Shown here piece by piece: positions 1 to 64,000 of a DNA stretch of 64,000 nt. Each line of letters starts with the position of its first letter. The first letter of the stretch is position 1. The stretch covers positions 39,386,679 through 39,450,678 of the forward strand of contig CM055822.1 of NCBI GenBank assembly GCA_029582265.1, in the 5' to 3' direction. The position numbers were made by a program, and so were the translations under genes. The stretch comes from Zoroaster sp. YZ-2022. Lineage: Eukaryota; Echinodermata; Asteroidea; Forcipulatida; Zoroasteridae. Below the pieces are notes generated by a model that searched no databases, was not told the DNA's origin, and saw only the letters and a list, made by a program, of their open reading frames with translations.

Positions 1-334
1 CGCAGGCTGCTCAATAATTTCTACCGCGTTAGAGTTTAGCGCTTTGCAGATGAAATATGCAAAACCTCCAACGGCTATTACTCCCAAACCAATGTACAAC
101 GAGTTTATTTCATCTCTTTCTTTTTTGACGCCTGTTGTTGTAACGTTTACGTCGTCGACTTTCTTTTTTAAATTTTCCTTTTTTTATTTAAGTTCCGCGA
201 GTCTTTTACCGGCCGCAACTCTGTTTGGATTGTTTTATTTTAGTCGGCGGAGTTTCTGTTACTTGCTGGGACACGCTGGTTGGCTCGCCCGATTCTTTCG
301 TCTCCTCCGTTTTTTCCGGCTCGCTTTGCTCCAT
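1..334 (-). pseudogene. Polinton membrane/coiled-coil protein, partial and frameshifted
   Basis: The frame starts at an ATG (complement of 332-334) and runs off the left edge. The N-terminal half is rich in Glu, Thr, Pro and Ser. It is followed by a Lys/Glu-rich stretch that looks like a short coiled coil, then a hydrophobic segment (IGLGVIAVGGFAYFICKAL, about positions 40-100) that would span a membrane once. The reading frame shifts near 197, so no single frame covers the gene. It lies on the same strand as the packaging ATPase and capsid genes and probably belongs to the same Polinton. I recognise no enzymatic motif. The role is inferred only as a virion or membrane-associated accessory protein. 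Confidence 0.45.
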
Positions 335-419
335 CGTCTTTACAAATTAGACAAGAATCTTTTATTTTAAAATGTTTTGCTGAAATTAGCGCCATTGCGA
401 TTGGCGCCAAGAATATTCA

Positions 420-853
420 GTACTTGTAGTATACTTCGCATAATCCGCGAGAAAGAGCGCTAGAAATGAGCGGGTCTTTTTCTAAATCTGTAATTAAACC
501 ATCTTCGTCATCTATCGTAAATTTGTATCCCATCACATCCGTCATGTTTAAACTGGATCCCAACGCTTTAGCGTAAAGACTGATAATCGAGGAGCCTAAC
601 GAGGATAACATGTCGCGACCTAGTCTCGCTTCGTATCGCGCGTATAATTTTTCTTGATCTGTAGCGTTTAAAGTTTCAATGTCGGAAATGGTATACTCTT
701 TACCTAAATATTTTTTTCGAGTTTCCTCCAGCTACGACGGCCAACAAACGATCGCTGCGCTTATTGTTGTTGTTAATAGGAGGTAGAGCGATATTTTCGA
801 CGCAACTTGCTTGCCGCGGCTCTTCGTTTAAAATGTTCGCAACTTCTTCCATT
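420..853 (-). pseudogene. Conserved Polinton protein of unknown function, frameshifted
   Basis: The reading begins at an ATG near 853 with an acidic, Asn-rich N-terminus and continues, after a frame change near 720, into a well-formed stretch of about 100 residues ending at 417-420. The second part contains the motif LYARYEARLG followed by a helical LGSSIISLYAKAL segment and a C-terminal LEKDP...CEVYYKY. This pattern recurs in uncharacterised proteins of metazoan Polintons as I know the family, but I cannot name a function. It sits between the membrane protein at the left edge and the ATPase, all on the minus strand, which suggests one transcription block. The break may be mutation or sequencing error. 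Confidence 0.5.
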
Positions 854-1038
854 ATTATATAATACTTGTTATTTTTCTTTCAAATTTGCTTTGCTCTAGT
901 TAACGGTTTTATAAATTCATCATTGACGTACGAATATTTACTAATAAAAAATACGACTCCGCTGAGTACCAAACAGTTTGTAAATACACAAAATCCAACT
1001 AAACATTCGATTAGCATATTTATCTATACATTTTATTG

Positions 1039-1097
1039 TAACCTATCAAGTAACCTATCAAGTAACCTATCAAGTAACCTATCAAGTAACCTATCAA
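1039..1097. repeat. 12-bp minisatellite, left block
   Basis: About five head-to-tail copies of the 12-mer TAACCTATCAAG. The same repeat resumes at 1289 after a 190-bp L2 tail, so the two blocks were once one array. It lies in the intergenic space downstream of the packaging ATPase gene. Confidence 0.9.
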
Positions 1098-1288
1098 TAA
1101 TAATAATAATAATAATACAGATTTTTTAGCGCGCACATATCCACCCTGCTGGGCGCTCAAGGCGCGGAAACAAAGAAAAAACATTAACACAAACAATATA
1201 CAATGATAGCATAGGGAAAAAAATTACGTACCGAGATACATGTACCTACAAATTACAATGCAATTACAAATATACATCATCTTTGAAG
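1097..1288 (-). mobile_element. L2-like retrotransposon 3' tail inside a minisatellite
   Basis: Starts with an (ATA)n run and then matches, almost base for base, the 3' tail of the larger L2-like element at 15.58-15.79 kb (shared words include GCGCGCACATATCCACC and TACATGTACCTACAA). It is flanked on both sides by the same 12-bp repeat, so it is a severely 5'-truncated insertion of about 190 bp into that array. It has no coding capacity. Confidence 0.8.
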
Positions 1289-1400
1289 TAACCTATCAAG
1301 TAACCTATCAAGTAACCTATCAAGTAACCTATCAAGTAATCTATCCAAGTAACCTACAGCGACCTATCAAGTAACCTACTGCGACCTATCCAAGTAACCA
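1289..1400. repeat. 12-bp minisatellite, right block
   Basis: Continues the TAACCTATCAAG array after the L2 tail. Four near-perfect copies come first, then degenerate copies (TCTATCCAAG, CTACAGCGACC) that merge into the 3' end of the ATPase frame. The C-terminal residues of that frame are partly encoded by the repeat. Confidence 0.85.
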
Positions 1401-2040
1401 ATTACGACCTGGTCAGATCCGTCTAGTATTTCGTAATCGGTCGGTTGATCCGTTTTTAAAATCAACTTGCAATGTTTAGCTCTTTTTAATTCTCGATTAA
1501 TATCCATTCTCAATTCTTGGTTCGGTATGACGTAATTTTCTCGAAGACAATTTTCGAACGAGTCTCTATCCTTACAATAAAATATACTCAGCCACTTTAG
1601 TTGCTCTCTAAAATCTTTCAACACGCTATTATATTTTTGCGAAATAATCCAACAGCTGTGTTTGGCGTGCCTGCCGCTAAAGGCCAACTGACTGATCATA
1701 CATTTATTATTTTCATCGTATTTTCTATGTTTTAACGCTTTGGTCGCGGAGCAGTCGTCGATGATAAACAGCGTCTCATCTCCTTTAAAAGCGTCGTGGT
1801 AAATTTTTATGACTTTTGTTTAGCGATAAATCGCTCAAATCGTTGATGTACACTCGCTCATCGTTCCAAATCCATTTTCTGTTTTGATAAGCGAGATTTT
1901 ATTCGACGGTCGGGCATAGTATAACGATATATTCAAAATATTTACGATATTCTTTTTCCAAAAGATTTAAAGCAAATTCTGTTTTTCCACATCCGGTTTG
2001 TCCGCAGATTAATGCGGCGTGCGGATATCTAGGTAACATG
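1378..2040 (-). pseudogene. Polinton genome-packaging ATPase (FtsK/HerA, A32-like), frameshifted
   Basis: The start is the ATG complementary to 2038-2040. Within 15 residues comes a Walker A motif, GQTGCGKT, and further on a Walker B strand, ETLFIIDDCSA, decoded from about 1745-1790. A sensor-like region, FSGRHAKHSCWIISQKY, follows near 1640-1690. This order is typical of the packaging ATPases of Polintons, adintoviruses and poxvirus A32 relatives, which drive DNA into the capsid. About 220 residues matches the family size. The frame changes at least twice between 1800 and 1960, leaving an intact C-terminal 107 residues. The C-terminus runs into the 12-bp minisatellite. The major capsid gene lies directly upstream on the same strand. 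Confidence 0.85.
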
Positions 2041-2066
2041 TTTAATACTATTCAACATGATTTTTT

Positions 2067-3490
2067 TTAATATATCGCGGAATAAAATCGCCCATTTTCA
2101 ATATTGAGTTGAGCGTCCATGATGATGTAAGTGTAGCAGTATAATTCGCCGGCAGCTTCTGACTCTTTTTCGAGTTGAATGGTAATTCCTTCGGATAAGT
2201 TTTCTACTCGCCTTCCACTTCCGTGAACTTTATTGTCGTCGTTACTTCTCAAATCTAAAAATAAACCGTATTTATCGAGGTAGTAATTGGATTGTTTCAC
2301 ATGCGACAAGCCTAAAGCTTTGGTTACTCTCATGGCGTGTTCTTCTCTCGAATCTCCGAAATATTTTTGAATTTCTTCCCAGTGTTGATATATATATAGG
2401 TTGGTGAAACTCCCGCGTCGGGAGACAAACAATTGATTTAATTTTGCCCCACACCGACGTGTGTATAGCACTGTATGCTCAGTGCCCTCAGAGTGTCTGT
2501 GAAAAAACTACACAGGCGACATTTTTATACATGCTTATCCCTTGCGCGTAAAGTTGATTGGGGACTCCTTCGATAGTAATTGAAATTTTGCTAATGTTTG
2601 GATTATAAAATTTCCAAGAATCTTTTACATCAGGCTCTTTAAATAAAAACAATATTCCTTTCATGCTTTTTGCCGGCGTATTGAGATTTATATTCCACGT
2701 TTTATCTCTCTTGTTTACGGGTTTTACGCTTTGTCTCAAGACTCTGTCGTACAATATAGCCAACTTGTCGCTATATTGATTTTTAATCGTTCGAGCGAGT
2801 TGCGGATTGGTGACACCTCGTATTCTAGAGGAATTCCGCTTATGATATATTTGCTAGCGTCGTCCTTGCTTTTAATAACTTTCGAATATTTATTAAACGT
2901 GAGTTCATAAGTCAGCCGATCCGCGAGCCCGGCTTGATAATACGGTTGATGATCGGTCAATAGTTCAAAGTCGAGCGGAATGCAATATCTATTTTTAAAA
3001 GCATCCGCGACAGCTTTGTCTTTTCCTTCGTTACTTGCCGGAACACCATCGCTGGCATCTACTCTTAATTTAGTTATATTAGGCGATTCTATTCCTCGAT
3101 ACGCGAGATTTGAGAGTTGGTCTTTCGTCAACCAATTGTCTTTGAAACAATTGTACACATCCGCATCGTCTAAAGAATACACTTCATTTCCCTCGATCTT
3201 GATCGAGATAGTTTTAACGATGGCTCTTCCTATATTATGTACGAGGGTTCTGGTGTCATCTTCGGATTCTAGAGTACGGTAATGTTAAAAGCCAATCTGG
3301 CCGTACCCGGAACGATGACGTCGTCTTTTCCCAAATTTGGAAAACGAACCGTCAACAGTTGATTTTCTGCGATGGTGCTCGGATTGTTTGTGATGACGAC
3401 TTTTTGCCGCAATCCTTTTATACCTCTCGGTTCTCTCAATTTTCTGTACGGATTTAGTTTGTGTCCGAATGCTTGGCTCATACTTAACAT
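2067..3490 (-). pseudogene. Polinton major capsid protein (double jelly-roll hexon type), frameshifted
   Basis: Four consecutive minus-strand frames (3490-3269, 3182-2736, 2763-2488, 2471-2067) together cover about 470 residues, the usual length for a Polinton major capsid protein. Recognisable family signatures are AFGHKLNPYRKLREPRG at the N-terminus, LTVRFPNLGKDDVIVPG, the internal IPLDFELLTDHQPYYQ and RLTYELTFN, KTWNINLNTPAKSMKGIL in the second jelly roll, and the C-terminal MDAQLNIENGRF. The protein would form trimeric capsomers. Breaks lie near 3270-3180, 2750 and 2480, so the copy as assembled cannot make a full protein. The start is the first ATG after an AT-rich spacer facing the divergent plus-strand gene at 3550. 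Confidence 0.88.
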
Positions 3491-3549
3491 GTACTATTAT
3501 TTTATTAAAATTTAAAAAAAGTTTATCTAATAAAATTGTTTTTATAGCG

Positions 3550-3955
3550 ATGATGATCGGAGGCGCGATAGTAAACGCCCTCGCCTTTACAGGATCAAAT
3601 GCTTTATTTTCCAGTTTACGTTCCGGCGATGCCGAAAAAGAACGAGAGAGGCACGATTTAGCGGAAAGCGAGAGACGAATGGTCTAAAAAGCGATCGAAA
3701 TATCTAAATTACATGAACGATCGACTAAAAAAAGAATCGAACGCTAAAAAAACTTTTACCGATATAAACGAAGCGATGAATGAATATTATATCGTTACCG
3801 GCAGTCAATTCGAGTTACCGGAAAATTTATACGACGAGCCTAAATTAGATGATTTTTACGTTCCTAGCGAAGATCAAAAAACCAGAGAAGTATTGTTTAT
3901 CGTCTTGGGCATGACGGCAGTAGGCTACTTTAGCTATAAATTATTAGAGCTATAA
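3550..3955 (+). pseudogene. Small Polinton membrane protein with two hydrophobic ends, frameshifted
   Basis: The start is one of the paired ATGs at 3550/3553, giving MIGGAIVNALAFTGSNALF, a hydrophobic N-terminal segment. An Arg/Glu-rich helical region follows, and near 3670 the frame shifts by one. The second part (3713-3955) contains FTDINEAMNEYY, a Pro/Asp-rich linker, and a C-terminal membrane segment (EVLFIVLGMTAVGYFSYKLL). The two parts belong to one protein of about 135 residues that I know as a recurrent uncharacterised protein of animal Polintons. It is divergent from the major capsid gene, and the next plus-strand gene starts 25 bp downstream, as in a compact viral operon. Function unknown; a minor membrane-associated virion component is an inference. 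Confidence 0.6.
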
Positions 3956-3980
3956 AAATAAAAACTAATTGTAAATAAGT

Positions 3981-5370
3981 ATGGCGGAAGGAGGAGTTGA
4001 GATAGATGACTTTGATCCACCGATAGAACAAGAGGATCAACAAGATGATCGACTAGATGATCAATCCGTACGGGAAATATTAGAAAGAGAAGAAATAGAA
4101 AGAGAAGAAGATAAAATAGAAGAGTGGACGAACAACATTCCTAACATAAATATATTGGCGCAACAAACTAACTTCATGACTGAAAATTTTCGAGAACTTT
4201 ATGTAGAAAACTATAATCCCGACAATATGCTCAATACTCAATATTTTCATTTTGAGCAGGAAGATATTCCTGAGGAAAAAATAGTAAGAGGTTTTTATTA
4301 CAAAGATGTACTTTTAACGCGTGTAGGCAACGTGAGTGAATTTGTCATCAAAAATATAATAGAACAAAGAGCGAGAGAGAAAGGACATAAAGGAACTGAA
4401 TTTCTTAATGAAGCATTAGGTATAAAAAGTAGCGAAGAAAGAAAAAAAATATCAAAAAAGACTCGTTTTGCGTTAGAACCAAACGTTATTATTCTCAATC
4501 AAACAAACGTTGAAAGCACTCCGATGCAAGATTTACCGCAAGTTGCGACAACTGCAAGTGAAAGCACCCAAGAAGCAGTTTCTATTCTTCAAAAAGAAGA
4601 ACTGAAGCGGGTGGGCTTCCATTGCGAGAACTCTTGGGTCTCGATAAAGCCTTGCAAACGACTCGAGGTCAACTCGTAAATAATTTAGCCAAATTGGACG
4701 CACTCGACAAAGAAATCTCTGATCTTCAAAAAGAATACGTAAGCGCTCGAGATTGAGACGATGAAGATGAAAAAGAAACCGCAGAGCTCCGTAAAAAGCT
4801 GCAACATAAACAAGAAAAAAGACGACTTAGATTAGAGGCCGCGAGTGCGCAAGATCACGTTCTTCGTAGTCAAATCAATAGAATCAAAGAAACGTTTCAT
4901 AAAATAATGAGAGACGGTACGTTAGGTGAAAAAATTGAAACTATATTCAGAGAACAAGGCATAACGTTAGTCAATATATTAACGGCGGTTAGTCTCGCGA
5001 TCGCTGCCTTCGTTGAAGTGATCGTAGGTGGGGTAAAATCGGTTTTACCTACACCTAAACCCGTACCACCTACACCCGTACCACCTACACCCGTACCACC
5101 TACGCCCGTACCACCTACGCCCGTACCACCTACGCCGAGTGGCGGAGGTGTAAAAGACTGGATACAAAAAACTCTCACAAATCTATCGAATCTGCTAAAG
5201 AAACTCGGATTAAAAAAGCCTTGGATTCTCTACCGGGTATCATCGGAGGAGTATTGAGTTGGTTATTAACGACAATTTCAAAAGTGGTAGGATGGGCGGC
5301 GGAACATGTGTGGCTAGCCTTGACCGGAGTCGGAGTTTTAGTTTTATCTTATCTACAGAGTCAACGCTGA
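3981..5370 (+). pseudogene. Large Polinton coiled-coil/membrane protein, frameshifted
   Basis: Starts at ATG 3981 with an acidic N-terminus (DDFDPP, EEIEREED). The frame is open to about 4610, shifts, and resumes with LRELLGLDKALQTTRGQLV and a long Lys/Glu coiled coil. One in-frame stop occurs near 4757. Next come LRSQINRIKETF and REQGITLVNILTAVSLAIA, a hydrophobic helix, a proline-rich linker of PVPPT repeats (5060-5134), and after another shift near 5215 a C-terminal LPGIIGGVLSWLLTTISKV amphipathic/membrane region ending at 5370. The architecture (coiled coil, QGIT-hydrophobic, Pro linker, GIIG-SWLL tail) is one I know from uncharacterised metazoan Polinton proteins. It might act in membrane interaction or as a fibre, but that is inference. 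Its stop overlaps the stop of the convergent minus-strand gene. Confidence 0.6.
5060..5134 (+). repeat. 15-bp in-frame repeat encoding PVPPT units
   Basis: Five copies of a 15-bp unit (CCCGTACCACCTACR) encode consecutive Pro-Val-Pro-Pro-Thr pentapeptides in the linker of the coiled-coil/membrane protein. The unit length keeps the frame, and copy number is likely to vary between copies of the element. Confidence 0.9.
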
Positions 5371-6750
5371 AACAACTCGTAAATAATTACGCCTATCCCA
5401 AAAGAAACCGCGAGACCAACGATCAGAGACTTTTTTCCTGTTGGTGAGTATCGACTGTCAAGAGTTGAGTATCGATAGATGGTGGCGTGTCTGGTTGAGT
5501 ATCGATGGACGGAGGTGGTTGAGAATCAATGGATGGTGGCGGAGGTGGTTGAGAATCGATGGATGGTGGTGACGGAGGGGGAACGGCTGTTGAATTTGTG
5601 TCTTGGTTCGAACCTAACGATAAATCAGGCGTTGCGATTAAAATATTGTTGTTGTATCCAACGTACGTACCTATTCGTAAATCATGTCGGATGGCAAAAG
5701 GTATAAACCTTCTTCCATAACAAAGTTTAACTGCGATCGAGCGTATTGTAAAGAATCTTGGTACCTCTGAAAAGAAGATTGCAAATCTACCGGAGAATCG
5801 ATCGAAGCATCTAGAATGTTTAAGATTCTCTTTTTGCATCTAAACCGGTACCCGGTACGAGAATTCCACTTTTAGCTTGAGCTTGAGCTCCCAATAACGC
5901 GTAAACGTACGTTCTTATAGAGTCGTTGATTCGTTCTATACCACTATCCGTAAAGCCTTGAACTAATTCCTGTGCAAAAGTCGGAACTTTAGCTTGGCTC
6001 GAACCGAGTATAAATTTAATCCAAGCTTGTTGGGTATCGGGAGATTGTGAAATGTAAGCGACTGTATACGTCGAAGGATAATCATCAAAATCCATCTTTT
6101 TAGCGACTTTGAAAAGATTATAATCACGCGCGTTATGGTACACAACGGGCACATTCGAATTATCGTAGTCTTTTCCAGGTACCGGAATGTAACCGTTGCC
6201 GTAATCGTAATAATAGGCTGTTCCCAATCCTCTCGAGTTTTTGTCTACTTGTTGTTTCCAATCGGATACCGGCGAGACGTGAAATTCTCTACATATTTTA
6301 TTATATGCACCAATGTCTATAATTATTGTTTTCAAACGCGCTCCAAAATTTTTGAAAACATGCGGCGGGACAGCTCATTTCTTTGAGCAATCGTCTAATT
6401 TGATAATAGACGTGAAATTTAAAGAAACTACTAATCATCGGATTCGAATGGAACAAATGTTCGTAATTCACTCCGCACCCAGTCGTACTACACCACGTTA
6501 CAAAATTTATTTGATTTTGATAAAACTTTAGCGGATTAGAATTCCAATCATTTACAATATCGTCGCTATCGACGTGAGGCAACTTGTACTTGTTAAAAGG
6601 ATTAGCGAGCGTTACATTAAAAAAATCATTTTCATTAATGTAAATATTTACGTTAGTCAAGTCGCTGGAAGAAATTGTTCCAGCTACAAAATTGCCAGAT
6701 TGTGGATACCGTTTTGATAAATTACTCCGAAATGCTAAAGGAAGCGCCAT
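5361..6750 (-). pseudogene. Conserved large Polinton protein with C-terminal membrane anchor, frameshifted
   Basis: The start is the ATG complementary to 6748-6750 (MALPLAFRSNLSKRYPQSG). The first block (to about 6301) contains FVAGTISSSDLTNVNIYIN and DSDDIVNDWNSNPLKFYQ. The frame then shifts, and the second block (6335-5820) contains TDSGIERINDSIRTYVYALL and GAQAQAKSG. A third block continues through a Ser/Pro-rich linker of SIDSQPPP-type repeats to a hydrophobic C-terminus (SLIVGLAVSFGIGVIIYELF) whose stop lies at 5361-5363. The whole is about 455 residues. I recognise it as a recurrent Polinton protein without an assigned function. A capsid-associated or spike-like role is only inferred from its place among capsid genes and the anchor. 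At least two frameshifts break it. Confidence 0.6.
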
Positions 6751-6777
6751 TTTATTATAAACTTATATTATAATAAA

Positions 6778-7462
6778 ATGCATCATACGATCGAAATTTA
6801 ACAATTTAGCAAGCCGGTCGTATTAGATCATAGTATCGATAATCGCGATGGTAAACTCACGATTTCGCTAAAGGCTATCAACTTTTGGGTCGGTTACTAT
6901 AATGTGCGCAAAAAATAAAAAAATATGGCGTCGTATAATTAATGACAGAGGACAGCCGATGGAAGAAGTTCAGTTTGTCCATCCCGGACTTTATAATATA
7001 ACAGAAATTATCGAAATTGTCGTAAATAACACACCTTGGCTTACATTCGCCGTCGATGAAAAATCCGGCGAATCTTTGCTAAATAGTATTCAACAAAACC
7101 AAAAAATCAAATTTTCGTCTGGGCTAGCTAATTTACTCGGGTTTCCTGATCTATTTCTATCTATGGGTGAGCATCGTGGAAAAATTGATTTGCAACCTTT
7201 TAAAATAATGTACGTTCATTGCGATCAAATTTGTATGAGCGAAAATTTTTACAACGGTAAACAGTCGAGTATTTTAAACGTTTTTCCCTTACAAGATAAA
7301 TCATTGGGCGAAAGCGCCTGGATAGAATATTCTAATCCATTACGAAAAAATCTCAAAACCGGTACTTTTAACGAATTGAGTTTTAAAATTAAAGATTATA
7401 TCGGCAGAGACATTAATAATCACGGTATGCCGGCCATTTTAACCATCGAAATTAATAAATAG
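6778..7462 (+). pseudogene. Polinton minor-capsid candidate (single jelly-roll/penton-like), N-terminus broken
   Basis: The ATG at 6778 opens a seven-codon frame that stops at once. Coding resumes in another frame with LDHSIDNRDGKLTISLKAIN and GYYNV, then shifts again at about 6910 into an intact stretch to 7462. That stretch is beta-rich (VHPGLYNITEIIEIVVNN, KIKFSSGLANLLGFP, FKIMYVHCDQICMSENF) and ends in NNHGMPAILTIEINK. Total length near 220 residues and the mainly beta character fit the penton-type minor capsid protein reported for Polintons. The assignment is by family pattern, not structure. The next gene starts 11 bp after its stop. The internal ATG at 6902 is unlikely to be the true start because homologous-looking sequence precedes it. 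Confidence 0.55.
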
Positions 7463-7473
7463 ATATTATATAA

Positions 7474-7673
7474 ATGGCGAGTATTTACGGTCCTAGTCGT
7501 AAAAACAACGAGTTCATTTCTTAAAAAAAAAAAAAAAATCCATCCATCTATGAACGTCATGGGCACATCGAACCAAGTGAAATTCAACAAAGGGTAGAGT
7601 TGGTAAATTTATTCGAAAAACTACATATTACTCGAGTGGGAGGGATCTTTTAGTCTACCCTTTTTTTCACGTT
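7474..7673 (+). pseudogene. 5' part of Polinton gene copy 1 (MASIYGP protein), split by a transposon
   Basis: ATG 7474 begins MASIYGPSRKNNE; an A15 run at 7523-7538 breaks the frame, and then SIYERHGHIEPSEIQQRVEL follows. The gene is cut at the CACGTT duplication (7668-7673) by the integrase-OTU transposon and continues at 14957. A second tandem copy begins at 15283 with a nearly identical N-terminus, which makes the assignment of both halves secure. Encoded protein about 160 residues; function unknown. Confidence 0.7.
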
Positions 7674-8099
7674 TGTTCCGGACCATAATGTCCGCAAGTA
7701 CCATTATGTCCGCGAACCGATTTGGGCCCATTACGTCCGACCTATTACGTCCGCGGAACCATTGCGTCCGACCCATTACGTCCGCGGAACCATTGCGTCC
7801 GACCCATTACGTCCGCGGAACCATGACGTCCGACCCATTTCGTCCGCGGAACCATTCCGTCCGACCCATTGCGTCCGCGGAACCATTACGTCCGACCCAT
7901 TGCGTCCGCGGAACCATTGCGTCCGACCCATTACGTCCGCGGAACCATTGCGTCCGACCCATTGCGTCCGCGGAACCATTACGTCCGACCCATTGCGTCC
8001 GCGGAACCATTACGTCCGACCATTGCGTCCGCGGAACCATTACGTCCGACCATTACGTCCGCGGAACCATTACGTCCGACCCATTACGTCCGCGGGCGC
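7674..8099 (+). repeat. Left terminal inverted repeat made of 31-bp subrepeats
   Basis: After a unique outer 60 bp the TIR consists of about 11 tandem units of roughly 31 bp, alternating CGTCCGACCCATT(A/G) and CGTCCGCGGAACCATT(A/G). It is the inverted partner of 14466-14956. Open frames across it encode only RPTHYVRGT-type repeats and are artefacts of the repeat. The CpG-rich units could be transposase binding sites (inference). Confidence 0.9.
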
Positions 8100-9783
8100 C
8101 TCAGTTGTATATGTACTGGCATGTTGCGGGTAGCAGTGCATATGCTGATGAACAGCGACGTGAAAGATGACATCACATACCAGTAAACAAATATGATTTA
8201 TTTCGCTACATATTTCATGCAAAACCATATTTCTCAAGATAATTTCGAAAATGTGTCATTTTACTTCATTTGTATTCACAAATAAAATGTCGGTTAAAAT
8301 AGCAAAAGTTGCCGTTGAAATAGCAAAAACACGGGCGACACATCTTCAAAGTCAAACATAATTATTGAAATATTCATTTACTCTTCGTCCACAAGTTGCC
8401 ATGATTTTGTAGCTCCCTTACAGCAACATAACAAAACTGGATATTCATCGCTTTATTTTAATTTCTTTCAACCTACGACTGTCGCCTGCTAGACAAAAAT
8501 GGTGCCGTGTACTGCCGTCATCTGCAGTGTTCCTTAAAATCTATCCGCGAATATCATTCACGTTTGGTCACATTCATACTGCATGAAGCTACATGCAATA
8601 GGCGAGGCGATACATGTATACTGCTACTGTGTGTACATATACATGTACACACACACGCGTAACTTGGTGAAGTGTGTGTAGTGTTAGGCTGTCAAACTCA
8701 AGAAAAAATGAAGCGTTGGTAAGAATTAGCTTAAAATTAGGTTTTATTTGTGCTAATGAGTACTGTATACATCAGACCCATTCAAATCGCTGTATCATTA
8801 GTAATATTCCCTGGTTGTAAAAAATAGGCATCTAAACAGTAGGTTAACCGTCGCTATATACATGGTATAACGTTGAGCCTACACTGTTAACACGATAAGC
8901 TTGTACTTTACAGTGTTTTATAACAACTGGTATTACAATGACTACTGTAGGCTATAAGGACAGAATTAGGCCGATAAACTACCGTTTGTTTTGGCCTATT
9001 TCTACGTTAATGTCGATTTCCGTTGTCAAGTCACAGTGGAGACTATTTATATGTACAATTTTGTACAGTCATTACAGAAGATTCTATGCCTATGGTACAG
9101 AATTAAATCGGAAGATTGTACGATAGTCTCTCGTGTGTCAAAAGAGGGCGCTTTGTTCAGGTAAAATTTGCCCGCCGTCACACAAATTTAGCTGTAATTT
9201 GTATTTTACAAAACAAAATGGTAACTGGACTATTGACTAATGAAAAACTAAAACATGAAACATTTTGATGTCAATGTATGATTGGTAAACATAATTCCAG
9301 CTTATCCATGCAACTTTTTGGGAGGACTTTCTGGACAACAATATGTAAACAGTACTTTTGGAAGACTGTATCCACTGCTTAGTAGGCGTTATTTGTGGAA
9401 ATTTAGAGTTTAATGTTTGAAAAGGAACATTTATTCTTAGTTCATGTAGTTGCAGGATGTTGCGAAATGAGGAAACATATGAATAGGGAGAAATCTTATA
9501 CCACATTAAATTAATTCGAACCTAGACTAAGTACTGACACTTACGGACCAATGTTCCGTTTTACCCAGCACAGTAAGTATGGATACATGTAAACATAAAC
9601 AGAGATAGGGATGGAAACTGATTAAATATATCAATATTTTATGTTTATTAGGTGTTTGTTTGATTGATGAGTTGGTTTGTTAAGTGTTTTTCTAATATTG
9701 TTTTAATGGTTTATCTTTAGCTTCAGGGCCCAGAACGTTGTGACCATGTTGTTACTGATAACATGGTACAAGCCAAGTGAAGA
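8100..9783. other. Transposon interior upstream of its gene; no coding signal
   Basis: AT-rich sequence between the left TIR and the start of the integrase gene. It includes a short alternating CA/TG tract near 8625-8660. I see no conserved protein in any frame. It presumably carries the promoter and 5' untranslated region of the transposase gene. Confidence 0.5.
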
Positions 9784-9835
9784 ATGCCAAACAAAATAAG
9801 AAGTGTTAGTGAAGAACGACACCGTGTACTACTAG
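9784..9835 (+). CDS. First coding exon of the integrase-OTU transposase
   Basis: ATG 9784 gives MPNKIRSVSEERHRVLL and the exon ends at a strong donor, G|GTAAGG (9835/9836), in phase 1. The downstream exon starts after CCCCATAG at 10200 and continues in the matching phase as DILAGTRIKERSDEANGQG. The joined N-terminus is a plausible helical, charged region. The start is chosen because it is the first ATG in frame with the spliced product. Confidence 0.5.
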
Positions 9836-10200
9836 GTAAGGTATCCTAGTTAGATTAATGAATAGATGTAGTATTAGTCTAATTTAAAAACACATGTCAG
9901 AAACCAGTTTCGCACAAATTATGTACATCTTGCAATAGCAGCTGATCCGTGATATTTTAGTATTATTTGTTCAATGTTTTAGAATGCATAATATTTGCAA
10001 AATAAGGGACCAACATTTTTTGGCGTTGTCATTGTCATCGTTGGTGGCGGTCTCGGGCTTGATATCAACCCATGCATGGTCTTTCAGCAACAACGACACT
10101 AAATAAACAACAGTAGAAGAGCTAAGGAAAGTTTACATGTCGTTCTTTTGATGTCTATAATGTTTTCACATTGATACAATTTCAACTATTTTCCCCATAG

Positions 10201-12628
10201 ACATCCTTGCTGGCACACGGATTAAGGAACGTTCTGATGAAGCAAATGGACAGGGCAGCCTACAGGCAATTAAGAAGATGGAAGGCATCTTTCCACGTTC
10301 AAATAAGAGAGCACACCATTATGGGACGAACCGAAAATAGAATATTCCTCAACAACACCATACTGCTAAAAGAAGGGAAGTCAAGTATAGTTAGGAAGGG
10401 CTACACTTACAGTAAAGGAGGAAGTATCACAAAGGTTACTAAACGAATAGGGGAACGGTTTCAGGGGGTTTCCCGAAAAGTAACCTGTAGGAACTTGAAG
10501 TCAATGTCGCTACATCAACGATTAGGACCTCTGTTTTTCAAACAAAGCACCTCTTACACCTGTCATGGCCAGTGATGTACAGAAAATACATCAAATTGAC
10601 TTAGTAAGTATGGTGAAATTAGCAGATACGAGTGCAAATGAAACATACAGGTACATTCTCAGTATTATGGATATTTTCAGCAGATACGTTTGGCTTTACC
10701 CATTTGGCGTCCAAAAATAGTAAAGTAATTGCTAGGACACTTCAGGACCTATATTTGTCCGAAGGTCAGCCAAAGGTTTACAGGTGACAGAGCAAAGAAT
10801 TCATGGGATATGTCAATACGTTTTGTAAGAAAATGGAATAATTAGAGTAAGAGGACGACCATACCACCCCAAGCCAAGGGAAAATTGAATCGTCGCATCG
10901 CACATGGAAAAGAAAACTTATGTTCGATGTGGTGAAATTAAAGAAAAATAACTGGGCACGACAAGTAAAGGTATGCTTTTCTGCGAAACACCGAATTTCA
11001 TGAGGCAATTCAGGCGACACCATTTGAAATTTACCACGGACGAAAGGTCAATACTAAAATTCCTTCATTGCCAAATGATGAATCCCATGGTAATGATAAT
11101 TCTCGGCTGTGCGAAGTTCAACGTATTCGAGATAAAGCCAATCGTGCCTCTAGGCTGAGCGCAGAAACAATGGTTAAAAGATCAATGGCAAAACGTCCAC
11201 CCAGTCTGTACTTAGTTGGCGACAAGGTTTGGTCAGATTAAGTGGGAAAGGCAAAGTGTCAGTAGAATTGTGCATGAGGAGAAGTTATCAAAACAAATTA
11301 TAAACTTCATACGTATAAGGTGAAAATCACAGCGGATGGTAAAGTGCTTGAAAAGTGGTTTCGTGTTGCTGACGTAGCCACGGTGACGCAATCCATGGAA
11401 ACTGACCGACAGAATTTACACACGAGTCTCTTGAAGAAAGTAATAGAAAGTTTGCCAGTGCGATAACGATGCGTGTGATCGGCGTTCCTTGTGTTCAACA
11501 AAATGTCCCAACTTTGTTGCAAAGATTCTCTTTTGAATTGTATAATAAAAGAAGCACAAGTTAAGAAGGGTGAAGATTTAGGGACTATGTCAAACAAACC
11601 AATACAGTCTTCGATTTTTCAGCAATATTAGTCGACATAGATTTTTGAGACTGCTCACGACGACTTAATTACACACGCGCTATAGAACAGGAATTGGTTC
11701 CAGAAGGAGACATACCAAGAGACGGAAATTGTATGTTTCATTCTCTTGCTCAAAGCTTGAGTTGTTTGTTGGGCAATCAGTATGACCAACAAACTATTAG
11801 GTCTGATGTGATATCATGGTTACGTCTAAACCCAGTGTAGAGGGATCACCTTTCTGAATTTGTGCCTAATCTAACATGGGATGAATATTTACATAGAATG
11901 TCAGGTAATGAGTGGGAGACCACATCTCCTTACACGCTGCTGCCAATACCTATCACGTTAGAATAGGGTTGTTTCTAGTCAACATCGCGGATAACATTTA
12001 TTGAGCCAGATAACTCCGATGTAACTATCAGGACAGTCTATCTTGGGCATGAATACGAATTCCATTACATTAGGTTAGAACCAATGACCAGGATCACGAA
12101 CAGGTAATAACATGTGCCCTGAACATTCCAGTCTTGATCATGATAACTCATTTGATGATCCACCGGATCTTTCTATGCACACATCTCACCTCAATCGCAC
12201 GAGTGCAAAGAGCCTTATTTGCATCATGTTTCGGACACACGATTTTGCTTTGCCATTTCCCAAACGAGATATTGCAACATATTCTTCGACACATTGTGTC
12301 TTTGTCAGCAACTCATATTGGCATGTTTAAGGGATTCTTTTCCCATTAAGTGAACGATTCAGTGCCCTCTTGTCGGATATGCCCTACCGAGGATACACGT
12401 TTCCCCAAGTGTAGTGACTTATATGGAGGACAATCTGATGAGATTCCTGCTGGCCAGCTGCGTGACTGGTCATTAACCAAACTGTGTCAGTTTATTGGTA
12501 GAAGCAGTGGGCCGCAGAACTGCGCCGTGTTTTGGTTGGTTTATAAAGGCAAGGTTGTAGTTTGTGCGCTCGGTTTTGGTTGGTTTAAGTTATATGATTT
12601 TTACCCATCAGGAGGATGGGCCAAGTAG
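10201..12628 (+). pseudogene. Integrase core plus OTU protease transposase gene, decayed
   Basis: The exon opens after an acceptor at 10200. The integrase core lies at about 10580-10960: first Asp in IHQIDLVSM, then YILSIMDIFSRYVWLYP, a second region GQPKVYR..KEF, and RGRPYHP...QGKIESSH carrying the catalytic Glu, which gives a D,D-35-E layout. A chromodomain-like/GPY-type tail follows (PPSLYLVGDKV, then KWFRVADVATVTQ near 11350). At 11690-12090 is an OTU domain with PRDGNCMFHSLAQS (catalytic Asp/Cys) and GHEYEFHYIRLEP (catalytic His). A possible F-box-like helix, FPNEILQHILRHIV, follows near 12255. Several stops and frameshifts (10338, 10720, 11840, 11965) make this copy non-autonomous as assembled. 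OTU proteases remove ubiquitin; their role in transposition is unknown. Confidence 0.75.
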
Positions 12629-13470
12629 AACTTTCATTGAACATTCATTGTTGGGGGAAGGGATATACACTACACCAAAAAGAAATATTAATAAATATTA
12701 ATTTTGAACCAGTAACTAATCTTTGCAAGATTTCATCGTTTTAGCAGATTGTTCTGTACATTTTCCAGGTTACGAATCTACTGATGAACACTGTAAATAA
12801 TTTTAATCAAATGTGAAGGGAGAGAGAACGTTTGTTTCTGAAGTTTCCGATTTGTTTGCCTGCAGTTTCTAATGTAATGCAGGGAGGACAAATATTTTTA
12901 AATTATTTTTTGGGGTTGGGATGGAGAGATTGAACATATAGTACTCAATAGTACAATCTTGAAGTTCACAGTTATAGTATTAGCTTAACTTTACTTGTTA
13001 ATAAGTGTAGTATTACTATATTTATAGTTATAGTACTCTACATGTTTCTGTTATAGTTATAGTACTTTATAAACAACCTTGAAGTTCACAGTTATATTTG
13101 AATTAACTGTTATTTTACTTGTTAATAAGTGTAGTATCACTGTTATGTAGTGTACAAGTTAGTTAATTATAAAGTTAAGACTAAATTCGGTTTCTGATCC
13201 ACGCATATATTTATATTTCACTCCGCATTAGTGTTTTGTTTAAATTTATTGTAATATTATTAATATTAATTAAAGTCAAAATTACCTGACTGACATTAAC
13301 ATTCTGCTCTTTGTTATAAATGACTTTTCTTTCCACAGGGATTAAACTTGGCCTTAGGTTTTCCCAAATGGTATATGGTCTGTTGTCCAGTATTGTTCTT
13401 CACCCTCTATAACCATGTACCATACATAATACATTATTAAGAAACAGTTATAGACAAAACTTGGTGAAGA
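12629..13470. repeat. Transposon 3' region with a diverged tandem duplication
   Basis: No coding signal. At 12957-13150 a segment of about 120 bp (starting CTTGAAGTTCACAGTTATA) is duplicated in tandem with divergence. TTATAGTTATAGTACT words recur between the copies. The rest is AT-rich and likely to be 3' untranslated sequence of the transposase gene. Confidence 0.5.
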
Positions 13471-13472
13471 GG

Positions 13473-13664
13473 ATAAGTAAAGACTACTTGCGGTGACACC
13501 ATGTGAAACTCTTTATTGAGTGGTAATTAGTTCTGAAAAGAACTGGAGGTTATGATGACAACAGAGCATACTGATCGAAACGTCGAGTTGTAACCTCTAG
13601 TTCTTTTCAGAACTAATACCACTCAGAGACTCACAAGGTGTCACCACAATTAGTCTTTACTTAT
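13473..13664. mobile_element. Foldback MITE, about 192 bp
   Basis: Near-complete inverted repeat: ATAAGTAAAGACTA at the left and TAGTCTTTACTTAT at the right. The arms pair through GGTGACACCATGTG / CACAAGGTGTCACC and TAGTTCTGAAAAGAACT on both sides of a small loop containing GATCGAAACGTCGAGTTG. A half copy of the same family lies at 50662-50763. Non-coding; it sits inside the integrase-OTU transposon, so it is a later insertion. Confidence 0.8.
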
Positions 13665-14465
13665 ATTGACAATTATTACTTGTAGTGCTCGCAACATTTT
13701 GGAAATGACAGACTTGCTATTGGGTTGCACTTTTGTGTATCGTTTGCAAGATGTACACTTTCAACAGGAACAAATTATGCCCATCTGGCTGACCAGGGTG
13801 TCGAAAAAGGGAGGCAGACGGCAAAAGTGAAGGGTTGGGCACATGATCCCGCCGATGTGGCTGACTGACTGAAAACAAAACTACCGATGATTATACAAAC
13901 CCTATTAAACGATAGGCAATTTGATAGAAATTTGAAAGTTAGACTTTTGGTTTATGTTATTACATATTTACCAGTGTTGAATAAAACATTAACTGATAAT
14001 GACACACACCTTATCTTTTTTGTTTACATTTTATTTATATAAAGTTTATCGTGGGATTAATATTAGGTTACTTAAACTTGGAACCCCTGCTACTTTTCTT
14101 GGTGGCTAAGAACCTATGTATTTTAACTGTTTATTATTGCCCATAATAACATTGTTTGTTTTAGTTAAGAATTGGCTGTTTCAAACTCCTTTTAAAGAAA
14201 CATACCAAATCCGTTCAAACGGAGTTCGAAATCAGATTTGTAATTTATTCTTCAGGGGCATCAATGGGCTTCGTACTTACAGTCCAAAACTGGTATGTTA
14301 AATAGTACACCAGTGGTGCTCATATGAAGCACGATAATTCAGACACTATTAAATTAACACCAGTGGTTTTAACAAGCTAATTTTGCAGTAGAGCGCTGTG
14401 ACATGAAATTGTTCTAAATTGGTTTTAACTTCCCAACGTTACGTGTTCAAACATTATTTGAGTTA
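13665..14465. other. Transposon interior downstream of its gene; nothing recognised
   Basis: AT-rich sequence up to the right TIR. Short open frames (for example around 14116-14301) show no recognisable domain. No RNA gene or conserved motif seen. Confidence 0.4.
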
Positions 14466-14956
14466 TGGGCCCGCGGACGCAATGGGCCGGACATAATGGG
14501 CCCGCGGACGTAATGAGTCGGACGTAATGGACCCGCGGACGTAATGGGTCGGACGTAATGGTTCCGCGGACGCAATGGGTCGACGTAATGGTTCCGCGGA
14601 CGCAATGGGTCGGACGTAATGGTTCCGCGGACAATGCCGGTCCGGACGCAATGGTTCCGCAGACGTAATGGGTCGGACGCAATGGTTCCGCGGACGCAAT
14701 GGGTCGGACGTAATGGTTCCGCGGACGCAATGGGTCGGACGTAATGGTTCCGCGGACGTAATGGGTCGGACGCAATGGTTCCGCGGACGTAATGGGTCGG
14801 ACGCAATGGTTCCGCGGACGTAATGGGTCGGACGCAATGGTTCCGCGGACGTAATGGGTCGGACGTAATGGTTCCGCGGACGTAATAGGTCGGACGTAAT
14901 GGGCCCAAATCGGTTCGCGGACATAATGGTACTTGCGGACATTATGGTCCGGAACA
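14466..14956 (-). repeat. Right terminal inverted repeat made of 31-bp subrepeats
   Basis: Inverted partner of 7674-8099, with about 12 units and the same unique outer segment ending GGTCCGGAACA. The arms differ in unit number (426 versus 491 bp), which fits repeat expansion or contraction after insertion. Confidence 0.9.
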
Positions 14957-15230
14957 CACGTTCGATGAAGCACCGACATACTGTTCAATTTTTGTGAAAT
15001 TTATGAAGGTTGATGGTCGTTATTCACACTCGGTAACGCGCGACTTTGTAGCCGACGTAGCTCATATACCTTCTCCCGCTCGAGAGAATAAATGTTCTTT
15101 TAACAATGAAGCGCAGCATTTAGAATACGAAATTTGCTTCAAGACAGAAAATAAAAAAGCCTTTGTACGAGCAACCTTTTTTGGTGCTGTAAACACGGGA
15201 ATCTGTTTCGATATAAAAGTTGAGATTTAA
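14957..15230 (+). pseudogene. 3' part of Polinton gene copy 1
   Basis: After the second CACGTT copy the reading continues EAPTYCSIFVKFMKVDGRY, then ADVAHIPSPARENKCSFNN and a C-terminal beta-rich segment KKAFVRATFFGAVNTGICFD, with stop at 15230. The sequence aligns with the second gene copy at 15470-15580 plus 17600-17740, which proves that 7474-7673 and this segment form one gene. The mainly beta C-terminus could be a capsid or fibre-type fold, but I cannot assign one. Confidence 0.7.
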
Positions 15231-15282
15231 AATTCACAGGCAGAGACATTAATAAATAAAACAAATAAATAGTAAATACAAA

Positions 15283-15580
15283 TGGCGAGTATTTACGGTC
15301 CTAATCGAAAGAACAACGAGCGAATTTCATTCAAAAATAATAACCCAGCCATTTATGAATATCATATAATCATATCGCTCCGTTTGAAATTCATCAAATG
15401 ATACCGTTGATGAATTCAATGGGAAGACTACCCATTTATCTCGAGTGGAAAGGAAATATGAGTCAACCCTCGATAGAGAACCGGCATACTGTTCAATTTT
15501 TGCAAAAAGAATCAAGGGTGAAAATATTTCTTATTCAATCACGTCAAAACGGTACTTTGTAGCCAATCGGGCTTATATAA
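15283..15580 (+). pseudogene. 5' part of Polinton gene copy 2 (tandem duplicate), split by L2
   Basis: ATG 15283 begins MASIYGPNRKNNERISFKNN, one substitution plus a few changes from copy 1. The frame shifts near 15360 and then runs through HQMIPLMNSMGRLPIYLEW and REPAYCSIFAKRIKGENIS up to the L2 insertion. The 45 bp before the ATG repeat the end of the minor-capsid candidate (GGCAGAGACATTAATAA at 7402 and 15239), so the duplication unit included the upstream junction. Confidence 0.7.
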
Positions 15581-17585
15581 TAATAATAATAATAATAATA
15601 AAGATTTTTAGCGCGCACATATCCACCCTGCTGGGCGCTCAAGGCGCGGAAACAAAGAAAAAACATGAATACAAACAATATACAATGATAGCATGGGGAA
15701 ACAAATAAATAAATAGAATGAATAAATAAATTATGTACCGAGATACATGTACCTACAATGCAATTACAAATATACATCATCTTTGAAGAGTTGTGACATA
15801 AGATGAGTTTTAAGCATCGACTTAAATCTGGTTATACTATGACAAGATATGAGTTTAGTTGGAAGATGATTCCAGAGTCTCGGTGCTGCGACAGAAAACG
15901 ACCTATCACCCCAGTTCCGTTTTGAAGTTGGTTCCTTTAGGTGTGACATGTTGCTGGAGCGCAAATTGCGTGATGGAGTGTAGACTTTAAGCAGTTCAGA
16001 CATATAAATTGGAGCAATGTTATTAAAAGATTTGTGAACAATTAGCATAAGTTCAAAAACAATTCTCTGTGAAACAGGAAGCCAGTGCAGTTCTTTCAAG
16101 ATTGGCGTGATATGGCATGACTTTCTGGACAAAGTCACAACACGAGCTGCTGTGTTTTGTATGTGCTGAAGACGAGATATTTGATTCTGCGGGAGACCGT
16201 AAAGGAGAGCATTCCCGTTATCGAGCCGTGATGTGAGAAACGCATGTATAATTTGTTCAGCAGCACTTTTATTCAAGTATTTCCTAATTCGGCTTATATT
16301 TCTGATATGAAATTATGATATGCGAACAATGTTGGAGATATGTGGTTTTAAAGTCATTGTCGAGTCAAATATAACACCCAAATTACGTGCATGTAATGAG
16401 GGGGTTATCTGCGAGACACCAATTGTAATAAATGGAAGAGAAACTTTAGACAATTGCTGACGTGATCCAAATAGAACAAATTCTGTTTTTTCATCGTTCA
16501 ATTTCAGGAAGTTTTGTCTCATCCAACTTCGAATCTCTTGAATACATTTCTTCAGTGTTTTAATGCAGGAATCGGCAGGTTCTTGAGAAGATTTAAAAGT
16601 AATGTAAAGCTGCGTGTCATCAGCGTAAACATGGTAATTTAAATTATATTTCAAAATGATATCACGAACTGTAAAGGTATAAACAGTAAACCACTGTGGG
16701 CCGAGCACAGAGCCTTGGGGTACAGAATAGTCAAGAATAACAGGCTCGGAGATAGCGTTACCAATACAAACATGCTGAGGCCTATTTAAAAGGTAGGACT
16801 TACACCAATCCAGGGCTGTGTCATGTATTCCAAGATGATATTGAAGGCGGGAGAGAAGGATTTTATGATCGACAGTGTCAAAAGCGGCGCTTAAGTCTAA
16901 CAAAACTAATGCAGTGATTTTCCCCTCATCCATGGCAGATAAAATGTCATTGTTGACGCGAAGAAGAGCAGTTTCCATTCCATGAAATGGTTTGTAGGCT
17001 GACTGAAATGTGTCCGACAGGTTATTAGCACGAACATGGTCAGAGATCAGTGATGAAACAACTCGCTCGATTGTTTTTCCAAGGTACTTTAAATTCGCTA
17101 CTGGTCGGTAAGTTTTTAAAACTTCCTTGTCCAAATTGGGTTTCTTTAGGAGTGGTTTAACATGAGCAACCTTCTGGCTATTAGGGAAACAACCGGAAGA
17201 AAGAGATCTGTTTACAATAATTGTGATATACTTAGCAAACACATCAATATTTTGTTTTATTAGCGAAGTTGGCACTGGATCAAGTTCACATGATTTTTGA
17301 TGGCGATTTCATGATGAGTTTCTTGATCTCCGTAAACTAGTTGGCTCAAACATGGACAGTCTACATTGTGGGTCTTTGCGTGATGGTGTTTGTGATAGAA
17401 TGGCAGGTACTGAGGGAAAAGAACGACGGATATTCTCAATGTTTGTGACAAAAAAGTTTGAAAAAGCATTTGCGAGGTCCTGATCGGAGTGTGTAGATGG
17501 AAGCACTGGAGCTTTGGGTTTATGAAGCAGCTTTTCAACAATGTTAAAGAGTTTTTTCTGATCACCAGAGCTATATATTCTCTAC
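15577..17585 (-). mobile_element. L2-like non-LTR retrotransposon, 5'-truncated
   Basis: Minus-strand insertion with an (ATA)n tail at 15577-15600. It carries the endonuclease-RT linker, a reverse transcriptase and the C-terminal domain, but no endonuclease, so it is 5'-truncated at about 17585. Flanking words GCTTATATA (left) and GCTATATAT (right) suggest a short target duplication. The 3' tail is shared with fragments at 1.1 kb and, more distantly, 39 kb. Confidence 0.8.
15764..17565 (-). pseudogene. L2-like reverse transcriptase ORF2 fragment
   Basis: The reverse transcriptase block (17275-16313) is open for 320 residues. Motifs include TYRPVANLKYLGKTIERVV, FQSAYKPFHGMETALLRV, LVLLDLSAAFDTVDHKILL, the SVPQGSVLGP motif, and the catalytic YADDTQLY. 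A break at about 16300 precedes the typical C-terminal module (LQHIQNTAARVV, ILKELHWLPVSQRI, APRLWNHLPTKL) ending near 15764. These are hallmarks of the CR1/L2 group. Upstream, 17565-17260 encodes the linker with PSTHSDQDLANAFSNFFV in shifted frames. Template-primed reverse transcription would be its role in an intact element; this copy lacks the endonuclease. Confidence 0.85.
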
Positions 17586-17786
17586 TACCAATTAATTTAA
17601 TGTAGAACTTTCTTTTGCCGCAGTACCTCAGCTTTTAGAATGCGGAATTTGCTTCAAAACGGAATATAAAGAAGTCTTTGTACAAGCGACCTTTTTTGGC
17701 GCTTTAGACACGGGAATCTGTTTCGATATAAAAATTGGAAGTTTTTCATTGGGTTATAAATATAATCCATCATTATTATTAGAATA
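17586..17786 (+). pseudogene. 3' part of Polinton gene copy 2
   Basis: Resumes after the L2 insertion and matches copy 1 through ATTTGCTTCAA, FFGALDTGICFDIK and neighbouring codons. The normal stop after the GICFDIK segment is lost and the frame runs on to a TAA at 17784-17786, overlapping the start of the next gene (TAATGATG). Confidence 0.65.
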
Positions 17787-18389
17787 ATGATGGATGCGTT
17801 ACCAACCTTACCAGTCATGAACGTCGAGGGTAATGTAGCTTTGCCGCTAACGGTAGATGTGAATGCGTTTCGATTACAACAAATCAACGACATCAAGAAA
17901 GAAATTTCCGTGGAGCGCAGCGAGCGTGAGAGATCGTATAAAAAATACAATAAAATAGATTCAACCTTATCTATCGTAGAAACGATGGCAGAATGCGTAG
18001 GTGTCGCGGCTGGATCCATTGGAATAGCCAGTATAGCCAGCGTCGTAGCGGCGCCTGTCGGATTTGTCCTTGAAGGAATAGCCATCGGGTTAGGTGGTAT
18101 GGCGGTGGCGATAAAATACGCGAAATACAAGCTCGGTAAAAAAGCAAAGAAACATAACGAGATTAGAATTTTAGCCGACAGTAAACTCAACACCATCAAT
18201 AGTTACGTATCAAAAGCGATCGAAGATGGTCTTATAAGTCAAGAAGAATTTGTTTTAATCAGCAATGAACGAGCAAAATACTCGGAGATGAAAGAAAACA
18301 TTAGAAAGAGATTCGCTCCTAAAGACGCTCCGCCAGACGTCGAAAAAGACCTTGTAAAAAAACTTTTGAATTTACCGTCAAAGCCATAG
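17787..18389 (+). CDS. Polinton protein with Gly/Ala-rich hydrophobic core, intact
   Basis: Uninterrupted 200-codon frame from ATG 17787 (a second ATG at 17790 is equally possible) to a stop at 18387-18389. The N-terminus is neutral. Residues 30-55 are a charged helix (EISVERSERERSYKKYNK). Residues 66-110 form a long Gly/Ala/Val-rich hydrophobic stretch (GSIGIASIASVVAAPVGFVL, LGGMAVAI), followed by a basic segment (YKLGKKAKKH) and a helical, Lys-rich C-terminus. I know similar proteins from animal Polintons, without an assigned role; membrane insertion or pore formation is inference. It is the only Polinton gene here that is fully open, next to heavily broken neighbours. It overlaps the run-on stop of gene copy 2. 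Confidence 0.8.
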   Translation: MMDALPTLPVMNVEGNVALPLTVDVNAFRLQQINDIKKEISVERSERERSYKKYNKIDSTLSIVETMAECVGVAAGSIGIASIASVVAAPVGFVLEGIAIGLGGMAVAIKYAKYKLGKKAKKHNEIRILADSKLNTINSYVSKAIEDGLISQEEFVLISNERAKYSEMKENIRKRFAPKDAPPDVEKDLVKKLLNLPSKP

Positions 18390-18425
18390 AAAAATCTCAT
18401 GAAAATCCCGCTGCTAACGGCAAAG

Positions 18426-18858
18426 CTAAATATTTTTTAACTCATCGATAACGAGATTAAAATTTATTCTCGCTTCAGCGAGAGTTTTGTTTTTATTTAC
18501 CCAAAACCCTCCGCATCTTGTGCATAATGGTGGAGACGTCTTTGTGCCCATGTTACATTTTATACACGGTCTTGGTATAGATTTTCCTTTACCAATAACG
18601 GTAGTGATGCAACGCGCAAAATACATCCCCTACTACACACGGTCGATTACTGTTTTTAGTTTTACCTACTAAAAGCCATTCACAAAAACTAATATTTTCA
18701 ACTGGCAAAGCATTAACATGCTTTTTAATCGGCAATAGTTAATCAGTTTTAATCGATCTACCGTGCTTGCCGGAAGGTTCGCCAATCTTAATATTACTTT
18801 TTTCAACAAACTCTTTGAGTTGCGCTGTAGTTTGTGACTAAAATCTATTAGCATCCAT
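18426..18858 (-). pseudogene. Polinton SAP-like/zinc-ribbon small protein, frameshifted
   Basis: Starts at the ATG complementary to 18856-18858 and is broken within seven codons. In the next frame it reads TTAQLKEFVEKSNIKIGEPS, a SAP-like helix pattern, then NALPVENISFCEWLLVGKTK and CVVGDVFCALHHYR. In a third frame it ends with two Cys pairs (CIKC...CTRCGGFWVNK), a probable zinc ribbon. About 140 residues in total. Nucleic-acid binding is inferred from the SAP and zinc-like features. It is convergent with the intact gene at 17787 and is the last Polinton-like coding region before the right boundary. Confidence 0.5.
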
Positions 18859-18879
18859 CGTCTTTACTATAGACTACAT

Positions 18880-19196
18880 TTTATGAATTCGTTTTTTCAA
18901 TTTTGTAAGTTTTTGTTTGTATATCTTTTTTTTTTGGCCTCCAATTTGGGGGCGATTAAAAAAACAAAAAAACAAGCGACCCTCCTCAGATAAAAAAAAA
19001 AAACTGATCTGGAGAGCAAGCCATGGCAGTCGACCTGAACCGGTTAAAACCGGTTTTTGGCAAATGGCCCAGAACCCCCCTACCCATCTTCCCCCAAAAA
19101 ACATTTTTTGGGGAAATCCCCTAATATCGCAGAACCCACAAAAAACATTTTTTGGGGAAATCCCCTAATATCGCAGAACCCCCATTTTATATACTA
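18880..19196. repeat. Likely Polinton right boundary: palindromic direct repeats
   Basis: Two direct copies of a unit of about 45 bp (19093-19137, 19139-19183). Each contains a 22-bp perfect palindrome (CCCC-A6-C-... symmetrical with T6-GGGG) and a second small hairpin GGGGAAATCCCC. Homopolymer-rich sequence precedes it. The Polinton coding region ends at 18.86 kb and a Tx1/L1-like fragment starts at 19.197 kb, so the Polinton terminus should lie here, but I cannot define a terminal inverted repeat without the left end. Confidence 0.4.
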
Positions 19197-19556
19197 CTAA
19201 TACATTAAATTTGGGGCATAAACAGACACAACCCCGAGTTTGATCCCCTCCCACATAAATTCACACTTAACAATACGACCTTCTTTGTCATTATCTTTGT
19301 TTATGGGTTTAATTCCACTTTTGTGTGATGCTAAGATAGCCACTCCCCTCGAAGAACTGTCACCATGCCTGAAGAAAGTATCCCCTTTTTGGGATCCCCA
19401 CTGTTGTTTCCAGAAATCTTCGTCTCCCTGAATACTATTTGTTTCTTGTAAGCAAATAATATCATGTTTTTCCCGTTTCAAGTGGTTAAAGATAGTCTCT
19501 CTTTTCTCGTTATTTCGGATTCCATTTGCATTTAAAGTGGTTATCTTAAACATCAC
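19197..19556 (-). pseudogene. Tx1/L1-like non-LTR endonuclease N-terminus, truncated
   Basis: Apurinic-type endonuclease start: ITTLNANGIRN, IICLQETNSI with the catalytic Glu, FFRHGDSSSRGVAIL, and GVVSVYAPN. About 120 residues are open, then the domain stops abruptly at 19197, where the palindromic repeats begin. No reverse transcriptase follows, so the 3' part of the element is missing, which is unusual for target-primed insertions and suggests a deletion or rearrangement. Confidence 0.8.
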
Positions 19557-20610
19557 ATAAAATAAAAAATAAAATACGAGCAGTCATAATATGTACAGAT
19601 AAGAAAAAACAGTAATTGTCATTATTCACGGCAAAGATCGTCGACCGCGTCCTCTTCCCCGTTGACTTTGGTTTTGTGATGTTTGGCTTGAATCTTTGCA
19701 CTGAGATTCCGATGGTGTCGGCTATTTTCCATGATTCCGGTTTTTTCCTGAAACGCTGGACGCCGTACCTTACATAAGGGACGAAATATTTGCCTTTTTC
19801 GTCACTGGATTGGTGGTTGTGTGTAGATTTGTTGCCATCGTGGTCAAAACATTGACTGTCCTCCTGCTCCATAGATGAATTGTGTTCATCTTCTTTTCGG
19901 TTGTTTGGATTCGGTTTCTGACTCTGTGTCGATTGATTTGCGCTTTCTTGAGATCTTTTTTGTTCTTGGCTTTTTTCTTCTGCCTTGCAGGCGTCGTCCC
20001 AAAATGTGGGGGGGGGGGGTTAGTTGGTTTCTGTTTACCACTCTTTTGCCGTTCCTTTTACTTGCTAGGTTGGGGTTGGGAGACTGCGTCACTAAAGGAT
20101 TTTGTTGTTGTCTTCTTTATGACTCATTCTGTGAGTCTCCTATCTCCTTTCGATGTTGGGGTTTGTCTTTGGCTGGTTGAGCTATGTTTTGTGCTATTTT
20201 TAGAAATATTTTTCTCTGTTGTTGTAGGTTGATCGTTGTTATCTTCGTCGTCTTCATCGTTAGGTATCTTGTATTTATTGGGATCTTCACTCTTGGTGTC
20301 CTCGTCTGATTCGTTTCTTTTGGGGTGATTGGTAGCGATCACAATGATGGGTGTTTGCTGTTTTTCATCATGCCAGGAAGCTCGGTGTGGTTCCTGCCAC
20401 AGATGAAACATTTTCCTCTATGTGGACAATCCCGGGAAAAAAAATGATCGGTCTCGTTACATATATTGCAGGGTTTCTGCTGACCTCGATGTCTTATCGG
20501 TAGTGTAAAACCACCTATTTTGAGGAAGCTAGGAATGGGTCGTTTAAGACTTTTCATCAATAGACTCCGAACCCCTGTCTCTATCATGTCATCAAAAACA
20601 TGAGTTTACC
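19546..20610 (-). pseudogene. Tx1/L1-like ORF1 (gag) C-terminal part, frameshifted
   Basis: At 20587-20400 the frame reads IPSFLKIGGFTLPIRHRG and then zinc knuckles CNICNETDHFFSRDC and CFICGRNH, as in ORF1 proteins of the Tx1/L1 group. It continues with charged, low-complexity sequence in shifted frames (KRNESDEDTKSED, KPESWKIADTIGISVQRF) to about 19560, next to the endonuclease start. The N-terminal half is absent, so the fragment is truncated at both ends. Confidence 0.7.
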
Positions 20611-21211
20611 GTCGGATGTTAGCGGCTGTCACTACAACAATTATCACGCATCTCATACTTCCAAATGACTATGACCATTATTGTACCTTCCGGTTGCTTG
20701 ATCGTTTAATAACATTCATATTAATTGAAATGGAAGACCTATGTCAGCGAGTCATGCCTGCCAAATGGAACTGTGTAGTGAATGCCTTCTAAGAACAAAA
20801 AGGGTACTATTACCACACGGCTTATCCACCATTCATTTTGAAAGGTCAGACAAATGCCCACAAGGTTTGTACTGAAATTTGACCAAATTTGGCAGAATTA
20901 AACACAATGTGTAAATTATTCAAATATTTTGAAAATAATTTTATAAAGCCACAAAAGATAATTTAATATTTTCCGTATTTTGTTGTAGTTAGAAAAGCTA
21001 TGAAAACAAGTTTTTTTTTATTTAGCAATTAATATGTATTAAAAAAACCAAGATATTATGACTCAATTAAGAGTTACACTAACTGGTGACACAATCTACA
21101 TGTGAGAAAATATTCAACGTTTTTTTAATAAGATTATGTTGTACATAATTATATGCCATGCCAGTATGTATTCTGTTTTTAAAATAAATACATTATTTAA
21201 GCTGTCATTCA
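20611..21211. other. Intergenic AT-rich sequence before a gap; nothing recognised
   Basis: No open frame of interest, RNA gene or repeat recognised on either strand. Confidence 0.4.
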
Positions 21212-21711
21212 NNNNNNNNNNNNNNNNNNNNNNNNNNNNNNNNNNNNNNNNNNNNNNNNNNNNNNNNNNNNNNNNNNNNNNNNNNNNNNNNNNNNNNNNN
21301 NNNNNNNNNNNNNNNNNNNNNNNNNNNNNNNNNNNNNNNNNNNNNNNNNNNNNNNNNNNNNNNNNNNNNNNNNNNNNNNNNNNNNNNNNNNNNNNNNNNN
21401 NNNNNNNNNNNNNNNNNNNNNNNNNNNNNNNNNNNNNNNNNNNNNNNNNNNNNNNNNNNNNNNNNNNNNNNNNNNNNNNNNNNNNNNNNNNNNNNNNNNN
21501 NNNNNNNNNNNNNNNNNNNNNNNNNNNNNNNNNNNNNNNNNNNNNNNNNNNNNNNNNNNNNNNNNNNNNNNNNNNNNNNNNNNNNNNNNNNNNNNNNNNN
21601 NNNNNNNNNNNNNNNNNNNNNNNNNNNNNNNNNNNNNNNNNNNNNNNNNNNNNNNNNNNNNNNNNNNNNNNNNNNNNNNNNNNNNNNNNNNNNNNNNNNN
21701 NNNNNNNNNNN
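21212..21711. other. Assembly gap, 500 N
   Basis: Exactly 500 undetermined bases, the conventional placeholder for a scaffold gap of unknown size. Frames reported across it are meaningless. Confidence 0.99.
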
Positions 21712-21737
21712 AAATTTTTTAGAAAACTTTTTTTTTA

Positions 21738-22190
21738 AATAACACTACTCCCCAGGCGTTCTCTTGGATATCTTCAACACCATTATATTTCCAAGCATGT
21801 AAATGTACTGCAAAGTTGACATGCGGATGAAAATGAACAGTCTACCGTAAATGTACGATCAATGTACAGTGTGAAGTAACATTCATCTTCAAGTTTCATT
21901 TTATAATAACGTAAAAGTTTGTCTGTCATTTAACGCCACTGTTAATTTAACGTTATGTGTTTTAATAAACTTAAACACTGCGGGGCCAACTGTATTCATT
22001 GTCAGGGATCAGGCTGAATGTACGACTTTGATGCAGTACGTCTTTTGAAAAATTCAGTAACCGTACACAACCGTTTCTGAAAAATGGCTATCCTATCCAT
22101 GCATTCAGAATATACACGAAACAGGTTAACCGTGTACGTAAACACGGAACGATGGACACAAACATGTATAACTAAGATTGGTGTTTGTAT
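21738..22190. repeat. Dispersed repeat copy A (partner at 50.8 kb)
   Basis: Long words such as TTCTCTTGGATATCTTCAAC, TTCCAAGCATGTAAATGTAC and CATGCATTCAGAATATACAC occur in the same order at 50806-51360. Copy A lacks a segment of about 80 bp that is present in copy B near 50960-51050. No coding potential and no recognised family. Confidence 0.85.
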
Positions 22191-22835
22191 AGACAAACAC
22201 TAGGTGTTCAGGACACGTAAAGGTCAGAGTGGGGTCATGTTTGTGTAAATACTTTTGACAATTAACGCTATCATGTACAATGGTGCAAAACTTTAATGGT
22301 TACCTCTTAGTTGAGATGATTTTATTAATATTAAACTTTGAATTTCGGTTTGGACGGGAAGTAAGGTCAAAATTGGGGGTCACCTTTGTGTAAATATGTT
22401 TCGACAATTAACAATTTTATACAATGGTGCAAAAATCGAATCGGTACCTCTTGGTGGTTGTTGAGATAGATGATTTTTTAATATTAAATTTTCACTTCCG
22501 GTTTGGACAGGAAGTAAAGATTCAAAAATAGGGTCACCTTTTGTAAAACATTTTTTGACAGTTAACGATCTGTACAATGGTACACTCAACATTGAGAGAG
22601 ATTTACCTCTTGTAGTTGTTAGAGATATGATTTTTTAAATATTAAACTTTGATTTATTAATAATTCGATATCTGATGACGTCACAAATTTTGTTTCATCT
22701 GCGTGTTAAGTTCTAAGTATATGCCAAGTTTTGTAATTTCATGTGGTTTGCAAGTATGTGTTTTGTGAACAATCGATGGGGAGAAGAAGGAGAAAAAAGA
22801 ACTGAACTTAAGTGTTGTCATATGACAAACACACG
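22191..22835. repeat. Composite repeat, copy 1: three internal units plus GAAGAAG tail
   Basis: Starts with AGACAAACACTAGGTGTTC, then about three tandem units of about 150 bp. Each unit contains CCGGTTTGGACAGGAAGT, TTTTGACAATTAAC and TTGTGGTTGTTGAGATA-like words. A tail follows (TCGATATCTGATGACGTCA, GTGTTAAGTTCTAAGTAT, GGGGAGAAGAAGGAG). The same head-units-tail order recurs at 22836, 26560, 27550 and 35700. Confidence 0.8.
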
Positions 22836-23070
22836 TAGTGTTCGGATTTTTGTCAGGGTGAAGGTGATGATGACGTCAGAGAATGTTTTTGTAAATATTT
22901 TTGACAATTAACAATCTGTACAATGGTGCAAAAACTGTGAATTTACCTGTTGTGGTTGTTGAGATGATTTTTTTAATATTAAAGTTGACTTCCGGTTTGG
23001 ACAGGAAGTGAAGGTCAAAGTGGTCATCTTTTCGTAAATATTTTTTGACAATTAACTATCTGTACGACAT
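22836..23070. repeat. Composite repeat, copy 2, truncated
   Basis: Begins with a head motif (GTGTTCGGATTTTTGTCAGGG, one base longer than the consensus head) and holds about one and a half 145-bp units before homology ends near 23070, where an AGGTGTTTGTC motif appears. The 3' tail is missing. Confidence 0.6.
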
Positions 23071-23504
23071 TAGGTGTTTGTCCTTTGGACGAATACAGAA
23101 CTGTTACGCTAATTATACGTTGTGGTGGAATTAAATACTGTATCATCACAGCTTTATCATTACACATTTTTGGCCCCGGGTGGTGTGTGCAGGTCTTGTA
23201 CAATACAATGACAAAATTCGATCAAGTGTTATAATATTTAAATGTTTGGTTAAGTTTTTAAAACAATACTTATAGGAAGAGACAGCACAATGTAATTTGA
23301 AGGATAACTGTAAAATAAAAGAAACAAACAATACTGAAATATGATCTGCGGATTGTTACATGGATTTATGTGTCATTAACTGTTGAAAATACATTTTCAT
23401 AAATAGTAATGTTAAAGTTATTGTTTAAAGGTGGCAATATCTTCACGATGAATAGGGCATGGAATCAGAGTTCAAGTTCTAGTTTAACTCAGTGACTGAA
23501 AATA
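23071..23504. other. Non-coding, nothing recognised
   Basis: AT-rich; no credible frame, no known repeat and no RNA gene seen. Confidence 0.35.
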
Positions 23505-24099
23505 ATACTCACATGATAAGGTCATATTTGCGTTGCTGCTGCATAAATGAGCCAGTAATTTTTAGTCACTATGTTCATCTTAAACTCGGACACCAATTCG
23601 CCCGTTTGTAGAAAATACTCCCAGTCGTGATGATACTGTCGGTTTAACCAATTGTGTTTATGGGATTGATGGTCAGTTCCCAATGCGAGCATACAAATAA
23701 ATAGGAACTTTAATTGGGTGATCTGGCAAAGGTGTTCCAAAGGCTGACACATCCATGCAATGAAGATTGGAAGTATGTTTACTATGTTTATATGGCCCAA
23801 CTGCCAGTGATTCACTGTCGGCAATATACATTTACTAGATCACCAACAGATATTGTAATAAATTACATTTGTGAGGATGTTTGCATCAGAAAAAAAAATA
23901 AGAAATTCCTCAGTACTATTTTGTTCTAACATGTTAAAAAAATTCCTAGAAAGACCTAGATGTGTCTTGAGGTCCTGAAAAACAATTCCCTTAGGGTCAA
24001 GACTGCCACAGATGGGATAGTCCATATAAAATAATTTGAATAATACGTTAACTCCTTTGATGAATGGATAAACTTCAAATACTGGCCATTGGATCACTG
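23505..24099 (-). other. Candidate exon or pseudogene: long frame interrupted only by TGA
   Basis: On the minus strand a frame from about 24098 to 23505 is open for some 195 codons with no TAA or TAG and only two TGA codons (near 23842 and 23522). It follows an AG (…CTGTAATCAG) and ends CAT|GTGAGT, a good splice donor. Encoded words include FQDLKTHLGLSRNFFNMLEQ, NHWQLGHINIVNILPIFIAW and QYHHDWEYFLQTGELVSEF. I do not recognise the protein. The usual 'start' of this frame is GTG, so it is not a simple ORF. It may be an old pseudogene with two Trp-to-stop changes. Chance openness is unlikely in such AT-rich DNA but not excluded. Confidence 0.3.
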
Positions 24100-24829
24100 A
24101 TTACAGACTCTAACACACCTTATAGCAGTAGCACAAATGGATATCGTTGATCTGAAATATAAACGAATCATGTAAAAACAATATTAAATGTTTTCAAAGA
24201 GGGACGAAGAATAATGGGTCATGCTAACAAAACACACATAACTTAGAATGCCCTTATAAATTTCAGAGAAGTCCATCAGGATGATGGATTGATGGATTGA
24301 TGTAACTTCAGAAAAATGATCCCTTCAGAACAATGCCTTTAAGTTAGGTTTTACAATGGAATAGAACTACATGTGACGTCTTCCTTCCTCCATGATGTGA
24401 CCGTTTCATTATCTCAATAAAGGTGCTGATATTTGTTTCTGGTCTACTTTAGTGAGAAAATTAAGTGCTATATGGTAAACTTAATGCAGCCATCAGCACA
24501 GGACATAAGTACTACTATTGTGAGGAACTACAGACACTATGGTGTAGCTAAATTAACTTGTACTGTACTTTTTTACCAACGCATCCTCCACCGGATGTCA
24601 ATCCGTACGCATGCAGTAAATATTCAGTAATAAATATTTTTGTTGAAAATAGTGTGAATTGGTAAAGTACGAGCACGCATACGAGTTGACCTGTTTCACT
24701 TCAGGCGCGGCACATGTGATACCATTGCCACACTGGGTTTTAACGTTAACCATGGTTTTATGTAATCGTATATAAATTATGCTAAAACGAACATACATCT
24801 ATAAAAAATGTGAAAGTTTACATACCTTA

Positions 24830-25040
24830 AACGAAACCAAATATGAAGACCACTTCCATTAATTGTACGGATTCTCAAATGATCTGTTAACGTAAGACGT
24901 TAAACCATACCATCGTGTAGCCTACAAACTGAAGATTGACTTGAACAGTTACGATACTTTGGATGTGGTGTCAACGCCGTGTCGGGGTGCTGTGGGCTGG
25001 AACTTAGTCTGAGCCATGATACATCAAGTCAACATGCTGT
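24830..25040 (-). other. Candidate host exon with strong splice sites
   Basis: On the minus strand a polypyrimidine tract and TTTTACAG (about 25041-25050) precede a 210-bp segment that ends AAG|GTATGT (about 24829). One frame is open except for a single TAA and encodes HPKYRNCSSQSSVCRLHDGM and RLTLTDHLRIRTINGSGLHI. It lies upstream, on the same strand, of the candidate exon at 23.5-24.1 kb, so both may belong to one host gene or pseudogene. No family recognised. Confidence 0.3.
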
Positions 25041-25228
25041 AAAATAATAGGAAAGTTTTATAAGTACATGGACCAAAATAAAGTATTTAAAATTTCAGAA
25101 GTTCTAATTTATGTGAATGAGAAAATAATACATCACAGTGAACACATACTGCAAAATAAATGGAAGGTTTTACATGGACAGAATAAGTATTTGAAAATTA
25201 AGTTCTAATTTATATGAATAGAAAATAG
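25036..25228. repeat. Diverged tandem duplication, about 110 bp
   Basis: CTG(T/C)AAAATAA...GGAA(A/G)GTTTTA and AAGTTCTAATTTATRTGAAT occur in the same order at 25036-25133 and 25147-25228. It is non-coding and overlaps the acceptor side of the candidate exon. Confidence 0.6.
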
Positions 25229-26335
25229 TGTATAATTTTTGGGTAGCTGGACCATTAAAATTGAAAAGGGCATTGGTTGTTGTCAAATTACACACAATTA
25301 TTCTTGACAATGTGTAATAAATTAAAAAAATTCTTACATGAAACTCACATCAAAGAAAGGTATTTAAAAATTGCCGGGTCTCATAGTTTCTGTGTGGTGA
25401 GAGGCCTCCCAGGGCATGCAGGACTAACATTAACAACACTTTACAAGTACATGAAGTATTGTCATGAATATTGTGCATTTTTCATAATGAAATAATTGTC
25501 TGTATGATTTGTATCTGAAGGGTAAAACATTAGGGAAAGTGCTGTAAACAATCACTACTTGACCTTAATTTGTGCACAAATGAAGATTTTGGGAGAAAAC
25601 ATAAATTACAAAATATGGCATAAAATTTCAACTGAAAAATTACCATAACCTTAACAACTGAATTTTCTATCCCTTATTTACATTCTAAATACATTTTAGT
25701 GACATCTGTTCATATTTTGTTTAAAAAGTGGCGAGTTGTTTACTGTTCAAACTACAATGTATGTTCACATATAACTAACGTTAAGAACGTCAGGCACAAT
25801 GCAATTACAACTTCGTAACGGTGCCAACAACAGCTTAAAAATAAACTTTTCTTGTATAAAAAAACGAAGATAAAATAAGAAATCCTCTTAACAATTAAAT
25901 TCAAGATACCTACCCTTTATGACTATTGTTGGTTGAAGTACGAGTTGGTTGGAGCACAGGGTTCATCAGTAATACATATTTCACACTCGTATTTTCATAA
26001 AAAATACAATTTTTCTGAGTAAATCTGTTTCTGCCGATTGGGGAACACATACCCCTTCACCAGCTCGACAACTGTTTTAAATGCCCGCCCAGTCGATTGA
26101 GTATTGCGGACGTAGTGGAAATAACATATTGCGCGGCCCCCCAAAAGAAAAGTGTGTTTCTTTTTACAAAAATGTCGTGTTTTCGGTACAAATAAATATC
26201 AAACTCAAACATATCCTCGTCTCTAATGTCACATTTCCCGCACTCTTTACACTCATGATAAACTACATATTTTCCCCGACTAAATCAGTAATTTTATTGA
26301 TTTTCAGATCCCTCGATATGATTTTTAATGATTAA
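25229..26335. other. Non-coding, nothing recognised
   Basis: Short frames only (for example 25277-25495 and 26081-26335), without domains or codon signal. No repeat that recurs elsewhere in the window. Confidence 0.35.
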
Positions 26336-26555
26336 ACTTTGAATTTCGTAATTCGATATCTGATGACTAATCATGACATCCGAATTCTGTTTCATCTACG
26401 TGTTAAGTTCTAAGTATGTGCCAAGTTTGAAGTTCATGTGAAGTTTGCAAGTATGTGTTTTTGTAGACAGTCTATCCGGAGAAGAAGAAGAAGGAAGAAA
26501 AAAAACCGAACAAAAACAATAGGTGTTTCGGTACCCGAACACCTAAAAACTTAGA
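26336..26555. repeat. Composite repeat tail, solitary
   Basis: TTCGATATCTGATGAC, GTGTTAAGTTCTAAGTATGT, GAAGTTTGCAAGTATGTG and a GAAGAAGAAG run, ending in the inverted pair AGGTGTTTCGG / CCGAACACCT. This is the tail module of the composite family without its preceding units. Confidence 0.75.
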
Positions 26556-26559
26556 CAAC

Positions 26560-27215
26560 AGTGTTTGTGATAATACAAACACATGGGTGTTCGAGTTTGT
26601 CAGGGCAGTGATGACGACGTCAGAATGTTTTTAAAAAACTTAGCATCATTATTTGTTTTAATATTAAACTTTGACTTCGGTTTAGATAGTAAGTAAAGGT
26701 CAAATTGGGTCATGTTTTGTAAACATTTTGACAATTAACAATCTGTACAATAGTGGAAAGATTGGTTACTATTTGTGGTTGTTGAGATATGAATTTTAAA
26801 ATATTAAACTTTGACTTCCGGTTTGGACAGAGTAAGGTCAAGTGGGGTCACTTGTGTAATATTTTTCGACAATTAACAGTCTATACAATGGTACAAAAAT
26901 GTCAATTTACCTCTTGTGGTTGTTGAGATATGATTTTTAATATTAAAGTTGGACTTCCGGTTTGGACAGGAAGTAAGGTCAAATGGGGTCACCTTTGTGT
27001 AAATATTTTTGACAATTAACAATCTAATACAATTGTGCAAAAACTGTCAATTTACCTGTGTGGTTGTTGAGATATGATTTTTTAAAACTTTGACTTCCAG
27101 TTTGGACAGGAAGTGAGTCAAATGGGGTCACCTTTGTGTAAATATTTTTGACAATTAACAATCTGTACAATGTTGCAAAACTGTCAATTTACCTGTTGTG
27201 GTTGTTGAGATATGA
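26560..27215. repeat. Composite repeat, copy 3: about four internal units
   Basis: The head (ACACATGGGTGTTCGAGTTT, GACGACGTCAGAATG) is followed by units beginning near 26657, 26800, 26938 and 27077, a spacing of about 140 bp. Shared words are CTTCCGGTTTGGACAG, GACAATTAACAATCT and TGTGGTTGTTGAGATATGA. Numerous one- or two-base indels separate the units. Confidence 0.8.
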
Positions 27216-27550
27216 TTTTACATGCATACACATAATGAGCACGACCAGAGCTGATTTACATTCACCAACAGGGCGCACTTTTTAGCGTTGAAAAAGCCGT
27301 GTAGATCTTTCATTGCAACGTAATCAAAACGTTTTAACTAATAAAAAATGATTGATCGAAATTCGATATCTGATGACCTAATAATGACGTCCACCGTTAT
27401 GTTTCATCTACGTGTTATGTTCTAAGTATGTGCCAAGTTTCAAGTTCATATGAAGTTTAGAGTAGCCAGTATGTGGTGTTTTGTAGACAATCGATCCGGA
27501 AAGAAGGAAGAAGAAAAAAAAAAAGCCGAACAAAAACAATAGGTGCTCGC
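27216..27550. repeat. Composite repeat tail carrying an uninterrupted LTR target site
   Basis: Contains AATGAGCACGACCAGAGCTG, the sequence that at 28360/35387 is split by the LTR retrotransposon. It therefore represents the empty site in a paralogous repeat. It ends with the GTGTTATGTTCTAAGTATG, GAAGAAG and AGGTGCTCGCGCTG tail. Confidence 0.75.
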
Positions 27551-28368
27551 GCTGTGGCTCTAACTAGAAACGATGTTTGTGATTACAAACACTTATTCGA
27601 GGTTTTTTAGGGCAGTGATGGACGACGTCAGAATGTTTTAAAACTTTGCATCATTATTTGTTTTAATGACTTTGCCGGGTTTAGACAGGAGTAAAAGGTC
27701 AAGTGGGTCATGTTTTTGTAAACATTTTTGACAATTAACAATCCTGTACAATAATTGCAAAACTGTGAATTTACCTCTTGTGGTTGCTGAGATATGATTA
27801 TTAAAAATATTAAACTTTGACTTCCGGTTTGGACAGGAGTAAGGTCAAGTGGGGTCTGCTTTGTTAAATATTTTTCCACAGTGTAATCTATACAATGGTA
27901 CAAAATTGTGAATTTACCTTTTGTGGTTGTTGAGATATGATTTTTTTAATATTAAACTTTGATTTATTATAATTCGATATCTGATGACCTAATCATGACG
28001 TCTGAATTATATTTCTTCACGTGTTAAGTTTTAAGCGCCCGTTTCAGTTCATGTGAGTTTGCAAGTATGTGTTTTGTAGACAATCGTTTCTGCCGATAGA
28101 GGGCGACAATCCATATTAGCGTTCGATCCGCCGCCGGCCGGACTTTTCTATTTGTACAATAAGGTTGCAAAACTAATTTACCTCTTTTAGAATAAATAGA
28201 TTATGCTGACATAAAAAGAACCTACAAAGGATTTAGTCAATCACATAATACATGTTGCGAAACGAATTGATCAAAAACACAATTTTTCAGGGGTCACGAT
28301 AGCCGGGTCAATTGCATTTCCGTGGCGTAAACGCTCAATTCATAAACATGCATGCATAATGAGCACGA
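27551..28368. repeat. Composite repeat, copy 4, and flank of the LTR element
   Basis: Head near 27570 (ACGATGTTTGTGATTACAAA), units near 27655, 27800 and 27945, then the tail to about 28110. After about 28150 there is unrelated sequence up to the CACGA (28364-28368) target duplication. Confidence 0.7.
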
Positions 28369-29430
28369 TGTCACATCGGTAGCTTTTCCCCACAATAGGA
28401 TGTAACCTTTGGTTTTTATCTATACAGACCCGAATAAAACCAGTTGACAACTCTTTATATAATTTATACGATATATACAATTTATTTACAATTTACTCAA
28501 ACAAGAACGCTGTCGAATGGTCTGATAAACCACATTAAGCGTGTACTACGAAATAAGTTTATACATATATATATATTTAATAATCATAATTTAGTTTAAA
28601 CATCAGTGGTTTCTCATCCCGTTACCCAGTCGTGGGGTGGTGGCTGACCAAGAGCTCGGTCTAAATAATGGGGCGGTGGTCCTTCAGTCCCTGCTGCTTG
28701 GGCCTCTGTCCTCCCTCCATGAATGGATTAACTCTCACCCAGTCCCGTTATTGGTATCGCCCTAGTTATTTTGGTGGTGGTTTTCCCTCAAGGAAGGAAC
28801 CCTGAAAATAACCAATAATACTGTTCGATACAATGTCTACACACTTTAGAACAATGAGAAAACAATATTCACAGGAAAACCCTCTAATAAACAATGTTGA
28901 TTTCGATGCATACTTCTGCATTATTCATCCGAAATCGTAATAATTCTTAAGTAAATAATCCAATTTCATAAAATATCAAATCCGTTAAACTTACAGGTCG
29001 TTGTGACGATCCTGGTTCTACTCATCGGTGCTCACACTACCAGATTGGTTTACGGTGATTTTGTTGTCACAGACTATTAAGCACTCAATTGCTCTGAAAA
29101 TTCTCGTCAATTTAATCAAACTCGCCTAGTTCTCAGTAACTGGCTTCACTTAGTCATCGAGGCTGACAGAAAAAACGTCCTCCTCCGGAATTTCCCTCAA
29201 ATCAGATATGTGACAGAAAATACACCGATAATCAGATACCTAAACCCACCCTGAACATAATATAATCACCCGGTTTTAAAACGACCAATCACAGCCCTTG
29301 AAACACCTCTTCCACAATAATCCGCTTTTTATACAATAAAAGAACTCGTTCAAACGTTTTGCCCCTTGTATTGTGATCTTTAATTATGTTTCTCTAAAAT
29401 GTTCTTTAAAAAATATTTCACTCCGTGACG
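28369..29430 (-). repeat. 3' LTR (left) of the Gmr1-like element
   Basis: Begins TGTCACATC and aligns with the right LTR along its length (shared TAAAACCAGTTGACAACTCT, CTCATCCCGTTACCC, GGTCGTTGTGACGATCC). Its inner end is GTGACG instead of GTGACA, a single transition at the terminal base. The LTRs differ by many small indels. Confidence 0.9.
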
Positions 29431-29443
29431 CCCCCACCCTTAG
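29431..29443 (-). promoter_or_regulatory. Polypurine tract of the LTR element
   Basis: On the minus strand AAGGGTGGGGG lies directly upstream of the 3' LTR, the position at which plus-strand DNA synthesis is primed in LTR retroelements. Confidence 0.6.
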
Positions 29444-29544
29444 ATAATTACTCTGGAATCTTATTAAACACTTATTAAACAAGTACACTATTTACATCAA
29501 TTTACATTCCATCTGCTGGGCATCTACTCAAATAATCTGCTCAA

Positions 29545-30114
29545 TTTGTCACTACCTCTAATAGCCTTAACCGTGAATCTGTCTGTTGGAGGCTGAGAGC
29601 CCATCTCATAACTCTGCTATTATTTACTTTAACTGTGGTCAAGTAGGCTGAGGGGTGATGATCTGTTTCTAACAGAAACTCTCTGCCATAAGGTGCATGT
29701 GGAACTTAGAGATTGCCCAAACTAATGCTGGGCATTCACGCTCAATGACAGCATAAAATCGCTCCCCTAGGTAGCAATTTTCGCTTGCTTGCAATAACGA
29801 ATTGGAAACAATATGTCACAGTCTTGCTGCATAAGAACTACCCCAATGCCAACATCTGGCTTAGTTCTCAGGATATCCTTTAATTGTCGTGGTCTGGCAA
29901 ACGTAGTATGGGTGACGCAGACAATCGCTCTTTCAGTGCTGCTAAACACATGCTCCTGCGGTTCATCCCATTTGTTCTTCGAATTTCCCCTTTTTGTGAG
30001 ATCAGTGATTGGCACAGCAATGGCGGCAAAGTTAGGTATGAACCTTCGATAGTAATTTACTAATCCCATGAATGATCTAACTTCTTTCTTGGTGCGTGGT
30101 CGTGACGCGTTCAT
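29545..30114 (-). pseudogene. RNase H region of the Gmr1-like element
   Basis: The RT connection domain, EVRSFMGLVNYYRRFIPNFA at 30080-30020, leads into RNase H (DVGIGVVLMQQ, then in another frame ERECPALVWAISKFHMHL near 29730 and a TDHH motif near 29660). Multiple frame changes after 29767. The domain would degrade the RNA strand of the RNA-DNA hybrid. Confidence 0.75.
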
Positions 30115-30790
30115 AATCTTAGTGATTTTCTCGGGACAGGGTCTGGGTTCGCCATTACAAACCGACTACGTGGCCCAAAATTCTAATGAATCATAAGCAA
30201 ACATACATTTTGAAGGTTTAGCCGTCAGACGCGCGTTTCTCAAGCGGTTTAATATTTCATTTACTCTACGTATGTGCATCTCCCAATTATCTGTATAGAT
30301 CAGAACATCATCGATGAAGCTGATTACATTGGGTTGATTATCGAGGAGTTTACGCATCATTCGTGTGAATGTGGCTGGCGCGTTAACCATACCGAATGGC
30401 AGAACTGTGAAATGGTATAAGCCTTCTGATGTAATGAATGCGGTTTTATCTCGGTCTGAGTGGGCTTTAGGTATTTGCCAGTAACCTTTCGTTGGGTCCA
30501 TTTTAGTGAAAAATTTCGCTTTTGCCATTGGCCATAAGATTATCAGCGATCAATTATTGGTTCGGGGTCAAGAAAATTGTGACTATTCAACTTCCGAAAA
30601 TCAACGCAAAATCTGTTCAGCGAACCGTCTTTCTTGCGAACGAAAACTATTGACATACGCTTTGATTCCGACCGTTCGATTACGCCGAGTTTGAGCATAG
30701 TATCGATTTCTTTCTTAATCGTTTCTTGCGTGAAAAGAAAGGATATGCCTTAGAGTAAATCGCATCATTGGGTAGTGAGGTTTACACTGT
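30115..30790 (-). pseudogene. Ty3/gypsy-type reverse transcriptase of the Gmr1-like element
   Basis: Palm-domain motifs in order: KEIDTMLKLGVIERSESK, IVFVRKKDGSLNRFCVDFR, FFTKMDPTKGYWQIP, FTVLPFGMVNAPATFTRM and the catalytic FIDDVLIYT. The block 30528-30166 is open for 120 residues; the upstream part is in other frames. The RT follows the integrase in transcription direction. Confidence 0.85.
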
Positions 30791-31212
30791 GCTCTATGAG
30801 TTCAGTGTGACCTGGAATATCAGTAAGAACGTCAGTGTATTTTTCAAACATTGCTCTAATTTGCTGCTCTGTTCTGCTTGTGCATACGTGACATCAGTAA
30901 AATTTTCTGTCTGTTTAATCGGTAACAACTTGACCTCTGTAATACCCTCATCAATTGTCATCGTCAATAACACACCTGGCACATTAATGTGCTTAAAACT
31001 AGCTGCGGCATGGATGATTTCTGGTTCTTCTGGTACTATACTATCTGTCCGTGATATGTATTTTCTTTAAAGTTCGCGTGAAATGTGCGCTGCTTATCGT
31101 TCATATTGGGTAATAATCTTCCAGGCTACTTTTTCCGGATTATTGTAAACGGTTCTTTCCCACTGCATGAGCAACTTGTTGTCAGTGGGTGGGAGGACTA
31201 AAGCTTGATCGC

Positions 31213-32090
31213 CTACTTGGAAAGTTCTATCTTTCGTTCAGTGTCATAGTGTTTTATAGCGTATACTAGACTTGTAAGTTCTTCTCTAGCCAGTTTGCAC
31301 GTTGATTCGGCGTTCTCGTAGGTCGATAACATATTGGTAAGTTGTTTTGACCTCCTCTGGCGCTGATTCCCGTCCAACTCTTTGAGAATGGTTAATGGAC
31401 CACGAACTGTATGGCCATAAATAAGCTGGAATGGTGAATATCCCAAACTTTCTTGCGGCGTTTCGCGGTACGCGAAGAGTAGTGCTGGTATAAAACGATC
31501 CCAGTCGCGAGGACGTTCATGGCACATTCTACGGAGGATGCGCTTTAACGTTCCGTTAAATTTCTCTACTAGACCGTTGCAGATTGGGTGGTAAGGTGTT
31601 GTGTGTAGCTGCTTTACCGACATTAGCCTATTGACTTCTTGCATTAATTCCGCAGTGAACTGACGGCCCATATCTGAAAGGTTTCAGGGGTACGCCCATA
31701 CGTGAAAAAATGTCGAACAATGCTTCGGCGACACGTTCAGTTTCTATTCGGGGAGAGCTATTGCCTCGGGATAACGAGTGGCATAGTCAACAAAGGTGAG
31801 AATGTACCCCTACCACGTTCTGTAACTGGTTGGATCGGGTCAACGGATCTACGCAACTCGTCTGAACGGAGTGTCAATTAGGGGCATTCGACCTAACAGG
31901 ACCACGTACCTTTGCCCTTTGCGACAGTTCTTTGACAAATATCGCACGAAATGCAGTATCTACGAATGTCCACCTGACAACCCGGCCAATAAAATTTGCG
32001 AGCACTCGGTCTGTGGTCTTTTTTATTCCGAGATGTCCGGACCATAATTGAATCGTGAGCGAGGTCTAAGTACTTTGGTTCTCGGTTTCT
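31213..32090 (-). pseudogene. Integrase of the Gmr1-like element
   Basis: The zinc-binding region HLGIKKT...CISCDIC is decoded from about 32070-31960 in shifted frames. Core motif 1, LTFVDYATRYPEAIAL, is near 31770, the second Asp lies in SDMGRQFTAEL at 31680-31660, and the Glu in HPICNGLVEKFNG near 31570. This is the D,D-35-E core of gypsy-type integrases. The tail 31213-31550 is open (GYSPFQLIYGHTVRGPL). It lies upstream of RT, opposite to the usual Ty3 order. Confidence 0.85.
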
Positions 32091-32389
32091 GCGGCAAAAC
32101 TACCTGATTAAACACGACCGTGTTCTATCGGTGATTGAAACTCGCGAAAAATAGTCCGTCTGACACGAGGTACTTCACTTCGTTTTCCTTACCGGTTACA
32201 CGTTTGTCCGTTTCAGCGAATTTCCATAACTTTACTCAAGCTGTTTCGTCACGTTGCGCTTTCTGAATATCTGAGCGCGTTTCTGAAAAAGCTTCTGCTT
32301 TAGGGTTTTTGGTGGACGCAAAATTTTTTCGTTTTGATTTTCTGACCTCTAGTTTCGACTGCGACTGTTTTTGAATCGATAGCACGGGA

Positions 32390-32700
32390 CAGTCGTTAGA
32401 GACAGTTCTGTTCCTGACTTGAGGTTTTGAATTGGATCAGGATCTTTTTGTTCTCGGCTCCGCCGATGTTTCCTATCACAAAGATCGTATAGTATACTCG
32501 ACATACATAGTGCATCTGGGCCACGAAATATGGAGAGTCTATCGATATGCGCACCAACGGAAGACTACGTACCGTTCGATCAAAGTAAACATTTCTGTTT
32601 AGACTTAAGGAACTGATCTTTTCAGCTAACTCACGTCTTACAACTACAGTACTGCATCCGCTATCTCTGGTACACTAACGCGTCTATTTCCTATGAGACC
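32390..32700 (-). pseudogene. Aspartic protease region of the Gmr1-like element
   Basis: A retropepsin-type active-site motif DSGCSTVVVRREL is encoded at about 32665-32625, followed by a beta-rich segment RSLPLVRISIDSPYFVAQM. It lies between the gag zinc knuckle and integrase, the expected place. Frames are broken on both sides. Confidence 0.6.
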
Positions 32701-32959
32701 ATATCTTACTGGCATTTGATTGCCATTGTACACGCTGCACTAATCACTTGAGATTGAGTGACCACATGATAGTTCCTACATTCTCATAATTTACCGCACA
32801 ATCACATAGCTGTGATTTTTTTAATGCATGCAGCAACTTCTTGAATCTTTTTCTTTGTCATCACATTCGTTTAGCGCTTGTTCATCTGCTTTAATTTCTA
32901 TACAGGATGCTTGAGGTCTGCTTGATCTGCTGTGACCTTGGAATTTTGTTTTATGTCTA

Positions 32960-34230
32960 CAGTCTTTCACCAATGGCCTCTGTTTCCGCATACATAACAA
33001 TCACCCGCAATTCTGGTGTGCCTTTTCAAAACTGCTTTTGCGGAAAATTGGCTGTTCTTTGTTCTCTTGGTCTTTCATATATTTTGTCACTGGCAAGAAT
33101 TTTCTGTTCACCCTTTCACTTTCTAATCTGCGATGAGCCTCCAACATATCGGTCAGCTAATAATGCCATATCTTGAACTGAACCAGGTTTGCGCTCTTTG
33201 AGATACATTGCTAGATCTTTACCACAAAAATTGAAATTTTGCTCCCGTAGCAGTGGGTCTGATAGGCCATCAAACGTTTTCGTGGAGTTCGTGGCTAGTT
33301 CAACCACCGATTCAAGTAATGATCAACCTAACAACAAATTGCGAAAACGTTTTCCCTACATCACGCTGGGGAACTTCTAAATTTCCCTCAAAACCTTCTT
33401 CGGTTAACTCATACCCGGTACAACAGGCCGAAAGGTCGCTGTAATTACTGGCCTTTTTCTACAGGCAGCCGCGAATAAACTTCAGCGCCTTACCGTCAAT
33501 AAACTGCCAAAGCTAGCGCCCATTGTTTTTTTGGGCCATTTTTAGGTCGCAGCGAATCTCTCAACCCCCATGGTATGCATCCATATCATCGCGACCATCG
33601 CTAAAGGAGGTAGTTTAGGTTTCTTGATACGGGGTTTTTTCTGATTTACTTTTTCCGCTTGACCTTCCTTTTGCTGTTTCGAATTTCAACTCAAATTCTT
33701 TCATTTCCTTTGCATGTGCCCTTTCTTTTGCGCGTTCGGCGCGATCAAGCTTCTTCCTTTGCGGTTTCTCTTCACGTTGAATTTGTTCAACGCTTTTAAT
33801 TTTCTAGTTTTCTCTTTTTGCTTTTCAGCCTTCAATTCTCTGTTCTGCGCAAATCAACCATCTTTGCCTTCTAAACTGGGTTTTACCAAGAGTAAGGAAT
33901 TTCTCGAAACTCCATGGTGCATGCAGGATACAAAATAGCAACAAATTGCAGATATTACCGTAACTTCACTCTGGTTTGGGTTAAAGTGTTGACGCAAAAG
34001 TATGGTTTTAGCTTGGTGGCTGTTTGGTCTGTCAGCAATCTTTTGCAACACATTGTCGCCTAGGTGCGCATAACCCGACAGTCATCACCAAACGAAACGC
34101 AAGCACAAGCACAATACGGCAGCATAGGGTTCGCACCAAAAGCTACCAACATTCTGTTGACCCAGAAATATTTGTCTTAAATGTCTTTGCTATTTCCTGT
34201 AGCCAACAACCTAAATGTCTCCTTCGTTAA
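32960..34230 (-). pseudogene. Gag region of the Gmr1-like element
   Basis: At 33307-33116 the frame encodes a SCAN-like gag segment (NFCGKDLAMYLKERKPGS, DMALLADRYVGGS), and at about 33005-32965 a zinc knuckle CYVCGNRGH, with the final Cys lost to a stop. The N-terminal part (to 34.2 kb) is Lys/Glu-rich and scattered over several frames. Gag would form the virus-like particle and bind the genomic RNA. Confidence 0.65.
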
Positions 34231-34304
34231 CAGTCATTCTGTGTGTAGTATATATATATAAAACAACTACCAGTAACATTTCCATCTTTTTATTTTTTTT
34301 TTTA

Positions 34305-34323
34305 ATTCCCGGACAAACCCCCA
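34305..34323 (-). promoter_or_regulatory. Primer-binding site, tRNA-Pro-like
   Basis: Three bases inside the 5' LTR the minus strand reads TGGGGGTTTGTCCGGGAAT. This matches the complement of a eukaryotic tRNA-Pro 3' end (T-stem CCCGG, acceptor stem, C discriminator, CCA) except for two transitions in the acceptor stem. It fits use of tRNA-Pro for minus-strand priming. Confidence 0.65.
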
Positions 34324-34326
34324 ATT

Positions 34327-35386
34327 TGTCACATCCCAGGTATTTCCCCCCCAATTGGATGTAACCTTTGGTAGTTTTTCTATACGACACCGAATAAAAC
34401 CAGTTGACAACTCTTTATATTTTATACGATATATACAATTTATTTACAATTTACTCAAACAAGAACATGTCGAATGGTCTGATAAACCACTAAGCATGTA
34501 ATGCTACTGCAAAACCAAGTTTATACATATATATATATTTAATAATCCTTAATTTAGTTTAAACATCAGTGGTTTCTCATCCCGTTACCCGGTCGTGGGG
34601 TGGTGGCTGACCAAGCTCGGTCTAAATAATGGGGCGGTGGTCCCCTTGATCCCTGCCAGGCCCTCATCCTCCCTCCATGAATGGATTAACTCTCACCCAG
34701 TCCGTTATTGGTATCCCCTCTCACCTAGTTATTTTGGTGGTGGTTTTTTCCCCAAGGAAAGGGAACCCTGAAAATAACCAATAATACTATTCGATACAAT
34801 GCCACTTTAAACAATGAGAAAACAATATTCACAGGAAAACCCTCTAATAAACAATGTTGATTTCGATGCATACTTCTGCATTATTCATCCGAAATCGTAA
34901 TAATTCTTAAAAATCAATTTCACAAAATATCAAATCCGTTAAACTTACAGGTCGTTGTGACGATCCTGGTTCTACTCATCGGTGTGCTCCACCTACCAGA
35001 TTGGTTTACGGTGATTTTGTTGTCACAGACAAGTAGCACTCAATTGCTCTAGAAAATTCTCGTCAGAATTTAATCAAACTCGCCTAGTTCTCAGTAACTG
35101 GCTTCCTTAGTCATCGAGGCTGACAGAAAAAACGTCTCTCTCTCGAATTCCTCAAATCAGATGTGACAGAAAATACACCGTAATCAATTACCTACCCCAC
35201 CCTGAACATAATATAATCACGGTTTTTAAACGACCAATCACAGCCCTTCCGACACCTCACCCTAACAATAATCCGCTTTGCCTTTTAATAAAGAACTCGT
35301 TCAAGCGTTTTGCCCCTTGTGGCCAGCGACCTTTAAATTATGTTTCTCTAAGTAATTTCTTTAAAAATATATTTCACTCCGTGACA
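34327..35386 (-). repeat. 5' LTR (right) of the Gmr1-like element
   Basis: Outer end GTGACA at 35381-35386, inner end TGTCACATC at 34327. Contains an AT-rich promoter-like block (TATATTTTATACGATATATA) and an internal CTCATCCCGTTACCCGGTCG word shared with the left LTR. Confidence 0.9.
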
Positions 35387-36398
35387 CACGACCAGAGCTG
35401 ATTTAGATTCACCAACAGAGGGCGCACTTTTTAGCGTTGAAACAGCCGTGTAGACTTTGATTTTCAACGTAATCGAAACGTTTTTAACATAAAATTCTTT
35501 ATCGTAATTCAATATCTGACCTAATGACGTCTGGGTAAATGTTTCATCTACGTGTATATTCTAAGTATATGCCAAGTTTCAAGTTCATATGAAGTTTGCA
35601 AGTATGTGTTTTTGTAGACAATCGATCCGGGAAAAAGAAGGAAGAGAAAAAAAACGAACAAAAACAATTTACTCGCTGTAGCTCGAACACCTAAAACGAA
35701 CAAAAACTAGATATAAGTTTTGTCACAACAAAAACTAGGTGTTCCGGGTTGAAGTTAAAATGGTTTACGTCATCAATTCAAGTGTTGGAGAAGTCAAATG
35801 TTAACGTCTGTTGAAGTTCTCGCAGTTTGTTGAATACAATACAATACTGTTTAGAAATTATTTTAATAATTAAACACTTTGACTTTTTGGACGAGAAAAA
35901 AGGTCAAATTAGGTCATGTTTTGTAAATACTTTTGACAATTAACTTTTAAATGGTGCAAAAACTGTGATTTACCTCTTGTGGTTGTTGAGATATGATTTT
36001 TTAAATATTAAACTTTGACTTCGGTTTGGACAGAAATGAAGGTCAAATGGGGTCATCTTTGTGTAAACATATTTCGATAATTAACAATCTATACAATGGC
36101 GCAAAAATGTCAATGTACCTCTTGTGGTTGTTGAGATAGGTTTTTTTAAATATTAACTTTGACTTCCGGTTTGGACAGGAAATAAGGTCAGAAGTGGGGA
36201 CCATCTTTTAGTAAAAAATTTTTTTGACAATTAACGATCTACAATTAAAATTGAATTTACCTCTTGTGGTTGTTCAGATATGATTTTTGAAATATTAAAC
36301 TTTGACTTCCGGTTTGGACAGGAAGTAAGGTCAAATTGGGGTCACCTTTGTGTAAATATGTTTCGACAATTAACAATCTATACAATGGTGCAAAAAAC
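35387..36398. repeat. Composite repeat tail and copy 5 (about four units)
   Basis: Resumes at CACGACCAGAGCTGATT after the LTR element, continues through the GAAGAAG tail to about 35700, then a new head (AGGTGTTCCGGG) and units beginning near 35870, 36004, 36147 and 36291. The last unit breaks off at AACCTCACAACG, where tRNA-like sequence starts. Confidence 0.75.
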
Positions 36399-36446
36399 CT
36401 CACAACGCAAGTCTGATGCTCTAAACCGCTCGACCATGGCACCCCA
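36399..36446 (-). repeat. tRNA-like 5' half (SINE head remnant)
   Basis: The minus strand reads GGTGCCATGGTCGAGCGGTT followed by TAGAGCATCAGACTTGCG, which resembles the acceptor/D-arm and anticodon-arm half of a Leu/Ser-type tRNA with box A TGGTCGAGCGG. The 3' half is missing, so it is not a functional tRNA gene. Confidence 0.45.
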
Positions 36447-36526
36447 ATTATTGTATTAATATTAATATTTTACCCTAATATTGTGAGCTTTGTGCATTAA
36501 ATTGTACTGATAATTGATGTTACAAT

Positions 36527-36754
36527 TTGGTTTCTTTAAAGTTAGCTTTTCAAAGTAAAAAGAATGTGTCTGTCAACAAATTCAATTGTGATCAAATATT
36601 ATTAAACAGAAACAAATTATACAAAATCAAAGTCCCAATCAAAGACAATTTTTCTGCAAAATATCAAGCATTCCAGCGTTTATTGATGAAGTTCTCGCGT
36701 CGAGATATTGAACAATGGTTGTGTTTTGCCGACAACCGCCCAATGGATCTATGA
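36527..36754 (+). other. Unassigned 75-codon frame, possible terminal exon
   Basis: Open from ATG 36527 (preceded by a pyrimidine/AAAG stretch) to TGA 36752-36754, ending FSRRDIEQWLCFADNRPMDL. It is Lys/Asn-rich at first, then helical. It has no recognised domain. Its stop overlaps the stop of the minus-strand frame at 36749-37135, so at most one of the two may be real. Confidence 0.2.
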
Positions 36755-37135
36755 AATATTTTGTACTATTGAGAAAATCAGACAATACGCCCCAGTCTCA
36801 TCAGCGAGAGTCTGCGGCAATACAGCCAACATCGCCTCCGTGTTATGCCTAACCTTCTTATTGTCTGCGTCGAAATAACTGAAGTACAGCCCTAGTCCGA
36901 AGAACGACAGAAACACAGCGGACAACAGCATGTATATGTCCAGCACATCTACGGTGCAGACCCTGCTGCAGCACCGACAACGGGTGCAACCGGTGCCTCC
37001 TGTATGTTGGTTTCGTTTCTTTATGGCGACTTGAGTCCTCATGAGGACGCTGCCAGTCCTCAAGGTCGTCAGTCCCATGGAGGTGCAAGTTTGCCATGTT
37101 CGGTTGTTAAAGAGGACAATCCTTATGTCAAGCAC
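36749..37135 (-). other. Unassigned 128-codon frame with Cys cluster and membrane helix
   Basis: The frame encodes a Cys-rich stretch (GCTRCRCCSRVC) followed by a hydrophobic helix (IYMLLSAVFLSFFGLGLYF) and a short polar tail (FDADNKKVRHNTEAM). Third codon positions are clearly GC-richer than surrounding DNA, which supports real coding. The frame remains open upstream of the first ATG, so this may be an internal or last exon. No family recognised. Confidence 0.3.
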
Positions 37136-37199
37136 AGATTGATGGAACTCGCATCCAATCCCCAGGTAGGCCTACCGGTGTGGAACGAACATTAATTTT

Positions 37200-37955
37200 A
37201 ACCTGTTGCCATACCAAGGGCGTAGATTCCAGTGTCTAACCGGTGTGTAACACATGCAGCTGGAATAGAAACAACAAAACTTAATGCGCTTGCACTCAAA
37301 ATATTTCTAATACGAAATAACGGGTAAATGATGAAAATGCATTCAGCTGTTTCAGTTATTGATTAAAAAGTCCAATATAATTTTTGTAATGAACTGTCAA
37401 TACTTCTTTTATAAACTTTGGGGTCGATCCTTGTTTATTTAATGATATCACAACAACCCAACTACGTATACATAAGTTATGCACTCCTAATCTATTACAG
37501 TCGATAAGTTCAGTCATGGCTCTAAAAATTGGGACTCTTAACCACATATTTTAAATTTTTATTAAAACAACTAGTTTAATTTAAAGTTACATCCATCGGG
37601 TTTATTACAAAACAATTTTTTATTATCAAAATTATTTTAGTGGGTCCAAATGTCAATATATATTGCGTCATCAGAAGTGTCCCAAATTCCCTACATGTGT
37701 GGTAACTTGGGACCTGTCATCTGTAAAGTAACACTGTTTTTGGTATAACATAATTTATTTCTGTTAATTGGTAGTAGGGATGTTTTATGTTGTTCCATTT
37801 GATAACAAATTATGTTTGCGTTCCCACACTATGATAACCAGTACACTGGAAACATTTTCAGAAAGTTTGATCATATTTCAAGCAATATTTACCGAGTTAC
37901 CGCACGAAGAAAAGCAGTATTTTAAAAAACAATTTCGACCACACACACACGCATG
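37200..37955. other. Non-coding, nothing recognised
   Basis: AT-rich sequence without credible frames, RNA genes or repeats that recur in the window. Confidence 0.35.
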
Positions 37956-38150
37956 ACTCGCAGGCTCATCAGGCTCATAAATCATTCCTGAAACCAACTC
38001 AGCTCCCTGGGGAGTATACAGCTCAATTGCTGCCATTTCAGCGCATATGGGCTAATCAAACACAACAATCAACTCTGCCCTCATAGGTACCCATTTACCC
38101 CTGGGCGGCTAGGATTCGAACCCACATTATAACGACTCGGCCATCAGAAC
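37956..38150 (-). mobile_element. tRNA-derived SINE fragment
   Basis: The minus strand reads GTGGGTTCGAATCCTAGCCG, a tRNA-like box B, then GGTAAATGGGTA, TTGTGTTTGATTAG, ATTGAGCTGTATACTCCCCA and GGAATGATTTATGAGC. The same body occurs in the opposite orientation at 53335-53460. Two copies in one window show it is a dispersed SINE family. Confidence 0.7.
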
Positions 38151-38689
38151 ATACATAGAGCATTGTTGCTATGCGATAATGTACGGTCAATGTCTGATGA
38201 TCGAAACAGTATTCATCCGCCCAAAACAAACAATTGCGAAACAGTTAAATATTAAACTTTTCAGACCTTTTATCATAATTTAATTAACCATTAATAATCA
38301 CAATAAAAACCGAGTTCTCATAATTTGTAAAGCTAAAAATGTTAATGTATTCTTTTTTAAAAGAACCTCATAATGAAATGACACCCCTGAATTGCAACAA
38401 AAATAGTGTCTACAAACAGAAGATTTTGTAATATTTTACCGTTTACCATCTCACTTTCTTTCCTTAATCAAGAGAGTTTTTGGGAAATCTGTCCGTTGGT
38501 CCTTTCCGATATATTTAAAGCAAACAAAACCAATTTTTCCCAACTCCCAACTAAATCATTTAAAAATCATTGTAGTTTGTTGACAGACACTCAGAAAGCA
38601 CCGATAATGCAATGATATACACACATCACTTTGCCAAATTACAAAAATAGACAGTTAGAGCATTCGTCATGTGAATGCATGCTCTATCT

Positions 38690-38991
38690 CCAAAACTATA
38701 AGGAATACATGCATGTGGATTAGATACAATGGTAGGTCTCTTCCTGAATGTACTAATGGGCGGGATAAAAATTGAAAAAAGTCAGATTGGTCACTGTTAC
38801 AAATATGGGACGCGTTGGCAGCTACAGCTGTGTCTGATGCAAAATATGCCAATATAATGTTTGTGATTGCACTTGAAAAAATGACAAAGAGAGACGGCAA
38901 AATAGAGCCTATGGATATTGTAATGCCAGAGTATAAAAGTTCCTCATTTCTTTGGCCCAAAAGTCTGGCCCAATTTTTCTTTCACCCATAA
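38690..38991 (+). pseudogene. Unidentified protein fragment directly before an L2 tail
   Basis: From 38782 a 70-codon frame encodes DWSLLQIWDALAATAVSDAK, NIMFVIALEKMTKRDGKIE and SSFLWPKSLAQFFFHP and stops at 38989-38991. Upstream of one TGA the same frame continues with MWIRYNGRSLPECTNG. The composition (Trp, Met, balanced charges) looks like genuine protein, but I do not recognise the family. The stop coincides with the start of a TAATAAT run, so the 3' end may be cut by the adjacent L2-like insertion. Confidence 0.35.
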
Positions 38992-39500
38992 TAATAATAC
39001 AGAAGATTTATAATGCGCACATATCCACCAAGAAGTGCTCAAGGCGCTTTACAGTAAACAAGAAATCATACAATAGCACAACAATACAATAGCAAATGCA
39101 ATATAATACTAAACAAAAGTTTTTTTTTTTTAATGCATAAATGAATGTTAGTAGTCCTTATAAATAATACATAAGATGAGTTTTAAGTTTTTCTTGAAGG
39201 GTAAACAGTTTGAGATTCACGAATGTACAGAGGCAAATCATTCCAAGGCGATGGAGCCACAACTCAAAAGTTCGTATGTGCCGGAAGTTTGGCCAAATGA
39301 TTCCTCCGTGTTTTTTTTTGCTCTGCTGAAATGTATTGAAAGCTACATTCAGCCATTGTCCAAAATTGGCTGTGTTGTAAAGTGTCATATTTTCCACTTC
39401 TCCGATGATATCACGGCACTTTATAATAGAGCATTCTGGTTTGGGTACTGCTCCTTGATTTTCAGGGCTGCGGGCTTTTTAACGGTATGAACCTTTCATC
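38988..39500 (-). mobile_element. L2/CR1-like retrotransposon 3' end
   Basis: (TAA)n, then GCGCACATATCCACC and GCTCAAGGCGC, the same tail signature as at 1.1 kb and 15.6 kb though more diverged. Further in, the minus strand encodes FELWLHRLGMICLCTF and LKLFTLQEKLKTHLM, resembling the last residues of L2-type ORF2. Strongly 5'-truncated. Confidence 0.6.
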
Positions 39501-40150
39501 TTTCACCATAAACTTCAATAGGGGAAAGAGTGTGCTTCCTTTTCTTAGACTGAGAGTCAGATCCTGAGGGTGGTGGAATATGGAGCAGAAGCTGTGGTAC
39601 TGGTGGTGGTGTACTGGCGCCTGGTATATCGGCTAGCATATCGCACAATAGATATATTTCACCTGCTTGATATATGTTGAGTTGTTGTTGTTAATGGCAC
39701 TTCTGGCAATCTATGTGCCAGTTGCTGTACGGATTGAACAGCGCATGCGCGCAGAGATGCGAATGATATGAGACTGCTTAAAATGTTCCTTCTCTATTTC
39801 ACTGGGAGCTAATAAACTAGAAGAAATCTTGATGGACCGGTACAAAACTAAGAAAAATAGATGATCTCAGTCAAAAGGTTGAAGAAGTATAAAAACTGAA
39901 AAGATATTAACCCAAATCCAAAAGTCAAACCCAGGTTACTATAGCACGATCTAGAAAAAAACGAGGGGTTGGGTGTTGGTGATCCTCCAGACATAGAGCG
40001 CCGCATGCAAGCCGGTCCGTTTCCCTTGCAGTTTAAGAGTCCGTGCTCCGCCAGGTATAATTTGCAGGGCCGCAACACTTCAGGTGATGATGAGGCAGCA
40101 TCCTGTCCAGCCAATCACCAAAAACACCCAGTCCTCTGAAAAAAATTGCC
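39501..40150. other. Non-coding or repeat-derived; nothing identified
   Basis: Contains an 88-codon minus-strand frame (40114-39848) starting MAGQDAASSSPEVLRPCK with a hydrophobic C-terminus, but no recognised domain. The rest is without signal. Confidence 0.3.
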
Positions 40151-40537
40151 TGTGTAGAGAAGAACTATATGTATGTTTTAATATTTTCCGAAACTCTCTT
40201 TAATAAATTTAAGTATATTTGCTATTTTTTTGTTTGATCCAAGTTATTCATGTATTGTCATTGTTATCAGGTATATTTAGGCCCCTTTGTAATTTATGTC
40301 TATTATTGGTATTTTTTTACACTTGGTAAACAGGTGATTTACATTATCACTTAAAGCGTTACACGTATTACACTTCATTAGGATGATGTCCTATTTTATG
40401 TTTAAAGTTGTTAAGTTTATTGTACATGTCCAGTCTAAGTCTATGGATGATAGTTTCCTGCCAAATGGAAGATTCAATTGTTCATGTGAAATGAAACAGA
40501 AAGGTTGGATCATTTGAAGTCCTAATTTAGAATTCCT

Positions 40538-40960
40538 TCATTCTGATTGCCATTGATCTTTAAAGATTATTTTTAAGCTCGTGTTTAATTTCTGTAGTAG
40601 TAAGTGGTAATTTAATGTCAATGTTTTATTTTTTGTAGCCTTTTTTGCGATTTGGTCCAGCTTTTCATTGCCTTTTATTCCGCAGTGACCAGGAATCCAT
40701 TCAAATATAACATTATTATTTTGATTTTTTAATACTGATGATAGTGGGTGAATATCACATATAATTTTATTATTAGGAAAAGGTTGAAATTGCCTGTATT
40801 GCACTAAGGCAATCAGAAAAATACTAAGTGTGAATAGGTTGGACTTCTTCAATCCATTCTACTGCTATTAAAATAGCAAACAGCTCAGCCGTGAAGATAG
40901 AAGCTTCATTGTTTAATCTAATGCTTTTAGAATAATTGAGTTGTGGCATATATCAACTGC
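40538..40960 (-). pseudogene. RNase H domain of the I-like element
   Basis: In order: IFTAELFAILIAVEWI (catalytic Glu), SDCLSAIQAI (Asp), and EWIPGHCGIKGNEKLDQIAK (His, Asn, Asp), matching type I RNase H. It is open from 40852 to the stop at 40538, with a frame change at about 40850. The domain ends ORF2. Confidence 0.8.
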
Positions 40961-41689
40961 ATCCAGTTGTATTGGTTTCAGGGTTAAATGAACCATCTGT
41001 GTAAATATGAGTGAGTTATTCAAAGTAGTGTGTATTATTTCTGTGGCAATTAGTCCTTTTCATTTTATCAGTTATATATTTAGTGCGATTGTATATTTCT
41101 GTGGAAATGTTTGGTTTTGCTATAATGCCAATAAGGAAAAAGGATTGTGCAGGGAAAAATATTTACTTGTTTTGATGCCTTGCTTTTAAAGGGTTATGAT
41201 GTAGATCATTATTCACTTCTCAAGCATAATATTCTTTCTGCCAACAGTCAAGTTGGAGGTAATTGTTTGGTGGGATAATTGCATATTTAATTTGATGCCA
41301 TAAAAATTACAAAAAGAAATTACGTCTTAATTGAAGAGGTGGATCACCACACTCTATTTGTAATTTATTGAGGAAACCGTTCCATAAGTGCTCCAGTACA
41401 AATGTTTAATGCTTGATACTGAATGCAGTCCAGTTTTTTTGTTTATGAGTGAGGCTGCAGAATTAAAAGCCTCCCATCCGTATTCTATAATAGGTTTGAT
41501 TAGGTTTTATATAGTTGATGAGGCGTGCTACAGTCTGCACCCAATCAGGTTTTCCACTTATGCATCTGAGAAGGTTGAGTCTATTTTTACATCTATTAAC
41601 TATATAATTGATGTGATCTTTCAATGGATTTTTTTTGTCAAAATTATTCCTAGAAATTTAAATGATGATGAAAGGTAATGTGTTAACAT

Positions 41690-42720
41690 TATTAATATTA
41701 AGTTTAGTAGTAAATTTCTTTTATTGAGTAAAAAAAGAACAGGAATTGTCTGAGACGTAGAAATTTTGAAACCCCATTTTCACACATTTATTAATATCAT
41801 TCAAATTTTGTTGTATTTTCCTCATAAGAAAGTTGGTGTTTCTATTAGATTTCCATATAGCTATATCATCTGCATATTGGGAGATATTTATTCCATAGGT
41901 GACTTCAACAAGGTCGTTAACTGCAATATTGAACGAGAATTGGACCGATGACACTCCCCTTGAGGGTATTTATTCCATTTTCAATATTGCATAAGTTTGA
42001 AAAGGTACTATTAATTTTAACTTGAATTTTTCTGTTCGAGAGAAAATTATGAATCCACTATTAATTCGGCCTACAAATTCCCATCGTCTGTAATTTGATA
42101 ATGATAGCTGTGAGCCACAACATCAAAAGCCTTTTTTCTAAATCTAGGAAAACAGCTAATGTACTTTCCTTATTGACAAAAGCTTTATTATTTTTACGAC
42201 CCTTGCAGGAAACCACATTGATGGTTACTCAATAATTTGTGTTCTCAAGGTGCCAGTTGAGTCTATTGTTAATCATACGCTCCATAATTTTGCAGAAAGT
42301 GGATGTAAGGCTATTGGTCTGTACGATTTGAGGTTCTTGGGGAGTTTTTCCCCGGCTTGATTATAGGAATAAGAATAGCTTCCTTCCATTTACTAGGGCA
42401 TTGTGAGTATACCAAATCATATTAAAGATAATTAATAATAATTCTTTAGCTTTCAAAGGGAATGTGTAATTATGTCATTACTAATACCATCTTTTCCAGG
42501 AGAGGTACATTTAGCAGTGTCTATAGCTTCTTCTATTTCTGAAATTTTGAAAGGTTCATTGATGACGCAGTCGTTATTATTAATGAGAAAACAGTTATCT
42601 TCAATTTGTTTTTGTTTTTCTAAAAGGTACGAGTATAATTTTATTACTGCTTATGTTAGCATAGTTATCTACTAGTAAATCAGGTTTTCTTGGTCTGTCA
42701 TTTTGTAAACTTTGTTTTTC
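41690..42720 (-). pseudogene. Reverse transcriptase of the I-like element, 3' of the 5S array
   Basis: Begins at the array junction with LKEKNKVYKMTDQENLIY, then PFKISEIEEAIDTAKCTSPG and KDGISNDII (RT domain 1), SYRPIALTSTFCKIMERMI in shifted frames, a LKG..GP motif, and the catalytic YADDIAIWKSN (41880-41850). Several stops interrupt it. Confidence 0.8.
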
Positions 42721-42752
42721 TCTTTAAACATAAAACAATGGCCATGATATTC

Positions 42753-42869
42753 GTCTGCAGCCACACTACGTTGAGATGATTCAGTTTCTCGTCCGATCAC
42801 CAGTTAAAGCAACGTCTGGCCCGGTTAGTACTTGGGTGGAAACCGCCTAGAATACCGGGTGCCGTAGAC
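42753..42869 (+). rRNA. 5S rRNA copy 1
   Basis: 117 bp, starts GTCTGCAG and ends CCGTAGAC followed by T4, the RNA polymerase III terminator. Positions 42771-42785 diverge from the other copies and box A carries an extra A. First unit after the TTTAA junction; probably a degenerate copy. Confidence 0.8.
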
Positions 42870-42930
42870 TTTTATTTTGGTTGAAGAGCAGGTATCAAGA
42901 GTTTAAACATAAAACAATGCCATGATATTC

Positions 42931-43040
42931 GTCTACGGCCACACTACGTTGAATACCGGTTTTCGTCCAATCATCGAAATTAAGCAACGTCGGGCAGTTA
43001 GTACTTGGATGGAACCCTGGGAATACCTGGTGCCGTAGAC
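42931..43040 (+). rRNA. 5S rRNA copy 2
   Basis: Only 110 bp: bases are missing at the start of box A and in box C (GGATGGAACCCTGGG). Likely non-functional as assembled, or an assembly error. Confidence 0.75.
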
Positions 43041-43101
43041 TTATATTGTGGTTGAAGAGCAGGTATCAGAGTTTAAACATAAAACAATGGCCATGATATT
43101 C

Positions 43102-43220
43102 GTCTACGGCCACACTACGTTGAATACACCGGTTCTCGTCCGATCACCGAAGTTAAAAGCAACGTCGGGCCGGGTTTAATTGGGGTGGGAGACCGCCTGG
43201 GAATACCGGGTGCCGTAGAC
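43102..43220 (+). rRNA. 5S rRNA copy 3
   Basis: 119 bp. The 5' half is intact; in front of box C the usual GTTAGTACTTGG is altered to GTTTAATTGGGG. Followed by T7. Confidence 0.8.
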
Positions 43221-43280
43221 TTTTTTTGGTTGAAGAGCAGGTATCAAGAGTTTAAACATAAAACAATGGCCGCAATGTTC

Positions 43281-43400
43281 GTCTGCGGCCACACTACGTT
43301 GAATACACCGGTTTTCGTCCGATCACCGAAGTTAAACAACGTCCGGACCCGGTCAGTGCCCGGATGGGAGACCGCCTATACCATACCTGTTGCCGTAGAC
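43281..43400 (+). rRNA. 5S rRNA copy 4
   Basis: 120 bp, the canonical length. Box A lacks one base (GTTAAACAACG) and the 3' stem reads CCTATACCATACC instead of CCTGGGAATACC. Confidence 0.8.
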
Positions 43401-43460
43401 TTATATTTTGGTTGAAGAAACATTATCAAGTTTAAACATAAAACAATGGCCATGATATTC

Positions 43461-43577
43461 GTCTACAGCCACACTACGTTGAATACACCGGTTCTCGTCC
43501 GATCACCGAAGTTAAGCGACGTCGGGCGGTCCAGTACTTGGATGGGGGGCCGCCTGGGAATACCGGGTACCGTAGAC
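43461..43577 (+). rRNA. 5S rRNA copy 5 (variant A)
   Basis: 117 bp. Carries the variant-A diagnostic bases AAGCGACGTCGG and GGGTACCGTAGAC. Always followed by a variant-B unit in this array. Confidence 0.85.
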
Positions 43578-43638
43578 TTTTATTTTGGTTGAAGAGCGGT
43601 ACCAATAGTTTAAACCTAAAACAATTGCCATGATGTTT

Positions 43639-43754
43639 GTGTACGGCCACACTACGTTGAATACGCCGGTTCTCGTCGATCGCGAAGTTAAGCAACGTCG
43701 GGTCCGTTCAGTACTTGGATGGGGAGACCGCCTGGGAATACCGGGTGCGTAGTG
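43639..43754 (+). rRNA. 5S rRNA copy 6 (variant B)
   Basis: 116 bp. Starts GTGTACGG, with the variant-B spacer AAACCTAAAACAATTG upstream. The 3' end (GTGCGTAGTG) lacks a base. Confidence 0.8.
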
Positions 43755-43810
43755 TTTATTTTGGTTGAAGCGGGTATCGAAGTTTAAACAAAACAATGGC
43801 CATGATATTC

Positions 43811-43925
43811 GTACGGCCCACACTACGTTTAATACACCGGTTCTCGTCCGATCACCGAAGTTAAGCAACGTCGGGCCAGTTGGTACTTGGATGGAGACCG
43901 CCTGGGAATACCGGGTGTCGTAGAC
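43811..43925 (+). rRNA. 5S rRNA copy 7
   Basis: 115 bp. Two bases of the 5' stem are missing (GTACGGCCC); box A, intermediate element and box C are otherwise good. Confidence 0.8.
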
Positions 43926-43989
43926 GTTTTATTTTAGTTGAAGAGCAGGTATCAAAGGGTTTAATCATAAAACAATGGCCATGATATTC

Positions 43990-44106
43990 GTCTGCAGCTA
44001 CAATACGTTAGAATACACCGGTTCTCGTCCGATAACCGGGTTAAACAACGCCGGGCGGTTAGTACTTGGATGGGAGATCCCCTGGGAATACCGGGTGCCG
44101 TAGAAC
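43990..44106 (+). rRNA. 5S rRNA copy 8
   Basis: 117 bp. Box A reads GGGTTAAACAACGCCGG and box C GGGAGATCCCCTGG, both with substitutions typical of a drifting copy. Confidence 0.75.
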
Positions 44107-44166
44107 TTTTTGTTTTGGTTGAAAAGGTATCAAGAGTTTAATCATAAAACAATGGCCATGATATTC

Positions 44167-44278
44167 GTCCTGGCCACAATGCGTTGAATACACGGTTCTC
44201 GTCCGATAACCCGAGGTTAAGCAACGCCGGGCGGTTAGTACTTGGATGGAGATCCTAGGAATACCGGGTGCCGTAGAC
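44167..44278 (+). rRNA. 5S rRNA copy 9
   Basis: 112 bp. The 5' stem starts GTCCTGGCC and box C is shortened (GGATGGAGATCCTAGG). Shares AACGCCGG with copy 8. Confidence 0.75.
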
Positions 44279-44340
44279 TTTTTATTTTGGTTGAAGAGCA
44301 GGTATCAAAGTTTAATCATAAAACAATGGCCATGATATTC

Positions 44341-44456
44341 GTCTACGGGCCACCTACGTTGAATACACCGGTTCTCGTCCGATCACCAGTTAAGCAACGT
44401 CGGGCCCGGTTAGTACCCGGGTGGGAGACCGCCTGGGAATACCAGGTGCCGTAGAC
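44341..44456 (+). rRNA. 5S rRNA copy 10
   Basis: 116 bp, close to consensus, with GGTGGGAGACCGCCTGGG in box C; one or two bases missing near box A (CACCAGTTAAGC). Confidence 0.85.
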
Positions 44457-44515
44457 TTTATTTTGGTTGAAGACGGGTATCAAGGTTTAAACATAAAACA
44501 ATGGCCATGATATTC

Positions 44516-44630
44516 GTCTACGGCCACACTGCGTTGAACACCGGTTTTCGTCCGATCACCGAAGTTAAGCGACGTCGGGCCGGTCAGTACTTGGATGGGG
44601 AGACCGCCTGGGAATACCGGGTACCGTAAT
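44516..44630 (+). rRNA. 5S rRNA copy 11 (variant A)
   Basis: 115 bp. AAGCGACGTCGG and GGGTACCGTA mark variant A. The last bases of the gene are lost (CCGTAATTT). Confidence 0.8.
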
Positions 44631-44690
44631 TTATTTTGGTCGAAGAGCAGGTACCAATAGTTTAAACCTAAAACAATTGCCATGATATTT

Positions 44691-44809
44691 GTGTACGGCC
44701 ACACTACGTTGAATACCCGGGTTCTCGTCCGATCACCGAAGTTAAACAACGTCGGGCCCGGTTAAGTACTTGGATGGAGACCGCCTGGGGAATACCGGGT
44801 GCAGTAGAC
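44691..44809 (+). rRNA. 5S rRNA copy 12 (variant B)
   Basis: 119 bp with GTGTACGG start and AAACCTAAAACAATTG spacer. Box A is GTTAAACAACGTCGGGC. Confidence 0.85.
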
Positions 44810-44870
44810 TTTACTTTGGTTGAAGAGCAGGTATCAATAGTTTAAACCTAAAACAATTGCTATGATATTC

Positions 44871-44987
44871 GTCTACGGCCACACTACGTTGAATACACCG
44901 GTTTTCGTCCGATCACCCGGTTAAGCAACGTCGGACCCGGTTAGGACTTGGATGGGAGACCGCCTGGGAATACCTGGTGCCGTAGAC
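44871..44987 (+). rRNA. 5S rRNA copy 13
   Basis: 117 bp. Mixed type: variant-B spacer upstream but GTCTACGG start, as if produced by exchange between the two variants. Confidence 0.85.
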
Positions 44988-45049
44988 TTATATTTTGGTT
45001 GAAGAGCAGGTATCAAGAGTTTAAACATAAAACAATGGCCACGATATTC

Positions 45050-45167
45050 GTCTACGGCCACACTACGTTGAATACACCGGTTCTCGTCCGATCACCGAAG
45101 TTAAGCGACGTCGGGCCCGGTCAGTACTTGGATGGGAGACCGCCTGGGAATACCGGGTACCGTATAC
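45050..45167 (+). rRNA. 5S rRNA copy 14 (variant A)
   Basis: 118 bp and close to full consensus: intact box A (GAAGTTAAGCGACGTCGG), intermediate element and box C (GGATGGGAGACCGCCTGG), ending GTACCGTATAC plus T4. One of the best candidates for a functional gene here. Confidence 0.9.
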
Positions 45168-45229
45168 TTTTATTTTGGTTGAAGAGCAGGTCCCAATAGT
45201 TTAAACCTAAAACAATTGCCATGATATTT

Positions 45230-45349
45230 GTGTACGGCCACACTACATTGAATACACCGGTTCTCGTCCGATCGCTGAGAGTTAAGCAACGTCGGGCCCG
45301 GTCAGTACTTGGATGGGAGACCGCCTGGGAATGCCCGGGTGCCGTAGAA
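45230..45349 (+). rRNA. 5S rRNA copy 15 (variant B)
   Basis: 120 bp. GTGTACGG start and intact box C; two extra bases before box A (GCTGAGAGTTAAGC). Last unit before the second TTTAA junction. Confidence 0.88.
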
Positions 45350-45384
45350 TTTTATTTTGGTTGAAAACGGGTATCAAGAGTTTA

Positions 45385-45660
45385 AGTATGGGTATATTGG
45401 GTCTAGAGTAAGTTTTATTGATACGTTAAATTTTGTCCGAGATTTTTTTGAAGGTCTGGGTGATTCAAAATATTACAGACATTTTTCAATTTTTCTTTTT
45501 GGCTGTTTTGATGCTCTCCGTGCTATGGCACTTGCCCGTTTATATGTAATAAAGATCATCAGGATGCCAGGTTTTTTCAGGTTTTCAGTGCTTTTTCCTG
45601 TTGGTAATAGCTTTTTTACAATCGTCATTCCACCATGATGTACTAGATTTGGTAGTTTTG
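45385..45660 (-). pseudogene. Endonuclease-RT linker of the I-like element, 5' of the 5S array
   Basis: The minus strand encodes, in two frames, SWWNDDCKKAITNRK, a basic KTYKKT segment and AIARRASKQPKRKIEK, the typical linker of I/Jockey elements. It ends with SRPNIPILK exactly at the TTTAA junction. The downstream RT half continues EKNKVYKMTDQ in the same frame if the array is removed. Confidence 0.75.
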
Positions 45661-45799
45661 TGGGAAGTTGTTTTAGGTATGGAGGAGTCTATAGCATTAG
45701 TTAGTTGATTAATATATGTAATCTTCTTCGCTATTATTGGATTTATTGGGTTCAGTAATATATTCGTTACAGGCAGTTTGGAATTTGTCCCAATTAGCT

Positions 45800-46510
45800 T
45801 TTTGATAGACCATTTAATGGGATAGGTTTAAAAGAAGTAAAGCTGTAACATTTCTGGTTGATTTCTATCAGGATAGGATGATGCTCACTGCCCCATGTGT
45901 CTTCTATTATGGACCAGTTACATTTGGCTGTTAGTTTTCTGGAGGCCAGAGTAATATCTATACATGAAGTGGTACCTTGATAAATATTAATTCTGAAGTG
46001 CCTTCACCATTATTGATACAAACTAAATTATGTTCATCTATTAAATGTTGTATGGTACGCCATTGTTGTCCGTGTTTTTGCTTCCCCATGAGGAGTTGTG
46101 ACTATTGAAGTCTCCACATATTATAGTATTTTTGTTAATGTGTTGTTCAATCTCCAGTAAGGTAATTGTCCTTAATATTTAGACAAGGATTATAAGCATT
46201 AATGATGTTAATTTTATTTTTATCAATATTATAAACTTCAGCTATTTGGAACTGAACACACTTGTCATTATCTATAATATAATTCAGGGAAATACCCTTT
46301 TTTGTGAGGATAGCACATCCTCCACCAGAGCTCTTTGAATCATTTCTATCATTTCTGTGTATATTATAACCAGGAATGTTGAATTTTTTCCACTCTTTCA
46401 GCCAGGTCTCTTGTATACATATAATATTTGTTTTTGTCCCAGTTGTTAACAGCATTTTTAAATTCATTACCATGTGCAATTATTGATTGTGCATTACATT
46501 TGTAATATAG
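45800..46510 (-). pseudogene. Apurinic-type endonuclease of the I-like element
   Basis: NAQSIIAHGNEFKNAV (about 46490), then NIICIQETWLKEW with the catalytic Glu, GGGCAILTKKGISLNY, IINAYNPCLN and, in a shifted frame near 46100, GDFNSHNSSWGS. This order is that of APE-like endonucleases that nick the target for priming. Open for 110 residues at 46479-46147. Confidence 0.8.
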
Positions 46511-46569
46511 TGGCCATTAGTAAAATAATGATCATCATTGCGTTGAGTTATTTTTCCCTTTTGTTTTCA

Positions 46570-47960
46570 TTAGATGCCTTATGATTTGATGAACTGGGTG
46601 CCCCAGTTTCCAGCATGCCATTTCTCTTTGTTTAGGTTTTGATTGTGGATCTCTTTCTTTGTGTATCTTGTTTCGTAGGTCTGTTTTGGTGATTGTGATG
46701 TATTACGTGACTTACTGATGTTTTGGTTTTCTCTGGTTTTTAACTTCAGTGCTATGGAGTATGTGTTCAGCCAGAGATTGAATTTCCGTTTCTCTCTTTC
46801 TGTATTTCTAGTACTTTCCCATAATTTGCAAAAGCTCAATGATTAATTATACTAATGACTGATTTATTAAGTATTGTGGGTTGGGTTTCGTTTGGCATCA
46901 ACCACTTCCTCTGTTTGGGTGGATGCCTCCCTTTCAACTGACAGCTGTGGGTTTATTTTGCGTAGGTTCTGGATTTTGTTGGGTTTGCATATTTATCCAT
47001 GCTGGTTTTGGTTTTGGGTTAGGTGTGTCCGTATATTTATCTGTTTGAATTGTGATGTTGGTTCGAACCGTCTTTGCTGCTTCCGCATATGAAATATTAT
47101 ATGTAACTCTGAATTCCTGGATTTTCTTTTCTTCCTTGTAGGAGTTACGCAACATAGGCAGAGGAGTGATTCCCACCACACCTGCTACACTTGACTTGCT
47201 CTTTTTGAGTGCACTCGTCGTATGTGTGAAAACCACTACATCGGACACACCTCGTCTTGCTTCGACAATTGTTTGCTGTATGGCCTAGTCGTTGACAGTT
47301 AAAACAACGTATTACTGGTGGAATGTACGGTTTTACTGTAAATGATTCATAACCCAGTTGAATGTGTGTAGGCATATGAGGGGTATTAAATGTGAGACAT
47401 ACCGATGAAGTATTCCCTGTTTGTCCGTTTCTTTTATACATGAATCTGCGCACATCTGTAACCCCAAATCTTTTACATTCCTTTTGTATTTCTTTATCTG
47501 GAATTTCAGATGGAATTCCTGAAATGACGTCTTTCCTTTGTGTTTCTGATTTAGCGTATTCAGTGACCACGGCCCATTGTCCTAATTGACTGATTCCTTT
47601 TAGTTTGTTTGCTTGAGCTGAAGTATAGCATCTGACACAAATACCTCCTTGGTTGGTTTAGAAACATTTTTATGTAATCTTGTCCCATTGAGTTAAGAGC
47701 TTTAGCTATTTTTATTGGATTGATTTGTGGAAGTTTTACATCTGGGGAGTTTAATATTACTATAGTAGGGTTTACTTGTGGTTCATATGTGCTAAGGTTT
47801 CTTCTTTTCTGTTGTCTTGCACCACTATCAGAGTCACTGGAGGAGCTACTTTTGTTTTGAAATGATTTTGTTCGCTTTCGAGAAATCTTTGTTGTATATT
47901 CTGTATCTTCTTCATCATCTTCTTCTTGTGCCTGGCTTTATATTAGCCTATTGAAAATGT
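46570..47960 (-). pseudogene. ORF1 (gag-like, three zinc knuckles) of the I-like element
   Basis: The acidic/Ser-rich N-terminus (EEDDEEDTEYTT) leads to SGIPSEIPDKEIQKECKRFG, an RRM-like region, then CCHC knuckles CFNCQRLGHTANNC, CVRCSGFHTYDEC and CSRCGGNHSS. In another frame follow KKIQEFRVTYNISYAEAAKT and a Pro/Gln-rich tail. Such ORF1 proteins bind the element RNA. The core block 47570-47145 is open for 141 residues. Confidence 0.8.
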
Positions 47961-48103
47961 AAAACAGAAAATTGACCTTAATGGGTTGTTTATGAGTAAT
48001 ATAATTTGAAAAGAAAGGTAGGTCTCACCTCTTCTTTTGCCTAAAAGAGAAACTATTTTAAACTGTTAGAAATACTAAGATGGCCGCTCGCAAAAAGCAC
48101 GTC

Positions 48104-48317
48104 TCATCTCATTCGCATCTCCGCCGCGAGTCCTTTTATGTTGAGAAGATCTTTGATGCTATTTAGGATCGGCACGCAGTCACTGTACCTTTTCATCCAG
48201 TAGAAGACAATATCGTTTATAAGTTCATTTGCTGTATGAATGGCACTTTCATAATATGCTGTGTTCAGCTGACTGGATTTTCCAACAGATAGCTGGGTGT
48301 AGGTGGCCAAATGCTTC
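48104..48317 (-). other. Candidate terminal exon of a host or transposon gene
   Basis: After TTGCAATAGCTCAG (48318-48331 on the complement) the minus strand encodes about 70 residues, all helical, with LATYTQLSVGKSSQLN, YYESAIHTANELINDIVFYW and LNSIKDLLNIKGLAAEM, ending at TGA (48104-48106). Trp/Tyr content and lack of low complexity suggest real protein. No family recognised. A foldback MITE lies 110 bp upstream. Confidence 0.35.
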
Positions 48318-48424
48318 CTGAGCTATTGCAATAAAAGGAACATAAATATGTACGTGTTTTATACGATTTTGCCTTGACGTACATGTACGCACTGCTGGCA
48401 CAGCACTACAATTGCCTTGCAATG

Positions 48425-48650
48425 CACTCTTAAAACTAAAGTGTTGAATCAACATTTTAAAGAGTTTGGTCAGTGACTACTCTTTATAAAGTTGGATTTA
48501 ACTTTTAAAAGTGTTGAATTAACATTGATAAAGTTAGACTTAACTTGACTCCGTTTTAATTCAACACTTTCTTTTAGTTGAATTTAACTATAAAGAGTAG
48601 TCACTGACCGAAATCTAAAAAGTTGATTCAACACTTTAGTTTTAAGAGTG
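48425..48650. mobile_element. Foldback MITE, about 226 bp
   Basis: CACTCTTAAAACTAAAGTGT at the left pairs with its complement at the right end. Inner segments also pair (GGTCAGTGACTACTCTTTA with TAAAGAGTAGTCACTGACC). Non-coding. Flanking bases give no clear target duplication. Confidence 0.8.
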
Positions 48651-49230
48651 TGGTTACAGCTATTTACTGTTCACGTTTCGCCTGCCACAATATTCTCTAC
48701 ATTGCACTTTTCACTTTACATTGACGTATCACTAAATTCCATAAGGGCTGTGTCATCTTGTCGCGAAGTTGTCGTTTTTACATTCAATCATCAACAATCA
48801 TATTCTATGGAACAATCTAGAAATATGCACTGTGTCTGATCCAGTGGTATACAATACAATGTTCTATGGTCCAAGGTTATCAGGTCTAGCGAATAAGATA
48901 AGTGTGAGAAAAAAAGCTACCATGTCAGAACGACCAGGAACCGCTGCTATTGCCCGGCCTATTGAGCCCGTTTTGGCGTCCCCACAAACTACAGCAGACC
49001 GAAACAGCCCTTTCTACATGGAGTAGCCTGTAGGGCCGGCGAGGGGGTGGGCCGTCCCCGGGGCTATCCTTGCTTGGAACAAGGAGTATATAGTTTTGGT
49101 CTGGCTAGCTGGGAAATGAGGCTGGGAGCCGCGGCGGGCCAAAAAAGCTGGTGCATTTGATTTTCATTAAAAATTGCTCTGACAAAGTTATGAAGAATTG
49201 TGGTAATAGACAGATTAAATCAAATTGGCT
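48651..49230. other. No recognised gene; GC-rich patch
   Basis: A frame at 48769-49026 encodes TMSERPGTAAIARPIEPVLA but is not recognisable. A GC-rich patch (GGGCCGGCGAGGGGGTGGG) lies near 49035. No other signal. Confidence 0.25.
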
Positions 49231-49590
49231 AAGATGGGCAGTGTTCAGACTTCAGTAAGGCATTTTTCTATAATTATTTGGTGGGAGAACATGGGACCAC
49301 ATTTCTAAGCAATATCCATCAAATATTCTATTAATATTATTGTTATTTATTCGGTCAAAATGCAACAATCATAGAAAGAATAAATGAGAAATGAAGATTG
49401 TAATTATGTATAAAAGTTAAACATGACAGGGCCAAGATGAGCAGCACAATTTGTTTAACTATTCAGATCGCAGGAAGCCCTTTTTTCAAAAGATGTGTTT
49501 GGTTGGAGTATATGGGACGATATTTCTGATCAACATCCATCAATTATTTTATTATTACTGTCATTATTTATTCGGCCAAAAATGCAACAA
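49231..49590. repeat. Diverged tandem duplication, about 200-bp period
   Basis: GATG(G/A)GCAG, GGGACCACATTTCT / GGGACGATATTTCT, CATCCATCAA and TTATTTATTCGGYCAAAA followed by ATGCAACAATCATA occur in the same order at 49231-49373 and 49436-49590. Confidence 0.65.
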
Positions 49591-50661
49591 TCATACACCT
49601 GATGTATTGTTTTGAACCAAACCCATGGCCGGTAACAATAACATAAGACGCTAACAGTTTGTTCTGGGGTTTCGGGGGGACTGCCACTTGATTGGCTGGT
49701 GTGACCTAACCTTGCACGGCATTGGACGAACGTCGCAATTGACAGTTATCGATTATTGATTATCTATCTAGGGGTGAAAACGACAAATGCGCAACTAAAT
49801 CTTACTTTGTATAAAAAAAAACAGGAATTTAGTGGAACTATCGTGACACAGACCTAGGCCTAGTACAACTTCTGATGAAGCAAGACTAGTGATAACATTT
49901 TGAAAGCTGCCAACCTTCTCAAAAAGCAGTCTTTTAAGCGGTAACCTGGAGATCCAATTCTAGTTGCCATTGAACAAGCTATACAGACCCTGAAACTCAA
50001 GGGGAAAAAATTTTAAAAATAAGTTTTGCACTTATCATTTAAAAGGACCAGTGGTGAATACTCAAAAGAACTGGAAGCGGAGCATTTTACAACGTGTAAC
50101 TTTTACCACAAGGAACTTAAGCATTGCCGTGCGTTGTGTAAAAATGCACTTTTAATGGTGTAAAGCCCACCATGTGATCATGCATTATGTGTGCGCGACG
50201 TGTGTGCAAAAGCAGTGTGTGCCTGTCAAGTCGACAATCGCCTCACAACATGGAGTAAAGGAGAGAGAACCTCGTGAAGTGGGGATTTGAAGAGATGTTT
50301 TCATTTTATTGTTGATAAATAAAAGAAACGTTTTTGAAACTGTAAAGTATAGTTAATGAATTATGCAGACCAAACAATGTAATAAAAGTTTACAAGGTCA
50401 AATAGTAAAAAGAGTCTAGTATTCTACACAAAAAATAAGTATTTTTTACCAATACATTCAGTAACAATTTACTTAATTTATGTTTACCTATTTATGAGGT
50501 AAATCTTTTTACTGATTTTTGAAGTAAAAGTTTACAAAATGTTTATGAAAAACTTTACCCAACACGCATTTTGTAAAACTTTACCAAACAATTAGGAGGT
50601 TCGTATACAACATTGCAAAATAGTAAAATTTTACACAACTTGTGTATTTTTTCTGCATACT
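49591..50661. other. Non-coding, nothing recognised
   Basis: AT-rich with recurrent TTTTAC/GTAAAA words between 50380 and 50640 but no clear period, gene or RNA. Confidence 0.3.
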
Positions 50662-50763
50662 GATACTGATCGAAACGTCGAGTTGTACCTCCAGTTCTTT
50701 TCAGAACTAATTACTACTCAATTGAGAATTTCACATGGTGTCACCGCAATTAATCTTACTTAA
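50662..50763. mobile_element. Half copy of the 13.5-kb MITE family
   Basis: GATCGAAACGTCGAGTTGT, CCAGTTCTTTTCAGAACTAA and CACATGGTGTCACCGCAATT match the right arm of the MITE at 13473-13664. The left arm is missing. Confidence 0.75.
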
Positions 50764-50805
50764 AATAATAGTAAGGCTTACATAATTATATGAAAACATT
50801 CAAAA

Positions 50806-51360
50806 AATAACACTACTCATCCAGAGCGTTCTCTTGGATATCTTCAACACCATTATATTTCCAAGCATGTAAATGTACTGCAAAGTTGACATGCAGATGA
50901 AAATGAACAGTCTACCGTAAATGTACGATGAATGTACAGTGTGAAGTTACATTCATATTCATAACGTTAGGCATGTTAGGCCTATCTATTGAACTACTGA
51001 ATTCAATACATGTAAAAAAAAAAAAAATTAAAAAAATATTTAAAAAACATTGTTGAAACAAGTTTCACTTTATAATAACGTAAATGTTTGTCTATCATTT
51101 ATATATTATTAACGCCACTGTTAATTTAACGTTGTGTGATTTAATAAACTTAACACTGCGGAGCCAACTGTATTCATTGTCAGGGATCAGGCTGAATGTA
51201 CATTTGATGCATACATGTCTTTTTGAAAGAATTCACAGTATAGTAACCGTACACAACCGTTTCTGAAAAAATGGCTATCATATCCATGCATTCAGAATAT
51301 ACACGAAACGAGTTAACCGTGTACGTAAACACGGAACGATGGACACAAACATGTATATGT
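50806..51360. repeat. Dispersed repeat copy B (partner at 21.7 kb)
   Basis: Same order of words as 21738-22190 in direct orientation, plus about 80 extra bases including an A13 tract near 51015. No coding potential; family unknown. Confidence 0.85.
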
Positions 51361-52230
51361 ATCTTAAACGCCATTACTTTGTACACAATAATGGTTCAAA
51401 CCAACCGCATAAACTAAATTTTTGGGGGACAGTTTTTTAAAGGAAATAACCTTGTCCCAGACTTACCTTGTGGATAAAATAAAAGTAGATGTCATCATCG
51501 TTGATTTACTAAGTCGATTGTGCTTATCAAAAATTAGGACGTATCCATGACGACAGCTAGCTAGAAAAACGTCTTCAAATGTTCAAGGCAATGATGACAT
51601 TTAAATGGCTGCCTTCCACTACATAGGCTTCACCGGCAATTCCACAATGTAAACAGCCTCAATTTCGCAGGGAGGTTGATCAGTCAAAGATGATTGATTA
51701 TTGATCCAGCGATCTTGGTACTTTCCCTTGCATCCGAAGCCTGTTACCTACATGAAGTGTGCCATTTATTATAAATACACTTGGATTGTCTCGATACCGG
51801 TCTCTACACCTAGGAGTACTGCTAGGAGTATAACTGACAATTTGTATCTGGCCAATAAAGATAAACGTTTGGACTTTTTAATTGTACAATAAAAACATGT
51901 TCATAGCTCCAAAATAAATTGTACATAATTAAGACAATAAGGCATCAACTGGGCGTAGCAACATCCAGCAGCCAGCGTTTACTTGCTGGTCTGCCTGCTG
52001 ATGAATTCTCTTGCTGTTTCTCTCTGTCCACCCCAGAAAAGTTTTCAGCGAATTACATAAATCGAGGACAGCTTTGGTCTAGAATCCCTGCCTTTAGCTG
52101 CATACACGGGTGGATTTGTTGACGATGTTGCTTGTCTCCAACCCCGTTCCCAATGAAAACGGGAAAACATTAGGTACGAGGCACCGCCTTTATCCAAAGA
52201 CGCTGGTACACTCCGTTCGCTTTGAGCTCT
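51361..52230. other. Non-coding or anonymous
   Basis: No recognisable gene. Short frames (51919-52122, 52233-52045) overlap on opposite strands without domain signal. Confidence 0.3.
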
Positions 52231-52340
52231 CATTGGTTAATTTGCTGTTACCTTTTTAACCCTCGGTCACAATTTGCATGGGTACGTTTGGGTATAAATA
52301 AACGTGCTGTTTTTGCTTGTTTTCCGAAATAAAAGTGTAG
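52231..52340 (+). promoter_or_regulatory. CCAAT/TATA promoter-like block followed by AATAAA
   Basis: ATTGGTTAA (52232-52240, a reverse CCAAT box) and TATAAATA (52292-52299) are followed about 30 bp later by AATAAA (52328-52333). A TATA box with a polyadenylation signal so close downstream is the layout of an LTR (U3-R) or a very short transcript. No matching second LTR seen. Confidence 0.3.
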
Positions 52341-52599
52341 ATAAATCGCTCATCTTCTATCCGCAAACCACCCGTGTCCAGACCATGGCCTAGACAAGGC
52401 TAGCAGCCGAGATTCTTACCTCAAGATTGCCCTTTCTTCGGTTGTGTTTCATGGTGTGCCAACTCGACCGGCGGGCTGGAACCTCAGTCCACCGCCCCCT
52501 GCACTCATTCGTGACGCCTTCACTGCAACCACATACAAAACACACTTTGGTTGAATTTGAACAGGTCCATTTCAATTTCAACTTTATGTTTAAAAAATA

Positions 52600-53204
52600 A
52601 TATATTTTTGATACTGTAAAACATTTAGTATGTGTTTTGGGGGTTGTTGTTAACTTTCAAACTCTGAACTGGACAATATTGAGTCGTGGCCACTTACAAT
52701 GCATTCTGGGAATCCAATATTGCCGCCATTACGTGTAAAGGTTTTTTTCATAATTTGTTTGCTCAGTATGAAAAAGATATGTCATCAGTAGTACCATGGA
52801 TGTTATTATATCTGCTTTTTATTGTACACTTTTGGTAACAAAAATCCAAATCATATTTTTGGAACAAAATAACCCAAAATGTTGTTTATATCGCCCTCTG
52901 GCGGTGATCTAACTCACGTCACGTTGTTGCTCGTACAGAAGACAACATTTGTGCCAAATTTCATGACCTACGGATAATAATTAAGGAAGTTATGGTGAAA
53001 ATACTATTTTTGACCAAAAATGAGGGAAAATTACCAACAAATTGTTATAGCGCCCCCTATGACCTATGACTGTTTTTTATGGCCTCATTCGATAGAACGT
53101 GTCAAACCGAACGAACGAAGTTTCATGAAAATCGGCTGAAGAATACAGAAAATACGGAGGGGTAAGAATGAGCCGCCCCCCCCCCCCGGTCTAAGAACGA
53201 AAAA
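52600..53204. repeat. Probable dispersed repeat with GCGCCCCCTATG words
   Basis: TATCGCCCTCTGGCGGTGA, TGCCAAATTTCATGACCTAC, TAGCGCCCCCTATGACC and GTTTCATGAAAATCGG resemble an interspersed repeat common in marine animals. I see only this copy in the window, so the call is weak. Ends in a C11 run at 53177. Confidence 0.3.
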
Positions 53205-53517
53205 AAAACAGGCTTGATATGGGTTTCAGTCCCTATGTTTAGATTATGAAGGGGGTAATAAATCCCAACCGCTACCATTGTGCTTGTGTCCTTGAGCAAG
53301 ACACTTTACCATAATTGCTTCTCTCCACTCAGTGGTAAATGGGTAGGGCAGAGTTGGTTGTTGTGTTTGATTAGGCCTATGTGCGCTGTAATGGCATCAA
53401 TTGAGCTGTATACTCCCCAGGGAGCTGAGATGGTTTTAGGAATGATTTATGAGCAGGGGTAATAATATAATGCGCCTTGAGCACCAGTTTGGTGGATACG
53501 TGCGCTATATAAGTCCA

Positions 53518-53552
<35 letters not shown>
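53205..53552 (+). mobile_element. tRNA-derived SINE with (ATT)n tail
   Basis: GGGTTTCAGTCCCTATG at the head, then GTCCTTGAGCAAGACACTTT, a core often seen in tRNA-SINEs, GGTAAATGGGTAGGGCAGAG, ATTGAGCTGTATACTCCCCA, GCGCCTTGAGCACC and a TTATTATT tail (53518-53551). The body is shared with the inverted copy at 37956-38150. Confidence 0.7.
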
Positions 53553-53554
<2 letters not shown>

Positions 53555-54665
53555 AAATACGATAAACACAATAATATTGTGTAATAATTTATTTTAACAT
53601 ATATTTTCCCCCTATAACATGGAAGGAACAATTTGCCATAACATAATTATACAGTGGTGTTGGTAAATTTGAGGGGGAAGGGCTTAAGTTTGAAGAGGCC
53701 CTCACTTTAGAAGACAATCCAAGTGGGCTCAAGGGGAAATAAGCCCCCCCCCCTTTAATAATCATAAATTAACTTGAAATGAGTCAAACTGGTGTGCTCC
53801 TGCTGTAGTCCTTTATCCCTTAACCCAACTCAAATATTATTAAACATTATATATTACAGTTACATGCTTACGTGAGATTGCCCAAAAGAAAACTTATTAA
53901 TTTACACATATCTCCTTCAAAAATTATTTCGTACATATAGAATTATATAAAAACCAATTACAAACAGATTGCCACAAGAAACGAGGTTATGAATGATATG
54001 AAATAATCATGTTGTACATGAGCTTATTGAATTGGTTAAAAATACATGTATATCATAACAAACAAATATGTATTCATGATTGTAAAATCCAATAAAATTT
54101 TAAATCAGTGGTGTTAAAAGAATCCCCCCAAGAAAAAAAAAACAAGAAAAAAAACAGCAACAACAACAACATCAACAACAAACAGTCAATCAAATAAACA
54201 AACTAAACTAAACAAAGAAAACAAATAGTTGTTTCCCCTAACAGCTAAAATAAGATTAATCCAGACTGCATAAGTGTGTTTTGATTTGTCAAATTTTGCC
54301 TTTTTAGGGCTTATTTTTTCTGAAAAGCTTAACATAACCTATAGGCCTACGCCTTCGATCCCAGTAGCGTACATGTAATATTGAAAACAGGAGAAAGGTT
54401 TTTTCGGTATATTTTAAAAGAAAAAAACGGGAAATAACTTAATTGATTCACCGAGGGTGGTGGTGGGAATGGGTTTTCTTTCGATGTCTTCACCTTCAGG
54501 TAGGGGTGAAGACATGGGTGGCAGTGGTCATGATAGGTCCTGACTTCCGTTCCTAAATTCCCACCGCACATGCCCCGCCCAAATCTTACTAACACTATAA
54601 ATTGCTGGCATTACTGATGCAGAAGACCATTTTGAAATGCTCAATGGAGCATGGCGTGTATATAA
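53553..54665. other. Non-coding, nothing recognised
   Basis: AT-rich with simple-sequence stretches (CAACAACAA near 54160). No gene seen on either strand. Confidence 0.35.
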
Positions 54666-54699
<34 letters not shown>

Positions 54700-54700
54700 C
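54666..54700 (+). repeat. (TG)n(CG)n microsatellite
   Basis: About 13 TG followed by five CG dinucleotides. Followed by TTTCCCCTGCAG, which looks like a splice acceptor but leads into a frame that I cannot identify. Confidence 0.95.
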
Positions 54701-56355
54701 TCATTTCCCCTGCAGATGATGGTGCTTATTGAAGAAAAATATACTTCTGCGACATTAGGCAACTCTGATAGCTTGCGCGCATTACATATGTTGAAGATGA
54801 TAGAGCTAAATAATAGTTGGCTTAATGGTCACCGGTCACCCCGTGATACTTTGCGACTTCCTTCACAAGATCTTGTGAATTGGAGTGTACCATCGGTATT
54901 TGATATGCCGGTAGGGACGAAATTCCCGAGGAAAAGGTTTGAAAAAGGGGCTCTGTCACCTCTTTCAATTTTTTCAGTACCTTTAAATTGGCAGTACATT
55001 TTTCCTCAAAATGTACGCAAAGTGCCACTTTTGCAAGTGGAACATTAACATTTTGTCAACAACAATATTTTTCGGTATATTGCAAGTTTTGTTTATTCCC
55101 TACCAAGGTGAAGAGCAATACCGAACACAAAACCCGACCGTCTCGCCCTATGGTCTGTCCGCACAATAATTATGGACTTAAGAAAGAGATCGGACTCCTT
55201 TCTGAATCCGCCTCATGTACCTCTAGTTTGAAAAGTTAGTGACAGCAAAATTTAACTTTTACCTTAAAAAAGAAGTTACAAGGCTAGCCAAATTCTACTG
55301 ATTAAAAAATCCCGTTTGAAAATGCGACTCCCTGACTTGAGCTATTAGGTCCTAGTACTCACTTGAAAGGGTATTTTGGAGTTTAGGCACGCCCATTTAT
55401 GTTAATTGCCCACATTCGTTCTGGGAAAAAAATACGCGGGCCGCGTATCATTTCCTGAAATACCGCACTCTCTCGCGGATTGTATTGCTTAGATTTCAAC
55501 TCGCGCTGGGATAGACTGGACCCCTCTCTTTATCCTATCAAGGATTGCAATAGTGTCCGGCAGTACCATTCAAGAGATTTAATTCGGATACATTGTGCCT
55601 AAAATCTGACATCACGCTTCAAGGCTCACGTGCTAGCTGCAAACCAAGGTCAAAATTGCATCTCCATGAAACTGAGATGCCGGTATCTGGCGTAATTTAC
55701 AAGCCTCTACGCGTTGTTTTTTGTATGCGAGATACCATTATGCTCCATTTCAGCCAATCACACCCACGTATTTATACAGCATGAATGTTATGTTCAATTT
55801 GTGTCTATGCTGTATGATGATACAAGTGACATGGAACATGTACATGTACTACATAGGACAAGCGCTGCGATTGAAGCAATCCGAGCCGCGAGAGGGCGGT
55901 ATTTCAGGCAATGCTGTTAGGCAGAAAAACCATGACTAATACCACACTGTTGTTAGACTCATATACAGACAAATACAATGCTTTGGGCTCGTATACAGAC
56001 AAATAGCCTTGATTTCAGACTTGAAACCAATTTGCACGCGGGACGGTGCACTCATGTGGGAGATGTGGCTTTTTGTTTAATGATCCACTCTCGTGCCTTT
56101 TGTGACCTTACGTGTAGGCCTATACCTGTTATCCTATATTTGACCCAATGTAAAAACACTAACGATGCGTGTGTTGACACTAATCAATGATCTAATGCAT
56201 TGCGTCGAAACATTCGTCTGAACTCAACGTCAGACACACTGTGTTTTTGAAAAAATCAATTTCCCACGTTTCAGCACACGACGGGTTACAATTCAGGCTG
56301 GAGTCACAGTCTACATATCGTGATCCGGCCGGCGTGCTCCGTTCAAAACCGTCAC
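54701..56355. other. Anonymous sequence before the second gap
   Basis: Competing frames at 54713-55048 (plus) and 55028-54822 (minus, with LKKLKEVTEPLFQTFSSG) show no domain. The rest has no coding, RNA or repeat signal that I can support. Confidence 0.3.
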
Positions 56356-56855
56356 NNNNNNNNNNNNNNNNNNNNNNNNNNNNNNNNNNNNNNNNNNNNN
56401 NNNNNNNNNNNNNNNNNNNNNNNNNNNNNNNNNNNNNNNNNNNNNNNNNNNNNNNNNNNNNNNNNNNNNNNNNNNNNNNNNNNNNNNNNNNNNNNNNNNN
56501 NNNNNNNNNNNNNNNNNNNNNNNNNNNNNNNNNNNNNNNNNNNNNNNNNNNNNNNNNNNNNNNNNNNNNNNNNNNNNNNNNNNNNNNNNNNNNNNNNNNN
56601 NNNNNNNNNNNNNNNNNNNNNNNNNNNNNNNNNNNNNNNNNNNNNNNNNNNNNNNNNNNNNNNNNNNNNNNNNNNNNNNNNNNNNNNNNNNNNNNNNNNN
56701 NNNNNNNNNNNNNNNNNNNNNNNNNNNNNNNNNNNNNNNNNNNNNNNNNNNNNNNNNNNNNNNNNNNNNNNNNNNNNNNNNNNNNNNNNNNNNNNNNNNN
56801 NNNNNNNNNNNNNNNNNNNNNNNNNNNNNNNNNNNNNNNNNNNNNNNNNNNNNNN
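56356..56855. other. Assembly gap, 500 N
   Basis: Exactly 500 undetermined bases, a scaffold-gap placeholder. It lies upstream of the host gene exons, so 5' exons of that gene could be hidden here. Confidence 0.99.
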
Positions 56856-57790
56856 TTTTTTAAACATTCATCTGAAAAATACAAGAAAAATGTTGATGTT
56901 ATGTGGAGAAGTACAAAATGTTCAAACTCTGCATACATACACAAATAGGTGGGAAATCACCCTGGTACTCGCAAATTGTAAACAAGTCACATGTTCTATA
57001 CCTTACCTTTAAGAAAATACCATTGTATGAGCAATCTTATTCACTGTTAATTTATACTCATAAATATGATGTTATAAGGATTTCAAACTATACATTGTTA
57101 TTAAAGGTACTATAAGGTATATGCTTATGGTCGAATTTTAATGATCGAACTTTTATGATGGTATTAATCAAAAAAATATTTTTCGGAATTTTACGGGCAG
57201 CAATTCCTTCACCGATATATAATTTACAATTTCCGTGAGCTCCAGAAATTTCTAGACATTGCAAACAATATTACACTCGATATTTGCAACAACAACAATT
57301 AATCAAGTGGTTTAATTAACACAGAATAACGATTATGACAGAGTTTCAATCAAGCTTTACACAATGATCGTAAATAATCAAAATTACAGTTAAAGTGGCT
57401 TACACCTTCAAACGGCACTCTTTACTTTCTGGCGGGGGATTTTCAAGCACTCAGAGGTTATCTACTCGAAACTGCTCACAGTCACAGTTTGATTATTGGC
57501 TAGCTTGGTGACTTCAATCGGCGATCATACGGTGATTTCCAAACATGTACAAAGATCACTAAAACTGTCCAGTTCACAAACTTCATAAAATAAGACTTGC
57601 CATGAAACTCACGGTTCGAAGGAAAATATCAAACTGTCTGCAACACGTATCGTAACACAGCCGTTGACCCACTTTTACACCGAATCATTACAAGTTTCAT
57701 TTAAATATGTTCTTGTACTTAAAAGGGACCGTCGCTTTATACATAACATTTGAGTTGCAATTTACAAGTGCCATTTATTTTCCTTTGTAG
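56856..57790. other. Probable intron or upstream region of the host gene
   Basis: AT-rich, no credible frames. It leads into a pyrimidine tract and TTCCTTTGTAG acceptor at 57780-57790. Confidence 0.35.
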
Positions 57791-57954
57791 ATTCTGAATG
57801 GCAACTAGTTTTCAAAGGGATGGCAGGGAAAGGAGATCAACTCTACGATATGTGGACAATGGTGACCTGGAACGAAGATCTGGAGGTCAAGGGTAATTGT
57901 CGAAACAAAAAAGTCTTTGAGGCTTGGAGCAGCGGGCAGCTGAACATTCAACGA
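57791..57954 (+). CDS. Host gene, internal exon 1 of 4 seen
   Basis: Acceptor TTTCCTTTGTAG (to 57790), 164-bp exon, donor CGA|GTAAGT at 57955. It enters in phase 1 and leaves in phase 0. Encodes EWQLVFKGMAGKGDQLYDMW, VTWNEDLEVKGNCRN and KVFEAWSSGQLNIQR. The pattern W-x-L-V-F-K-G...A-G-x-G is the start of a domain I associate with uncharacterised, probably secreted or extracellular proteins of marine invertebrates. Start codon and signal peptide must lie upstream, perhaps in the gap at 56.4 kb. Confidence 0.75.
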
Positions 57955-60617
57955 GTAAGTCAAACCATGTTTTGTTGTCATTATATTCAGTCGGGTTAAA
58001 TGTTCAGTCTCGTAACAACGTCTTCACAGATTTACAATTACGGCGATTTAAAAAGGGACTTTCGTGTGCTGTTCAAGATTTCAAGCACTTATTCCCAAAA
58101 TCGTGTTTTTGTTTGTAAACAAAATAATTACTATAGTGGTTTTAATAAATGGTAGTAATTGTTGTCGCTGAAATGGAGTTTGCATGAGGGTACACTCTTG
58201 GCTACGGTAACAATTGTTTATGATAATTTGAATGGGGAAAATGGTACAAACTCGTTTGAAGAAGGACTTTCGTGTAATGGCAATATAGGTTTCTCAATAT
58301 CTCAAATATCGGGGTTTTACAACATTTATTTGGCTGTCAATAGGTATGGCAGAAATTATTGTCGCGGAAATTATTTTAGTTACGATTTAAATCACCATGA
58401 CAACTCAAATCCTGGGTCTGTGAAATACAGTGAGCCGCACACTCATGACAATTCTTTACTGCAGAAACATTATTGCATTATGGCTCTGTGAAATACTCCA
58501 AGCCGCACACTCATGTTCCATCCACTCAGGAAAGCAAAATGCACAACAGGGGCAATTTATTTTCAAAAGTATTGCGTTAATTCACAAGATAGTATTGCGT
58601 TAATTCGCAATGGTAGTACATTAATTCACAAAACTATCGCGTTAATTCGCAATGGTAGTGCATTATTTTACAAAACTATCGCGTTAATTCGCAAAAGTAT
58701 TACGTTAATTCACAATACTATTGCGTTAATTCGCCAAAATAAATAAATAAATAAAATGGGCACACCGCATGCAGCTGTAATGAAGTAATGTACAAAATCA
58801 TAATTAGTCGTTAATGAGTTCATTATTATTTATGCAGCCAGGATAATATAATCGGGCATCCAGCTTTGTTATCTAGCCAGTGACGAGCGTCGATGTCCTG
58901 TCAAAAGCCTACTCTGATTGCGACAAGACCTAATCTTTAGGTAGGGGTGGGGAATGGGATCATGGGTTCCAACACAACTATACACTACAGATATAGAAAC
59001 CCGAGGCATGTCACAGGTACCAAGTGTAGCACGCGATGTGTCGGGTACAATATTGGCTGCTGATGTTCGTTTGCTTTGGCTCCATGACGTTGGATTTGAG
59101 TTCTGATCGGGCCCCCTTGGACCCGGGTTGGGATTTGAGTGTGCGTTCTTAAGATAAGTCAAAAAGGTATTTTCCCCTGCCTCTAAATTTTATAGTTTCG
59201 GTACCACCCTACCCAATCATCATGTGTAGAGTCTCCATGGATTGAGTTTCCACGGGTCACCGCTAGTAAAGTAAATAATAACGTGATATTTGGTATCAAA
59301 AGATGTGGCCTTGATGATTTCACATCTATTTACCGCCCCGTAACGAGTTCATCTTTAAAGGGAAGGTGTAGCTACACCAACTACCAATTTAAAGAATCAC
59401 ACAGCGGACACGATCTTTACAGATATACAGATGCTTGTTTCTCTTTGTAAACTTAATTTCTCTTGTAAAAGTTGTATCACAAACTTGCATACCGTGAGAT
59501 CTGACAAAAATAGGCAAAATACAACAATAAGTCAAGTCTCACTGAAAGATGACACTTAAATAAACAGAAAGAAACAGTCTATTGATTAAAATACCAAGTA
59601 AATTTACTCGACCCATGGCGGAAGTGACAGGTTACATGACATATGAAAGAATATTGTTTGACTCAATAAACTAAGTATCCTTCTTTCTAAATCTTACAAT
59701 CGTAGATGCCTCTGTTAATTAAAATGAAAAGTTTACTATCTCGTGGGCCTGTAGTGGGTGAGCTAGCTTTAGCAAAGACGAAGAATTAACGTTAACTAGA
59801 CTTTCATCACAACACTAACGTCTGACAAGCAGACAAGTCAGAAAAAGAGGCTTGCTTGAGACTCGACGCGGCGCGAAAAGCTAATATCGCAAAGTATTAT
59901 GGGAAAATGCTAAACCCTTCACACATTTGGAACTTGTCTTAAATTTACTACAAGCAATAACTAATTTTAGGAATAATAAAAAATGCATTATTAAACTTCT
60001 AAACAAACGTCAAATTAGCCACTTTGATCAGTTGGGTAATAGCGATCACGTGATCAAACAAGGATGGCAGTCTCCACGTACATGAAAACAACAGACCTAC
60101 ATAAACAAAGATCAAAGGTTACGCAACGGGATCCCTCTGTCGCCACGCAAATAAGTACAACTTACTTATCTAATGACGTGACCAACAAAACGCAGATGAG
60201 ACAATTTGGGCAAAACCAAACAAGTTAGTTGCTATACTAACGATCGACTAACGCTGCAGACGACAAAGGGCAAATTCACAGTGCGTTCGCTACAGAAGGT
60301 ACAACATTGATAATATTGGCAAAACTGCTCTGGGTATGGGTACACTTTACTTTCTTTGAAATTTAGTACAATCAACAATTATAATCAGCACCATGTAAAT
60401 GTTCATAGTGTTTTCGTGATTTCTCTGAAAACTTCAGTCAGAACCGTTATTCAGGATTATACCCGTTGCCAACTTCACATCAAGTCAACTTTCTGATATT
60501 AATTCGGCGATTTTATAATCAAGTATTTAACAATGTTGACCTTCCCATTATTAACCCCCCACCCCAAATATGAAAAATATGGATTTATTAACACAGACAT
60601 ATTTAACCTTTATTTAG
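57955..60617 (+). other. Intron with minisatellite; no gene
   Basis: GTAAGT to TTTATTTAG. A frame at 58159-58491 is open by chance and lacks splice support. Near 58415-58515 a segment of about 65 bp (GTGAAATAC...GCCGCACACTCATG) is duplicated in tandem. Confidence 0.6.
58563..58737 (+). repeat. Intronic minisatellite, about 22-bp units
   Basis: Seven to eight imperfect copies of ACTATYGCGTTAATTCGCAA and ACTATTGCGTTAATTCAC-type units. CpG and TTAA occur in every unit. Confidence 0.8.
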
Positions 60618-60793
60618 GTAAAGCTTTCCCTGTATGATCACACTGAGGTCAAAGTTGAGTTGATATTCAATGGAAGCGAGTCAGACATCTTAAGCTGGTT
60701 CGATAAGGAGCGCCTTATGTCATCTCCCTGGAATGACCTCACTTCGACAACGACTACAAATTACTTCTCTATCGTTGGTGACGTTGATCGAGT
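60618..60793 (+). CDS. Host gene, internal exon 2 of 4 seen
   Basis: Acceptor TTTATTTAG (60609-60617), 176-bp exon entered in phase 0, donor GT|GTAAGT at 60794, leaving in phase 2. Encodes VKLSLYDHTEVKVELIFNG, DILSWFDKERLMSSPWNDL and NYFSIVGDVDRV. The phases agree with the flanking exons, which is the main evidence that the four form one transcript. Confidence 0.8.
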
Positions 60794-61971
60794 GTAAGTA
60801 AACACCATTTCATATACGATTTTTTTTTGTGAAACGTGCCGAGCTCCCACGGAAACATCCGACATTGTTGGTATATTAGTCGCATATAGCACAATTTGAC
60901 AGAACAATGATATTCCATATACATACATGTACATTGTCTATAGTACATAAAACCACAGTGAAGGTAAAACCTATTCTCACAGAAACACAAACTGATTGTA
61001 TCATTGTGGGCTGTAAAAACCAACAACCTCCACTTTTTAGCTTTTGAACAAATGTTTTTTAAAGAAGAGCAAATAATAATAACTGACCTTTCAAACCCAC
61101 GGAACAAAAAAGTACCGGTAACATCTTTTATCTCGAATTCAGAAAAAGCCGAGGTCCGGCGAACTTAAGTGGGGTTAAACACAATAATGACCTCTCTTTT
61201 GTTTACAAATCGCCTTCCTCATGTTGCCCTTGTAAAGTCACATCTTCAGCGGCTAAACAATAGGGGCCGGCTCTTACCTATCAATAATTGACTTTTTCTC
61301 ATATTTTGAGAGGTTTTGTTAAAAAGAAACTAAACAATGTAAGTTTTTTTATCTCAACCCAAAGTAAAATATCGTAAACAGTCATTTAGTCTGAACTCCA
61401 TTTATCTCGAATTCAGAAAAACCTAAGATGCACTATGGGGGAATAAAATGGCCCCTCTTAGGTCAAAAAAGTCTCCGGTTTCTGGACTATGAAACGATGT
61501 CCAATTGCAGCCAAAATTGCTGGATCGATTTGAATTCTGCCGTGCTGTGTTTTAATTAAACGACTTTTCCCAAATAGGGGTATGAACGTTTCCCTGATTT
61601 GTGTGGCCTCTGTTAGCCACCATCCATTTATATGGGAAATTTGGTAATTCTCTGATGGACAAAAAAAAATAATAAATAAAAATTACCCCAAAAAATAAAT
61701 AAATAAAAAATAATAAATAAACGCGTCACCGCACCGATTTTGAAGCTGACCGACAACCAGAAACCGGAGACCTTGTTTTGGCCTTAGGCTTTCACGTACA
61801 ACAGCACCGATATTTTCGGTGTTATTTACAAAACAAAATATTTGGGTGATTTTGTCGACTGAAAGGATGACTTTGTAAGAGTAATGTCACAGTCAATCAT
61901 TGAAACAGAGTTTCGGAACTTGAACCAACATGCCTTTTCCCCTTTTCCCTCTTTTTGTAAAAACATTTCAG
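60794..61971 (+). other. Intron
   Basis: GTAAGT to ACATTTCAG. Contains two ATCTCGAATTCAGAAAAA words (61130 and 61405), a small repeat; otherwise nothing seen. Confidence 0.6.
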
Positions 61972-62144
61972 CAATCGACGGTTTTTCATCAGTAAGAAAT
62001 ATGTCGGATGTCAGGACGCTGGGTGGCTGGTTGTAGTTGATGTATCACCACTGTGCGAATGGGAAAATGCATTTGACAATATGTACCCTGTCATACTATA
62101 CAGCACAACCACAGGCGCAGTCAAATGGCACGATGCTGTAAATG
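61972..62144 (+). CDS. Host gene, internal exon 3 of 4 seen
   Basis: Acceptor AACATTTCAG, 173-bp exon entered in phase 2, donor AATG|GTAAAG at 62145, leaving in phase 1. Encodes NRRFFISKKYVGCQDAGWLV, VVDVSPLCEWENAF and YPVILYSTTTGAVKWHDAVN. The two Cys in VGCQDAGW and PLCEW could form a disulphide in an extracellular domain. Exon 2-4 sequence completes the domain begun in exon 1. Confidence 0.82.
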
Positions 62145-63646
62145 GTAAAGAAAAACTATTAAACATGCGTATCGTGCCCGTGTTTCCGCTATTTTACCGA
62201 CAACTTTGAAAATGTACAGTTTTATTTGGAAATCGAAAGTAATTTTCTTCCGAAAAGAAAAGAAATATTTTGAAAATGAATATTTCTATGTAATAGTCAG
62301 AAGCTTATTTAACAGCAAGTAAGAACTAAAATTAATTTATGGCGAGGACCCCATAATCAATTAAATAAATGATGTGACATTACTGTAAACCGTACTTTTT
62401 ATGATTATTTGATTAATGTGCTTTTTCCTCAAGTAAACACCAATGTTCCGATGACGTACGCATAGAAAAATTATCAAAATTGCCTTTAAAATAGTGGGAA
62501 ACATGCGATACACCTCGGATAAGAATATCATTTTGTAGCGTAGGGTCAACAAAAACGTCAAAGGCGTGTTTTAGTTCAAATGAGAAAATATAGCCAAGGT
62601 CATCGGGAAATGTGTCCTGCCTTTATGAAACGATGAACATAAGCCTGCATGATTTCCCACAATATTAGTGTGCAAGACCTGTAGCCACTCCCTCCCAAAA
62701 CCCCCACACCTCCATTCAACAAGTTGAGGAAAAATACGTTCTTTTGGAACCATTTGACATCGCAATATCCTCAGCTAAATTGTAAAGCGCCCCACATTGG
62801 ACGGGTGGAGAGGATGCTTTCAGGAAAATTCTCAGTAAGTTGTGTTACAGTGTCAAAGTTTGCCTAACAGTTTGCTCATCATTGTGTGTCGTAATGAACC
62901 CACTTGACCGATATGGAAAAAACATTGTCTGGTTACATTTACTTATGGATGATTCTTTGTTAAATCAATAAACTTATTATATCCCTCATAAAACAAAGTA
63001 GAAAGTCAAAATAAAGGAATTGAATCTTGTTCAAAGTGTTGGTGATTGATATATTTTTAAAATAACCAAATGGTCGAATTGTATCTCCTGCGTGTTTTTT
63101 CCTGTACTTCTGATTTTTTGGGGAACATTGATCATTTCTTTGAAAGGATACAAATATCGGAAGTGATATAGTTCACAAAATAAATTGCAGAGAAGAAGAT
63201 TGTTTAAGTTCCAAAATTGATGACGGGACCCACCGATATTCCCACCGCTAGAGGGCTATGATATGTACGAAGTGGGTAAGATAACCTGTGTCAAATAAGG
63301 CAACAGAGTACTTGTATCTCTTTGGAATTCCTTGCCTGGTTCCCTGCTTCCCCACATCCTACGATCTATCTTGTTTCAGAGAGGAACTAATCTCAAACTT
63401 CAGCTCTTCCTGGAGCTTTATACTTTTTGACTGTTTTTGCATTAGGCCTCTGCACCTGAGTGAATTTATCCTTGTTCGGGGCGAATAACCATACAATTGT
63501 TTTTTAAAGAGCATCAAAATTGGGTCTCTTAATTATAGATAATTATGATTAAGCAATTACTGAAGTATCAAATAAATATTAATGTTGAAAGAAATATGAA
63601 TGTATAAATTTAGTTTTATTTGTTCACTTCTATTTCATTTCCGTAG
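62145..63646 (+). other. Intron
   Basis: GTAAAG to CATTTCCGTAG. No nested gene or repeat recognised. Confidence 0.55.
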
Positions 63647-63703
63647 ATGGAACGATAAGCAGGGCGGATTATTTGACCATCCACGTTGATACTGAGAGTG
63701 GAG
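63647..63703 (+). CDS. Host gene, exon 4 of 4 seen
   Basis: Acceptor TTTCATTTCCGTAG (63633-63646), 57-bp exon entered in phase 1, donor GAG|GTAGGC at 63704, again phase 1. Encodes DGTISRADYLTIHVDTESGG, the end of the domain (R-A-D-x-L/Y-x-I-x-V). Both ends in phase 1 are typical of extracellular modules that are shuffled or repeated, so further copies of the domain may follow beyond the window. Confidence 0.7.
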
Positions 63704-63872
63704 GTAGGCCTAATGAACATAAACATGGATACTTTCGGGTCGCGGCTACAATATTAATTACACAGATTAGAGAATCAAGCCTTTCAATATTTCTTTTTTC
63801 AATTTCTGATATGTTAATGAGACCAGTGAGACATGTTGACATTTTTTGTATACTACTTAATTTATTCTTAAG

Positions 63873-63960
63873 TGTCGTGCCCGAGGTCTGCTTCCCGGAC
63901 TAAAGTTCTGGTGTTAGCAGCAGAATGTGGGTTCGCCCCCGTGACACTTGTGCCCTTTGA
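63873..63960 (+). mobile_element. SINE-like tRNA-derived fragment at the right edge
   Basis: GTGGGTTCGCCCCCGTGACAC is a tRNA-like box B region one base off in its core, followed by TTGTGCCCTTTGAGAAAGACC, similar to the CCTTGAGCAAGACAC core of the SINE at 53205. Lies in the next intron of the host gene and may continue past the edge. Confidence 0.45.
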
Positions 63961-64000
63961 GAAAGACCAACCCAATTGCTTTTTCCACCCATAGGTTAAA

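Follow-up and report, generated by a model that had tools for sequence, protein, structure and literature searches.

How 5S rDNA loci change chromosome is an old question which, in the literature as summarised, has been approached chiefly through cytogenetics and the organisation of arrays. Extrachromosomal circular multimers of 5S rDNA have been reported in other organisms (Cohen et al. 2010, PMC3225859); in outline these are, like the array described here, whole-number multimers of the unit, but they are free molecules with a proposed role in repeat dynamics and were shown on gels, whereas the Zoroaster array is integrated and known from assembled sequence, with joints resolved to the base and a fixed word at which it opens. 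For pike and Asteraceae, a spread of 5S by replication and reintegration has been proposed (PMC5437419, PMC3095306), with the common idea that circles reinsert 5S units elsewhere; as summarised, these proposals argue from array organisation, whereas Zoroaster offers an empty site and the sequences of the joints. Dispersed copies beside or within other repeats, as in Zoroaster, are known from cichlids, where 5S lies near transposable elements, and from notothenioids, where 5S is inserted in 45S spacers and the authors report no trace of mobile elements; unlike Zoroaster, these cases are outlined without a TTAA rule or a whole-unit joint (PMC3503869, PMC10138776). Dada DNA transposons insert into genes for small RNAs, 5S among them (PMC8869645), so that mobile DNA likewise meets 5S genes at a fixed position, but there, in summary, the gene receives the transposon, with duplications of 6-7 bp, whereas in Zoroaster 5S units lie inside a repeat and the joint falls within the spacer. 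Among the titles and abstracts listed by literature searches, none was noticed that dealt with a TTAA joint of 5S arrays.

The window, the whole stretch of 64,000 nucleotides that was analysed, holds a head-to-tail 5S array inside a LINE copy (Table 1). The earlier note had described a whole-unit 5S array within a retrotransposon reading frame, and this is confirmed; for the array, Rfam identifies 15 complete 5S genes within 42753-45350 (scores 40-104 bits), and Tandem Repeats Finder a repeat at 42723-45385 with period 180 and 15.0 copies. TTTAA occurs once per unit, in the spacer, inside the palindrome GTTTAAAC. The block opens with TTTAAACAT and closes with GAGTTTAA, so the claim that it starts and ends at the same spacer position holds, with a whole number of units whose count is subject to local noise. 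The array sits in the ORF2 linker. In the host family, ORF2 matches Exo_endo_phos, Exo_endo_phos_2 and RVT_1 (copies L028 and L043), giving the apurinic-type endonuclease and reverse transcriptase expected of an I-group LINE, and copy L043 adds RNase_H in ORF2 (E 3.2e-14) and zf-CCHC in ORF1 (E 2.4e-4), likewise expected of that group; on these domains the host is a putative I-group LINE.

Table 1 Coordinates of the features in the window
Feature	Position	Strand	Basis
LINE copy hosting the array, about 5.8 kb without the array	39681..48134	-	aligned to 12 full or nearly full copies; domains from copies L028, L043
Downstream piece of interrupted LINE: RT, RNase H, 3' end	39681..42722	-	
Upstream piece of interrupted LINE: ORF1 and ORF2 start	45386..47937	-	
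5S array, 15 units of about 180 bp, TTTAA at both ends	42723..45385	+	Rfam, Tandem Repeats Finder
Left TTTAA, common to LINE target and 5S spacer	42723..42727	.	
Right TTTAA, common to 5S spacer and LINE target	45381..45385	.	
5S gene of unit A14, best kept in array, 104.1 bits	45050..45168	+	Rfam
Noisy stretch around array, probably unpolished sequence	40081..47100	.	indel rates

Other copies of the LINE show a clean empty site, which supports insertion of the array at one TTTAA. Genome-wide, 39 other matches to the right flank were found. Twenty-nine of them were fetched, and in every one the joined flanks (41223-42727 + 45386-46900) align continuously through the join and meet at a single TTTAA; the earlier note had proposed such a comparison of copies. 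When the two flanks were searched separately, 5 bases lay between their matches (for example, C8:36476727/36476733). The exact left flank followed by TTTAA and then a base other than G occurs in the window and at one more place, where it is due to a point change (L033). A random junction between LINE and 5S would show an overlap of at least 5 bases with P of about 0.005. The further claim that removing the array restores one continuous frame stands at the site itself, where the window reads RPNIPILK and KEKNKVYK and RPNIPILKEKNSVYITDQEK is unbroken in copies L028 and L043, but not for the element as a whole: the window ORF2 carries many further frameshifts besides the array, and ORF2 of L043 is itself split (590 + 607 aa).

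The sequence around the array is noisy. Across 40081..47100, indel rates run from left to right at 1.8, 1.7, 2.9 (array), 1.9 and 1.3%, so that noise peaks at the array and is found on both sides of both junctions; over the flank bins, the eight other LINE copies in the profile show 0-0.7%, against 1.3-2.9% in the window copy. (Twelve long copies were fetched; L040, L042, L044 and L048, with partial or split alignment to the window, were omitted.) Private indels of 1-2 bases number 66 in the window copy versus 1-17 in the eight others, and 172 of its 234 private substitutions lie at most 3 bases from another private event, a fraction that is 0.02-0.49 in the others. Local noise renders the unit number and unit sequences doubtful, and the unit count, divergence and age of the window array are unreliable. 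Dating the insertion from unit divergence was abandoned because mutation and sequence error are inseparable in the window copy. Unit types recur within the array, which shows some of the divergence to be real, and one unit of the C3 cluster has two variants of one of these types. Further noisy near-duplicates are present elsewhere in the assembly.

The other check proposed at the outset, a search for further 5S arrays bounded at TTTAA, was positive at two loci picked blind to their edges. Pattern GGTCAGTACTTGGATGGGH, whose matches are taken as 5S units because it allows the canonical next base, gave 6657 matches, and the first 100 served as the edge-blind sample; its nine off-cluster loci (six on C1, two on C2 and one at C3:34.6 Mb; outlying arrays of C3 near 26 and 36 Mb were left out) were all inspected. 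The C4/C15 array, which came from a different search than this sample, consists of 5S units between two different repeats with TTTAA at both edges, overlapping the left repeat by 7 bases (TTTAAAC) and the right by 4 (TTAA). The C2 array has two TTTAA-bounded units, overlaps of 7-8 and 4 with its flanks, and again two different repeats on its sides. The flanks of the C2 array occur at another four loci, spaced as expected for two, two, three and one units, giving one repeat with one to three units at five loci on C2, C9, C15 and C4, and 5S was seen at C9 twice and at C4. Because the flanks are two different repeats, neither C4/C15 nor C2 is a simple insertion. TTAA lies in every joint of the three arrays. 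Among edge-blind arrays with spacer, four of five readable edges fall at the spacer TTAA, or 4/13 if gene fragments are counted (two edges each at C4, C2 and the lone gene C1:56982964, one at C1:75494 and six in three gene fragments); the edges missing TTTAA are the right edge of C1:75494, at unit position 59, both of the lone gene and the six of the fragments. At C1:87713864, C1:103437633 and C2:43457 no array edge lay within the stretch inspected. Random overlaps of at least 4 bases would land at the spacer TTAA in 0.6-2.0% of cases.

We conclude that whole 5S units enter repeats through TTAA-anchored joining. For the window we favour, with a probability of roughly 0.55, a TTAA-guided event in which a multimer of whole 180-bp 5S units, opened at the spacer TTTAA, was joined into the LINE copy at the TTTAA of the ORF2 linker; this reading builds on direct observations, namely the empty site, the whole units, the word shared by the two junctions and two edge-blind arrays that open at the same point. 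The donor may have been an excised 5S multimer of the C3 cluster lineage, probably circular, and the simplest source would be a multimer, whether circle or linear molecule, with its opening in the spacer palindrome. TTAA could have guided joining either as a breakage-prone microhomology or as an enzyme cut site, and later duplications may have rearranged the unit types inside the array. Entry of a circle into one site fails to cover C4/C15 and C2 as they stand, because there 5S units join two different repeats. Nevertheless, TTTAA joints at several small 5S blocks hint at one recurrent way for 5S genes to move.

PiggyBac-type transposons have TTAA at their joints, as these arrays do, and a TTAA-specific transposase of this type might have freed a 5S segment lying between two TTAA elements, or a composite might have moved and later lost its flanking elements by precise excision, either leaving TTAA-(5S)n-TTAA. 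This route would account for TTAA at both ends of the window block and in all joints of the three arrays, and a 5S array at C6:47.87 Mb stops at TTTAA, where CCCTTTCAATCCC follows; this sequence resembles a piggyBac end and has frames behind it that look transposase-like by eye. However, six pieces of the C6 element gave no profile or structure match, the 5S block lacks clear terminal inverted repeats (4 or 7 of 16 end bases alike), and no edge was seen at the TTAA within the gene (unit position 82); we consider this route unlikely, though the foremost alternative. Equally tentative is the broader idea that 5S arrays are cut open at their one spacer TTTAA by an enzyme specific for TTAA, either a transposase of the piggyBac type or something derived from one. 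The same enzyme would insert the resulting multimers of whole units at TTAA breaks elsewhere, among them breaks in repeats that would then carry 5S genes to new chromosomes. Somewhat less probable is replication template switching, in which a fork departed from the LINE at TTTAA, replicated 5S units in full and came back at TTTAA: it covers joints between two different repeats, with their overlaps of 7 and 4 (C4/C15) and 7-8 and 4 (C2), but random switches would use other short homologies, and the window needs a return to the exact base of departure.

That same exactness makes an assembly chimaera improbable. A chimaeric read or faulty gap fill could have put the array into the LINE, and the noise that peaks at the array, together with the other noisy near-duplicates, is what such an artefact might leave; yet the element picks up again at precisely the right base, with a 5-bp overlap, noise lies on either side of each junction, and the cleaner arrays on C4 and C2 have the same word. 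As to the 5-bp target duplication offered in the earlier note, the block is indeed flanked by identical 5-bp words, as a generic integrase would leave, but we find this explanation very improbable because the duplicated word would match the internal spacer word by chance only (1 in 1024), and other loci, with two different flanking repeats, use this word too. That part of the interpretation is not supported, while insertion at TTTAA, the recurring boundary and the presence of 5S units in one repeat at five loci stand. Joints can be read to the base in the Zoroaster genome, which has a clean empty site, units that are whole, a single fixed word at the opening and that five-locus repeat; joint counts from long-read genomes could therefore tell the circle, TTAA-enzyme and template-switch models apart.

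Searches by pattern gave a mixed set of edges. Of the 38 matches to a right-edge pattern, 19 in 18 stretches were inspected besides the C4 and C7 loci, and true TTTAA edges were found at C4 twice, C15 twice, C6 twice, C7 once and C3:54792110; 10 of 11 C3 stretches and C2 are internal spacer variants, and C11 is internal at the match. A left-edge pattern had 85 matches, and the four new ones inspected (C1, C5 and C3 twice) are all internal; C4 and C7 were inspected as well. Among loci chosen by pattern, the left edge at C11 (near position 141) and an inverted restart at C3:54793 (near position 48) miss TTTAA, and the left edge at C6:15748 lies at a poly-A three bases before TTTAAAC. Most matches to the right flanks of C4/C15 and C2 start at TTAA, and we considered these flanks as transposons beginning there; this was rejected, as fetched copies run past TTAA (C1:80060; four stretches on C14 and C2), and the boundary at both loci is that of the 5S joint. 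A third pattern had six matches, and no further TTTAA edge came from the four inspected (C6 twice, C3:54111452 and C3:54067149), of which C3:54111452 marks an inversion within the array.

The window's 5S array lies at a site that is uninterrupted in other copies of its host LINE. When the left and right LINE flanks were used as separate genome searches and 29 of the right flank's 39 other matches were fetched, the joined flanks aligned across the join in 29/29 copies, with a single TTTAA at the join; the window copy keeps element bases on either side and carries TTTAA there twice. Since this empty site is accompanied by translated flanks (RPNIPILK and KEKNKVYK) that run uninterrupted in the element copies L028 and L043, the earlier note was correct at base level in placing the array within an I-like ORF2 whose frame is restored by removal at TTTAA. 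The remainder of the window ORF2 has many frameshifts. Copies of the host LINE encode a CCHC protein and endonuclease, RT and RNase H domains; in the well-kept copy L043 (2430-7794), ORF2 is divided into frames of 590 and 607 aa with 164 bases between them.

Features of the window, with the 5S array, its host LINE copy and other repeats, frames and gaps
Feature	Window positions	Strand	Description
Complete 5S genes	42753-45350	plus	15 genes; Rfam, 40 to 104 bits
Tandem array	42723-45385		180-bp period, 15.0 copies
Host LINE copy around array	about 39681-48134	minus	
31-bp repeat arrays	7728-8095; 14471-14905		consensus units reverse-complementary; the pair is inverted, with about 6.4 kb between its arrays
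Related 139-145 bp tandem repeat	26656-27219; 35886-36396		two arrays
Clustered open frames	417-7462	both	two of the frames lack a Pfam match
207-aa open frame	17766-18389		Pfam matches all sub-threshold
Runs of exactly 500 N	21212-21711; 56356-56855		fixed-size scaffold gaps

Sequence quality around the array was compared between the window LINE copy and eight full copies (8/12 fetched). The window copy carries 234 private substitutions and 66 private 1-2 base indels, against 9-82 and 1-17 in the others; its indels amount, bin by bin from the left, to 1.0, 1.8 and 1.7% before the array, 2.9% within it (77 events in 2663 bases) and 1.9, 1.3 and 0.4% after it, and in the eight copies the rate is 0-0.7%, but up to 3.1% in the leftmost bin. 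Near-identical neighbours differ by 1.5 substitutions and 2.6 gap openings per 100 bases at C6:47.87 Mb (C numbers denote contigs of the assembly) and by 0.8 and 1.4 at C15:2.2 Mb. At C6, one neighbour has 5S genes of 85-96 bits and the other of 60-70 bits (one end-truncated gene excluded); the range is 99-112 bits for complete genes in a C3 array. Each pair (C6:47873230/47877693 and C15:2177782/2217827) has one noisy and one clean member, perhaps assembly duplicates. We infer that the noisy neighbours and the window patch are unpolished sequence, which makes the exact unit count, and any age, of the window array unreliable. That the LINE/5S join is itself an assembly artefact is hard to reconcile with an element that picks up again at the exact base.

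The window takes up C7:39386679-39450678 of this 1.0 Gb genome (616 contigs), whose main 5S locus is on C3; among the matches listed there, most lie at 54-56 Mb and others farther out, near 26 and 36 Mb. An exact search with 18 gene bases plus one further base matches at 6657 places in the genome. The first 5S search gave, among the matches listed, a sole place off C3 and C7 (the window's contig), C4:52384058, where three units, one without a gene, have TTTAA at both boundaries. The same joints are found at C4:52392114, C15:2177782 and C15:2217827, with 883 bases identical between one C4 and one C15 copy. The left repeat runs on as TTTAAACGATG at C9 (7 bases common to the 5S unit), and the right repeat is CTTAATACTACC at C1 (TTAA common), by eye within a putative LINE endonuclease frame. 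C2:44419346, drawn without regard to its edges from the listed matches of the gene pattern, comprises exactly two units with TTTAA at both boundaries. Its flanks, 354 bases apart, meet again at C9:32741 (354), C15:28486 (354), C9:32495 (533) and C4:52326 (173), as would suit two, two, three and one units respectively; the single C4 unit was read whole, the C9 copies over their first 91-96 bases, and C15 is taken from spacing alone. The left flank continues as TTTAATAT in three left-only copies, and the right reads AACTGGTTAAGG in four right-only stretches. Because of this recurrence, the spacings and the one-sided copies, we conclude that a repeat at five loci on four contigs contains 5S units, joined at TTAA here too.

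Edges were counted in arrays with spacer present and a readable edge that had not been chosen by edge (C4, C2 and C1:75494; window excluded). Spacer TTAA occurs at 4/5 edges, or at 4/13 if C1:56982964, a lone gene, and three fragments of 5S genes are included. A random overlap of 4 bases or more would lie at spacer TTAA with a frequency of 0.6-2.0%, depending on target; taking 2%, the binomial chances are 8e-7 and 1e-4, respectively. This excess is suggestive, not final, since few loci contribute, the paired ends of one array depend on each other, and overlap lengths are lacking for the missing edges. TTTAA edges at C6:47.87 Mb and C3:54792110 were left out because the pattern used demanded TTTAA. 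Other pattern-chosen arrays have an edge near unit position 141 (C11), an edge at poly-A three bases ahead of TTTAAAC (C6:15748), and an inverted resumption near position 48 (C3:54793). Among short 5S gene fragments, C1:8364184 (L084) and C1:83622329 (L086) have nearly alike flanks, and the left flank of C3:34631986 (L090) resembles theirs; these fragments may belong to a dispersed repeat derived from 5S.

An overlap of at least 5 bases at a random LINE/5S-unit junction has a probability of about 0.005, and the 5-bp overlap in the window is not chance. A generic 5-bp target duplication would also leave a TTTAA pair, yet it is unlikely, as the duplicated word would have to match the spacer word by coincidence. 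Template switching suits C4/C15 and C2, where the joints link different repeats, better than it suits the window. The probable reading is that whole 5S units have repeatedly entered repeats at TTAA-anchored joints. The earlier note had proposed integration of a circular 5S multimer at a microhomology, or insertion with target duplication; this is supported in part, and is extended to a probable whole-unit entry at C4/C15 and C2 as well. Most economically, the window array would reflect a single joining of a multimer of whole units that had been opened at TTTAA. Each unit contains TTTAA once and TTAA twice, and GTTTAAAC is one of its two 8-bp palindromes; the opening point may be a palindrome acting as breakage site, or else the target of a TTAA-specific enzyme. 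Human cells have been reported to carry circular 5S multimers, and the same paper cites such circles from Drosophila, Xenopus and plants (PMC3225859); 5S reintegration has been suggested in pike and in Asteraceae (PMC5437419, PMC3095306). The passages behind these citations name no constant opening position built on a TTAA core.

At C6:47873230 and 47877693 (L055, L056), the 5S array ends in TTTAA followed by CCCTTTCAATCCCATTGTGCC, and the adjoining sequence begins CCCTTTCAATCCC and has, by eye, transposase-like frames. We take it to resemble a piggyBac end; profile and structure searches gave no confirmation of a piggyBac-like nature. Unlike a piggyBac-type transposon, the window 5S block has no clear inverted ends. 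Within the main cluster, a spacer variant, TTTAATTAATTAAAC, was read at C3:54067149 (L066) and pattern-matched at C3:54068593, and could be a footprint at TTAA.

Unit types within the window array (A numbers denote its units) were defined by substitutions common to several units: A5, A11 and A14 differ by 5-6 substitutions, A6, A12 and A15 by 10-14, and A8 from A9 by 7. Roughly 110 partly overlapping C3 unit readings lacked 22/32 of the shared variants. All matches to the A8C + C30T + C33G type with at most one mismatch lie inside the window array, and the sole two-mismatch match, C3:54129679, carries C30T + C33G. These patterns fit descent from the C3 lineage, with the units later changing and duplicating inside the array.
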